Assembly: GCF_000716715.1 (NCBI RefSeq)
Contig: NZ_JNYJ01000062.1
Span: forward strand, 1 to 42,629
Direction: 5' to 3'
Length of the DNA: 42,629 nt
From: Dactylosporangium aurantiacum
GTDB lineage: Bacteria; Actinomycetota; Actinomycetes; Mycobacteriales; Micromonosporaceae
Part shown: piece by piece, positions 1-42,629 of the stretch
How positions within the stretch are numbered: position 1 is the first letter of the stretch
Layout of the letters: each line of letters begins with the position of its first letter
Made by a program: the position numbers and the translations under genes
The notes under the pieces: model-generated
Databases searched by the model: none
What the model was told of the DNA's origin: nothing
The model's input: only the letters and a program-made list of their open reading frames with translations

Positions 1-520
1 CGCCGCCGGACTCGCGGATCACGGGTGCGGACTCGCCGGTGATCGCGGACTCGTCGACCGAGGCGATGCCCTCGATGACGTCACCGTCGCCGGGGATGAC
101 CTGACCCGCCTCGACCACCACGAGGTCACCGGGGCGCAACCCGGCCGCCGGCACCTGCTCCTCGACCCGGTCGGGTCCGGTCAGGCGCCGGGCCGTCGTG
201 TCGGTCCGGGCCCGGCGCAGCGTCGCGGCCTGGGCCTTGCCGCGGCCCTCCGCGACCGCCTCGGCGAGGTTGGCGAACAGCACGGTGAGCCACAGCCAGG
301 CGGTGATCGCCCAGCCGAAGACGCTCGGGTGCAGTACGGCGAGGACGGTGGTGAAGACCGAGCCGGTCTCCACGATGAACATGACGGGGTTGCGCCACAG
401 CGTGGCCGGGTTGAGCTTGCGCAGGGCGTCGGGGACCGCGGCCCGCAGCTGCCGCACGTCGAGCAGGCCGCCGGCGACGCGGCGGGGCGGTGCGGCGGCC
501 GTGCCGTGCGCCGCGCTCAT
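1..520 (-). CDS. kdpB: Potassium-transporting P-type ATPase subunit KdpB, N-terminal part (runs off the window)
   Basis: Catalytic subunit of the high-affinity KdpFABC potassium pump in the cytoplasmic membrane. Only the first 173 codons are inside the window; the gene continues beyond base 1. The visible part carries the typical KdpB start region ([17 protein letters not shown], about residues 35-51), the first membrane helices, and the beginning of the actuator domain with [19 protein letters not shown] followed by the TGES loop (ITGESAPV). The phosphorylation domain lies outside. The ATG overlaps the kdpA stop as ATGA, which indicates translational coupling. The family assignment is secure; whether the complete gene is intact cannot be judged here. 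Confidence 0.95.
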
Positions 521-2178
521 CGGACGCCCTCCGCGAGGGGGCCGAGGGCAAGGGCCGGTAGGTAGGTGAGGGCGACCACGATGAGCGTGACCGCGACGAC
601 CATGCCGATGAACAGGGGTTGGTACGTGCGTAACGTGCCGGACGTGGCCGCTACCGGGGTCTGCCGGGCGAGGGACCCGGCCAGGCCGAGGACGAGGACG
701 ATCGGCAGGAACCGGCCGAGCACCATGCACAGCCCTAGGGCCGTGTTGAAGAACGTGGTGTTCGCGCCGAGCCCGGCGAACGCGGAGCCGTTGTTGTTCG
801 CCGCCGACGTGAACGCGTACAGCACCTCGGACAGGCCGTGCGCGCCCGGGTTGGCCATCGACGCGCGGGCGGTCGCCGAGCCCATCGCGACCGCGGTGCC
901 GACGAGGACCAGGGCCGGGGTGACGAGCAGGTACAGCGACGCGAACTTGATCTCGCGGGCGCCGATCTTCTTGCCCAGGTACTCGGGGGTCCGCCCGACC
1001 ATCAAGCCGGCCACGAACACCGTCACGACGGCGAGGATGAGCATGCCGTACAGGCCGGACCCGACCCCGCCCGGCGCGACCTCGCCGAGCATCATGTCGA
1101 GCATCGTCACCATGCCGCCGAGCGACGTGTACGAGTCGTGGAACGAGTTCACCGCACCCGTCGACGTGAGCGTGGTGACCGCGGCGAAGGTCGCCGACTG
1201 GGACACCCCGAAGCGGGTCTCGGTGCCCTCGGTCGCCGCGCCGGCCGCGGTGGGCACGGTCCCGCCGTGCGCGAGCTGCAGCGCGTTGATCGCCGCCACG
1301 CTGCCGATGGCGAGGATCGCCATGACCGCGGTGATGGCGAGGCCCTGCCGTTTGTCGCCGACCATCCGGCCGAACATGCGGGGCAGGCTGAACGGGATGA
1401 GCAGGATCAGGAACACCTCGATCCAGTTGGTCCAGCCGGTCGGGTTCTCGAACGGGTGGGCGCTGTTGGCGTTGGAGAACCCACCACCGTTGGTGCCCAG
1501 CTCCTTGATCGCCTCCTGACCGGCGACCGGGCCGCCGGTGATCGTCTGGCCGGCGCCGGTCAGCGTGGTGACGTCGGTGCCGGCGCTGAGGTTCTGCACG
1601 ACACCACCGGCGATGAGCAGCAGCGCGGCGAGCACCGCGACCGGCAGCAGGACCCGCACGCAGATGCGCACCAGGTCCACCCAGAAATTGCCCAGCTGGT
1701 CGGTTCTGGAGCGGGCGAACCCTCGTACCAGCGCCACTGCGACGGCGATGCCGACTGCGGCGGAAGCGAAGTTCTGCACCGCCAGACCGGCCATCTGCAC
1801 CAGGTGGCCCATCGTGGACTCGCCCGAATAGGACTGCCAGTTGGTGTTCGTCACGAAGCTGACGGCCGTGTTCCACGCCTGGTCGGGTGCGACCGGCTCG
1901 AAGCCGAGCGACAGCCACAGATGCTGCTGGACACGCTGGAAGGCGTACAGGAACAGCACCGAGACCGCGGAGAACGCCAGGACGCTGCGCGCGTAGACAC
2001 CCCAGGACTGCTCACCGTCCGGATTCACCCCGACCGCGCGGTACAGCCACCGCTCCACCCTGGCGTGCCGGGCCGAGGTGACCGTGCGGTACAGGTGGTC
2101 GCCGAACGGCCGGTGCACCAGTGCCAGGGCCGCGACCAGCGAGGCGACGAACAGCACCCCGGCGACCGCCGGGCTCAT
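517..2178 (-). CDS. kdpA: Potassium-transporting ATPase subunit KdpA
   Basis: Ion-selective channel-like subunit of the Kdp pump; a multi-spanning membrane protein that binds potassium and passes it to KdpB. It has 553 residues, the usual family length. All four selectivity-filter regions are recognisable: [12 protein letters not shown] near residue 110, [21 protein letters not shown] near 230, [12 protein letters not shown] near 340 and [14 protein letters not shown] near 458. The ATG at 2178 overlaps the kdpF stop by four bases, and the stop overlaps the kdpB start, so kdpF-A-B are read as one coupled operon. No KdpD/KdpE sensor or regulator is inside the window. Confidence 0.98.
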
Positions 2179-2267
2179 CAGAACCGCTCCGGGAAGAGCA
2201 GGGCCGCGACCAGGAAGCCGGTCAACGCGACGGCGAGGACGAGACCGACGAGGTTCTCGGCGTTCAC
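2178..2267 (-). CDS. kdpF: Potassium-transporting ATPase small subunit KdpF
   Basis: 29-residue single-span membrane peptide that stabilises the KdpABC complex. The translation contains [19 protein letters not shown] and ends in PERF, the KdpF signature. The GTG start at 2267 has a GGAG about ten bases upstream, and the TGA overlaps the kdpA ATG. It is not preceded by an ATG in a better position. The starting GTG itself overlaps the stop of a still shorter upstream reading frame (see 2264-2323). Confidence 0.88.
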
Positions 2268-2323
2268 AGCCGCTCCACCGCCCGCACCGCCAGGCCGAGG
2301 ACCGCGAACACCGCGATCGTCAG
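2264..2323 (-). CDS. Possible 19-residue membrane mini-ORF leading the kdp operon
   Basis: Upstream of kdpF is a short hydrophobic frame, [19 protein letters not shown], whose TGA overlaps the kdpF GTG (GTGA), the same coupling seen between kdpF, kdpA and kdpB. The frame is open only from a TGA at 2333-2335. It has no ATG, so the start would have to be a CTG (2323), an internal GTG, or another weak codon. It could be a genuine micro-subunit or leader peptide, or the remnant of a slightly longer gene. The evidence is the hydrophobic composition, the basic end and the coupled stop; no family is recognised. Confidence 0.3.
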
Positions 2324-2364
2324 CGCCGGCGTTCATCCGCACGATCACCCGGGGCGTGCCGTAT

Positions 2365-2380
2365 TGACAGATATCTGTTA
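2365..2380. promoter_or_regulatory. 16-bp near-perfect palindrome in the kdp/chitosanase divergent region
   Basis: TGACAGATATCTGTTA is palindromic except for one mismatched pair, with a perfect CAGATATCTG core, and is AT-rich against its surroundings. It overlaps a TTGACA (2364-2369) that would fit as the -35 box of the rightward promoter, with TCCTAT or a nearby hexamer as -10. The position suggests an operator for a dimeric repressor acting on the chitosanase gene, the kdp operon, or both. The regulator is unknown. Confidence 0.5.
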
Positions 2381-2431
2381 GTCAGGTTTCCTATCCGGTA
2401 CCCCCACCGCCCGACGACGTCTGGAGCCCTC

Positions 2432-3511
2432 ATGCGCAGACCTGTCCTGGCGCTCGCGTCGGTCGCCCTCTCCCTGGTCGCGACCGCCGCCTACGCGTTG
2501 ACCACCTCGTCCGCGGCGCTCGCCGCCGGACCCACCGCGAGCCAGCTGCTCGCCAAGACCCAGACCTGCGGTCAGGTCTCCAACGGCCGGTACGCCACCG
2601 ACGACGGCGGCGCCGAGACCGTCGCGATCTGCAAGAGCGGCTCCGCGTACTTCTGGACCGCCGACATGGACATCGACTGCGACGGCATCAGCACCTCCCG
2701 CTGCAACGCCTCGACGGACCCGTGGTACCAGGCGCAGACGTCGTTCACCACGTCGACCGGCGCCTACTTCACCTCCGACGTGACCCGCTACTACGTGATC
2801 CCGCTGCCCAGCAGCCGGTTCTCGTACTCGGCGAACGGCATCCGCGCGGGCAGCGTCGCGGCCGTGGTCTACAACGGCCGGGTGGCCTACGCGGTCTTCG
2901 CCGACGAGGGCCCGAGCAACATCATCGGCGAGGGCTCCTACGCCCTGGCCGTCGCGCTCGGCATCGACCCGAACCCGGCCAGCGGCGGCACCGCCGGCCC
3001 GGTCACGTTCATCGTCTTCCCCAGCAGCGTGCCGAGCCCGGTGGAGAACAACTCGACCATCGACGCGGTCGGCGCGGCCGCGGCCAGCGCCTGGGTCGGC
3101 GGCACCACGACACCGCCCACCACCCCGCCGGCCGGCACCACCGGGCCGATCTACGGCTACGGCGGCAAGTGCGTCGACGTGGCCGCCGCCAGCACCGCCA
3201 ACGGCACGGCGATCCAGCTGTACGACTGCAACGGCACCGCCGCGCAGTCCTGGACCCGCGCCACGGACGGCACCCTGCGGGCGCTCGGCAAGTGCATGGA
3301 CGTGACCGGCGCCGGCACCGCCAACGGCACCAAGGTGCAGCTCTACGACTGCAACGGCTCCGCCGCGCAGCGCTGGACCCGCACCGGCACGACCCTGGTC
3401 AACGCCGGCTCCGGCAAGTGCCTCGACGCGACCGGCCCCAGCTCGGCCAACGGCACCCGGCTGCAGATCTGGACCTGCACCGGCGCCGCGAACCAGTCCT
3501 GGACGTACTGA
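2432..3511 (+). CDS. Secreted chitosanase, glycoside hydrolase family 75, with C-terminal ricin-B lectin domain
   Basis: 359-residue exported enzyme predicted to hydrolyse chitosan. Residues 1 to about 32 form a signal peptide (basic start, hydrophobic stretch, ALAA cleavage region). The GH75-type catalytic domain follows to about residue 225, with the family-typical FWTADMDIDCDG and a VFADEGPSNIIGEGSYALA segment carrying the acidic residues expected to catalyse. A Thr/Pro linker (TTTPPTTPPAGTT) leads to a ricin-type beta-trefoil with three repeats, each containing GKC-D and a terminal SWT/RWT (QxW-like). The ATG at 2432 directly precedes the signal peptide. A strong hairpin follows the stop. 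The GH75 call rests on motif memory rather than a search. Confidence 0.85.
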   Translation: MRRPVLALASVALSLVATAAYALTTSSAALAAGPTASQLLAKTQTCGQVSNGRYATDDGGAETVAICKSGSAYFWTADMDIDCDGISTSRCNASTDPWYQAQTSFTTSTGAYFTSDVTRYYVIPLPSSRFSYSANGIRAGSVAAVVYNGRVAYAVFADEGPSNIIGEGSYALAVALGIDPNPASGGTAGPVTFIVFPSSVPSPVENNSTIDAVGAAAASAWVGGTTTPPTTPPAGTTGPIYGYGGKCVDVAAASTANGTAIQLYDCNGTAAQSWTRATDGTLRALGKCMDVTGAGTANGTKVQLYDCNGSAAQRWTRTGTTLVNAGSGKCLDATGPSSANGTRLQIWTCTGAANQSWTY

Positions 3512-3522
3512 CCGCGGGCCCG

Positions 3523-3554
3523 CACGGCCGGCCGGCACCGCGCGGCCGGCCGTG
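3523..3554 (+). terminator. Hairpin terminator after the chitosanase gene
   Basis: Perfect 12-bp stem (CACGGCCGGCCG and its complement) with an 8-base loop, starting 11 bases after the stop codon. There is no T-run, as is usual in high-GC actinobacteria. Confidence 0.65.
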
Positions 3555-3567
3555 TGATGATGCTGCC

Positions 3568-3849
3568 GTGCATCCACCGCCGCCACGCCCCTCACGGGTG
3601 TTCCGCGCCAACGACATCCTGAGCGGCCGGGTCAACCTCGACGGCTACCCGTTCCGCTACATCGTGCTCGGCCCGGCGATGTCGGTCTCGACGATGGTGG
3701 GGGCGGCGTTCAACCGGGCCGCCGGGGAGAACACGATGTTCGACGAGGTGCTGTCGGCGGTCGAGCTGCTGGAGACCCGCGGCTGGGAGCTGGTCAGCAT
3801 GGACCAGGGCTTCGTCGCCTGCCTGCGCCGGGTCGCCGTCGTGCGCTGA
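3568..3849 (+). CDS. Small conserved protein, DUF4177-like
   Basis: 93-residue protein with no signal peptide or membrane span. The central part reads FRANDILSGRVNLDGYPFRYIVLGPAMSVSTMVGAAFNRA and ends with a helix carrying LLETRGWELVSMDQG, which resembles the GWELV segment of DUF4177-type proteins. Its function is unknown. The start is uncertain: GTG at 3568 is used here, but a GTG at 3598 (VFRANDI) is in frame and would give a protein starting at the conserved part. It stands alone between the chitosanase and the IclR gene, and the terminator hairpin at 3523-3554 lies just upstream. Confidence 0.7.
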   Translation: MHPPPPRPSRVFRANDILSGRVNLDGYPFRYIVLGPAMSVSTMVGAAFNRAAGENTMFDEVLSAVELLETRGWELVSMDQGFVACLRRVAVVR

Positions 3850-3889
3850 CGCCGGCGCGACGGCCGGGCCCGGGGACCCGGACCCTGGG

Positions 3890-4705
3890 TCAGCGGCGGG
3901 CGGCGGCCGGGGCGTCGGCCTGGGGGCGGGACTGCCACAGCGCCCAGTCGGAGCTGATCGCGCCCGCGGCCCGCTGCAGGTGCGGCAGGTGCCGGTCCAG
4001 CAGCGTCTTCGTGCTGGTCTCCGCCGAGTTGACGGTGACGTTCATCGCGGCACGGACCTCGCCGCGGCCGTCGCGGATCGGCACCGCGACGGACCGGATG
4101 CCGGGCGCCAGCTCGTTGTCGGCGAGCGCCCAGCCGCGCGCGTTGACCTCCCGCAGCATCGCGTCGATCGTGGCCCGGCTGTGCCGCACCCACGGCTCGA
4201 TGCCCGAGCGGCTGGGCGTGGCGAGGACCGCGTCGAGCTCGTCCGGCGGCAGCGCGGCGAGCAGGACCTTGCCCTGGGAGGTGACGGCGGCGGGGAACCG
4301 GGTGCCGATCTGCACCCGCAGCGCGATGATCTTCGGCACCGCCACCCGCGCCAGGTAGACCACGTCCGAGCCGTCCAGCTGGGTGATCGACGACGACTCG
4401 CCGGTCGCGGCGACGAGCTGCTCCATGTGCGGGCGGGCCATGTCCCACAGCGACAGCGCACCGACATAGGCCATGCCCAGCTCCAGCACCCGCGGGGTCA
4501 GCTCGTGCCCGCCGGCCGCGGTGCGCACGTAACCGAGCTCCTCCAGGGTGAGCAGGATCCTCCGCGCGGTGGGGCGGGCCAGGCCGGTGGCCGCGGCGAC
4601 CTCGGCGAGGGTCATGCGCGGGCGGTCGGCATGGAACGCCCGGATCACGTCCAGCCCGCGGGCCAGGGCCTCGATGAAGTCCGGTCCTTCTCCGCGCTGT
4701 GCCAT
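3890..4705 (-). CDS. IclR-family transcriptional regulator (PcaR/PobR-like) of the LigAB cluster
   Basis: 271-residue DNA-binding regulator. The N-terminal winged helix-turn-helix (TLAEVAAATGLARPTARRILLTLEELGYV, about residues 30-60) is followed by an effector-binding domain (from about residue 85) typical of IclR regulators of aromatic catabolism. GPDFIEALARGLDVIRAF at the start is characteristic of the Pca/Pob regulator branch. It is the last gene of the minus-strand operon, 57 bases after the oxidoreductase gene. A TGTCCGC half-site lies 22 bases upstream of its start and recurs as a palindrome at the operon head, suggesting self-regulation. The effector is probably a pathway substrate or intermediate, which is inference. 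Confidence 0.93.
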   Translation of the reverse strand: MAQRGEGPDFIEALARGLDVIRAFHADRPRMTLAEVAAATGLARPTARRILLTLEELGYVRTAAGGHELTPRVLELGMAYVGALSLWDMARPHMEQLVAATGESSSITQLDGSDVVYLARVAVPKIIALRVQIGTRFPAAVTSQGKVLLAALPPDELDAVLATPSRSGIEPWVRHSRATIDAMLREVNARGWALADNELAPGIRSVAVPIRDGRGEVRAAMNVTVNSAETSTKTLLDRHLPHLQRAAGAISSDWALWQSRPQADAPAAARR

Positions 4706-4726
4706 CGCCGCCTCAACTGTCGTGGT

Positions 4727-4733
4727 TGTCCGC
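4727..4733. promoter_or_regulatory. TGTCCGC half-site upstream of the IclR gene
   Basis: The sequence GGTTGTCCGCC between the oxidoreductase stop and the IclR start contains the same TGTCCGC half-site that forms the palindrome at 8903-8918. It is a weak candidate operator on its own and is supported only by recurrence. Confidence 0.3.
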
Positions 4734-4762
4734 CCAGCGAGCCTAGCCCGCGCGGCGAACGG

Positions 4763-5728
4763 TTATGGGACTACCACCAGGCGCCGGGCCGCCGTCCCGG
4801 CCGCCTGGGCCGCCCAGGCGGCGCCGACGCCGTCCAACGGCACCGGCTCGTGGTCGACGACGAGCCGGCCGGCGATCGCGTGGCCGGCCAGGTACCGCAT
4901 CGTGGCGGCCTTCTCCTCGGCGCTCAGCTCGGTGTTGGTGTAGCCGAGCACCCGCAGCGAGCCGCTGCGCAGCGTCGCGGAGTCCAGCGGCGCGACCTCC
5001 CCGGCGGCGCTGCCCAGGTTGACCAGGCGGCCGCCGCGGCGCAGCGTGCGCAGCGCGGCCGCGGCCGGGACCCCGAACAGCGGGTCGAGCACCAGGTCGA
5101 CCGGTCCGTCGGTGGCCTCCTGCAGCCGCCGGGCGAGCGCCGGGACGTCGTCGGTGTCGTGCAGCGCGACGACGGCGTCGGCGCCGAGCGCGGCGGCGCG
5201 GTCCCGGGCCGCCCCGGACCGGCAGGCGGCGACGACCCGGCGGGCGCCGGCGATGCGGGCCAGCTGGATCGCCGCCTGACCGACGACCCCGCCGCCGCCG
5301 AGGACGAGCACCTGCTCCCCCGGCCGCAGCTCGCCGCGCCAGGTCAGGGCCTGCCAGGCGGCGACCGCCGACAGCCCGAGGGCCGCGACGAGCCGGTGGT
5401 CGGCGCCGGCCGGCAGCCGGACCACGGTCGACGCGGGCACGGTGACCCGCTCGGCCATGCTGCCGTCGCCGGGGCGCATCCCGGCGTCGGTGGGGAACCA
5501 CACGGCGGTGCCGTCGGGCAGCGTGCCGACGCCCTGCACGCCGGGGACGTACGGCACGGCCGGCGCGCCGAAGTACGACGTGCCGGACGCGCACAGCACG
5601 TCCAGCGGGGTGATGGGCGCGGCGGTCACCGTCACGGTGACGGTGACGGCGCCGTCCCCGGGCGGCGGCGCCGGTCGCTCCACGACGACCGGCGGCTGCC
5701 CGCACGCGATGATCGTGGCGGCGCGCAT
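4763..5728 (-). CDS. Zinc-independent quinone oxidoreductase-like protein (MDR superfamily)
   Basis: 321-residue medium-chain dehydrogenase/reductase. It has the GroES-like N-terminal half and a Rossmann half with VLGGGGVVGQAAIQLAR (about residues 135-151) for NADPH. The zinc-binding residues of alcohol dehydrogenases are not evident, so a zinc-less reductase (quinone or enoyl reductase type) is most likely. It is translationally coupled to the LigA gene (ATGA overlap) and lies inside the dioxygenase operon, so it may reduce a ring-cleavage product or quinone. The substrate is unknown. Near the N-terminus the gene encodes a VTVTVTVT run from a perfect DNA inverted repeat (5625-5647). The ATG at 5728 is chosen because it overlaps the upstream stop. 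Confidence 0.85.
   Translation of the reverse strand: MRAATIIACGQPPVVVERPAPPPGDGAVTVTVTVTAAPITPLDVLCASGTSYFGAPAVPYVPGVQGVGTLPDGTAVWFPTDAGMRPGDGSMAERVTVPASTVVRLPAGADHRLVAALGLSAVAAWQALTWRGELRPGEQVLVLGGGGVVGQAAIQLARIAGARRVVAACRSGAARDRAAALGADAVVALHDTDDVPALARRLQEATDGPVDLVLDPLFGVPAAAALRTLRRGGRLVNLGSAAGEVAPLDSATLRSGSLRVLGYTNTELSAEEKAATMRYLAGHAIAGRLVVDHEPVPLDGVGAAWAAQAAGTAARRLVVVP
5625..5647. repeat. Perfect inverted repeat inside the oxidoreductase gene
   Basis: Arms GTCACCGTCAC and GTGACGGTGAC are separated by one base; they encode the alternating Val-Thr run. In mRNA this could fold, but a simple GTGACG repeat is an equally good explanation. Confidence 0.5.
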
Positions 5729-6090
5729 CAGGTCGCGATGTCCGGGTACGGCAGGTCGAAGTGGGCGAGCCGGGCACCGTACTGCTTCTGGTACGCGAGC
5801 GGCTCGTCGTGGTCGCGCTCGAACATCGCGATGAACAGCGTCAGCGCGAGGAACGGGTGCGCGCCGAGGGCGAACAGCGCGACGTGGTCGTGCCCGGCGA
5901 GGGCGGCCCGCTCCTCGTCGGTGAAGCGCTGCCAGGTGCCCGTCTCGCCGCTGTGGCAGTTGAGCAGCGCGTTGGCGACGTGCTCCTCCCACCACCGCAC
6001 GGTGCCGGCCGGGTCTTCGCGGTAGCGTTCGACCAGCTCCGGGTCGCGGTCCACGGTGTACAAGAATTTGTCCAGCAGGTACTTGCTCAT
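5728..6090 (-). CDS. ligA: Extradiol dioxygenase small (alpha) subunit, LigA family
   Basis: 120-residue protein of the LigA family, the small subunit of protocatechuate 4,5-dioxygenase-type enzymes. It is mostly alpha-helical and covers the active site of LigB. The family pattern is visible: LLDKFLY near the start, PELVERYREDP, and ERAALAGHDHVALFALGAHPFL in the second half. Both ends are coupled: its ATG overlaps the LigB stop and its stop overlaps the oxidoreductase start. It is a separate subunit, as in Sphingobium LigAB, rather than fused as in GalA/DesB-type gallate dioxygenases. The ring-cleavage substrate could be protocatechuate or another dihydroxylated acid. Confidence 0.9.
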   Translation of the reverse strand: MSKYLLDKFLYTVDRDPELVERYREDPAGTVRWWEEHVANALLNCHSGETGTWQRFTDEERAALAGHDHVALFALGAHPFLALTLFIAMFERDHDEPLAYQKQYGARLAHFDLPYPDIAT

Positions 6091-6950
6091 GCCGGCGCTC
6101 CCTGCGGGTACCAGGTGAAGTAGGCCTCCATCGTGTGGAACAGGTCGTAGGTGTCGACGTAGTCGGCCTTCCTGCCGTCCCCGGCGACGCCCATCATGAG
6201 CATGAAGTCCATGAACCCGTGGGTGGCGTTGCCCGGCGCGTGCAGGCTGTCCAGCGTCACCTCGGCGAGGCAGCCGTCGAGGTCGCCGTCGGCGATCCAC
6301 TGCACGGCGCGGCGGTCGAACTCGGGGTCGGGGCCGTGCGGGCCGAACTGGCGGGGCCCGCCCAGCTCCAGCGACAGGTGCCCGGTGCCGACGACGGCGA
6401 CGCGCAGGTCGCTCGGCCACGACTCGACCAGCTGCCGGATGGTGCGGCCCAGCTGCACGAAGCGTTTCGGCTGCGGCAGCGGCGGGGCGAAGATGTTGGT
6501 GTAGATCGGCACGATCGGCAGGTCCGCCTCGGGCCGCAGCGTGATGATCGGGCAGGTGATGCTGTGGTCGATCCGCAGCTCGTTGCTGAAGGCCAGGTCG
6601 AAGCCGGCGTCGAGGCCCTCGCGCAGCACGTGCGCCGACAGGTCCTCCTGGCCGCGCAGCGTCATGCGCGGCAGCCCGAACTCGCGCTCCTCGTTGTACC
6701 AGTTGGCGTCGTAGAAGGGCGCCTTGCCGACCAGGAACTGCGGCATGTTGTCCAGCCACAGCTGGTGGAAGTGGTCGGAGCCGACCATGACGAGCACGTC
6801 CGGAGCGGCCCGGGTCAGCGTCTCGCGGAACGCGGTGACCTTGCGCACCCACTCGTCGGCGAACGGCGGGCGGTCCTCTCCGGTGGCGGTGCTGGCCTTG
6901 TAGTAGAACGGGTGATGCGTCGAGGCGATGACCGCGACGACCTGGGCCAT
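6087..6950 (-). CDS. ligB: Class III extradiol dioxygenase catalytic (beta) subunit, LigB family
   Basis: 287-residue iron(II) ring-cleaving dioxygenase. Metal and catalytic positions typical of LigB are visible: STHHP near residue 12, GSDHFH near residue 60, and GTGHLSLEL around residue 190, the latter matching the catalytic-histidine region of LigB. The length equals that of classical LigB (about 300). It is paired with LigA in a coupled operon. The expected reaction is extradiol (4,5-type) cleavage of a catecholic acid. No LigC dehydrogenase, LigI lactonase, LigJ hydratase or LigK aldolase is next to it, so the usual downstream steps must be elsewhere or replaced, possibly by the CoA-transferase and lyase encoded upstream. 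Confidence 0.92.
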   Translation of the reverse strand: MAQVVAVIASTHHPFYYKASTATGEDRPPFADEWVRKVTAFRETLTRAAPDVLVMVGSDHFHQLWLDNMPQFLVGKAPFYDANWYNEEREFGLPRMTLRGQEDLSAHVLREGLDAGFDLAFSNELRIDHSITCPIITLRPEADLPIVPIYTNIFAPPLPQPKRFVQLGRTIRQLVESWPSDLRVAVVGTGHLSLELGGPRQFGPHGPDPEFDRRAVQWIADGDLDGCLAEVTLDSLHAPGNATHGFMDFMLMMGVAGDGRKADYVDTYDLFHTMEAYFTWYPQGAPA

Positions 6951-6963
6951 GACGCGGGTCCTT

Positions 6964-7755
6964 TCACTCGGTGGGGGTGACGTAGCGGGCGTTGCGGTCC
7001 ACGGTGCGGTAGATCTCCAGGCCGAGGCCGGTGCGGCGCTCCTCGGCGAGGTGGCCCAGCAGGCCGGCGGCGCGGGCCAGCAGAGCGAAGCCGCGCAGCA
7101 GCTGCACCGGCAGGCCCAGGTCGGCCAGGGCGGCGCCGCAGACCCCGGCACCGTTGAGCGGCAGCGTACGGCCCAGGATCGCCGGATGGGCCCGGCCGAT
7201 CGCCTCGAACAGCCGCAGGTGCGGCCCGCGCAGGCCCTCCTCCCCGGCGATGCGCAGCAGCACCGGGGTGCGCGGGTCCTGGACCTTGTGCACGGGGTGG
7301 CCGAGACCGGGCAGCAACCGGCCGGCGGCGCGGCGGGCGGTGATCGCCCCGGCGGCGACCGCGTCCCAGCCGGCGTCGTCGGCGGGCAGCTCGGGCAGGT
7401 CGGCGAGGACCTCGTGCAGGAAGACGCCGCAGTCCTCGGTGACCCCGAGGAAGCGGGAGCCGCCGCCGAGCAGCCCGGCGGCGAGGGCACCCTGCAGCGC
7501 CTCGGGCGCGCTGGCGTAGGTGAGCCGGGCCGCGATCGCGGTCGGCGTGAAGCCGTGGTCGGCGAGGGCGACGAGGACCGCCTCGAACACCCTGGTCTCC
7601 CCCGGCGTCGGGCGGCGGCCGGCGACGAGCCAGTAGGCCAGCTCGCCGAAGCCGACCCGGCCCATGAGGTCGGCGGCGAGGTCCTGGCCGAGCAGCGTGA
7701 TGCGCTCGGCGTCGGACGTGCCGATGGAGGTGGGGAAGCTCAGCTCTTCAGCCAT
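6964..7755 (-). CDS. Citryl-CoA lyase-like protein (short citrate synthase family)
   Basis: 263-residue member of the citrate synthase superfamily, much shorter than a citrate synthase (about 430) and similar in size to the lyase portion of ATP-citrate lyase or to free citryl-CoA lyase. GLGHPVHK (about residues 146-153) corresponds to the conserved catalytic-histidine segment GxGHxVxK. The first histidine motif (LHGGA) is replaced by LLGGGSRFLG. The predicted chemistry is aldol-type cleavage of a CoA thioester into an acyl-CoA plus a 2-oxo acid. The start ATG at 7755 overlaps the end of the CoA-transferase gene by 16 bases, so the two are coupled and probably sequential: CoA transfer, then cleavage. 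The true substrate is unknown. Confidence 0.82.
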   Translation of the reverse strand: MAEELSFPTSIGTSDAERITLLGQDLAADLMGRVGFGELAYWLVAGRRPTPGETRVFEAVLVALADHGFTPTAIAARLTYASAPEALQGALAAGLLGGGSRFLGVTEDCGVFLHEVLADLPELPADDAGWDAVAAGAITARRAAGRLLPGLGHPVHKVQDPRTPVLLRIAGEEGLRGPHLRLFEAIGRAHPAILGRTLPLNGAGVCGAALADLGLPVQLLRGFALLARAAGLLGHLAEERRTGLGLEIYRTVDRNARYVTPTE

Positions 7756-8882
7756 TGCCGGATCTCCTCGCCGTGCTCGTCCAGCCCGGGCGGCGGCAGC
7801 TCGTACCGCGGCGGGGTCGCCGAGAACGTGATCGGGTTGCGGATGCCGGGCACGGTGCCGGCCCGCACGACGGGGTCGAGGCCGAGCGACTCGGCCATCG
7901 CGACGCCGCCGTCGATGGTGTTGATCGGCGCGCACGGCACGCCGGCGGCGAGCAGCTCGGCGAACCACTCGTCCTTGCCCTTGGCCCGCAACCGGTCCAC
8001 CAGCAGCGGGCGCAGCGCCTCCCGGTGCGCGGTGCGGTCCTGGTTGCGCTGGAAGCGCGGGTCGTCGAGCAGCTCCTCGCAGCCCAGGACCGCGCACAGC
8101 TTGCGGAACTGCCCGTCGTTGCCGGCGATGACGATGAGCTCGCCGTCGGCGGTGGGCAGCGGCTCGTACGGGAACAGGCTCGGATGCGCGTTGCCCATGC
8201 GGAACGGCACGGTCCCGCCGGCGACATAGCCGCTGCTGTGGTTGACCAGCCCGGACAGGGCGGAGGACAGCAGGTTGACCTCGACGTGCTGGCCGGCGCC
8301 GGTCGCGGTGCGGTGGTGCAGCGCGGCCAGGATGCCGATGCTCGCGTGCATGCCGGCCATCACGTCGAACACCGAGATGCCGGCCCGGAACGGCGGGCCG
8401 TCCGGGTCGCCGGTGAGGCTCATCAGCCCGGAGATCGCCTGCACCATCAGGTCGTAGCCGGGCAGGTCCGCCCCGGCGCCGGCGCCGAAGCCGCTGATCG
8501 AGGCGTAGACGACGGCTGGGTTGGCGGCCGCGACCGAGGTGTAGTCGAGGCCGAAGCGGCGCAGGCCGCCGGGGCGGAAGTTCTCGATCATGACGTCGGC
8601 CCGGGCGGCGAGGGTCTGTGCCGCCTCCAGGTCCCCGGCGTCGCGCAGGTCGAGCGCGACCGAGCGCTTGTTGCGGTTGATGCCCAGGTAGTACGTGGAG
8701 ACGCCGTCGCGGGTCGGCGGCATCCAGGTGCGGGTGTCGTCGCCGGCCGGGCCCTCGACCTTGATGACGTCGGCGCCGAGGTCCGCGAGGAGCATCGTGG
8801 CGTACGGCCCGGCGAGGATCCGGGAGAAGTCCGCGACCAGCAGCCCGCTCAGCGGCCCTCCGCCGCGTTCCGTCGCCGCCAT
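7740..8882 (-). CDS. Family III CoA-transferase (CaiB/BaiF), LigAB cluster copy
   Basis: 380-residue CoA-transferase that would move CoA between carboxylic acids. The family features are the N-terminal LLVADFSRILAGPYATMLLADLGADVIKVE, the NRNKRSVALDL segment, ADVMIENFRPGGLRRFGLDY and a C-terminal NPITFSATPP. The predicted nucleophilic Asp lies in the GYDLMV region around residue 145-150. First gene of the minus-strand catabolic operon, divergent from the amidohydrolase. ATG 8882 is chosen because the family alignment begins shortly after it; the frame is open further upstream, but that stretch contains the promoter and operator. It probably activates the acid cleaved by the next gene (inference). 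Confidence 0.92.
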   Translation of the reverse strand: MAATERGGGPLSGLLVADFSRILAGPYATMLLADLGADVIKVEGPAGDDTRTWMPPTRDGVSTYYLGINRNKRSVALDLRDAGDLEAAQTLAARADVMIENFRPGGLRRFGLDYTSVAAANPAVVYASISGFGAGAGADLPGYDLMVQAISGLMSLTGDPDGPPFRAGISVFDVMAGMHASIGILAALHHRTATGAGQHVEVNLLSSALSGLVNHSSGYVAGGTVPFRMGNAHPSLFPYEPLPTADGELIVIAGNDGQFRKLCAVLGCEELLDDPRFQRNQDRTAHREALRPLLVDRLRAKGKDEWFAELLAAGVPCAPINTIDGGVAMAESLGLDPVVRAGTVPGIRNPITFSATPPRYELPPPGLDEHGEEIRQWLKS

Positions 8883-8902
8883 CCGCCACCCCCGTCCGTC
8901 CA

Positions 8903-8918
8903 GCGGACACATGTCCGC
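8903..8918. promoter_or_regulatory. Operator-like palindrome GCGGACAcaTGTCCGC
   Basis: Perfect 7-bp arms around a 2-bp centre, located about where transcription of the CoA-transferase operon should begin (20-36 bases before the ATG). Half-site TGTCCGC also appears upstream of the local IclR gene (4727-4733). IclR regulators bind palindromes of this size. A CGGAC-CTTT-GTCCG dyad lies near the amidohydrolase start. Confidence 0.5.
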
Positions 8919-8947
8919 CGAAACAGTCTTCGCCTTGCGGCCGTGGG

Positions 8948-8985
8948 CTGTCAACCTCGACGACCTCGACGGTGATGGTTGACAG
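8948..8985. promoter_or_regulatory. Symmetrical back-to-back promoters: CTGTCAACC-N20-GGTTGACAG
   Basis: A perfect 9-bp inverted repeat with a 20-bp spacer places a TTGACA -35 box on each strand (plus 8979-8984; minus 8954-8949). Matching -10 candidates are CACACT at 9002-9007 (plus) and AAGACT at 8930-8925 (minus). This is the likely divergent promoter pair for the amidohydrolase and the CoA-transferase/LigAB operon. Confidence 0.5.
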
Positions 8986-9023
8986 GTCCCGTGATGCGGC
9001 ACACACTTTCGCCGACCGCTACA

Positions 9024-9044
9024 CGGACCTTTGTCCGGAGGGAG
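9024..9044 (+). promoter_or_regulatory. Ribosome binding site and overlapping dyad of the amidohydrolase gene
   Basis: GGAGGGAG at 9037-9044, five bases before the ATG, fixes the start. The dyad CGGAC-CTTT-GTCCG (9024-9037) runs into this site and could be an operator or a weak hairpin that limits translation. Confidence 0.5.
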
Positions 9045-9049
9045 TTGCG

Positions 9050-10492
9050 ATGGACCCAGTGGTGTTGCGCAACGGACTGGTACTCACGATGGACGACGCG
9101 CACACGGTGCTGCCGGGCGCCGACGTGCTGATCGTCGACGAGCGCATCGCCGAGATCGGCGTCGGCCTCACCGCCCCGCCGGGCACCGTCGAGATCGACG
9201 CCGCGGGCGGCATCGTCATGCCCGGCATGATCGACACCCACCGGCACCTGTGGCAGACCGCCATGCGCGGCTACGGCGCCGACTGGACCCTCACCCAGTA
9301 CTTCGTCTGGTACTACCTGGAGTCCGGCCGGCACTTCCGCCCCGAGGACATCTACGCCGGCAACGTGCTCGGCGCGCTGGAGGCGCTCGACGCCGGCGTC
9401 ACCACCACCGTCGACTGGTCGCACGGCCTGCAGACCCCGCAGCACGCCGACGCCGCCGTCGACGCCCTCGAGTCGGTCCCGGGCCGGTTCGTCCTCGCGT
9501 ACGGCAACATCCAGCAGGGCCCGTGGGAGTGGGCGACCAGCCCCGGGTTCCGCGACTTCGTGCGCCGCCGCATCACCGGCAGTGACCTGCTGGGCTTCCA
9601 GATGGCCTTCGACGTCACCGGCGACCCCGCGTTCCCGGAGCGCGCCGCGTTCGAGGTCGCCCGCGACCTGGGCGTGCCCGTCACCACGCACGCCGGCGTG
9701 TGGGGCGCCACCAACGACGACGGCATCCGCCTCATGCACGAGCACGGGTTCATGACCCCGTCGACGATCTACGTGCACGCCGCGACGCTGACGCACGACT
9801 CGTACCACCGCATCGCCGCGACCGGGGGCTCGGTGTCGGTGTCGACGGAGAGCGAGCAGAGCGCCGGGCAGGGCTACCCGCCCACCTGGCAGCTGCGCGA
9901 CCACGGCATCCCGGTGTCGCTGTCGATGGACACCAGCGTCTGGTGGAGCGGCGACCTGTTCTCCGCGATGCGCGCCACCCTCGGCGCCGACCGCTCCCGC
10001 GAGCACCTGCAGGCGCACGAGCGCGCCGAGACCGTCACCCACGTGCACCTGCGCGCGGAGCAGGTGGTCGACTGGGCGACCCGCGGCGGCAGCCGGGCCC
10101 TCGGCCTGGACGGCGTCGTCGGCAGCCTCCAGCCCGGCCGCAGGGCCGACGTGGTGCTGCTGAAGAACGACGCCTCGCCGGTGATGTTCCCGATCCTCAA
10201 CCCGTACGGCCACGTCGCCTTCCAGGCGCAGCGCGGCGACGTGCACACCGTGCTGGTGAACGGCCGCATCGTCAAGCGCGACCACCGGCTCGTCGGCGCC
10301 GACCTCGGCAAGGCCCGCGCCGACGTCGAGCGCACCGTCGAGCACCTGATCGCCACGATGGGCGAGGACGCGTGGCGCAAGGGCATGAACCCCGACATCC
10401 CCGCCACGAAGGTGCTCGACAACCCGTACACCTACACCGAATGGGACGCGGGCTCCGCGCAATGGAAGCACACCCCGCCACCGGCCGGCTGA
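9050..10492 (+). CDS. Amidohydrolase/deaminase of the TRZ/ATZ family
   Basis: 480-residue metal-dependent hydrolase of the amidohydrolase superfamily, in the group of chlorohydrolases, guanine/8-oxoguanine and S-adenosylhomocysteine deaminases. Metal ligands are visible as DTHRH (H64, H66), TTHAG, VHAA and the Asp in SMDTSVWW. An N-terminal and C-terminal beta-sandwich (NGRIVKRDHRLVG) is typical of the family. The start is set by the GGAGGGAG site. It is divergent from the CoA-transferase/LigAB operon and shares its control region, so it may supply the substrate by deaminating or dehalogenating a ring or side chain. The substrate is not predictable from sequence. Confidence 0.88.
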   Translation: MDPVVLRNGLVLTMDDAHTVLPGADVLIVDERIAEIGVGLTAPPGTVEIDAAGGIVMPGMIDTHRHLWQTAMRGYGADWTLTQYFVWYYLESGRHFRPEDIYAGNVLGALEALDAGVTTTVDWSHGLQTPQHADAAVDALESVPGRFVLAYGNIQQGPWEWATSPGFRDFVRRRITGSDLLGFQMAFDVTGDPAFPERAAFEVARDLGVPVTTHAGVWGATNDDGIRLMHEHGFMTPSTIYVHAATLTHDSYHRIAATGGSVSVSTESEQSAGQGYPPTWQLRDHGIPVSLSMDTSVWWSGDLFSAMRATLGADRSREHLQAHERAETVTHVHLRAEQVVDWATRGGSRALGLDGVVGSLQPGRRADVVLLKNDASPVMFPILNPYGHVAFQAQRGDVHTVLVNGRIVKRDHRLVGADLGKARADVERTVEHLIATMGEDAWRKGMNPDIPATKVLDNPYTYTEWDAGSAQWKHTPPPAG

Positions 10493-10503
10493 CCGTGCGA
10501 TGT

Positions 10504-10539
10504 GCCGGCCGCTGCCGGGGATGTCCGGCAGCGGCCGGC
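10504..10539 (+). terminator. Strong hairpin terminator after the amidohydrolase
   Basis: Perfect 15-bp GC-rich stem (left arm GCCGGCCGCTGCCGG) with a 6-base loop, 12 bases after the stop codon. Confidence 0.75.
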
Positions 10540-10585
10540 GGAAGGCGGCCGGCTGCGGCGCGACGAGGTCTTTGCCGCCCGGAAA

Positions 10586-10611
10586 GTTCCTGTCCGGAGG
10601 TGTGTGGGTAA
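10586..10611 (+). promoter_or_regulatory. Possible SigB/SigF-type promoter
   Basis: GTTCC, 15 bases, GGGTAA. This resembles the actinobacterial stress sigma factor promoter pattern (GNNT, 14-16 bases, GGGTAY). It lies 51 bases before the anti-sigma-type ATPase gene. A motif match only. Confidence 0.35.
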
Positions 10612-10661
10612 GGAGCAGCCGTCAGCGGCGAACGCCGGACTGTGACGAAGTGGATCCGGCG

Positions 10662-11054
10662 ATGCACGAGTTGACCACCCACGTCGATCTGCCGCTCGCC
10701 GACACCGCGCCCGCAGTCGCCCGTGCGGTGCTGGCCGCCACGCTGCCCGCCTGGGGCTTCACCGACCAGCCGTGGCTGGACACGGCGTGCCTGGTGGTCA
10801 CCGAGCTGGTCAGCAACGCGGTCCGGCACGGCGGCGGCCGGCTGGTGCTGCGGCTGCACGCGCAGGCGGCGCACGTCACGGTCAGCGTGGCCGACGGGTC
10901 GCCGGTCGTGCCGCGCCCCCGGCCGGACCCCGACGGGGACGGCGGTCGCGGCCTGTACATCATCGAGGCCCTGTCGCAGCGCTGGGGCGTGGAGGACCGG
11001 CAGGGCGGCAAACGGGTGTGGGTGCTGCTGCAGCCGCACCCCGCGCCGCCCTGA
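10662..11054 (+). CDS. ATP-binding anti-sigma factor-type protein (RsbW/SpoIIAB-like HATPase)
   Basis: About 130 residues making up a single GHKL-type ATPase domain. The N-box is VVTELVSNAVRHGG and the G1 region is VADGSPVVPRPRPDPDGDGGRGLYIIEAL, as in the very common small actinomycete anti-sigma-like kinases. Such proteins bind a sigma factor or phosphorylate an anti-sigma antagonist. No antagonist or sigma gene is adjacent, so the partner is elsewhere. Start choice: ATG 10662 (MHELTTHVDLPL); an in-frame GTG at 10650 is possible. A SigB-like promoter candidate lies just upstream, which would allow stress-dependent expression. Confidence 0.85.
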   Translation: MHELTTHVDLPLADTAPAVARAVLAATLPAWGFTDQPWLDTACLVVTELVSNAVRHGGGRLVLRLHAQAAHVTVSVADGSPVVPRPRPDPDGDGGRGLYIIEALSQRWGVEDRQGGKRVWVLLQPHPAPP

Positions 11055-11069
11055 CCGCACTGACCGCCC

Positions 11070-12788
11070 TCAGTGCACCTCGACGGGGTCGAGGCTGGAG
11101 ACCTCGTTGTCGAGCAGGTGCTGCACGTGGCCGAGCGCGCGCGAGGAGTACGTGCCGGACTCCCGCGCGTCCAGCAGCGCGGCCTGCGCCGACTCGAGCA
11201 GCAGCCGGTGCAGCTCCCGCCGCTGGTGTCCGCTGCTCGACTCGGTGGGGTCGTGCGGCTGCGTGAGGGCCTCGCCGAGCGCGGCGTTCTCCCGGCGGGC
11301 GGCGTCGAGGACCTCCGGGTCGAACGGCAGCCCGTTGGTCTGCCGCAGGTCCGGGTTGTCCAGCAGGTCCTCGCCCTCGGCGGTGATCTCGCCGATCAGC
11401 CGGGCCAGCTCGCGCCGGTCGGTCTCGGCGTCGGTGCCGGCGATGCGCAGCCGGCGGATCAGCACCGGCAGCGTCGCGCCCTGCCCGAGCAGCGTGACGA
11501 TGGCCACGGTGAACGCGATGAGGATCAGCTGGGCGCGGTGCGGCACGCTCTGCGGCAGCGACTGGGCCGCGGCCAGCGTGACCACGCCGCGCATCCCGGC
11601 CCAGGCCAGGGCCGCGCCGCCGCGCCAGCCGAGACCCTCCGTGGTCAGGTACGCGTCGTCGGCCTGCCGCCGGCGCACCAGGGAGGCCAGCCAGCTCGCC
11701 CGTGCCGCCGACTTCGGTGACTCGTGCTGCCGCTCGGCCAGCCGGGCGAGGATGCCCTGCAGGCGGTCCCGGCGCTCCAGGGCGCGGCGCTGGTCACGGC
11801 GTACCAGAGCGATGAGCGGCACGACGAAGAGCACCCGCAGCAGCACCAGTGCGGCGGTCACCGCCAGCCCGATGAGCAGGGTGCCGCCGACGTCGTCCTC
11901 GCCGTGGTGCACGTCGCCGACGACCGTGACGATCTGGTACCCCATGAGCAGGAACACGCCGTTGTCCAGCAGCAGCTGGATGGTGCGCCAGTTGGTGCGC
12001 TCGCTGATGCGGTCCTGCGCGGTGAAGTGCCGCGCGCTCTGGTGCCCCGTGACCAGCCCGGCCACGACGACGGCGAGGACGCCGGAGGCGTGCATCTCCT
12101 CCGCCGGCACGAACGCCAGGAACGGCGCCACGAACGAGATCGCCGTGGTCAGCACCGGCTCGTCGAGCTTCGCCCGGACCCACACCGTGAGCAGCCCGGC
12201 GGCCAGGCCGATGATCAGGCCAGCGACGACCGCGAACGCGAAGTCGCCGACCACGTCCCACAGCGACACCACGCCGGCCGTCGCGGCGATCGCCGAGCGC
12301 AGCATGACCAGGGCGGTGGCGTCGTTGATGAGCCCCTCGCCCTCCAGCACGATCACCAGCCGCGGCGGCAGCCCGAGCCGCTTGCCGATGGAGATCGCGG
12401 CGACCGCGTCCGGCGGGCTCACCACCGCGCCGAGCGCGATCGCCGCGGCCAGCCCGAGGTCCGGGATGAGCCAGTGCAGCAGGAACCCGACGGCCAGCGC
12501 CGAGATGACCACGAGCAGCACCGACAGGCCGCCGATCGCCTTCACGTTGCGGCGGAAGTCGGTGGCGTGCACGTTGACCGCCGCCGAGTACAGGATCGGC
12601 GGCAGCACGACGGTGAGGATCAGGTGCGGGTCGACGTTCAGGTTCGGCACGAACGGCACATAGCTGGCCCCGACGCCGACGACGACCAGCGCGATGGGCA
12701 CGGCGACGCCGACCCGCGGCGCCACCTTGGCGACCGCGACGATGGTGAGGACGGCGGCGATCGCGAGCAGACCGTGCTGGAGTTGCAT
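11070..12788 (-). CDS. Sodium/proton antiporter, CPA1 family
   Basis: 572-residue integral membrane antiporter. About 12 hydrophobic helices fill the first 430 residues, with the family signatures ALGAVVSPPDAVAA and LINDATALV, where the acidic residues bind cations. A hydrophilic cytoplasmic tail of about 140 residues rich in Arg, Glu and Asp follows, as in actinobacterial CPA1 (YjcE/NhaP-like) proteins. The ATG at 12788 starts a short leader directly before helix 1; the frame extends much further upstream but crosses the terminator hairpin of the neighbouring gene. It probably exports Na+ or K+ in exchange for protons. Its 3' end faces the anti-sigma gene at a distance of 15 bases. Confidence 0.93.
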   Translation of the reverse strand: MQLQHGLLAIAAVLTIVAVAKVAPRVGVAVPIALVVVGVGASYVPFVPNLNVDPHLILTVVLPPILYSAAVNVHATDFRRNVKAIGGLSVLLVVISALAVGFLLHWLIPDLGLAAAIALGAVVSPPDAVAAISIGKRLGLPPRLVIVLEGEGLINDATALVMLRSAIAATAGVVSLWDVVGDFAFAVVAGLIIGLAAGLLTVWVRAKLDEPVLTTAISFVAPFLAFVPAEEMHASGVLAVVVAGLVTGHQSARHFTAQDRISERTNWRTIQLLLDNGVFLLMGYQIVTVVGDVHHGEDDVGGTLLIGLAVTAALVLLRVLFVVPLIALVRRDQRRALERRDRLQGILARLAERQHESPKSAARASWLASLVRRRQADDAYLTTEGLGWRGGAALAWAGMRGVVTLAAAQSLPQSVPHRAQLILIAFTVAIVTLLGQGATLPVLIRRLRIAGTDAETDRRELARLIGEITAEGEDLLDNPDLRQTNGLPFDPEVLDAARRENAALGEALTQPHDPTESSSGHQRRELHRLLLESAQAALLDARESGTYSSRALGHVQHLLDNEVSSLDPVEVH

Positions 12789-12800
12789 GCCACAGTGTGT

Positions 12801-12858
12801 CGTACGCCCCCGAACGGCCTGCGCCCGGGTCGGCGGCCGGGTCGTTCGGGGGCGTACG
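12801..12858. terminator. Long perfect inverted repeat between HNH nuclease and antiporter genes
   Basis: Two perfectly complementary 16-base arms (CGTACGCCCCCGAACG at 12801-12816 and its complement at 12843-12858). The 26-base loop contains a nested CCCGG/CCGGG pair. It begins right next to the stop of the nuclease gene and lies in the antiporter leader, so it probably terminates the nuclease transcript. It may also act on antiporter expression. Confidence 0.65.
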
Positions 12859-12859
12859 G

Positions 12860-13495
12860 TCAGGACGCGCAGGTGTTGAGCATCGTCTGCAGCGCGGACT
12901 TCTCCGCCGACTGCAGCTTCAGCGCCCAGTAGTACTTGACGGCGATCCACATCTTGGCGTACGTGCACCGGTACGACGACAGCGACGGCTGCCACGTCGA
13001 CGGGTCCTGGTCGCCCTTGGCCTGGTTGACGTTGTCGGTGACGGCGATCAGCTGCGGGCGGGTCAGGTCGTTGGCGAAGCTCTGCCGCTTCGCGGTCGTC
13101 CACGAGCTGGCCCCGGAGCGCCACGCCTCGGCCAGCGGCACCACGTGGTCGATGTCGACGTCGGAGGCCGCGGTCCAGGTGGCGCCGTCGTACGGGGAGT
13201 ACCAGCGCCCCGAGGTGGCCGCGCACGAGGAGTCGGTGACCACCGACGAGCCGTCGCGCTTGAGGACGGTCTCGCGGGTGTTGCAGGTGCCGCTGATGGT
13301 GATCCAGTGCGGGAACAGGTCGCGGGAGTACCCGCTGGTCGAGCCCTCGGCGGCCACGGTGAGCGCGGTGAGCCAGCTCTGCGCCGTCGACTTCGAGGGG
13401 ATCCCGGGCGGGGTCGCCGGCGACGGGGCGCCGAGCACGAGCGCGGCCAGCACACCGGCCAGCAGCGCGGCGAGCAAACGAGACGGTCGGGTCAT
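12860..13495 (-). CDS. Secreted HNH-family nuclease (DUF1524/GmrSD C-terminal type)
   Basis: 211-residue exported protein. Residues 1 to about 33 form a signal peptide (MTRPSRLLAALLAGVLAALVLGAPSPA). The mature part contains DIDHVVPLAEAWRSGA, the first half of the beta-beta-alpha-metal nuclease motif, and AVTDNVNQAKGDQDPSTW, the Asn-containing second half. Cysteines in GTCNT, SSCAA, YRCTY and NTCAS suggest extracellular disulphides. Such proteins are common in actinomycetes, with a presumed role in digesting external DNA. ATG 13495 is preferred over an upstream ATG at 13549 because it sits directly at the signal peptide. Confidence 0.87.
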   Translation of the reverse strand: MTRPSRLLAALLAGVLAALVLGAPSPATPPGIPSKSTAQSWLTALTVAAEGSTSGYSRDLFPHWITISGTCNTRETVLKRDGSSVVTDSSCAATSGRWYSPYDGATWTAASDVDIDHVVPLAEAWRSGASSWTTAKRQSFANDLTRPQLIAVTDNVNQAKGDQDPSTWQPSLSSYRCTYAKMWIAVKYYWALKLQSAEKSALQTMLNTCAS

Positions 13496-13675
13496 TGCCG
13501 CTCCGATCAGACGTCCGATGCGGCACCGGTACCGGCACCGCGCCGACAATATCGACGATCACCAGTGTCATGCGCGACGGCGGCGGCGTGAACATCCCGT
13601 GGACGTCCTACGACGCAAGGTATGCGGCCCCCGTCACCGACCGTTCACGTCCAAACGGCCCGGACGGCGGTGGGC

Positions 13676-16600
13676 TCAGGACGCGCGGGCCGCGCCGGCG
13701 AACGCGGGCGCCGGCCGCTGCTCGACGGCGGGCAGGCCCAGGGCGCGGAACCCGTCCAGGGCCTCCCGCCGGCACCGGGCGGCGCTGACCGCGTCGCCGA
13801 GCGCGGCGTGCGCGGCGCCGAGCCCGTCGAGGGCCTGCGCGGCGCGGTCCGGCTCGCCGAGCTCGCGGGCGACGAGCAGGGCCCGCCGGTGCGCGGCGGC
13901 GGCCTCGGCCGGCCGGTCGCCGCGCAGCGCCCGGCCGACGCCGTTGAGCGCCTCGGCTTCCAGGCGCCGCTCGCCGATCTCGGCGGCGATGGCCAGGGCC
14001 CGCCGGTGCTCGTGCAGCGCGTCGGCGGCTCGGCCGGCGAGCAGGTGCGCGTCGCCGAGCGCGATGCGGGCCTCGGCCTCGCCGAGCCGGTCGGCGACCC
14101 CCTCGAACATCCGCAGCGCCCGCCGCAGCTGGGCGACCGCGGCGCGGTCCAGGCCGCACTCGGCGTCGGTGCGGCCGAGCCCGGCGATCGCGACCGCCTC
14201 GGCGGTGACGTCGCCGACGTCGTGCAGGATCCGCCGGGCCCGCTCGTGGCAGTCGCGGGCCTGCTCGTGCCGGCGGTGCCGCTGGTGCACCTCGGCGAGG
14301 TCGAGCAGGTTGCGGCCCTGGCCGACCCGGTCGCCGAGGTCGGCGTAGATGCCGCCGGCCAGCTCGTAACAGCGCAGGGCGAGCCTGGGCCGGCCGCGCA
14401 GCCAGTGGATGCGGCCGATGTTGCTCAGCTCGCGGGCCTCGCCGAGGCGGTGCCCGGCGGCCCGGAACGCGCGCAGCGCCTCGCGTTTGTGGCTGAGCGC
14501 GGCGTCGTACCGGCCGAGCTGGAACTCGTTGGAGCCGATGCAGCCGAGCGCCTTCGCCGCGCCGACGGGGTCGCCGAGCCGCTCGTACAGCCGCATCGCC
14601 CGCTGCAGGTCGGTGATCGACTCCTGGTAGCGCTCGTCGCGGCCCCGGGCGGTGCCGAGCTCGAACAGCGCGGTGGCCTGCGCGGCGAGGTCGTCCCGGG
14701 CGGTGGCGAGGTCGAGCAGGTGCCGGTTGACGGCGAGGCTGTCCGCGACGTGGTACCCGACCCGCAGGAACCGCTGCGCGGCCCGGCCGAGCGCGACGGC
14801 GGGGCCCACCGTGGCGCCGGTGGCGGCGAGGACCGCGGCGACGAGGTTGGGCCGCTCCTCGTCCAGCCACGCCCGGGCCGGCGCGGCGGCCGCCGGGTCG
14901 GTGGGGCCGGGGTCGAACACGGCCTTCGACGCCGCGACGGTCCGCGTCAGGTAGTGGGTGTACACGGCGGCGAGCGCCGCGTCGCGCGCCGCCGGGTCCA
15001 GGCACGCGGCGGCGCGCTCCCGGGCGTAGTCGCGCAGCAGGTCGTGCATCGTCCAGCGACCGGCGGCGACGCGGTCGACGAGGTGCGCCCGCTCCAGGGT
15101 CTCCATCAGCCGCACGGCGCCCCCGGCGCCGGCCAGGGCCTCGGCCGCCCCGGCGCCGATCTCCCGGCCCGGGTGCAGGCCGAGCAGGCAGAACAGCCGG
15201 GCCGCGGCGGCCGGCAGGTGCCGCTGCGACCAGGAGAACACGGCCCGCAGCGCGCTGTCGTCCTCGCCGGTGTCGAGCAGGTCCAGGCGGCCGCGTTCGC
15301 CGGCGAGCTCGGCGGACAGCTCGGCCAGGGACGTGCCGGGCCGCCCGGCGGCCAGCTCCGCGGCGATCCGGATGGCCAGCGGCAGCCGGGCGCACTGCTC
15401 GGCGAGGGCGGCCGCGGCGTCCGGCTCCGCGCCGGCCCGCTCCCCCGCGAGCCGGCGCAGCAGCGTGACCGCGTCGTCGGGCGGCAGCACGCCCAGCCGG
15501 ACCCGCTGCGCGCCGTCGCGGGCGACCAGGCCGGCCAGGGCGTCGCGGCTGGTCACCAGGACGGCGCAGGTGGCGGCGCCGGGCAGCAGCGGGCGCACCT
15601 GGGCGGCGCTGAGCGCGTTGTCGAGCACGACGAGGATGCGCCGGCCGGCGGTCAGGCTGCGCCACCGGGTGGTCCGGCCGGGCAGATCCGCGGGCAGGTC
15701 GGCGGGGCCGACCCCGAGCGAGCCGAGCATCGCGCCGAGCGCCGCCTCGGGCGCGAGGGGCTCGTCGGGGTGCGCGCCGCGCAGGTCGACGTGCAGCTGC
15801 CCGTCGGGGAACAGCGCCGCCGCCTGGTGCGCCCACCGCAGCGCCAGGGTCGTCTTGCCGACCCCGCCGGTGCCGCACAGCACGGCGACGGGCAGCGTGG
15901 CCGGTGCGTCCCGCGGGGTCAGCACGTCACCGAGCGCGGCCAGCTCCGCCGACCGCCCGGTGAAGGCGTGCACGGCCGGCGGCAGCTCCCGGGGCACCGG
16001 CGCCCGCACCTCGACCGCCGCCGGCGGTGGCGCCAACGCCGGCTCCTGCCGCAGGATCCGGGCGTGCAGGTCCCGCACGGCCGGGCCGGGCTCGATGCCG
16101 AGCTCCTCGTCCAGCCGCTGCCGCAGCCGCCGGTACACCTCGAGGGCGTCCGCCTGCCGGCCGCTGCGGTACAGGGCGAGCATGTGCTGCGCGTGCGCCT
16201 GCTCGTCGAACGGCTCCCGCCGCACCTGCTCCTCCAGCTCGGCGACGAGGTCGGCGTGCTCGCCGAGCGCGAGCCGCGCCTCGACGAGGGCGTGCGCCGC
16301 CTCGGCCCGCAGCATGCTGAGCCGCTCCGCCTGCCGCTCCAGCCAGGGCAGCTCGACCACGTCGGCGAGCGGCTGACCCCGCCACAGCGCGAGGGCGGCC
16401 CGCAGCGCCTCGGCGGCCCGTTTGGGCCCGCCCCCGGCTCCGCGGGCGTCGCGGATCAGCCGTTCGGCGAGCTGGACGTCGGTGTCGGCGGTGTCCAGGA
16501 GGTACCCGGGCGGCCGCGCGACGATCGCGTCCCGCCGGCCCAGGACGCCCCGCAGGTGCGACACGTGGCTCTGCAGGGTGTTCGCCGCGGTCGCCGGCGG

Positions 16601-16768
16601 CCGGCCCGACCAGACGACGTCGATGAGGTGCTCGACGCTCACGACCCGGCCGGCGGACAGCCCGAGGACCGCGAGGACCGCCTTGCGCCGCAGCCCCGAC
16701 ACCGGCCGGACCGCGTCGCCGTCGGCCACGTCGACCGGCCCGAGCATCCTCACCCGCACCCGCTGCAC
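13676..16768 (-). CDS. SARP-family regulator with NB-ARC ATPase and TPR domains (AfsR-like)
   Basis: 1030-residue transcriptional activator. Domains in order: OmpR-type winged helix (residues 1-95, MLGPVDVADGDAVRPVSGLRRKAVLA), bacterial transcriptional activation domain (about 96-245, ending EELGIEPGPAVRDLHARIL), STAND/NB-ARC ATPase with P-loop GTGGVGKTTLA near residue 300 and Walker B ILVVLDNAL near 380, and a TPR array from about 690 to 1000. This is the AfsR architecture. The start is uncertain: GTG 16768 is used, with in-frame GTG codons at 16759 and 16753 and ATG at 16747. It is divergent from a secreted lectin gene, and an 11-bp-periodic repeat of the kind bound by SARP proteins lies between them. 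No biosynthetic cluster is adjacent. Confidence 0.93.
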   Translation of the reverse strand: MQRVRVRMLGPVDVADGDAVRPVSGLRRKAVLAVLGLSAGRVVSVEHLIDVVWSGRPPATAANTLQSHVSHLRGVLGRRDAIVARPPGYLLDTADTDVQLAERLIRDARGAGGGPKRAAEALRAALALWRGQPLADVVELPWLERQAERLSMLRAEAAHALVEARLALGEHADLVAELEEQVRREPFDEQAHAQHMLALYRSGRQADALEVYRRLRQRLDEELGIEPGPAVRDLHARILRQEPALAPPPAAVEVRAPVPRELPPAVHAFTGRSAELAALGDVLTPRDAPATLPVAVLCGTGGVGKTTLALRWAHQAAALFPDGQLHVDLRGAHPDEPLAPEAALGAMLGSLGVGPADLPADLPGRTTRWRSLTAGRRILVVLDNALSAAQVRPLLPGAATCAVLVTSRDALAGLVARDGAQRVRLGVLPPDDAVTLLRRLAGERAGAEPDAAAALAEQCARLPLAIRIAAELAAGRPGTSLAELSAELAGERGRLDLLDTGEDDSALRAVFSWSQRHLPAAAARLFCLLGLHPGREIGAGAAEALAGAGGAVRLMETLERAHLVDRVAAGRWTMHDLLRDYARERAAACLDPAARDAALAAVYTHYLTRTVAASKAVFDPGPTDPAAAAPARAWLDEERPNLVAAVLAATGATVGPAVALGRAAQRFLRVGYHVADSLAVNRHLLDLATARDDLAAQATALFELGTARGRDERYQESITDLQRAMRLYERLGDPVGAAKALGCIGSNEFQLGRYDAALSHKREALRAFRAAGHRLGEARELSNIGRIHWLRGRPRLALRCYELAGGIYADLGDRVGQGRNLLDLAEVHQRHRRHEQARDCHERARRILHDVGDVTAEAVAIAGLGRTDAECGLDRAAVAQLRRALRMFEGVADRLGEAEARIALGDAHLLAGRAADALHEHRRALAIAAEIGERRLEAEALNGVGRALRGDRPAEAAAAHRRALLVARELGEPDRAAQALDGLGAAHAALGDAVSAARCRREALDGFRALGLPAVEQRPAPAFAGAARAS

Positions 16769-16876
16769 GGTATCCAGACCCGGGGCCCGGGCGGGACCGC
16801 TGCGTCGGACCTCCGACTGTTTTCACCGGCGCCGCCGTCTGGCTGGCTGTCCCCGTCGGGCGGCGGCACCGCGGCG

Positions 16877-16905
16877 TTTCAGCGCCGCTTCAGCGCCGTT
16901 CCAGC
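16877..16905. promoter_or_regulatory. Three 11-bp-spaced direct repeats, SARP/PhoP-box-like
   Basis: Heptamers TTTCAGC (16877), CTTCAGC (16888) and TTCCAGC (16899) are spaced exactly 11 bp apart, followed by similar GCG-rich filler. SARP activators and Streptomyces PhoP bind direct repeats with 11-bp periodicity. The array lies between the AfsR-like gene and the lectin gene, about 70 bases before the lectin start. Confidence 0.5.
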
Positions 16906-16974
16906 GGCGGCCCGCACGGTCCTCGGTGCGCACCGCCAGATCGGCGGCGCTGTCACTCGAAGGTGGTTTTCACG

Positions 16975-17496
16975 TTGATCGCATTCGTTCGCCGGGCCAT
17001 GGTCGCGCTGCTGCTCGGCGCCGGGCTGGCCGTCGTCCCGGTCGCCGCCGCGCACGCCGACGAGCCCCCGGTGTGGAGCTCCTGGGACGTCGCGCACAGC
17101 GGCCAGTGCATGGACGTGCCGAACTGGGGCACCAGCAACAAGCTGCAGCTGCAACAGTCGCCGTGCAACGGCTCCACCGCGCAGCTGTTCGACCTCGAAC
17201 CCGTCGGCGACGAGGGCTTCTACCTGATCCGCAACTACAACAGCGGCAAGTGCCTCGACGTCCGCGACCGCAGCAAGTCCAACAATGCCGCCGTCCAGCA
17301 GTACACCTGCCACGGCGACACCAACCAGTGGTGGTTCAAGGCCGAGATCCTGTCGGTCCCCGGCTACTACCACTTCGTCAACCGCAACAGCTGGAAGTGC
17401 CTGACGGTCCGCGACGGCAGCATCCTCGCCCTCGCCAAGCTCGTCCAGTACGACTGCAACCCCGGCGGCGTGACCACCCACCAGGCGTGGCGCTGA
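16975..17496 (+). CDS. Secreted ricin-type beta-trefoil lectin protein
   Basis: 173-residue exported protein. A signal peptide (AFVRRAMVALLLGAGLAVVPVAAAHA) is followed by one beta-trefoil carbohydrate-binding domain with repeated units: GQCMDVPNWG, GKCLDVRDRSKSNNAAVQQYTC and WKCLTVRDG, each with a QxW-like end (STAQLF, TNQWW, HQAW). There is no catalytic domain, so it is a free lectin or binding module. TTG 16975 is chosen because AGGTGG lies 8 bases upstream; an in-frame GTG at 16963 is possible but lacks a ribosome site. Divergent from the SARP regulator, which may control it through the 11-bp repeats at 16877-16905. A strong terminator follows. Confidence 0.85.
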   Translation: MIAFVRRAMVALLLGAGLAVVPVAAAHADEPPVWSSWDVAHSGQCMDVPNWGTSNKLQLQQSPCNGSTAQLFDLEPVGDEGFYLIRNYNSGKCLDVRDRSKSNNAAVQQYTCHGDTNQWWFKAEILSVPGYYHFVNRNSWKCLTVRDGSILALAKLVQYDCNPGGVTTHQAWR

Positions 17497-17508
17497 CGCC
17501 GACCACCC

Positions 17509-17545
17509 CGGTGCCCGGCCCGTCCGATGGACGAGCCGGGCACCG
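17509..17545 (+). terminator. Hairpin terminator after the lectin gene
   Basis: 11-bp perfect outer stem (CGGTGCCCGGC) plus a 5-bp inner stem separated by one mismatch, with a 3-base loop, beginning 13 bases after the stop. Confidence 0.75.
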
Positions 17546-17691
17546 CCGGTCCTGGAATCGTCCGAAGCATGTCGAGCGACACCGGCGCCCCGGACCGGCA
17601 GGCGGAGCAATGTGACGGGGCGGTTCGCCGGGGCCGCCGGGAGCGAACCGCCGGCATGCAGTGGGCGGTCGCGCAGCACGCCAGGGTGGTC

Positions 17692-17993
17692 AGCATGAGC
17701 CTCGGCAACTCCCCGGCTCGACGCGCTCATCGCCTGTTCGAGACGCTGTGGGCCTGCGTATCCACTGTGGACGGACGGGGTCGCGGTTGCGGGAGGGCGG
17801 CACCGGCCTGGAGCCGCTCGGCACGCGCATCGGCGCGCTGCTGCTCGCCGGCCTCACCGGCCAGGCTATCGCCGGGCAGCTCGACCCGTCGCTGCGCACC
17901 GTCCAGCGCCGCATCCACGCGCTGACGCACCGGGCCGGCGCGGGGACCCGCATCCAGCTCGGCTGGCACGCCGCCCGCAACGGCTGGGCCTGA
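17692..17993 (+). pseudogene. Remnant of a LuxR/TrmB-type helix-turn-helix regulator
   Basis: The stretch 17661-17993 ends in LLLAGLTGQAIAGQLDPSLRTVQRRIHALTHRAGA and then IQLGWHAARNGWA, a LuxR-like helix-turn-helix C-terminus normally at the end of a protein of about 330 residues. Just upstream, in a different frame, AHRLFETLWACVSTVDG resembles the segment that precedes this domain in the same family. A frameshift near 17775 and loss of everything before about 17690 therefore explain the region better than a small intact gene. A translated 110-residue protein cannot be excluded. Confidence 0.6.
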
Positions 17994-18040
17994 GCTTCCC
18001 GGACGTTTACCGGCCGCGCCGCCGGAGCAATGGGCTGGGC

Positions 18041-18898
18041 ATGGACGATGCTGCACGGCGCGGGCACCTGCGCGTCATGACGGTCAACCTGTTGTCCCCG
18101 GACCACGCCGACTGGCCGCGCCGCCGGCCGCTGCTGCGCGACGGGCTCGCCCGGCTGCGCCCCGACCTCGTCGCCCTGCAGGAAACCGTCTGGGGCAACG
18201 GCTACGACCAGGCGGCGGACCTGCTCGGCGACGGGTACCACATCGCCCGGCACTCCGGCCGCTCCGCGGACGGCGTCGGCGCGGTCCTGGCCAGCCGCTG
18301 GCCGCTCGGCACCGTCCGCGAGGTCGACCTGCACGTCACGGACCGGGTCACGCTGCCCTGGGCGGCGGCCGTCGCCGCCGAGGTCGCCGCGCCACCCCCG
18401 GTCGGGCCGCTGCTGTTCGTGCACCACAAGCCCACGTACGAGATCGGCGCCGCACACGAACGCGAGCTGCAGGCGGTGCGCTGCGCCCGCTTCGTCGAGG
18501 CGCTGCTCGGCGGCCGTGACCTGCACGTCGTGCTCGCCGGCGACTTCGACGACCCGCCGGACTCGGCGAGCGTCCGGTTCTGGACCGGGCTGCAGTCCCT
18601 GGACGGCACGAGCGTCGCGTACCGCGACGCGTGGGCGGCCGCGCACCCGGGCGAGCCGGGCCACACGTTCACCCCGGCGAACCCGCTCGTGCCGGCCGGG
18701 GAGATGGCGCTGGAGCTGGGCCGGCGCATCGACTACGTCATGGTGCGCTGCGGGGTGCACGGCCCGACCCTCGACGTCGCCGGCTGCGCGCTCGCGTTCG
18801 ACGCGCCGGTGGGCGGGGTGTGGCCCAGCGACCACTTCGGGGTCGTCGCCGACCTCGCCGTGCCCGCCCACCCGCCGGGCGCCTGGCGGCAGGTGTGA
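18041..18898 (+). CDS. Endonuclease/exonuclease/phosphatase-family protein
   Basis: 285-residue metal-dependent phosphohydrolase of the EEP superfamily (DNase I, exonuclease III, phosphatases, sphingomyelinases). The motifs occur in order: MTVNLLSPD, ALQETVWG with the metal-binding Glu, VHHKPTYE, AGDFDDPPDS (family GDFN/D), GRRIDYVMVR and PSDHFGVVADL with the catalytic Asp-His. No signal peptide is visible, so it probably acts in the cytoplasm. The substrate may be nucleic acid, a sugar phosphate or a lipid. ATG 18041 is the only start that includes the first motif with a reasonable leader. It is followed by a small hairpin before the permease gene. Confidence 0.85.
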   Translation: MDDAARRGHLRVMTVNLLSPDHADWPRRRPLLRDGLARLRPDLVALQETVWGNGYDQAADLLGDGYHIARHSGRSADGVGAVLASRWPLGTVREVDLHVTDRVTLPWAAAVAAEVAAPPPVGPLLFVHHKPTYEIGAAHERELQAVRCARFVEALLGGRDLHVVLAGDFDDPPDSASVRFWTGLQSLDGTSVAYRDAWAAAHPGEPGHTFTPANPLVPAGEMALELGRRIDYVMVRCGVHGPTLDVAGCALAFDAPVGGVWPSDHFGVVADLAVPAHPPGAWRQV

Positions 18899-18910
18899 CG
18901 TATCCGTGCC

Positions 18911-18929
18911 CCGGCGGGCCTGCCGCCGG
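18911..18929 (+). terminator. Short GC hairpin between EEP and permease genes
   Basis: CCGGCGG, 5-base loop, CCGCCGG. It is located 12 bases after the EEP stop. Weak on its own. Confidence 0.35.
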
Positions 18930-18961
18930 AGTGCCCTGCGGCCGCAAGGAGACTCGGCGAC

Positions 18962-19708
18962 GTGGCGTGGTGGATGTACGTGGTGCTGCCCCTTGCCGGC
19001 GTCGGCGCCGGGCTGGTCGGCAGCGTCGCCGGGCTGGCGTCGCTGATCAGCTACCCGGTGCTGCTGGCGCTGGGCCTGCCGCCGGTCACCGCGAACGTCA
19101 CCAACAGCGTGTCGCTGGTGTTCAGCAGCGCCGGCTCGGTCGCCGGGTCCCGGCCGGAGCTGGCCGGGCAGGGCGCGCGGCTGCGGTGGCTGGCGCTCGC
19201 CGCGGTCGCCGGCGGCGCCACCGGCAGCGCGCTGCTGCTGCTCGCGCCGGCCGAGACGTTCGAGGTCGTGGTGCCGTGGCTGATCGCCGGCGCGTCCCTG
19301 GCGATCCTGCTGCCGCGGCGCCCCGCCGACGCCGAACGGCACCGCCACCACGGGTGGCTCCTCGCCGGCGGGGTCGCGCTCGTCGGCGTGTACGGCGGCT
19401 ACTTCGGCGCCGCGGCCGGGATCGTCCTGCTCGCGCTGCTGCTGGCGATGACCCCGGACACGTTCGCCCAGGGCAGCGCCGCGAAGAACGTGCTGCTCGG
19501 CGTCGCCAACGCGGTCGCCGCGTGCGCGTTCGCGCTGTTCGGGCCGGTGCACTGGCTGGCCGTGCTGCCGCTGGGCGCCGGCCTGTTCATCGGCGGCCGG
19601 CTCGGCCCCGCCGTCATCCGCCGCAGCCCGCCGGCCGCGCTGCGCGGCGTCATCGCCGCCCTGGGCCTCGGCCTCGCCGTGCACCTCGGCTGGCAGGCGT
19701 ACCGGTGA
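18962..19708 (+). CDS. TauE/SafE-family membrane permease
   Basis: 248-residue integral membrane protein with about eight hydrophobic segments. Two repeated halves each begin with a glycine-rich helix: GVGAGLVGSVAGLASLISYPVLLALGLPP and GGYFGAAAGIVLLALLL. The conserved AxVTNSVSLVFSSAGSVAG and AAKNVLLGVANAVAA are typical of the sulfite exporter/TauE family, which moves sulfur-containing or other organic anions. The GTG start has AAGGAGA 11-12 bases upstream. Its stop overlaps the start of the MFS gene (GTGA), so the two transporters form a pair. The substrate is unknown. Confidence 0.9.
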   Translation: MAWWMYVVLPLAGVGAGLVGSVAGLASLISYPVLLALGLPPVTANVTNSVSLVFSSAGSVAGSRPELAGQGARLRWLALAAVAGGATGSALLLLAPAETFEVVVPWLIAGASLAILLPRRPADAERHRHHGWLLAGGVALVGVYGGYFGAAAGIVLLALLLAMTPDTFAQGSAAKNVLLGVANAVAACAFALFGPVHWLAVLPLGAGLFIGGRLGPAVIRRSPPAALRGVIAALGLGLAVHLGWQAYR

Positions 19709-20925
19709 CCACCGCGACCACCTACCGCACGCTGCTGCGCACGCCCGGCGCGGCGGCGTTCTTCGCGCCGACCGCCGCCGGCCGGGTCGGCATCGCGATG
19801 ACCAGCCTCAGCATCGTCTGGCTGGTCCGCGACGCGACCGGCTCCTACGCCACCGCCGGGCTCGTCACCGGGGCGTTCGCCGTCGCCGACGCCCTGGCCG
19901 GCCCGCAGGCAGGGCGGCTCATCGACCGGTACGGCCAGCGCCGCGTCCTGCCGCCCGCCGTGCTCGCGCACGCCGCCGCCGTGGCCACCCTCGTGCTGAG
20001 CGCCGCCGGCCACGCGCCGGGCTGGCTGCTGGCCGCCGCCGGCGCGCTGGTCGGCGCCACCCTGCCGCAGCTCAGCGCGGTCGCCCAGGCCCGCTGGTCG
20101 GCGCTGCTGGACGGGCCGCGGCGCTCGTCGCTGCCGGCCGCCTACGCCCTCGAGTCGCTCAGCAACAGCGTCGCCTACCTCATCGGACCCGCCCTGGTGA
20201 GCACCATCGCGGCGGCGGGCCGGCCGGTCGTCGGTACCCTCGCCGCGGCCGCCCTCGTCGTCGCCGGCGGCGGGGTCCTCGCCCTGCAGCGGCGCACCAC
20301 CCCGCCGGTCGTGCCCAGGGACGCGCGCCGCCCGCACCACCGCCGCGCGCTGCTGCGCCCCGGGTTCCTGCTCCTCATCGGCGTCAACGCCACGATCGGC
20401 GGCTTCTTCGGCACCATGTCGATCGCCGTGACCGCGCTCGCCGTCGAGCGTGACCGTCCCGGGCTCGCCGCGGTGCTGTTCGCCGCCTCCAACGGCACCG
20501 GCCTGCTCGCCGTCGTGCTGTACGGCCTGCGCCCCTGGCGCCCGCACCCGCGCCGGCAGCTCGCCGCCGCCGGGGCGCTGCTCGGCGTGGGCAGCCTGCC
20601 GCTGCTGGCCGCCGCGCACCTGCCCGCCGTCACGGCCGGCGTCCTGCTGACCGCCCTCGCCGTGCCGGTCGTGCTGGTCCTCGGCGCCGTCCTCGCCGAC
20701 GCGGTCGTCACCCGGGGCGTGCTGACGGAGGCGTTCGCCTGGCTCGGCTCGGCCAGCGCCGCCGGCTCGGCCCTGGCGGCGACGGTCGCCGGCCTGGCGG
20801 TCGACAGCCGCGGCGCGGGCGGCGGCCTGCTGGTGGCGGTCGCCGCCGCCTGCGCCACCGCCGCGTGCACGCTCGCCGGCCTGCGGGCGCTGCGCCCTCC
20901 GCCCGGCCCCGTCCCGGAACCGTAG
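19705..20925 (+). CDS. MFS transporter, probable drug or metabolite exporter
   Basis: 406-residue major facilitator superfamily protein with about 12 membrane segments. GRLIDRYGQRRVL (about residues 72-84) matches the loop 2-3 signature GxxxDRxGxRR. The sequence resembles actinomycete MFS proteins of uncertain substrate. It is co-translated with the TauE-like gene through a GTGA overlap. The stop lies three bases from the stop of the converging acyltransferase gene, so the two transcripts must end in or read into each other. Confidence 0.88.
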   Translation: MTTATTYRTLLRTPGAAAFFAPTAAGRVGIAMTSLSIVWLVRDATGSYATAGLVTGAFAVADALAGPQAGRLIDRYGQRRVLPPAVLAHAAAVATLVLSAAGHAPGWLLAAAGALVGATLPQLSAVAQARWSALLDGPRRSSLPAAYALESLSNSVAYLIGPALVSTIAAAGRPVVGTLAAAALVVAGGGVLALQRRTTPPVVPRDARRPHHRRALLRPGFLLLIGVNATIGGFFGTMSIAVTALAVERDRPGLAAVLFAASNGTGLLAVVLYGLRPWRPHPRRQLAAAGALLGVGSLPLLAAAHLPAVTAGVLLTALAVPVVLVLGAVLADAVVTRGVLTEAFAWLGSASAAGSALAATVAGLAVDSRGAGGGLLVAVAAACATAACTLAGLRALRPPPGPVPEP

Positions 20926-20936
20926 CCGCTACGGCG
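20918..20936. terminator. Small hairpin spanning the converging stop codons
   Basis: CCGTAG-CCG-CTACGG, in which both arms contain one gene's stop codon (TAG on each strand). The stem is only 6 bp; it may be a minimal bidirectional terminator. Confidence 0.3.
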
Positions 20937-23628
20937 CGTACGGTGCGCTGCCGGGCGCCGACCAGCGCTTGTGCCGCGGGGTCGCCGGCTGGTGCGCCGC
21001 GGCGTCATGGACGGGCCTCCCCGTGGCGAGCGCGTCGGCCGGTGCCGCGTCCCGGTCAGCCGGCGCGTCCCGGTCGGCCGGCGCGGCGTGGCGCGGGGCG
21101 GCGTGGCGCGGCACGAAACCGGCCGGCACCGGCGGCGCGCCGACCGGCCCGGCAGCGGTGCCCGCCACCGGAAGTGCGTCGTCCACCGACCCGGGCGTGG
21201 CGCGCGCCGCCGCGGCATGGCGGGGCGCGGGCAGGATGGATGCGGGCTCTGCGGCCGTTGGGACCGGCCCGGGCACGGCGTACGCCGCGGCATGCCGGGG
21301 CGCGGGGACCGGGTGCGTGACCTCGTCGACCGGCTGGACCACCGGCTCGGCCACGACGCGCGCCGCGGCATGCCGAGGTGCCGGGACCAGGTGCGTGACC
21401 TCGTCGACCGGCTGGACCACCAGCTCGGCCACGACGCGCGCCGCGGCATGCCGGGGCGCGGGGACCAGGTTCGCAGGCTCCTCGGCCACCTGAGCCACCG
21501 GCTCGGCCACGACATGCGCCGCGGCATGCCGAGGTACCGGGACCAGGTGCGTGACCTCGTCGACCGGCTGGACCACCGGCTCAGCCACGGACTGCGCCAG
21601 GACGTGCCGGGGCGCGGGGACCAGGTGCGTGACCTCGTCGGCCACCTGGGCCACCGGCTCGGGAACCGCGTGCGCCGCCGCGGGCGCCGCGTGACGGGGC
21701 GCGGGCACCACGGGGATCGGCGCATCGTCCGCCACCGGCTCGGAAACCGCGTGCGCGGCGGCGGGCGCGGCGTGACGGGGCGCGGGCACCACGGGCAGCG
21801 GCTCGTCGGGTGTGTACGCCGGCTCCGGCGTGCCATGAGCCGCGGCGCCAGCGGCGTGCCGTGGCGCGGGGACGACCGGCATGGGCACCGGATCGGCTGA
21901 TCCGGCGGGTTCGTACGCGGGCGTGGAAGGACCCGGTGCCGGCTCGGCCAGCGGATCGGCCAGCGGATCGGCCAGCGGATCGGCCAGCGGATCGGCCAGC
22001 GGATCGGCCAGCGGATCGGCCAGCGCCGCGGCCGCATGGCAGAAGGCGGGCACCGGCAGTGGCGAACCGAAGCCACCGATCGACCCGGCGCCACCGATCG
22101 ACCCTGCGCCACCGATCGACCCGGCGTCATCGAAAGAACCGGCGCCATCCAGCGGTCCGGCGTCATCGAACGACCGGGCGCCGCCAGGCGATCCAGCGTC
22201 TTCGAACAATCTGGCCTCCTCAAGCAATCCGGCGCCGTCCAGCGGCCCGGCACCGTCGAGCAATCCCGCCCCGTCGAGCGATCCCGCGCCGTCGAGCAGT
22301 CCGGCGCCGTCGAGCGGCCCGGCGCGGTCGAGCAATTCCGCACCGTGCAGCGGCCCGGCGCCGTCGCGCGAGCCGGTGTCACGCACGACGCCGCGGGTCT
22401 GTGCGGGCACCGTGGCGGCGTGGGCCGGTGCGAAGCCGGCGACGTGGGGCAGCAGCACCGTCGGCAGGTCGAACACCGACGACTCGCTGGGCACCCGGAC
22501 CCGGCCGGCGAACCGCAGCGCCGGGGCGGCGGTCAGGGCCATCCGGTGCCGGCCCGCCGGCACGGCCGGCTGCGGTGGCCGGTCGCGGCGCAGCAGGCGC
22601 AGCGCCGGGAGTTCGATGCCGTGGTAGACGGCCATCGCGGCGAGCACGCTGAACCAGAACACCGACACCGTCGCCACGAGGGCCGGCAGGATGCCGGCCT
22701 GGTGCGGTAGCAGGCCGTACCGGTCGAAGGCGGCGATGACCAGGAAGTGCACCAGGTAGAAGGCGAAGGACAGCTTGCCCAGGTACACGGCCAGCGGGCG
22801 GGACCACAGGGTGCCGGTGCCGCGCAGGTCGGCCTGGGCGGCGGCGGCGATGATGAGCGTGGTCGGCACGAGCGTGACGGCGTGCTCGTTGACCGGGTAC
22901 GGCGTGAACAGCCCCGCGAAGGATGCCGGCGGCAGCAGCGCCAGGGACCAGCGCAGGCCGGGGCCGCGCCACGCGCCGCGGCGCACCAGCAGGGCGACGG
23001 CGATGCCGAGGGTGAACTCGGCCATGCGGACCGGGGGCAGGACGTAGCCGACCCAGGCGGCGGTGGTGTGCGGGGTGGGCACGAGGTTCACGGCGAGCAG
23101 CGCCACGAACTCGACCATCATGACCACGATCGCCCACAGCCCGGCCGGGCCGAGGCGGCGCATGCCGGCCAGGAGCAGCGGGAAGCACAGGTAGAAGAAC
23201 ACCTCGCAGGACAGCGACCAGCTGACCAGGTTGAGCGCGGTGTACACGTCGGGCCGGGGCAGCCAGCTCTGCGTGAGGGTCAGGTGAGTGGCCAGTTGCA
23301 GCGGCCCGGCGCCGCCGATGAGGGCCGCCGCGGCGAGGGTGGTGACGAGCGTGGCCGGGTACACCTTGGTGAAGCGGCGCCAGTAGAAGGAGCCGGTGCG
23401 TTCGCCGGGCCGGGCCGACCAGGTGAGCACGAAGCCCGACAGGACGAAGAAGAACGACACGCCGAGGCCGCCGCCGTGCGCCAGCAGCGCCCAGAGGGCC
23501 GAGCGGACGGGTTTCGCCGCGACGAGCTGCGGGTTGTAGTACTGCTCCAGCAGGTGTTGGCCGAACACGATGAGCGCCGCCGCCCAGCGCAGTCCGGTGA
23601 GCGAGGGAAGGCGGCTGTCACGGTCCAC
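20929..23628 (-). CDS. Acyltransferase-3 family membrane protein with a ~500-residue repeat-rich tail
   Basis: 899 residues. Residues 1 to about 350 form a multi-spanning acyltransferase-3 (OafA/NolL-like) domain with VFGQHLLEQYY, SFFFVLSGFVLTW and YWRRFTKVYPA, as in O-acetyltransferases of cell-surface polysaccharides. The rest is unusual: residues about 418-523 are LDGAG/SIGG-type short repeats, about 535-563 are six exact ADPL units plus a variant, and about 580-890 carry roughly a dozen PRH motifs, mostly VPAPRHAA, the central ones spaced 26 residues apart. The tail is Pro/Ala/His-rich, lacks hydrophobic segments and is probably disordered; its role is unknown. The frame is continuous throughout. 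GTG 23628 sits directly before the first conserved motif (LPSLTGLRWAAAL). Confidence 0.85.
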   Translation of the reverse strand: MDRDSRLPSLTGLRWAAALIVFGQHLLEQYYNPQLVAAKPVRSALWALLAHGGGLGVSFFFVLSGFVLTWSARPGERTGSFYWRRFTKVYPATLVTTLAAAALIGGAGPLQLATHLTLTQSWLPRPDVYTALNLVSWSLSCEVFFYLCFPLLLAGMRRLGPAGLWAIVVMMVEFVALLAVNLVPTPHTTAAWVGYVLPPVRMAEFTLGIAVALLVRRGAWRGPGLRWSLALLPPASFAGLFTPYPVNEHAVTLVPTTLIIAAAAQADLRGTGTLWSRPLAVYLGKLSFAFYLVHFLVIAAFDRYGLLPHQAGILPALVATVSVFWFSVLAAMAVYHGIELPALRLLRRDRPPQPAVPAGRHRMALTAAPALRFAGRVRVPSESSVFDLPTVLLPHVAGFAPAHAATVPAQTRGVVRDTGSRDGAGPLHGAELLDRAGPLDGAGLLDGAGSLDGAGLLDGAGPLDGAGLLEEARLFEDAGSPGGARSFDDAGPLDGAGSFDDAGSIGGAGSIGGAGSIGGFGSPLPVPAFCHAAAALADPLADPLADPLADPLADPLADPLAEPAPGPSTPAYEPAGSADPVPMPVVPAPRHAAGAAAHGTPEPAYTPDEPLPVVPAPRHAAPAAAHAVSEPVADDAPIPVVPAPRHAAPAAAHAVPEPVAQVADEVTHLVPAPRHVLAQSVAEPVVQPVDEVTHLVPVPRHAAAHVVAEPVAQVAEEPANLVPAPRHAAARVVAELVVQPVDEVTHLVPAPRHAAARVVAEPVVQPVDEVTHPVPAPRHAAAYAVPGPVPTAAEPASILPAPRHAAAARATPGSVDDALPVAGTAAGPVGAPPVPAGFVPRHAAPRHAAPADRDAPADRDAAPADALATGRPVHDAAAHQPATPRHKRWSAPGSAPYAP
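20950..21900 (-). repeat. PAPRHAA-encoding repeats (central unit 78 bp)
   Basis: On the minus strand this region encodes VPAPRHAA or variants about ten times. Four central units are each 26 residues (78 bp) and closely similar, ending in PVDEVTH or similar. Outer units are diverged and of different length. Confidence 0.8.
21941..22024. repeat. 12-bp tandem array (six exact copies plus one variant)
   Basis: The unit GGATCGGCCAGC is repeated six times exactly (21953-22024) and preceded by a copy with one change. It encodes the ADPL repeats. Exact copies suggest recent slippage and probable length variation between strains. Confidence 0.9.
22060..22375 (-). repeat. Degenerate DGAG/SIGGAG-encoding repeats
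   Basis: Encodes a run of LLDGAG, PLDGAG, SLDGAG and SIGGAG units (15- to 18-bp DNA repeats) joined to the 12-bp array downstream. Codons such as GAT, ATC and TCA/TCC are more frequent here than in the flanking genes. Confidence 0.65.
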
Positions 23629-23691
23629 ACCCGTTGTCTAGCGGTCCGCGCACGGCCGCACGGGCGGTCCGTGGGAACCTCACATGGAGTA

Positions 23692-24315
23692 TCACTCCAG
23701 GCGGCGCAGGGCCTCGCTCATGTCGACGACGTCGGCGTACTTGGCGTCGAGGTCGAACAGGTTCGCCTCGTGCGGGCCGGGGGCCCGGTCGGCGCACGCC
23801 TCGCGCACGACCATCGGCCGGAAGCCGTGCTGCAGCGCGTCGACGGCGCTGGCCCGCACGCAGCCGGAGGTCGAGTACCCGCCGACGACGACGGTGTCGG
23901 CGCGCCGGGCGGTCAGCCAGGCGGCGAGCGCGGTGCCGGCGAACGCGCTCGCGTGGTGCTTGCGTACGACGAGGTCCCCGGGCGCCGGGGCGAGCTCGGG
24001 CGGCAGCGCGGCGAGGGGCGAGCCGTCGGCGAAGACCCGCAGCCCGGGGACCTTCGTGGCGAACAGCGGCGCCTCGGCGCACGTCTCGTCGGCGAAGCCG
24101 ACGGCGGTGAACGCGACCGGCCGGCCACCGGCCCGGGCCGCGCCGAGCAGCGACGTCATCGCGGTGAGGGCGGCGGCCGCCGTCGCGCAGAACAGCGGCG
24201 AGCCCGGCGACAGGTACGCCAGCACCGGGTCCACGAGCAGCAGGGCGGGGCGCTCGCCCCAGCCGAGCCGCCGGGCGAACCCGGCACCGGCGTAGTCGGC
24301 GTCCAGACCGGACAT
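23692..24315 (-). CDS. Isochorismatase-like cysteine amidohydrolase (N-carbamoylsarcosine/maleamate amidase type)
   Basis: 207-residue hydrolase with the Asp-Lys-Cys triad of the family: LLLVDPVLAYL (Asp), VVRKHHASAFAGT (Lys) and GGYSTSGCVRASAVDALQ with Cys152. The C-terminal VREACADRAPGPHEANLFDLDAKYADVV is very close to N-carbamoylsarcosine amidohydrolase and to maleamate amidohydrolase of nicotinate breakdown, rather than to true isochorismatases. The expected reaction is hydrolysis of a carbamoyl or amide group with release of ammonia. Its ATG overlaps the stop of the CoA-transferase gene, so the two are co-translated. A hydantoinase-like gene nearby would make a fitting preceding ring-opening step (inference). 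Confidence 0.85.
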   Translation of the reverse strand: MSGLDADYAGAGFARRLGWGERPALLLVDPVLAYLSPGSPLFCATAAAALTAMTSLLGAARAGGRPVAFTAVGFADETCAEAPLFATKVPGLRVFADGSPLAALPPELAPAPGDLVVRKHHASAFAGTALAAWLTARRADTVVVGGYSTSGCVRASAVDALQHGFRPMVVREACADRAPGPHEANLFDLDAKYADVVDMSEALRRLE

Positions 24316-25508
24316 CAGACGACGCCGTCCACGCGCAGCTTGTCCAGGTCGTCGGCGGTCAGGCCGAGCAGGCCGCCGTACACGTCGGTGTTGTGCTGCC
24401 CGAGCGTGGGCCCGGCCCAGCGGATCTCGCCGGGGGTGTCGGACAGGCGGGGCGCGGGGGCCTGCATGGGCAGCGCCCCGAAGTCCGGATGCGGTACGTC
24501 CACAATGGACTTCCGGGCGGCGAAGTGCGGGTCGGCGAGCATGTCGGCGGGGCGGTAGATCTTGCCGGCCGGTACCCCGGCGGCGTGCAGCAGCGCGAGC
24601 GTCTCGTCCGCGGGCAGGGTCGCGGTCCAGGCGGCGATGAGCTCGTCGAGCTCCTGCTGGTTGGCGCCGCGGGCACCGTGCGTGGCGTAGCGGGGGTCGG
24701 CGGCCAGCGCCGGGCGGCCCATCACCTCGCACAGTCGCGCGAAGACGGTGTCGCGGTTGCCGGCGATGAGGATGTCGACGCCGTCGGCGGTCGGGTAGGC
24801 GTTGCTCGGCGCGACGTTGGGCAGGATCGCGCCGGTGCGTTCGCGCTGGTAGCCGGCGACGACCCACTCCGGCAGCAGCGACTCCATGTACGTGAGGACG
24901 GCCTCGTAGATGGCGGAGTCGACGACCTGGCCGCGGCCGGTGCGCTCGCGGGCGTGCACCGCCATCACGGCGCCGTAGGCGGCCATGGTGCCGGCGAGCG
25001 CGTCGCCGAGGGAGACCCCGACGCGGCTGGACGGGCGGTCGGGCTCGCCGGTGACGTGCCGGATGCCGCCCATCGCCTCGCCGATCGAGCCGAACCCGGC
25101 GCGCGGGGCGTACGGGCCGGTCTGCCCGTACCCGGTGACCCGCACGAGCACGAGCCGCGGGTTGATCGCGGACAGCTCCGGGTACCCGAGCCCCCAGCGC
25201 TCCAGGGTGCCCGGCCGGAAGTTCTCCACGAGGACGTCGGACTCCGCGACGAGCCGCCGCACCAGGTCCTGCCCGGCGGGGGTGCGCAGGTTGCAGGTGA
25301 CGGACTTCTTGTTGCGCGCCACGACCGGCCACCACAGCGACTGGCCGTGCGGCTTCTCCCGGCCCCACTCGCGCATCGGGTCGCCCTTGCCGGGATCTTC
25401 GAGCTTGATGACCTCGGCGCCGAAGTCGCCGAGCAGCTGCCCGGCGAACGGGCCGGCGAGCAGCGTCCCGGTCTCCAGGACACGGATGTCGGACAGAGGA
25501 CCAACCAT
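24315..25508 (-). CDS. Family III CoA-transferase, second copy
   Basis: 397-residue CaiB/BaiF-family CoA-transferase. It shows RVLETGTLLAGPFAGQLLGDFGAEVIKLE at the N-terminus, VARNKKSVTCNLRT, SDVLVENFRPGTLERWGLGY, and SLGDALAGTMAAYGA where the nucleophilic Asp is expected. The ATG at 25508 lies only eight bases after a TACACT -10 candidate on the minus strand, so the mRNA may be leaderless. It is divergent from the HMG-CoA-lyase-like gene, with an operator-like element between them, and coupled to the amidase gene. It would activate a carboxylic acid intermediate for the lyase step. Confidence 0.92.
   Translation of the reverse strand: MVGPLSDIRVLETGTLLAGPFAGQLLGDFGAEVIKLEDPGKGDPMREWGREKPHGQSLWWPVVARNKKSVTCNLRTPAGQDLVRRLVAESDVLVENFRPGTLERWGLGYPELSAINPRLVLVRVTGYGQTGPYAPRAGFGSIGEAMGGIRHVTGEPDRPSSRVGVSLGDALAGTMAAYGAVMAVHARERTGRGQVVDSAIYEAVLTYMESLLPEWVVAGYQRERTGAILPNVAPSNAYPTADGVDILIAGNRDTVFARLCEVMGRPALAADPRYATHGARGANQQELDELIAAWTATLPADETLALLHAAGVPAGKIYRPADMLADPHFAARKSIVDVPHPDFGALPMQAPAPRLSDTPGEIRWAGPTLGQHNTDVYGGLLGLTADDLDKLRVDGVV
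24498..24510. repeat. Interspersed palindrome GTCCA(C/T)TGTGGAC, copy in CoA-transferase gene
   Basis: On the minus strand GTCCATTGTGGAC; related copies occur at 17761-17772 and 31092-31104. It encodes Ile-Val-Asp using the codon ATT, which is rare in this gene. Confidence 0.4.
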
Positions 25509-25537
25509 GGTTCCGCAGTGTACGGTTTGGAAACGTT

Positions 25538-25553
25538 GTTTCGCTAGAGGAAC
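25538..25553. promoter_or_regulatory. IclR2 operator candidate 1 (GTTTCGCTAGAGGAAC)
   Basis: Imperfect palindrome in the 57-bp gap between the divergent CoA-transferase and HMG-CoA-lyase-like genes, just upstream of the latter's GGAGG ribosome site. It shares GTTTCGCTA and GGAAC with the copy at 36508-36524. Confidence 0.55.
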
Positions 25554-25565
25554 CGGAGGTGAGCG

Positions 25566-26495
25566 GTGACCGGAGTGGAGATCGTCGAGGTCGGCCCGCG
25601 GGACGGGCTGCAGAACGAGCGGATCCTGCTGCCGACCGAGGTGAAGGTCGACTACATCACGCGCGCCCTGGACGCCGGCATCCGCCGGATGGAGGCGACC
25701 GCCTTCGTGCACCCCGCCCGGGTACCGCAGATGGCCGACGCGGAGGCGGTGATGGCGGCGGTACCGCGCCGCGCCGGCGTCACCTACATCGGCCTGGTGC
25801 TCAACCGGCGCGGCCTGGACCGGGCCCTCGCCGCCGGGGTCGACGAGGTCAACGTCGTGGTGGTCGCCTCCGACGAGTTCTCCCGCCGCAACCAGGGCAC
25901 CGGCGTGCGGGAGGCCCTCGACGCGTGGCACGACATCGCCGGCGGCGCCGCGGCGGCCGGGATCCCCGCGTCGCTGACGATCGCGGCGGCGTTCGGCTGC
26001 CCGTTCACCGGCGAGGTCCCCGCCGACCGGGTGCAGGCGATCGCCGCCGCGGCGCTGCCGGGCGGCCCGCGGGAGATCGCGATCGCCGACACGATCGGCG
26101 TCGGCGTGCCGACCCAGGTGCGTGCGCTCGTGGCGGCGATCCGTGAGGTGGCCGCGGACGTGCCGCTGCGCGCGCACTTCCACAACACCCGTAACACCGG
26201 CTACGCCAACGCCGTCGCGGCCCTGGAGGCCGGCGTGGCGGCGCTCGACGCCAGCACCGGCGGGATCGGCGGCTGCCCGTTCGCGCCCCGGGCCACCGGC
26301 AACATCGCCACCGAGGACCTCACGTACCTGCTGGACCGCATGGGCGTGCGGACCGGCCTGGACCTGCCCGCGCTCGCCGCCACCGGCACCTGGATCGGCG
26401 AGCGGCTCGGCACCGCCGCGCCGGCACTGCTCGGCCGCACCGACACGTTTCCACCATCGCCGCCGAATGGAAGCGGTGTCTCCGTCACGCCGTGA
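25566..26495 (+). CDS. HMG-CoA lyase-like enzyme (DRE-TIM metallolyase)
   Basis: 309-residue TIM-barrel lyase. Key residues are present: VGPRDGLQNE with catalytic Arg12-Asp13, the EATAFVHPARVPQMAD segment, HFHNTRNTGYAN with metal-binding histidines, and GGIGGCPFAPRATGNIATEDL with the active-site Cys loop. It is therefore predicted to be active on a 3-hydroxy-3-methylglutaryl-CoA-like thioester, releasing acetyl-CoA or another acyl-CoA plus an oxo acid. The GTG start is fixed by GGAGG six bases upstream. Divergent from a CoA-transferase that could make its substrate. A bidirectional terminator lies downstream. Confidence 0.92.
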   Translation: MTGVEIVEVGPRDGLQNERILLPTEVKVDYITRALDAGIRRMEATAFVHPARVPQMADAEAVMAAVPRRAGVTYIGLVLNRRGLDRALAAGVDEVNVVVVASDEFSRRNQGTGVREALDAWHDIAGGAAAAGIPASLTIAAAFGCPFTGEVPADRVQAIAAAALPGGPREIAIADTIGVGVPTQVRALVAAIREVAADVPLRAHFHNTRNTGYANAVAALEAGVAALDASTGGIGGCPFAPRATGNIATEDLTYLLDRMGVRTGLDLPALAATGTWIGERLGTAAPALLGRTDTFPPSPPNGSGVSVTP

Positions 26496-26599
26496 CCGGC
26501 GCTCGGCTGAACATCGCCAACGGCGTGCGGGAGTTCTCCCACGGTCCCGGCGGACGTGGACACCGGGCGATGCCCGCACGCCACCGCGCGACGCCCGGA

Positions 26600-26635
26600 G
26601 CCCGGGCACCGCGGTCCTACGACCGCGGGCCGGGC
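26600..26635. terminator. Bidirectional terminator between converging lyase and hydantoinase genes
   Basis: Inner perfect 8-bp stem CCGCGGTC/GACCGCGG with a CTAC loop, extended by an outer 6-bp GCCCGG/CCGGGC stem. It stands in the 157-bp intergenic region where both genes end. Confidence 0.7.
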
Positions 26636-26652
26636 GGTCCGCGGATCCGAGG

Positions 26653-28077
26653 TCAGCGGGGCAGGAAGGTGCCGCGCGGGGTGCCCACGACGGCGCCGGC
26701 GCGGTACGCGACCTCGCCGCGCAGCACGGTGGCGACCGGCCAGCCGCGGACCTTGCGGCCGGCGAAGGGGCAGTGGTCCTGGCCGGACAGCAGCAGGTCG
26801 GTGCTGACCTCCTGTTCGAGGTCGGGGTCGACGACGGTGAGGTCGGCGTCGTGGCCGACGAGCAGGGAGCCCTTGCGGGGCCACAGGCCGTACGCGCGGG
26901 CCGGGTTGGCGGAGACCAGCTCGGCGACCCGGTGCGGGGCGAGGCCGCGGCGGTGCATGCCCTCGCTGAGCAGGATCGGGTACAGCAGGCCGGTGCCGCC
27001 GAAGCCGGGCAGCGCCGGCCACAGCGCGTCGCCCTTGTGCTCCTCCAGGCAGCAGGCGTGGTCGGAGGCGACCCAGTCGACCTTGCCGGACAGCACGCCG
27101 GCCCAGAGGGCCTCGCTGTCGGCGGCGCTGCGGATGGGCGGGTTCACCTTGCCGCCGAGGCCGGACAGCTCGTCGTAGTTGAGGCAGAGGTGGTGCAGGG
27201 TGACCTCGGTGCGCAGGTCCAGGTCGGGGCGGGCCAGCCGGGCCTCGGTCGCGGCGGCGAGCGCCTCGCCGCTGGACAGGTGCAGCAGGTTGACCGGGCA
27301 GGCGGTCGCCGCGGCGAGGGTGGTCGCCTCGCCGATCGCGACCCGTTCGGTGAGCGGCGGGCGGGCGTCGGAGTACGCCTTGAGCGTCTGCGGGTCGCCG
27401 GCGGCCCGGACCCGCTCGATGAACAGCCGCATCAGCTCCGCCTGCTCGCAGTGCAGCGACAGCGACACCCGCCGGTCCGTGTCGCGGCCGGCGGCGGCGA
27501 CGGCCTCCATGATCTGGTACAGGTGGCCGAGGTCGTACTCGTCGCTCATCGTGAACGCCTTGGCGTCGCGGGAGTCGGCGGACAGGTTGAAGCCCTTGTA
27601 GAACATGTAGTACTTGAACGAGCTGATCCCGTGCCGGTCCACCAGCGCGGGCACCTCGCCGACCTGGCGGGTGTCCATCGGCGCGAGGTGGAAGCCGAAG
27701 TCGGTCCAGGAGTGGCCGGACACCGCGGCGACGACCTCGGGCAGGATCTCCTCGTAGGGCCCGGTCCTGTTCAGGTAGTGCTGGCCGGTGCGGAAGTACG
27801 ACAGCACGCTGGTGGCGCCGCCGACCAGGGACGAGCGGGTCTCCTCGGCCGCGTCCAGTGCCAGCGGCCGGTAGATGCCCAGGTGGTAGTGCGCGTCGAC
27901 ACCGCCGGGGAAGACCAGCTTGCCGGCGGCGTCCAGGACCTCCTCGGCGTCGGCGGCCGGGATGTCCTCCCCGATCGCCGCGATCCGCCCCGCCCGGGTC
28001 GCGAGGTCCGCCCGCACCGAGCCCACGTAGGGCAGGACCAGCGTGCCGTTCTTCACCAGCAAGTCGTACCGCGACAA
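26653..28077 (-). CDS. Dihydropyrimidinase/hydantoinase-like cyclic amidohydrolase
   Basis: 474-residue metal-dependent hydrolase of the cyclic amidohydrolase group (dihydropyrimidinase, hydantoinase, allantoinase). Metal ligands: H63 and H65 in GGVDAHYH, K155 in SSFKYYMFYK (the carbamylated-lysine position), histidines in SLHCEQ and LLHLSS, and the Asp of ASDHACC. It would hydrolyse a cyclic amide bond. The start is TTG 28077, as no ATG or GTG fits; AAGGAG lies about ten bases upstream. Divergent from the third CoA-transferase, with an operator-like element overlapping its TACATT -10 box (28112-28107). With the amidase at 23692 it could open and strip a ureide or imide ring (inference). Confidence 0.88.
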   Translation of the reverse strand: MSRYDLLVKNGTLVLPYVGSVRADLATRAGRIAAIGEDIPAADAEEVLDAAGKLVFPGGVDAHYHLGIYRPLALDAAEETRSSLVGGATSVLSYFRTGQHYLNRTGPYEEILPEVVAAVSGHSWTDFGFHLAPMDTRQVGEVPALVDRHGISSFKYYMFYKGFNLSADSRDAKAFTMSDEYDLGHLYQIMEAVAAAGRDTDRRVSLSLHCEQAELMRLFIERVRAAGDPQTLKAYSDARPPLTERVAIGEATTLAAATACPVNLLHLSSGEALAAATEARLARPDLDLRTEVTLHHLCLNYDELSGLGGKVNPPIRSAADSEALWAGVLSGKVDWVASDHACCLEEHKGDALWPALPGFGGTGLLYPILLSEGMHRRGLAPHRVAELVSANPARAYGLWPRKGSLLVGHDADLTVVDPDLEQEVSTDLLLSGQDHCPFAGRKVRGWPVATVLRGEVAYRAGAVVGTPRGTFLPR

Positions 28078-28097
28078 CTGACCTCAACTCCTTCGCC

Positions 28098-28114
28098 GTT
28101 TCGCTCAATGTAAC
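28098..28114. promoter_or_regulatory. IclR2 operator candidate 2 (GTTTCGCTCAATGTAAC)
   Basis: 14 of 17 bases match the copy at 36508-36524. It overlaps the -10 candidate of the hydantoinase gene and sits a few bases upstream of the -35 candidate of the CoA-transferase gene. Confidence 0.6.
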
Positions 28115-28118
28115 GGGG

Positions 28119-28148
28119 TTTCCATTTTGGCGGTAGTGCCGCTAGGCT
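28119..28148 (+). promoter_or_regulatory. Candidate promoter giving a leaderless CoA-transferase mRNA
   Basis: TTTCCA (28119-28124), 18 bases, TAGGCT (28143-28148). The GTG start is only seven bases after the -10 box and there is no ribosome binding site, so transcription probably begins at or next to the start codon. Confidence 0.4.
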
Positions 28149-28154
28149 CTGCTG

Positions 28155-29351
28155 GTGGAACCGCAGCCCGCCCTGGCAGGGATCACCGTCGTGGACGTGT
28201 CCACCCTGTTCGCCGGCCCCCTCGCCGCCACCATCCTCGGGGACTTCGGCGCCGACGTCATCAAGATCGAGCATCCGGTGAAGGGTGATCCTGCCCGCGG
28301 CCACGGCCCCGCCAAGGACGGCGTGCCGCTGTGGTGGACGCTGCTCGGCCGCAACAAGCGCTGCGCCACCCTGAACCTGTCCCGCCCCGCCGGCGCGGAC
28401 CTGCTCAAGCGCCTGCTGGCCGGGGCCGACGTGCTGATCGAGAACTTCCGGCCCGGCACGCTGGAGCGCTGGGGGCTCGGCCCGGACGTCCTCGCCGAGG
28501 TCAACCCGCGGCTCGTCGTCGCGCGGGTCACCGCGTTCGGCCAGTTCGGCCCGTACGCGGCCCGGCCCGGCTTCGGCACCCTCGCCGAGGCGATGAGCGG
28601 CTTCGCGGCCATCACCGGCGAGCCCGGCGGCCCGCCGACCCTGCCGCCGTTCGGCCTGGCCGACGGCATCGCCGCCATCGCCACCGCGCAGGCCGTGACC
28701 ACCGCCCTGCTCGCCCGGCACGCCACGGGCACCGGGCAGGTGGTCGACGTGGCCATCATCGAGCCCATCCTGACCCTGCTCGGGATGCAGCCCATGGTGT
28801 ACGACCAGCTCGGCGTCATCCAGGCACGCACCGGCAACCGGAGCGTGAACAACGCGCCCCGCAACACGTACCGCAGCCGCGACGGCCGATGGCTGGCCGT
28901 GTCGACCTCCGCCCAGGCCGTCGCGGAGCGGGTGCTGCGGCTCGTCGGGCATCCGGAGGTCGTCGACGAGCCGTGGTTCGCCGCCGGCGCGACCCGCGCC
29001 CAGCACGCCGAACTGCTCGACGCCTACGTCGGGGACTGGATCGCGGCCCGCGACGCCGACGAGGTGATCGCCGCGTTCGAGGCCGCCGAGGCCGCGGTCG
29101 CGCCGATCAACGACATCGCCGGCGTGTTCGCCGACCCGCAGTACGCGGCGCTGGGCACCCTGCGGGCCGTCGACGACCCGGTCCTCGGGCCGGTGCGCAT
29201 GCAGAACGTGCTGTACCGGCTGTCGGCCACCCCCGGCGACATCCGCTGGACCGGCCCGGCGCTCGGCGCCCACAACGACGAGATCTACCGCGACCGGCTC
29301 GGCCTCGCCGACGACGACATCGCCGGGCTGCGCGCCGACGGGGTGCTGTGA
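28155..29351 (+). CDS. Family III CoA-transferase, third copy
   Basis: 398-residue CaiB/BaiF-family enzyme: TVVDVSTLFAGPLAATILGDFGADVIKIE, GRNKRCATLNLSRPAG, ADVLIENFRPGTLERWGLGP, and GLADGIAAIATAQ carrying the likely nucleophilic Asp. It heads a three-gene operon with the cyclase-family hydrolase (stop and start overlap, TGATG) and the MmgE/PrpD gene. It is clearly related to the copy at 24315-25508 but is not a recent duplicate. GTG 28155 is taken as start because the family N-terminus follows at once; the message may be leaderless. It presumably forms the CoA thioester of a dicarboxylic or hydroxy acid. Confidence 0.92.
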   Translation: MEPQPALAGITVVDVSTLFAGPLAATILGDFGADVIKIEHPVKGDPARGHGPAKDGVPLWWTLLGRNKRCATLNLSRPAGADLLKRLLAGADVLIENFRPGTLERWGLGPDVLAEVNPRLVVARVTAFGQFGPYAARPGFGTLAEAMSGFAAITGEPGGPPTLPPFGLADGIAAIATAQAVTTALLARHATGTGQVVDVAIIEPILTLLGMQPMVYDQLGVIQARTGNRSVNNAPRNTYRSRDGRWLAVSTSAQAVAERVLRLVGHPEVVDEPWFAAGATRAQHAELLDAYVGDWIAARDADEVIAAFEAAEAAVAPINDIAGVFADPQYAALGTLRAVDDPVLGPVRMQNVLYRLSATPGDIRWTGPALGAHNDEIYRDRLGLADDDIAGLRADGVL

Positions 29352-30148
29352 TGCCCGACTTCCTCGCCGGTGCCACGGTCCTGGACCTCGCGCAGCCGAT
29401 GCGGCGCGGCATGCCCCAGTCGCCGAACCATCCCCCGTTCCGGATGGCCCTCGAACGCCGCCACGGCGACCTGGTCCGCCCCGACGGCGGTTCGGCCGCG
29501 AACGAGATCGTCGTCACCGGCGGCCACGTCGGCACCCACGTCGATGCCCTCGCGCACGTGTCGCAGGACGGCGTGCTGCACGGCGGGGTGCCGGCCGCCT
29601 CCGTGCAGAGCCACCTCGGCTTCACCTCGCACGGCATCGAGTCCTTCGAGGTGTTCGTCGGCCGGGCCGCGGTCCTCGACGTGGCCCGGGTCCACGGCGT
29701 GCCCGTCCTGCCCGCCGGGTACGAGATCACCGCCGAGGACCTCGACGCCTGCGGCGTCGCCGTGCACCCCGGCGACGCCGTCCTCATCGGCACCGGCTGG
29801 TCGCGCCGCTGGGACGAGCCCGACGCGTTCGTCGGCCAGCGCGACGGCACCCCCGGCCCGGGCGTCGCCGCCGCCGCGTGGCTCGCCGCCCGCGGCGCGC
29901 GGGTCGTCGGCGGCGAGACGATCGCGTTCGAGCGCATCCCGCCCGGCCGCGGGCACGCGGTGCTGCCCGTGCACCGGCTGCTGCTGGTGGAGCGCGGCGT
30001 GCACATCGTGGAGACGATGCGGCTGCACCCGCTGCTGGACACCGGCGTCACCGAGTGCCTGCTGGTGCTCAACCCGCTGCCGATCGTCGGCGCCACCGGC
30101 GCCCCGGTCCGGCCCCTGGCCATCCTGCCCGCCGGCGGCACGGCGTGA
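29351..30148 (+). CDS. Cyclase-family hydrolase (kynurenine formamidase-like fold)
   Basis: 265-residue protein of the cyclase family (Pfam Cyclase; includes bacterial kynurenine formamidase and isatin hydrolase). The metal motif is plain: GGHVGTHVDALAHV (HxGTHxDxxxH, about residues 58-71). Other conserved parts are LDLAQPMRRGMPQSPNHPPF and DAVLIGTGWSRRWDEPDAF. Such enzymes hydrolyse amide or cyclic amide bonds using a divalent metal. Coupled on both sides (TGATG with the CoA-transferase, GTGA with MmgE/PrpD). It is the third possible C-N hydrolase of this island, which points to a nitrogen-containing substrate, without proving it. Confidence 0.9.
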   Translation: MPDFLAGATVLDLAQPMRRGMPQSPNHPPFRMALERRHGDLVRPDGGSAANEIVVTGGHVGTHVDALAHVSQDGVLHGGVPAASVQSHLGFTSHGIESFEVFVGRAAVLDVARVHGVPVLPAGYEITAEDLDACGVAVHPGDAVLIGTGWSRRWDEPDAFVGQRDGTPGPGVAAAAWLAARGARVVGGETIAFERIPPGRGHAVLPVHRLLLVERGVHIVETMRLHPLLDTGVTECLLVLNPLPIVGATGAPVRPLAILPAGGTA

Positions 30149-31581
30149 CGGCCCCGGGCCGCGACGGCGGCACCGCCGCGGGGCGTGACGGCGGCACGGC
30201 GGTGCGGCGGCTCGCCGAGTTCGCCGTCGCCTGCCGCGAGCGGCCGCTGCCGGCCGCGGTCGTCGCCGACGTGCCCGCCCGGGTCCTGGACATCCTCGGC
30301 CTGGCCCTCGCCGCGTACGGCGACCCCGACGCCGACGCCGCCCCCGCCGTGCTGCGCTCGGTGCGCCGGTGGGGCGGCACGGCCGAGGCGACCGTCATCG
30401 GCTCCGGCGACCGGCTCCCCGCCCCCGCGGCCGCGCTCGTCAACGGCACCCTCGCCCACTCGCTCGACTTCGACGACACGCACCTGCCGTCGGTGCTGCA
30501 CCCGTCCGCGTCCGTCGTGCCCGCCGCCCTCGCCACCGCCGAGGCGGCCGGCGCGTCCGGCGCCGCCGTGCTGGCCGCCGTCGCCGCCGGCGTGGAGCTC
30601 ACCGACCGGCTCGGCATGGCCGCCTACGACCCGGCCATCGCCAACTCCGTCTTCTTCGACCGCGGCCTGCACGCCACCTCGATCTGCGGCGCGATCGGCG
30701 CCGCGGCCGCGGCGGCGCTGCTGCTCGGCCTCGACGCGCCCGGGGTGGCCTCGGCGATGGGGGTCGCGGCCAGCATGGGCGCCGGGCTCATCGAGGCCAA
30801 CCGCACCGGCGGCACCGTCAAGAAGATGCACTGCGGCTGGGCCGCGCACGCCGGTGTGAGCGCCGCCTACCTCGCCGCCGACGGGCTCACCGGCCCGCCG
30901 ACCGTGCTGGAGGGCAGGTTCGGCTTCTTCAGCGCGTACACCGGCGGCCGCTGCGACGACAACGCGCTGCTCGGCGACCTCGGTGACCGGTGGGAGCTGC
31001 TGCGCACCGCGTTCAAGCCCTACCCGTCCAACCACTTCACCCACCCCGGCATCGACTGCGCCCTGGCGCTGCGCGCCGCCGGCCTGGACCCGTCCACTGT
31101 GGACTGGATCGAGCTCGGCGTGCCGGCCCCGACGCTGCGTACCATCGCCGAGCCGGCCGCGGAGAAGGTCCGTCCGCGCAGCACCTACCACGGGAAGTTC
31201 TCCGGCCCGTACACCGTCGCCACCGCCCTGCTCGGCGGCGGCGGCCTCGGCGTCGGCCTGGACGACTTCACCGGCCCCCTGGACCCTGCCCGGCTCGCCC
31301 TGGCCGCGAAGGTCCGGTGCGTCCCCGACGAGCGGGCCACGGCCATCTTCCCGCACGCGTTCGCCGCCGTCCTGCGGGTCGGCACCGCCGGCACCGTGCA
31401 CGAGCACCGCGTCGACGCGTCCCGCGGCAGCGCCGAGGCACCACTGTCCCCGGCCGACCTGGCCCGCAAGTTCACGGCCAACGCCGCCCGGGTCCTGTCA
31501 CCTCCGGCGGCCGAGGCCCTGGCCGCCCGCGCCACCGCCCTGGCCGACCTGCCGACCGTGGCCGCCCTGCTGCGAACCTGA
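30145..31581 (+). CDS. MmgE/PrpD-family dehydratase or decarboxylase
   Basis: 478-residue member of the family containing 2-methylcitrate dehydratase (PrpD) and cis-aconitate decarboxylase. The all-alpha N-terminal domain carries GTLAHSLDFDDTHLPSVLHPSASVVPAAL; the central HCGWAAHAGVSAAYLA and AFKPYPSNHFTHPGIDCALAL are typical. The first about 20 residues (TAPGRDGGTAAGRDGGTA) are a short low-complexity duplication and may not be translated if an in-frame GTG at 30201 is used. The reaction would be dehydration or decarboxylation of a tricarboxylic-type intermediate. Last gene of the CoA-transferase operon. Confidence 0.9.
   Translation: MTAPGRDGGTAAGRDGGTAVRRLAEFAVACRERPLPAAVVADVPARVLDILGLALAAYGDPDADAAPAVLRSVRRWGGTAEATVIGSGDRLPAPAAALVNGTLAHSLDFDDTHLPSVLHPSASVVPAALATAEAAGASGAAVLAAVAAGVELTDRLGMAAYDPAIANSVFFDRGLHATSICGAIGAAAAAALLLGLDAPGVASAMGVAASMGAGLIEANRTGGTVKKMHCGWAAHAGVSAAYLAADGLTGPPTVLEGRFGFFSAYTGGRCDDNALLGDLGDRWELLRTAFKPYPSNHFTHPGIDCALALRAAGLDPSTVDWIELGVPAPTLRTIAEPAAEKVRPRSTYHGKFSGPYTVATALLGGGGLGVGLDDFTGPLDPARLALAAKVRCVPDERATAIFPHAFAAVLRVGTAGTVHEHRVDASRGSAEAPLSPADLARKFTANAARVLSPPAAEALAARATALADLPTVAALLRT
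31092..31104. repeat. Interspersed palindrome GTCCACTGTGGAC, copy in MmgE/PrpD gene
   Basis: Perfect dyad with one central base. Encodes Ser-Thr-Val-Asp with the codon ACT, unusual for this gene. Same element as at 17761-17772 and, with one change, 24498-24510. Confidence 0.4.
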
Positions 31582-31884
31582 CCACGCGCCACGGACCCGC
31601 CGCCGCTGGGCCGGGCCGCCGCGGCGCGAATGAGGTCCGTCGCGAAGGCGCTGCTGTCGACTGCCCCGTCCGGGTCGAGGCGCTGCGGGACCCGTCCGTG
31701 GTCCAAGCGCCGAGCTGAACCTCGTGCCGCCGGCCGGGGCCGTGCGGACCCCCGCGGCGGCGACCAGCGTCCGGCGCCGGCCCTGCCTGTCCGTGGTCGG
31801 GCTGCGTGCCTGTGGGCCATGACGCGGGGCCGGCGGCGCACGACGTGCCACGCCGGCACGGGTGCCCGCGACGCCGGAAAGGGC
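31582..31884. other. 303-bp gap between converging genes, no gene seen
   Basis: No reading frame here looks protein-like. The only structure seen is a 6-bp GC hairpin (CGTGCC/GGCACG, 31844-31860) that could end the methyltransferase or MmgE/PrpD transcript. Confidence 0.5.
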
Positions 31885-32589
31885 TCAGCAGAAGGGCTGG
31901 AAGGACTCGAACGGGGGCTCGAACGGCGGGTCGGGCAGCCGGACGGCCCGGCACCGGGGGACCGGCTCGGCGGCCGGGTCGTCGGCGACGCGGCGGTGGG
32001 TTCCGGTGGCGAACGCGGCCGGCAGCGGGGTCCAGCCCAGATTGTGCTCGTAGTAGCGCAGCGCGGCCCGCACGGCGGGGGTCCAGTCGTCGTCGAGCAC
32101 GATCACGCCGCCCGGGCGGACCAGTTGGCGCAGGAAGTACAGGTCGACGAAGACCTCGTGGAAGCGGTGGCTGCCGTCGACGAAAGCGGCGTCGGCGACC
32201 ACCCCGTCGGCGACGAGCCTGGGCAGCGCCAGGGAGGACGGCAGGGCGATGAGCTCCGAGACGTCGTCCAGGCCGGCGTCGCGCAGCAGGCGCAGCCCGG
32301 CGTCGGCGAACGCCGAGCGCTGGAACGGGTCGACCACCACGTGCCGGGGGCGCGGTGCGCCGGTGGTGAGCAGGGCCTCGGCGATGGCGAGGGCGGAGCT
32401 GCCGTAGGCGAGGCCGATCTCCACGACGGTTTGGGCGCCCTCGGCGACGAGCAGGTCGCGCAGCAGGTCGCAGTCGCGGGCGGGCAGGGTGACCCGCTCG
32501 GGGTCCGGGCCGCGGGCGCGGGTCGGCCCACCGCGGCCGAGCCGGGCCCGGACCGCGCGGACCCGCCGGCGCCGCTCGTCAGCCTCCAC
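31885..32589 (-). CDS. Class I SAM-dependent methyltransferase (Methyltransf_24-like)
   Basis: 234-residue Rossmann-fold protein. Motif I is VVEIGLAYGSSALAIAEAL (about residues 56-74). RPRHVVVDPFQ provides the acidic loop that binds the SAM ribose, and VADAAFVDGSHRFHEVFVDLYFLRQLVRPGGVIVLDD matches post-motif regions of small-molecule O-methyltransferase-like enzymes. The C-terminus ends in repeated FEPPFESFQPF. The substrate is unknown. The GTG start at 32589 is followed by a basic leader. It does not share the IclR-type operator of the catabolic genes and may be unrelated to them. Confidence 0.82.
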   Translation of the reverse strand: MEADERRRRVRAVRARLGRGGPTRARGPDPERVTLPARDCDLLRDLLVAEGAQTVVEIGLAYGSSALAIAEALLTTGAPRPRHVVVDPFQRSAFADAGLRLLRDAGLDDVSELIALPSSLALPRLVADGVVADAAFVDGSHRFHEVFVDLYFLRQLVRPGGVIVLDDDWTPAVRAALRYYEHNLGWTPLPAAFATGTHRRVADDPAAEPVPRCRAVRLPDPPFEPPFESFQPFC

Positions 32590-32655
32590 CGTCGCAGTCT
32601 CCCACCCGGCGGCCCGCCGCGACGACCGTCCCGGCGGCCCGCTGCGAAAGGGCCG

Positions 32656-33801
32656 TCACGGCAGCCAGGCGACCACCAGGGAGGCGGCGTCGAGGCCGTC
32701 GGCGGGGACCAGGCCGACCGTGCCGGCCTGCACGTCGACGATCGCGATCTGCTTGTCGACGGCCACCGCCAGGGCCTGCGGGTTCGGGGCGGGCTGCCAG
32801 ATGGCCGGGTCGTCGTACACGCGGACCTTCGAGCCGCCGGAGGGCAGGGTGACGGCGGGGGTCGCGGTGACGGCCCGGGTCGCCGGGTCGATCGCCTGGA
32901 ACGTGCGGGGCTCGACGGTGTACAGCAGCGGGCGGCAGCTGCCGGGCACGAACACGACGGCGTGGGTGCTGCCCGCGGTGCCCGGCAGCGCGACGTCGGC
33001 GCCGGCGAAGAAGCCGGTCTTGGCCACGTCGCCGTCGCCGGTGCGCTGGCGCAGGTGCAGGGCGTCCTTGTTGGTGCCGTTGTTGGCGGCGACCCAGTTG
33101 CCGCAGGTGGCGGTCGGGTGCCACATGCCGGGCGAGTCGAGCAGCTTCGGGGACCTGCCGCCGAGCACCGCGACCGTCGTGGTGTCGGCGTCGACGACCG
33201 GCGAGGTCGCGGTGATGTCGACGGTGATCGACTGGGGCATCGACTTGCGCCGGTCGAACGTCACGTGCGTGGCGTCCAGCCACTCGCCGCAGGTCAGCTC
33301 CGACGAGGCGGTGGTGGCGCTGCCGACCCCGCCGATGCTGTACTTCTCCTTGCGGATCTTGTCCAGGACGGTGACCTTGCCGGCGAGGTCGACCACGACG
33401 AGGTCCTCGACGCGCCGGTACGAGATCCGCTTGGCGTCCGGCGAGATGCGCAGGCACAGCTTGTTGGTCGCGGAGTCCTTCGCGAGCTGCTTGTCGGTGC
33501 CGTCGGCGAGGTCACGGACGCCGATCACGCCGCCCTTGCGGTAGGCGATCGTCCTGTGGTCGGCGGCGACCTCGTACTCGTCGACCGCGGACAGCTCCGC
33601 CGAGGCGCTGGACAGATGCCCGTCGGCCTCCTGGGTCAGCAGCTTGAGGCCGTTGCCCGCCATGACGAGCAGCTTGCCGGGCACCTTCGGCGGCGGCGCC
33701 TTCGACGGCGCCGCGGACGCGCCGGCCTTCGCACTGCCGGAGGACCCGCAGCCGGCCAGCCCCAGCACGAGCACAGCGAGCAGCACATATCGACGACGCA
33801 T
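32656..33801 (-). CDS. Putative lipoprotein with beta-propeller-like repeats
   Basis: 381-residue exported lipoprotein: signal peptide [18 protein letters not shown] with lipobox LAGC, then a Ser/Ala/Pro/Lys-rich linker (about residues 20-40). The remainder contains repeated strands of WD40/TolB-like appearance (ADHRTIAYRKGGVIGVRDLADG, SPDAKRISYRRVEDLVVVDLAG, AVAVDKQIAIVDVQAG). Function unknown; extracellular attachment to the membrane is predicted. A GGGGGAGG ribosome site lies nine bases before the ATG. It is 50 bases downstream of the CitE-like gene on the same strand, but no functional link is apparent. Confidence 0.8.
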   Translation of the reverse strand: MRRRYVLLAVLVLGLAGCGSSGSAKAGASAAPSKAPPPKVPGKLLVMAGNGLKLLTQEADGHLSSASAELSAVDEYEVAADHRTIAYRKGGVIGVRDLADGTDKQLAKDSATNKLCLRISPDAKRISYRRVEDLVVVDLAGKVTVLDKIRKEKYSIGGVGSATTASSELTCGEWLDATHVTFDRRKSMPQSITVDITATSPVVDADTTTVAVLGGRSPKLLDSPGMWHPTATCGNWVAANNGTNKDALHLRQRTGDGDVAKTGFFAGADVALPGTAGSTHAVVFVPGSCRPLLYTVEPRTFQAIDPATRAVTATPAVTLPSGGSKVRVYDDPAIWQPAPNPQALAVAVDKQIAIVDVQAGTVGLVPADGLDAASLVVAWLP

Positions 33802-33851
33802 GGTGTGTACCTCCCCCGTACGAGGGATGTTTCTAGCACACCGTCACGGGC

Positions 33852-34700
33852 TCATGGGGCCAGGGTGAGCAGGCGGCGGGCGGCGCGGACGACCGCGGCG
33901 TCGACCATCCGGCCGTCGACGTCGACGAGCACGCCGGCGCCGGAGCCGACCGCGTCGTCGAAGCGGCGGACCAGGTCGGCGGCCGCGGCGAGCTCCTGCG
34001 GGGTCGGGGTGAAGACCTCGTTGACGACCTCGACCTGCGCCGGGTGGATGCACGCCCGGCCGAGGAACCCCAGCCGCCGCAACGCCACCGTCGAGGCGCG
34101 CAGCGCGGCCAGGTCGCGGTAGTCCGTGCTGACCGGCGCGACCGGCGGGGCGATGCCCGCGGCGGCGGCGGCCAGGACGACCTGGGAGCGGACGAAGAGC
34201 AGCTCGCGCTCGTCGGGGCCGAGGGTGACGCCGAGCTCGGCGCGCAGGTCGGCCTCGCCGATCTGCAGCCGGGCGACGCGGGGCGCGCGGGCGATGGCGG
34301 GCGCGGCGAGGACGGCGGCGGCGGACTCCAGCAGCGGCACGACCGCGATGGTGCCGACCGGCAGGCCGCACGCCTCCTCGGCGCCGGCGAGGGCCACGCC
34401 GAGCGCGGCGACCTGCGCCGGGCTGTCGGCCTTCGCCAGGCACACCCCGGCGAGGTTGGGGCCGGCGACGGCGCGCGCGTCGGCCTCGCCGGCCGGGCCG
34501 GTGTTGACCCGCACCCAGACGGCGGGGCGGCCGGTGGCGGGCAGCGCGCCGAGCCACTCGGCGACGAGCGCGCGGGCGCGGTCCTTGCCGGCGGCGGGCA
34601 CGGCGTCCTCGAGGTCGACGATGAGGGCGTCGGCGCCGCGGTGCAGGGCCTTGTCCAGCTTCTGCGGCGCGTCGCCGGGGACGTAGAGGTACGACCTCAT
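33852..34700 (-). CDS. CitE-like (HpcH/HpaI superfamily) acyl-CoA lyase
   Basis: 282-residue TIM-barrel lyase of the citrate lyase beta subunit family, which includes citramalyl-CoA, malyl-CoA and beta-methylmalyl-CoA lyases and thioesterases. Motifs: RSYLYVPGDAPQKLDKA, GADALIVDLEDAV, VRVNTG, VVPLLESAAAVLAA with the metal-binding Glu, IGEADLRAELG with the metal-binding Asp, and RACIHPAQVEVVNE at the end. No CitD or CitF partner is nearby, so it works alone on a soluble CoA thioester, cleaving it to acetyl- or propionyl-CoA plus an oxo acid. Preceded by a good promoter and an IclR2 operator candidate. Confidence 0.9.
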   Translation of the reverse strand: MRSYLYVPGDAPQKLDKALHRGADALIVDLEDAVPAAGKDRARALVAEWLGALPATGRPAVWVRVNTGPAGEADARAVAGPNLAGVCLAKADSPAQVAALGVALAGAEEACGLPVGTIAVVPLLESAAAVLAAPAIARAPRVARLQIGEADLRAELGVTLGPDERELLFVRSQVVLAAAAAGIAPPVAPVSTDYRDLAALRASTVALRRLGFLGRACIHPAQVEVVNEVFTPTPQELAAAADLVRRFDDAVGSGAGVLVDVDGRMVDAAVVRAARRLLTLAP

Positions 34701-34734
34701 CCGATGCTGCCCTTCCCGCTGGTGAGCGGATGTG

Positions 34735-34764
34735 ACACTAGGCAGTCCACCCCGCCGGAGTCAA
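34735..34764 (-). promoter_or_regulatory. Candidate promoter of the CitE-like gene
   Basis: On the minus strand: TTGACT (34764-34759), 18 bases, TAGTGT (34740-34735), 35 bases before the start codon. Good agreement with the housekeeping sigma consensus. Confidence 0.5.
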
Positions 34765-34770
34765 GGACTT

Positions 34771-34787
34771 GTTTCGCACAGCGGATC
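34771..34787. promoter_or_regulatory. IclR2 operator candidate 3 (GTTTCGCACAGCGGATC)
   Basis: 13 of 17 bases match the copy at 36508-36524, though the right half is weak. It lies six bases upstream of the CitE promoter and in the leader of the divergent membrane protein gene. Confidence 0.45.
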
Positions 34788-34804
34788 AGTGTTTCCATTG
34801 CGCG

Positions 34805-35497
34805 ATGGGCTGGTGGATCCTGCTGCACCTCGTGCTGTTCGTGTTCTGGCTGGGCGGCGACCTCGGCGTCTTCTACTCCAGCCGGTTCGTCCTGCGACCC
34901 GACCTGCCGCCCGCCGCCCGCGACACGGCCCTGAAGATCATGGGCGGGCTGGACCTGGGCCCGAAGATCTGCCTGGTGCTGTTCCTGCCCAGCGGGGTCA
35001 CGCTGATGGCCCTGGACGCGCACGGCGCGGCGCTGGGCGGCTTCGAGCTGTTCCACTGGTGGACCGTGCTGCCGGTGTGGCTGTTCGCCCTCGGGTGGCT
35101 GTTCCTGACGGTCAAGGACCACCACGCGCCGGGACGGCACCCGCTGGTGCGGCGGGCCGACTGGGCCATCCGCATCGCGTTGATCCTCGTCCTGTACGCC
35201 CTGGCGGCGTACACGATCGTGGCGGACGAGCCGTTCGGCGTGTCGAGCAACCCGAAGTGGCTGGGCGCGAAGGTCGCCCTCTACGCCACGGCGATCGCGT
35301 GCGGCCTGGGCATCCGGCGCACCCTGCGCGGCTTCGCCGCGACGTACGGCGCGCTGATGACGACCGGCTCGACGCCGGAGGTGGAGCGCGCCCTGCGGCG
35401 GGCGGTGGACGGCTGCCTGCCCTACGTGTGGGGCATCTGGCTGTCCGTCCTGGCCGCCGCCGCGTTCGGCGTCCTCAAGCCCTGGATGCACGGCTGA
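34805..35497 (+). CDS. Uncharacterised multi-spanning membrane protein
   Basis: 230-residue protein with about six hydrophobic segments: WWILLHLVLFVFWLGGDLGVFY, ICLVLFLPSGVTLMAL, WWTVLPVWLFALGWLFLTV, IALILVLYALAAYTIV, KVALYATAIACGLGI and YVWGIWLSVLAAAAFGVL. Histidine and tryptophan residues near the membrane edges (LLHLV, LFHWW, DHHAPGRH) recall CopD/DUF2269-like or haem-associated membrane proteins, but the family is not certain. ATG 34805 is taken because it starts at the first helix. Divergent from the CitE-like gene and sharing its control region, so it may serve uptake or electron transfer in the pathway. Confidence 0.78.
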   Translation: MGWWILLHLVLFVFWLGGDLGVFYSSRFVLRPDLPPAARDTALKIMGGLDLGPKICLVLFLPSGVTLMALDAHGAALGGFELFHWWTVLPVWLFALGWLFLTVKDHHAPGRHPLVRRADWAIRIALILVLYALAAYTIVADEPFGVSSNPKWLGAKVALYATAIACGLGIRRTLRGFAATYGALMTTGSTPEVERALRRAVDGCLPYVWGIWLSVLAAAAFGVLKPWMHG

Positions 35498-35509
35498 GAC
35501 CAGCCGTGG

Positions 35510-35598
35510 GCGCACCGCCGGGACCGACCCCGGACACACCGCTGGGACCGGTCCTGGGCGCACCGCTGGGACCGGTCCTGGGCGCACGGCCGGGACCG
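35510..35598. repeat. 24-bp tandem repeat between converging genes
   Basis: Three and a half copies of a 24-bp unit (starts at 35510, 35534, 35558 and 35582), each with a GGGACCG core; copies 2 and 3 contain GGACCGGTCC palindromes. It fills the gap between the membrane protein stop and the IclR stop and may serve as a terminator. Confidence 0.75.
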
Positions 35599-36414
35599 TC
35601 AGCCCGGGTGGTAGCCGAGGTGACCGGAGACCCGGGCGGCCGCGGCGAGCAGCCGGTCGGCGCACTCCGACATGCGCGGCTTGAAGCGCGACAGCGGCCC
35701 GGCCGCCGACAGCACCGCGATGACGTGCCCGTCGTGGTCGAAGACCGGCGCGGCGATCGAGGCGGCGCCGACCTGGCGCTCCCCCATCGACGTGGCGTAG
35801 CCGCGGCGCTGGATGGCGGCCAGCTCCAGGCGCAGCGCCGCGTCCTCGACGATCGTCTTCTCCGTCAGCGCGGTGAGGGCGTGCTTGGCCAGGTACACCT
35901 CGATCTCGTCCTCGCCGAGGAAGGCCAGGAACGCCTTGGACGACGCGCCCGCGTGCAGCGGGTAGGGCGTGCCGAGCTGGACCTCCAGGCGCAGCTCCTG
36001 CTCCGGCACCACCTGGTCGACGTAGAGGCGCATGTCGCCGCGGCGGATGGACAGGGTGGCGGTCTCGCCGGTCTCCTCCGACAGCCGCCGCAGCTCCGGC
36101 GCGGCGATCGCCCGCAGGTCGGTGCGGGCCAGGTAGGCCCGGCCGAGCGCCACCGCGGCGTGGCCGAGCGCATACCGGCGGGTCGTCGGATCGACGGTCA
36201 CCAGGTCGCGGTTGCGCAGCGCGGTGAGGATGCGGTGCACCGCCGCCTTCGTGAGGCCGAGCTCGGCGGCGATCTCGGTGACACCGAGGTCGGGGCGCCC
36301 GACCCGGCCGAAGAGCAGCAGGACGTCCATGGCCCGCTCGACCGCCGCGATGGAGCGGCTGGCGGAGCCGTCGGCGTTGTCGGCGGAGGCCGCCGTCGTG
36401 GTGGTGGTCGACAC
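35599..36414 (-). CDS. IclR-family transcriptional regulator of the second catabolic island
   Basis: 271-residue regulator: a Thr/Ala/Ser-rich leader, then RSIAAVERAMDVLLLFG and the winged helix DLGVTEIAAELGLTKAAVHRILTALRNRDLV (about residues 42-72). The effector domain follows with GETATLSIRRGDMRLYVDQV and FDHDGHVIAVLSAAGPLSRFKP. Another IclR protein is at 3890, but the two are distant in sequence and each lies in its own island. It is encoded between the membrane protein gene and the flavin reductase operon and is divergent from the latter. Its start region carries an operator-like palindrome also found at four other promoters. The GTG start has no clear ribosome site, so translation may be leaderless. 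Confidence 0.93.
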   Translation of the reverse strand: MSTTTTTAASADNADGSASRSIAAVERAMDVLLLFGRVGRPDLGVTEIAAELGLTKAAVHRILTALRNRDLVTVDPTTRRYALGHAAVALGRAYLARTDLRAIAAPELRRLSEETGETATLSIRRGDMRLYVDQVVPEQELRLEVQLGTPYPLHAGASSKAFLAFLGEDEIEVYLAKHALTALTEKTIVEDAALRLELAAIQRRGYATSMGERQVGAASIAAPVFDHDGHVIAVLSAAGPLSRFKPRMSECADRLLAAAARVSGHLGYHPG

Positions 36415-36434
36415 CCCAGAAGTCTAAGCACAGG

Positions 36435-36451
36435 ATTTCCCTAGGGGAAAC
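36435..36451. promoter_or_regulatory. IclR2 operator candidate 4 (ATTTCCCTAGGGGAAAC)
   Basis: The most symmetrical copy, with TTTCCC and GGGAAA arms, 20 bases upstream of the IclR start. 12 of 17 bases match the copy at 36508-36524. Fits autoregulation. Confidence 0.55.
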
Positions 36452-36465
36452 GGCGTCGCGCATCG

Positions 36466-36495
36466 TTGACATCGCTTCACCGCCGTCGTTACCGT
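36466..36495 (+). promoter_or_regulatory. Promoter of the flavin reductase-monooxygenase operon
   Basis: TTGACA (36466-36471), 18 bases, TACCGT (36490-36495). The operator candidate begins about six bases after the predicted transcription start, a position suited to repression. Confidence 0.55.
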
Positions 36496-36507
36496 GACCG
36501 TGACAGC

Positions 36508-36524
36508 GTTTCGCTAAGTGGAAC
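36508..36524. promoter_or_regulatory. IclR2 operator candidate 5 (GTTTCGCTAAGTGGAAC)
   Basis: Reference copy of the motif: imperfect 17-bp palindrome between promoter and ribosome site (AGAGG) of the flavin reductase fusion gene. Confidence 0.6.
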
Positions 36525-36537
36525 AGAGGTGGGTGCG

Positions 36538-37794
36538 GTGACGATCGACCCTGACACGTTCCGCTCGGTGCTCGCGCAGTGGCCGAGCGGCGTCAGCGTC
36601 GTGACCACCGTCGCGGGCGACGGCTGGCACGGCATGACCGCCAGCTCGTTCTCCAGTGTGAGCGTCGACCCGCCGCTGATCCTCGTCTGCCTCAACCGGC
36701 GCATCACCACCCACGCGCTCATCGAGGCCAGTGGCGTCTTCGCCGTCAGCGTCCTGGCCAAGGACCAGACGGTGATCGGGCGCCGCTTCGCCGGCCAGGA
36801 GCGCGTCGCCGACCGGTTCGCCGGCGGCGCCTGGCAGACCCGGGTGACCGGCGCGCCGGTGCTGACCGATGCCGTCGGCTGGCTCGACTGCCGGGTCGTG
36901 CACGCGTACGCCGGCGGTGACCACACCATCTTCGTCGGCGCGGTGCTCGGCGCCGCCACCGAGCGGGTCGTCGCGCCGCTGCTGTTCCACTCCCGGGCCT
37001 GGGGGCAGCTCGCCGACGTGCTGCCCGACGCGGTCGGCGTCGCCGACAGCGGCCTGCTGTCCGCGCTGCGCCACCACGCCGTGCCGGCCGGCGCCGCGGG
37101 CACCCTCGCCACCGCCCTGCGCGCCGCCGGGGTCCGTGTCCGGGTCCGCGACCCGCACGGCTGCCTGACCTCCGCCGGCGACCGCCGCACCGCGACCGCG
37201 CTGGTCGCCACCGCCGACGAGGTCGCCGACGCCGCGCTGGGCGGCGCCGGCGTGCTCGAGCTGCCCGCCGGCGACACCAGCGGCGGCGCCGCCGGCACCA
37301 GGCACATCCTGGAGGAGGCGCGCCGCTACGACATGACCGCGGCCTGCTGGCTGCCGGACGCGTTCGCGCCCGCCCGCGCCGGCGAGGTCCTGGCCGCCGT
37401 CGACGCGCTCGCCGCGCTCGGCTGCGACGAGATCGGCCTCGACGAGGGCGCCGAGGCCGCCTCCCCGCGCCAGGTCCGGGCGCTGCTGCAGGACGCGACC
37501 GTGCGCGCCTCGACCAGCCCGCGGCCGGTGTCGCTGCGGGTGCGCCTGCGCGACCGGCACGGCCTCGGCCTGGTCAACGCGCTGACCGCGATGAAGAGCG
37601 GGGTGCGGCACTTCGACACCACCCTGGGCGGCATCGACGGCGTCCTGGCCTGCGAGGACGTGCAGTTCCTCGCCGACCGCCTCGGCGTGGCCTGCGACAG
37701 CCCCCGCGCCGCCCTCGTCGCGGCCGCCGCCGACCTCGAACGACACCTGGGCGGCGCGCTGCCCGGCCGCACGTACCGCGTACCGATCTCCTGA
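36538..37794 (+). CDS. Flavin reductase domain fused to a degenerate HMG-CoA lyase-like domain
   Basis: 418 residues. The first about 160 are a complete flavin reductase-like FMN-binding domain (FRSVLAQWPSGVSVVTT, HGMTASSFSSVSVDPPLILVCL, RRFAGQERVADRFAGGAW, DHTIFVGAVL). It would supply reduced flavin to an oxygenase. The remaining about 255 residues end in ALGCDEIGLDE, LVNALTAMKSGVRHFDTTLGGIDG and ACEDVQFLADRLGV, matching the second half of HMG-CoA lyases. However, the metal-binding HFHDT motif reads RLRDRHG, the catalytic cysteine loop is missing and no RDGLQNE start is seen. This half is therefore probably inactive or altered. The frame is unbroken. GTG 36538 is chosen for its AGAGG eight bases upstream. 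Confidence 0.85.
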   Translation: MTIDPDTFRSVLAQWPSGVSVVTTVAGDGWHGMTASSFSSVSVDPPLILVCLNRRITTHALIEASGVFAVSVLAKDQTVIGRRFAGQERVADRFAGGAWQTRVTGAPVLTDAVGWLDCRVVHAYAGGDHTIFVGAVLGAATERVVAPLLFHSRAWGQLADVLPDAVGVADSGLLSALRHHAVPAGAAGTLATALRAAGVRVRVRDPHGCLTSAGDRRTATALVATADEVADAALGGAGVLELPAGDTSGGAAGTRHILEEARRYDMTAACWLPDAFAPARAGEVLAAVDALAALGCDEIGLDEGAEAASPRQVRALLQDATVRASTSPRPVSLRVRLRDRHGLGLVNALTAMKSGVRHFDTTLGGIDGVLACEDVQFLADRLGVACDSPRAALVAAAADLERHLGGALPGRTYRVPIS

Positions 37795-37808
37795 AGGGAC
37801 CCGCTGTC

Positions 37809-39086
37809 ATGGCACAGCTCACCGCCGACCGCCTGCTGGACGGCCTGTCCGACGCCGAGCGCGGGCGGGCCGAACGGGTCGAATCCGTGCTGCCCGCGCT
37901 GCGCGACGCCGCGGCCGGCGCCGACACCGAGGGCCGCTTCCCGGTCGAGCACGTGGCCCGCCTGCGCGACGCGGGGCTGCTCGGCCTGGTCGTGCCGCAG
38001 GAGTACGGCGGCCTCGGCGGCACCCTGCGCGACCTCGCCGCCGCCACCTTCGCCATGGGCACCGCCTGCGGCTCGACGGCCCTGGCCTTCTTCTTCCACA
38101 ACACCAGCGCCTCCCGCGGGCTGCTGCCCCTGGAGGCGATCAGGGCCGGGCTGTTCGAGCCCGGCGAGATCCCGGCCGTGCGGGCGTTCGCCGAGAAGGT
38201 CCTCACCCGCATGGCCGACGGCGTCTGGCTGGCCAACTTCGCCAGCGAGTCGGTGAAGAGCGCCGGCGCCAACATCTCCATCAGCACCACCGCCACCAAG
38301 GTCGACGGCGGGTGGCTGCTCAACGGCGAGAAGTCCTTCGGCTGCGCCACCGGCGTCGCCGACTACTACCTCACCACCGCCCGCCTGGAGGGCACCGAGA
38401 CCGCCGCCGGGCTCGCCACGTTCTTCGTGCCCCGCGACGCCGCCGGGGTCGGGGAGCGCCCCACCTGGGACGCCCTCGGCATGCGGGCCACCGCCAACCA
38501 GGGCATCACCCTCAAGGACGTGTTCATCGCCGACGACGAGGCGCTCACCGTGCCCGGCGCGTTCGTGCGGATGCTGCAGGTCAGCCGCGGCTCGTTCGTC
38601 GGCAACCAGCTCGCCATCTCCGCGGTGTACCTCGGCGCCGCCCAGTCGGCGTACGACACCGCGCTCGCCGCGACCACCGGAAAGACGTTCGCCGACACCG
38701 GCCGGCCCGTCGCCAGCAGCCCCATGCACCAGGTGCTGTTCGGTGACATGACGGAGCGGCTGGAGACCGCGTACCTGTGGATCCGCCGCCAGCTGGAGCT
38801 GGAGACGTCCGAGCCGCCGCTGCGCGGCAAGGACGAGGTGTTCCGCCAGTGGCGGATGGCGAAGGGCTCCATCACCGAGGCCTGCTTCGACGTCGCCGTC
38901 GGCGCGCTGAAGTGCACCGGCACGTCCGGCACCGCCAACACCGGCGTCATCGCCCGCGCCGTGCGCGACATCGCGATGTCGCTGGTCATGACGTTCCCCG
39001 CGGAACGCGGCCGGCTCGAGGCGGCCAACATCGTCACCACCGGCGCGGAGCACGCGCTGTTCGCCAACGTCGCGAAGGAGCGCTGA
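37809..39086 (+). CDS. Acyl-CoA dehydrogenase-fold flavoprotein (possible flavin-dependent monooxygenase)
   Basis: 425-residue protein with the acyl-CoA dehydrogenase fold: LRDAGLLGLVVPQEYGGLGG, GWLLNGEKSFGCATGVADYYLTTARLEG, and a C-terminal helical bundle with GALKCTGTSGTANTGVIARAVRDIAMSLVM. The catalytic glutamate motif of true dehydrogenases (YEGT) is not evident, and the preceding gene supplies a flavin reductase domain. Together these favour an HsaA/DszC-like two-component monooxygenase, although a dehydrogenase remains possible. The start ATG lies 11 bases after GAAGGG. Second gene of the operon beginning at 36538; the aldehyde dehydrogenase ATG follows the stop by one base. Confidence 0.85.
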   Translation: MAQLTADRLLDGLSDAERGRAERVESVLPALRDAAAGADTEGRFPVEHVARLRDAGLLGLVVPQEYGGLGGTLRDLAAATFAMGTACGSTALAFFFHNTSASRGLLPLEAIRAGLFEPGEIPAVRAFAEKVLTRMADGVWLANFASESVKSAGANISISTTATKVDGGWLLNGEKSFGCATGVADYYLTTARLEGTETAAGLATFFVPRDAAGVGERPTWDALGMRATANQGITLKDVFIADDEALTVPGAFVRMLQVSRGSFVGNQLAISAVYLGAAQSAYDTALAATTGKTFADTGRPVASSPMHQVLFGDMTERLETAYLWIRRQLELETSEPPLRGKDEVFRQWRMAKGSITEACFDVAVGALKCTGTSGTANTGVIARAVRDIAMSLVMTFPAERGRLEAANIVTTGAEHALFANVAKER

Positions 39087-39087
39087 G

Positions 39088-40509
39088 ATGCCACCGGCCA
39101 GGTCCCTCGTCGACGGTGCCTGGGCGCCGGCCACCCGGACGCTCACCGGCACCCTGGAGGACCCGGCGACCGGCGCGGTCCTCGGCCCGCGGCTGGGCAG
39201 CACCCGCGCCGAGGTCGAGGCCGCGCTCGCCGCCGCCGACCGCGCCGCCGCGTCCTGGGCCGCCGTGCCACCCGGCGAGCGCGCCGACCTCCTCGACGCC
39301 TGCGCCGACGCCCTGGAGGCGACCGTCGGCCGGATCGTCGCCGTGGAGAGCGCGAGCACCGGCGTACCGATCCGGCAGGCGACCCCGCTCGGGTTCATCG
39401 TCACCGGCTCGTTCCGCCTCGCCGCCGCCCAGCTGCGCGAGGGGTGGCTCACCCGCACCGTCACCCGCGACGACGGCAACCCGGTGACCGTGGAGCTGCT
39501 GCCGTGGGGGCCCGCGCTGTGCCTGGTGCCGTGGAACGCCCCGGCGCCGATGGCCGCGCACAAGGCGGCGAACGCCCTCGCCGCCGGCTGCCCGACCATC
39601 GTCAAGCCCAGCGAGTACGCGCCCGCCGGCACCCAGCTGCTGGCCGAGACGATCGCCGGGCTGCTGCCGCCGGGCGTACTGCAGCTGCTGCACGGCGGGC
39701 CGGAGGTCGGCGCAGCGCTCGTGGGCGACCCGCGGGTGCGGGCCGTGTCGTTCACCGGCGGCGTCCCCGGCGGGCGGGCCGTCGCCGGGCAGTGCGCCTC
39801 CGGGCTGAAACCCGTCCAGCTCGAGCTCGGCGGCAACAACCCCCTGGTCGTGCTGCCCGACGCCGACGTCGACGCGGCCGCCCGCGCCGCCGTCGACCTG
39901 CTCACCACCCTCAACGGCCAGTGGTGCCGGGCGCTCGGCCGGCTCATCGCACCCCACGGCCTGCTGCCCCGGCTGCTCGCCGCGATCGGTGAGCGCCTCG
40001 CCGCCCTGCGCGTCGGCGACCCCGCCGACCCGGCGACCGAGCTCGGCCCGCTCATCCACAGCGGGCACCGCGCGCTCGTCGCGGCCCGCCTGCTCGACCT
40101 CGGCGGCAAGGCGCACACGTACACCGACGTGCCCGCCGGCGGGAACTTCTTCGCCCCTGCGCTCGTCACCGGCGCCGCCGAGGAGCCGGCCCGGCACGAG
40201 ATCTTCGGGCCGGTCGCCACGGTGCACGGCTACGACACCGTCGAGCAGGCGGTGGCGCTCGCCAACGACACCGCGTACGGCCTCGAGGGCTACGTGTTCG
40301 GCACCGACGAGGCGGCCGCACTCGCCGTCGCCCGGCGCATCCGGGCCGGTGAGGTGAAGGTCAACGGCTCCTCGGTGATGAGCCTGCATCTGTTCACCCC
40401 GCGCCCGGCGTGGGGCGTCTCCGGCCTCGTCGAGGAGGGCACCGCCGAGACCCTGCGGTTCTTCACCAACTCGCGGGTCACCGGCGTCGAGAACGGCTTC
40501 GCCCTGTGA
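39088..40509 (+). CDS. Aldehyde dehydrogenase (NAD(P)-dependent)
   Basis: 473-residue aldehyde dehydrogenase superfamily member with the general-base Glu246 in LELGGNN and the catalytic Cys280 in NGQWCRALGR, spaced as in the family. VPWNAPAPMAAHKAANALAAGCPTIVKPSEYAP and HEIFGPVATVHGYDT are the cofactor and C-terminal signatures. It would oxidise an aldehyde formed by ring cleavage or side-chain breakdown to an acid, which could then enter a CoA-transferase step. Stop and next start overlap (GTGA). The substrate is not predictable. Confidence 0.93.
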   Translation: MPPARSLVDGAWAPATRTLTGTLEDPATGAVLGPRLGSTRAEVEAALAAADRAAASWAAVPPGERADLLDACADALEATVGRIVAVESASTGVPIRQATPLGFIVTGSFRLAAAQLREGWLTRTVTRDDGNPVTVELLPWGPALCLVPWNAPAPMAAHKAANALAAGCPTIVKPSEYAPAGTQLLAETIAGLLPPGVLQLLHGGPEVGAALVGDPRVRAVSFTGGVPGGRAVAGQCASGLKPVQLELGGNNPLVVLPDADVDAAARAAVDLLTTLNGQWCRALGRLIAPHGLLPRLLAAIGERLAALRVGDPADPATELGPLIHSGHRALVAARLLDLGGKAHTYTDVPAGGNFFAPALVTGAAEEPARHEIFGPVATVHGYDTVEQAVALANDTAYGLEGYVFGTDEAAALAVARRIRAGEVKVNGSSVMSLHLFTPRPAWGVSGLVEEGTAETLRFFTNSRVTGVENGFAL

Positions 40510-41357
40510 GGCGGCTGCTGGCCGGCCCCGGCGTCACCCACCTGCCGGGCGTGTACGACCCGCTCACCGCCGCCCTCGCCGTGCGCGCCGGGTTCCCCGC
40601 CGTGCACCTGTCGGGGGCGGCCGTCTCGGCGCTCGCCCTCGGGCTGCCGGACCTCGGCTACGTCCACGGCACCCACATCGCGGACCGGGCCGCGACCCTG
40701 ATGCCCGCGCTGGGCGGGGTGCCGGTGCTGGCCGACGCGGACACCGGCTACGGCAACCCGCTGCACGCGGTGTGGACGGCCCGCCGGTACGCGGCCGCGG
40801 GGGTGGCCGGGCTGCACCTGGAGGACCAGGTCAGCCCGAAACGCTGCGGGCACCTGGCCGGCAAGGAACTGCTGGACGCCGGTGCGGCGGCGGCGAAGGT
40901 ACGCGCGGTCGCCGAGGCCGGCACCGGTCTGGTGCTCGTCGCGCGGACCGACGCGTTCACCGTCACCGGGCTCGACGACGCGATCGTCCGTTGCCGCGTC
41001 TACCTGGACGCGGGCGCCGACGCGGTCTTCGTCGAGGGCGTCACCGGCGCCGACGAGCTGGCGGCCGTGCACGCGGCGCTGCCGGGCGTCCCCCTCGTCG
41101 TGAACCGCTCCGAAGCGTCGGGATCCGACGCCTTCCTTGACGACGCCCGCCTGGCCGAGCTGGGGGTGCGCTTCGTGCTGCACCCGGTCGCCCCGCTGCT
41201 CGCCGCCCTCTGCGCCGCGCGAGCCGCGTACGCGGCGATCGCCGCCGACGGCAGCGCCGACACGGTCGGCCGGCTGCCGTGGGACGCGTTCACCGGCCTC
41301 GTCGACCAGCCCGCGGCGCTCGCCCTGGACGCCCGCTACTCGGAGGTGCCCGCGTGA
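40506..41357 (+). CDS. Isocitrate lyase/PEP mutase-family enzyme
   Basis: 283-residue TIM-barrel enzyme of the family that includes methylisocitrate lyase (PrpB), 2,3-dimethylmalate lyase, oxaloacetate hydrolase and PEP mutase. Signatures: PVLADADTGYGN (metal binding), LHLEDQVSPKRCGHLAGKEL with the catalytic-loop Cys114 (C-C lyase type KRCGH), and VLVARTDAF. The cysteine loop favours a 2-hydroxy acid C-C lyase rather than a mutase. GTG 40506 overlaps the aldehyde dehydrogenase stop. It is a further C-C bond-cleaving enzyme in this island and needs no CoA. Confidence 0.9.
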   Translation: MRRLLAGPGVTHLPGVYDPLTAALAVRAGFPAVHLSGAAVSALALGLPDLGYVHGTHIADRAATLMPALGGVPVLADADTGYGNPLHAVWTARRYAAAGVAGLHLEDQVSPKRCGHLAGKELLDAGAAAAKVRAVAEAGTGLVLVARTDAFTVTGLDDAIVRCRVYLDAGADAVFVEGVTGADELAAVHAALPGVPLVVNRSEASGSDAFLDDARLAELGVRFVLHPVAPLLAALCAARAAYAAIAADGSADTVGRLPWDAFTGLVDQPAALALDARYSEVPA

Positions 41358-42484
41358 AGGTCATCGTCGCCGGTGCCGGGCCGGTCGGGCTCACCGCCGC
41401 GCTCACCCTGCACCGCCTCGGCGTCGACGTCACCGTGCTGGAGGCCGGCGACGACCTCGCCACCCAGTCGCGGGCCTCGACGTTCCACCCGCCGTCGCTG
41501 GAGATGCTCGCCGGTCTCGGGGTCCTGCCCGCGCTGCTGCGGCAGGGCCTGGTCGCGCCGCGCTTCCAGTACCGCGAACGCGGCGGGGCGGTCATCGCCG
41601 AGCTGGACATGTCGCTGCTCGCCGGCGACACGCCGTACCCGTTCCGGCTGCAGTGCGAGCAGAGCAAGCTGACCCGCGTCCTGCTGCCGCTGCTACCGCC
41701 CGGCACCGTCCACTTCGGACGGGCGGTGACCGGGCTGGCGCAGGACCCGTCCGGGGTGACCGTGCACGCCGGCGAGGACTTCCGCGGCGACTGGCTGATC
41801 GGCGCCGACGGCGCGAACTCCGCGGTGCGCCGGTCGCTGTTCGGCGACGCGTTCGACGGGATCACCTACCCGGACCGGTTCCTGGTCGGCTCCACCGACG
41901 AGGACCTGGCCGCGCTGCTGCCCGGCATCGCCGAGGTCAACTACCTGTTCGACCCCGTCGAGTGGCTGGTGCTGCTGCGCACCCCGGACCACTGGCGGGT
42001 GCTGCTGCCGACCCCGGCCGACACCCCCGACGACGCCGAGCTGGCGCGGCTGCCGCAGCGGCTGCTGGGCGTCGCGGACCCCGGGCGGCCGTGGCGGGTC
42101 GCGCACACCACCCTGTACCGGGTGCACCAGCGGGTCGCCGCGTCGTTCCGGGTGGGGCGGGTGCTGCTCGCCGGGGACGCGGCCCACATCAACAACCCGC
42201 TCGGCGGGATGGGCATGAACTCCGGCATCCACGACGCCGTCCTGCTCGCCAAGGCGGTCACGACCGGCGACGACGACCTCATCACCGCCACCGCCGAGGC
42301 CAGGCGCACCGTCGCCCGCGACTACGTGCAGAAGACCACCCACGGCAACTGGGAGAAGCTGCGCGCCGGCGGCGCCTCCGCGTACGCCGACGAGCTGCGC
42401 GCCCTCGCCGCCGACCCGGCCGCGGCCCGCGCCTACCTGCTGCGCTCCTCGATGATCGCCTCGCTGCGCGAGGTGGCGGCGTGA
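41354..42484 (+). CDS. FAD-dependent aromatic-ring hydroxylase (PHBH/UbiH family)
   Basis: 376-residue class A flavoprotein monooxygenase. The FAD/NAD motif GAGPVG (residues 7-12), the middle motif GADGANSAVRR (about 153-163) and GDAAHINNPLGGMGMNSGIHDA (about 274) are all present. Such enzymes hydroxylate a phenol, hydroxybenzoate, pyridine or similar ring with NAD(P)H and oxygen; 3-hydroxyphenylpropionate- and 2-methyl-3-hydroxypyridine-carboxylate-type hydroxylases belong here. It is the likely ring-activating step of the island. GTG 41354 overlaps the previous stop (GTGA). Its own stop overlaps a GTG that begins a repeated sequence at 42481. Confidence 0.93.
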   Translation: MKVIVAGAGPVGLTAALTLHRLGVDVTVLEAGDDLATQSRASTFHPPSLEMLAGLGVLPALLRQGLVAPRFQYRERGGAVIAELDMSLLAGDTPYPFRLQCEQSKLTRVLLPLLPPGTVHFGRAVTGLAQDPSGVTVHAGEDFRGDWLIGADGANSAVRRSLFGDAFDGITYPDRFLVGSTDEDLAALLPGIAEVNYLFDPVEWLVLLRTPDHWRVLLPTPADTPDDAELARLPQRLLGVADPGRPWRVAHTTLYRVHQRVAASFRVGRVLLAGDAAHINNPLGGMGMNSGIHDAVLLAKAVTTGDDDLITATAEARRTVARDYVQKTTHGNWEKLRAGGASAYADELRALAADPAAARAYLLRSSMIASLREVAA

Positions 42485-42629
42485 GCGGGCCGGAGCGCAG
42501 CGGAGGAGCCGCGAACCATGGGCGCAGGACTGGCTCGCGGCGACGCCGGAGCGCAGCGGAGGTGACGGCGTGAGCGGGCCGGAGCGCAGCGGAGGGCCGC
42601 GAACCATGGGCGCAGTACTGGCTCGCGGC
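42481..42629 (+). repeat. Duplicated 60-bp segment containing three GCCGGAGCGCAGCGGAGG elements
   Basis: 42481-42540 and 42570-42629 are nearly identical (one inserted base and one substitution) and each starts with GTGAGCGGG. The 18-bp element GCCGGAGCGCAGCGGAGG occurs at 42489, 42545 and 42578. It looks like an intergenic repeat family that has copied a gene-start region. Confidence 0.8.
42570..42629 (+). CDS. Possible start of the next operon gene (runs off the window)
   Basis: The second repeat copy is open from GTG 42570 to the window end (SGPERSGGPRTMGAVLARG after the start). The first copy has one extra base and closes after 30 codons at a TGA overlapping this GTG. The real start may be the ATG at 42606 (MGAVLARG). 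Too short to identify. Confidence 0.3.
   Translation, partial: MSGPERSGGPRTMGAVLARG

What the first reader, a model, noticed from the sequence alone, without database searches (positions are those of the whole stretch)
36538..37794. Flavin reductase fused to a lyase-like domain that has lost its catalytic residues
The first about 160 residues are a normal flavin reductase domain. The last half follows HMG-CoA lyase (GCDEIGLDE, NALTAMKSGVRHFDTTLGGIDG, CEDVQFLADRLGV) but reads RLRDRHG where the metal-binding HFHDT stands, and lacks the catalytic cysteine loop. The fusion is in one unbroken frame at the head of an oxygenase operon. I know of no described protein of this architecture. The lyase half may have become a scaffold, or a sensor or delivery module for a CoA-linked substrate.
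Basis: partly seen in the sequence, partly recalled or inferred. Interest (0 to 1): 0.72.

Follow-up and report, generated by a model that had tools for sequence, protein, structure and literature searches.

The report
Flavin reductase with dead lyase domain
A bacterial enzyme that supplies reduced flavin carries a second half shaped like a lyase that has lost its catalytic machinery; it recurs in many actinobacteria, in a gene cluster that usually also holds a relative of the plant chlorophyll-breakdown enzyme RCC reductase.

The parts
36538..37017 (+). Flavin reductase domain, residues 1-160; GGDHTIFVG motif kept
   Evidence: Pfam PF01613, 148.6 bits; G127, D128, H129 identical in 131 of 131 rows, G126 in 130
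37018..37794 (+). HMG-CoA-lyase-type barrel without catalytic residues, residues 161-418 plus stop
37543..37554 (+). RLRD (residues 336-339), in place of the HxH metal site
   Evidence: Profile alignment to intact lyases, HFHN; both His in 0 of 131 rows
37630..37659 (+). Short turn GIDGVLACED (365-374), where lyases carry the Cys/Asn loop
   Evidence: hhalign gap; turn is 10 residues in 129 of 131 rows
37477..37479 (+). Invariant Arg314, in the helix after strand 6
   Evidence: 131 of 131 rows; helix 310-325
37594..37602 (+). Invariant Lys353-Ser354-Gly355, end of the helix before strand 8
   Evidence: 131 of 131 rows; helix 344-353
37809..39086 (+). Acyl-CoA-dehydrogenase-fold (group D type) flavin monooxygenase, putative partner oxygenase
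   Evidence: Pfam; PDB hits 3m9v FAD-dependent oxidoreductase, nitrososynthase 3mxl, DnmZ, DszC, and acyl-CoA dehydrogenases; next to the reductase gene in 34 of 37 loci
39088..40509 (+). Aldehyde dehydrogenase
   Evidence: Pfam PF00171
40506..41357 (+). PEP mutase/isocitrate lyase superfamily protein
   Evidence: Pfam PF13714, tested as 40449-41357
41354..42484 (+). FAD-dependent aromatic-type monooxygenase
   Evidence: Pfam PF01494, tested as 41279-42484
35599..36414 (-). IclR-type regulator, divergent from the operon
   Evidence: Pfam PF01614
34805..35497 (+). Conserved neighbour of about 230 aa, no Pfam family above cut-off
   Evidence: (as 34769-35497)
25566..26495 (+). Intact HMG-CoA-lyase-like gene with RDGLQ, HFHN and GGCPFAPRATGN: comparison copy, recurrent in sister loci
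   Evidence: 302 bits, cut-off 246; sequence; contexts
24315..25508 (-). Family III CoA-transferase, recurrent with the intact lyase
   Evidence: Pfam PF02515
23692..24315 (-). Isochorismatase-fold hydrolase, recurrent with the intact lyase
   Evidence: Pfam PF00857

Best explanation
It is the reductase component of a two-component flavin monooxygenase. The N-terminal half oxidises NAD(P)H and hands reduced flavin to the oxygenase encoded directly downstream (37809-39086). The C-terminal half is a pseudoenzyme: an HMG-CoA-lyase barrel that can no longer bind the catalytic metal or cleave C-C bonds. It is kept as an in-cis accessory module that gates or tunes the reductase, most likely by packing against it and responding to a pathway metabolite. 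This is how the unrelated MarR domain of Acinetobacter HpaC works. The host locus is probably a catabolic cluster for bilin-like or chlorophyll-derived compounds. Shown: fusion, predicted fold, loss of catalytic residues, conservation, operon, co-occurrence with an RCC-reductase homologue. Inferred: reductase activity, partner pairing, gating, effector and pathway.
For: One frame in a large conserved family. Full lyase fold with the HxH pair, the Cys/Asn loop and RDG absent in 131 of 131 rows. Reductase GDH motif identical in 131 of 131. Both halves at dN/dS below 1 in 10 of 10 pairs examined (not all independent): barrel 0.23-0.72, reductase 0.055-0.50. Kept in three genomes of 1.4-1.7 Mb. 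Monooxygenase gene next, same strand, in 34 of 37 loci. The four operons with a barrel-free reductase or none form one clade (100/99) inside the fused ones, so the fusion is most simply ancestral and the barrel dispensable (midpoint root). Their oxygenases show no excess of changes at otherwise conserved sites (1 site, against 0-14 in six other clades), as expected for an in-cis module rather than an oxygenase docking platform. pTM 0.85 suggests a defined packing of the two halves (inference, no inter-domain error was shown). [quoted passage not shown] RCC-reductase co-occurrence.
Against: No activity, ligand or complex has been tested. The former pocket side includes the least conserved part (mean conservation 0.40 for residues 200-238 and 0.34 for 239-266, against 0.74 for 331-375), and one clade has lost about two strand-helix units of the barrel; both speak against a classical pocket sensor. 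The barrel evolves faster than the reductase in 10 of 10 pairs. The oxygenase comparison rests on four sequences and cannot exclude docking. The Arg residues replacing the metal histidines are not universal (R336 85 of 131, R338 71 of 131). In the three small genomes the fused gene is not adjacent to the monooxygenase gene. Two of 30 named genomes with the operon (L015 Streptosporangium amethystogenes, L017 Nonomuraea sp. PA05) gave no PF06405 match.
Confidence: 0.45

Rival explanations
1. Docking scaffold: the dead barrel is a protein-protein platform that holds the monooxygenase (or the aldehyde dehydrogenase) next to the reductase so that reduced flavin or product is passed directly.
For: Gene adjacency in 34 of 37 loci. 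The invariant residues R314 and K353-S354-G355 (131 of 131 rows) lie in or just after helices rather than at the former active site, and they survive in the shortened forms.
Against: Operons without the barrel have oxygenases with no excess of changes at conserved sites. The fused gene is unlinked from the oxygenase gene in three small genomes.
Confidence: 0.25
2. Structural element: the barrel only stabilises the reductase dimer or flavin site and neither senses nor docks.
For: Invariant residues in helices, high pTM, tolerance of shortening in one clade.
Against: Reductases without the barrel stand in the same operon position (L040, G361). A domain of about 200-250 residues is costly in 1.4-1.7 Mb genomes, yet it is kept.
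Confidence: 0.15
3. New metal-free enzyme: the barrel has taken up a different chemistry with new residues.
For: Full barrel fold; conserved polar residues near strand ends: E298 in 120 of 131 rows, E/D303 in 123 of 131, R202 in 121 of 131.
Against: Among the barrel positions tabulated, the only ones identical in 131 of 131 rows lie in or just after helices; the barrel loses strands in one clade.
Confidence: 0.1
4. Passive relic: a formerly active fused lyase that is decaying with no present function.
For: The barrel evolves faster than the reductase in 10 of 10 pairs; it is shortened or absent in some lineages.
Against: dN/dS below 1 in 10 of 10 pairs; four residues invariant in 131 rows; kept in small genomes. 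No row with an intact lyase half was seen among 131.
Confidence: 0.05

Closest known systems
Acinetobacter baumannii HpaC (C1), reductase of 4-hydroxyphenylacetate 3-hydroxylase, PDB 5zc2/5zyr
   Same: Flavin reductase of the same family followed by a C-terminal accessory domain; partner of a two-component oxygenase; among the matches
   Different: C-terminal domain is MarR-like, not a lyase barrel; there the effector is known (PMC10816480, passages)
HMG-CoA lyase (human 2cw6; B. subtilis 1ydo)
   Different: Metal site, catalytic Cys/Asn loop and RDG motif absent; far below the curated lyase cut-off (40 against 246 bits)
Stand-alone flavin reductases of two-component systems (PheA2 1rz0, BorF 5cho, SgcE6 4hx6, CtcQ 8ct0)
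   Same: N-terminal domain, up to 42% identity in Foldseek alignments
   Different: Chains of about 150-200 residues without a barrel
StyA2B, natural oxygenase-reductase fusion of Rhodococcus opacus 1CP (PMC6165268, passages read)
   Same: A flavin reductase fused to a second module of its pathway
   Different: There the partner is the oxygenase itself
Plant red chlorophyll catabolite reductase (PDB 2zxk, 3agb), for the co-occurring gene
   Same: Best PDB match of the cluster's RCC-reductase-like protein, E 8e-10
   Different: Remote; bacterial; activity unknown

Membership tests
Flavin reductase-like (PF01613) | Profile match over the domain above the curated cut-off | tested here: met
   148.6 bits, cut-off 27
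Flavin reductase-like (PF01613) | Conserved GDH motif | tested here: met
   GDH in 131 of 131 rows; that it marks the family is recalled
Flavin reductase-like (PF01613) | NAD(P)H-dependent flavin reduction | not testable with these tools
   Needs an assay
HMG-CoA lyase | Lyase barrel fold | tested here: met
HMG-CoA lyase | Curated family score (NF004283, cut-off 246 bits) | tested here: not met
   40.1 bits; the intact neighbour scores 302
HMG-CoA lyase | HxH metal ligands | tested here: not met
   Both His in 0 of 131 rows, one in 18
HMG-CoA lyase | Catalytic Cys/Asn loop (GGCPxAxxxxGN) | tested here: not met
   Turn of 10 residues in 129 of 131 rows, 11 and 6 in the others
HMG-CoA lyase | RDG motif after strand 1 | tested here: not met
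   0 of 131 rows
Two-component group D flavin monooxygenase system | Flavin reductase gene beside an acyl-CoA-dehydrogenase-fold oxygenase gene | tested here: met
   Window and 34 of 37 loci
Two-component group D flavin monooxygenase system | Reductase supplies the oxygenase | not testable with these tools
   Needs reconstitution
HpaC-like reductase with autoinhibitory sensor domain | C-terminal MarR domain | tested here: not met
   C-terminal half is modelled as a lyase barrel
HpaC-like reductase with autoinhibitory sensor domain | Ligand relieves inhibition of the reductase | not testable with these tools
   Needs kinetics

The most novel reading that the evidence does not exclude
The dead lyase barrel is a metabolite-responsive gate on the reductase of an undescribed actinobacterial pathway that takes apart bilin-like or chlorophyll-derived tetrapyrroles, with an RCC-reductase homologue near its entry and imide, diacid and CoA steps at its end. 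It would be, as far as I know, the first lyase pseudoenzyme used to control a flavin monooxygenase.
Probability: 0.17. Interest if true: 0.85.

Novelty: new variant of a known kind. Interest (0 to 1): 0.58.

Why it matters
The best-described flavin reductase with an extra domain (HpaC) showed that such a domain can control flavin reduction. Here a whole lyase barrel has been recruited and retained across several actinobacterial families, a clean case of an enzyme turned into an accessory part. Its operon goes with a relative of the plant enzyme that reduces red chlorophyll catabolite in 12 of 12 sampled class genomes and 28 of 30 named genomes. How bacteria mineralise chlorophyll breakdown products is, to my knowledge, open; this locus makes the question testable by growth and knock-out experiments in named isolates (Dactylosporangium, Nonomuraea, Actinomadura).

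Full report
What is there. The frame 36538-37794 (+) encodes 418 residues without a stop; GTG 36538 is preceded by a GAGG 8 bases upstream. Pfam finds Flavin_Reduct at residues 15-157 (148.6 bits, cut-off 27) and HMGL-like at 255-375 (31.1 bits, cut-off 29). NCBIfam models of reductase subunits match between residues 2 and 158 but none reaches its cut-off; hydroxymethylglutaryl-CoA lyase matches 283-414 with 40.1 bits against a cut-off of 246. PDB sequence hits are flavin reductases for the first half and mainly HMG-CoA lyases and homocitrate synthases for the second.

Loss of the lyase machinery. Profile-profile alignment with nine intact lyases of the window and sister loci (E 5e-21) puts HFHN of the lyase opposite RLRD (residues 336-339) and leaves a gap where the lyase has its Cys/Asn loop. 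Across 131 family rows (122 database proteins and nine translated from loci) no row keeps both histidines, 18 keep one, none has RDG near strand 1, and the loop is a 10-residue turn in 129 of 131; the other two have 11 and 6 residues. The reductase GDH motif is identical in 131 of 131. Among the positions tabulated in the barrel, R314 and K353-S354-G355 are identical in 131 of 131; they sit in or just after helices 310-325 and 344-353. Mean conservation is 0.76 for residues 6-160, 0.40 for 200-238, 0.34 for 239-266 and 0.74 for 331-375; the other barrel segments lie at 0.51-0.58. So selection holds the region around helices 6-7 and strand 7 most strongly, not the old active site as a whole.

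Family and selection. A search of 5.8 billion proteins gave 323 hits among capped candidates, of which 120 were listed; the named ones are actinobacteria (Dactylosporangium, Nonomuraea, Actinomadura, Streptosporangium, Nocardioides, Mumia, Streptomyces and others), mostly called 'flavin reductase' or a variant, some hypothetical or named by domain. Nei-Gojobori dN/dS in ten pairs (several share a sequence; one pair is of the shortened form): barrel 0.23-0.72, reductase 0.055-0.50; both below 1 in 10 of 10 and the barrel higher in 10 of 10. The barrel is thus constrained but faster. It is kept in three genomes of 1.4-1.7 Mb (open frames of 376-384 aa).

Operon. In the 34 loci from named genomes, 30 hold the gene downstream of the reductase: L009-L031 and L034-L040 (among them L040 with a barrel-free reductase and L039 with a broken frame). 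In 30 of 30 the next gene, same strand, is the acyl-CoA-dehydrogenase-fold monooxygenase, with gaps of -17 to 184 bases. Not counted: L032 and L042 (contig ends), L033 (gene joined to the oxygenase by an apparent internal deletion) and L041 (an Anaerolineae reductase outside the operon type). Four sampled genomes (L065-L068) show the same order; in three small genomes the two genes are apart, so 34 of 37 in all; the window itself and G361 (barrel-free, also adjacent) are not in that count. The recurring set is: uncharacterised 230-aa protein, IclR regulator, fused reductase, monooxygenase, aldehyde dehydrogenase, in some loci a PEP-mutase/isocitrate-lyase homologue, FAD monooxygenase, second aldehyde dehydrogenase, Dabb protein, carbon-nitrogen hydrolase, RCC-reductase homologue (PF06405), chlorophyllase-like hydrolase, Rieske oxygenase. 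The window's contig ends after the FAD monooxygenase; contig C73 of the same genome begins with the second aldehyde dehydrogenase and continues with Dabb, carbon-nitrogen hydrolase, RCC-reductase homologue, hydrolase and Rieske genes, so it is the likely continuation, inferred by order.

Tetrapyrrole link. PF06405 is found in 15 of 394 class genomes and in 0 of 14 control genomes; the 15 include all 12 with the monooxygenase, in 10 of 12 on the same contig within about 10 kb of it (the window's genome and G259 have it on another contig). The other three are small genomes 60-86% complete. If genomes were independent the chance would be about 2e-20; they are not, so this is only a measure of tightness. 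Of the 30 named loci, 15 show the gene in the fetched stretch; of the 15 other genomes, 13 have it elsewhere, so 28 of 30, the exceptions being L015 and L017. The protein's best PDB match is Arabidopsis RCC reductase, E 8e-10, then a plastid ferredoxin bilin reductase, E 2e-7. The 'chlorophyllase' label is weak: in the window's own genome this protein is just a generic hydrolase. The Rieske protein is nearest SxtDIOX, SxtT and methylxanthine demethylases, not a proven pheophorbide oxygenase. In the window are also an isochorismatase-fold hydrolase, a dihydropyrimidinase/allantoinase-type amidohydrolase, CoA-transferases, an intact HMG-CoA lyase homologue, a MmgE/PrpD protein and a CitE homologue. 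Together these would suit cleavage of cyclic imides to dicarboxylic acids and their CoA esters, as expected for maleimide fragments of tetrapyrroles; this last step is inference from general knowledge. No substrate has been shown.

Mechanism. I judge an in-cis accessory role most likely. Precedent: in Acinetobacter HpaC a C-terminal MarR domain inhibits the reductase until the substrate binds (PMC10816480, passages). Here the barrel can be lost without visible change in the oxygenase: one site conserved elsewhere changed in the four barrel-free or reductase-free operons, against 0-14 in six comparison clades. That fits a module acting on its own reductase better than one docking the oxygenase. 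A pocket sensor is weakened by the poor conservation of much of the pocket side. Docking, a structural role, new catalysis and decay remain as rivals with the weights given.

Novelty. Searches listed no paper on the fusion; none that I recognise on a bacterial RCC-reductase operon. In the passages seen, PMC10151467 treats RCC reductases as the outgroup of bilin reductases and reports pre-PcyA enzymes of heterotrophic bacteria in other gene clusters (heme oxygenase, Fe-S, V4R and globin genes). I file the fusion as a new variant of a known kind (flavin reductase with a C-terminal accessory domain); the locus around it may deserve more attention than the fusion.

Noticed in passing
L058:6234-7028 (contig C73 of the window's genome), class sample and named genomes: Homologue of red chlorophyll catabolite reductase (PF06405) in the same operon type; in 15 of 394 class genomes, including all 12 with the monooxygenase, and in 28 of 30 named genomes with the operon
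   Followed up: partly
window 23692-31581 and 33852-34700: Isochorismatase-fold hydrolase, CoA-transferases, intact HMG-CoA lyase homologue, dihydropyrimidinase-type amidohydrolase, cyclase, MmgE/PrpD and CitE homologues: looks like an imide-to-diacid-to-CoA route
   Followed up: partly
G083, G032, G004 (L062-L064, L070-L072): Actinomycete genomes of 1.4-1.7 Mb carry much of the same gene set with the fused reductase and three to four PF06405 matches each
   Followed up: partly
L033:4107-5573: In Actinomadura sp. KC345 the reductase is joined in frame to a later part of the monooxygenase: an internal deletion or an assembly collapse
   Followed up: no
L039:10001-11248: In Actinomadura sp. CNU-125 the fused gene matches in three pieces that overlap or are out of frame: frameshifts or sequencing errors
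   Followed up: no
window 5728-6950 (-): LigB-type extradiol dioxygenase (6087-6950) followed by a small gene without Pfam hit (5728-6090), next to a citrate-synthase C-domain protein and a CoA-transferase: perhaps a second ring-cleavage cluster
   Followed up: no
L058:9249-9980 and 9977-10903: Two genes after the Rieske oxygenase without any Pfam family at E 0.001; the first is about 25% like the RCC-reductase homologue
   Followed up: partly
L015 and L040, downstream of the second aldehyde dehydrogenase: In place of the carbon-nitrogen hydrolase and RCC-reductase genes, L040 reads like an ABC importer (binding protein, two permeases, ATPase, by eye) and L015 has genes of similar sizes; L015's genome has no PF06405 match, L040's has one elsewhere
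   Followed up: no
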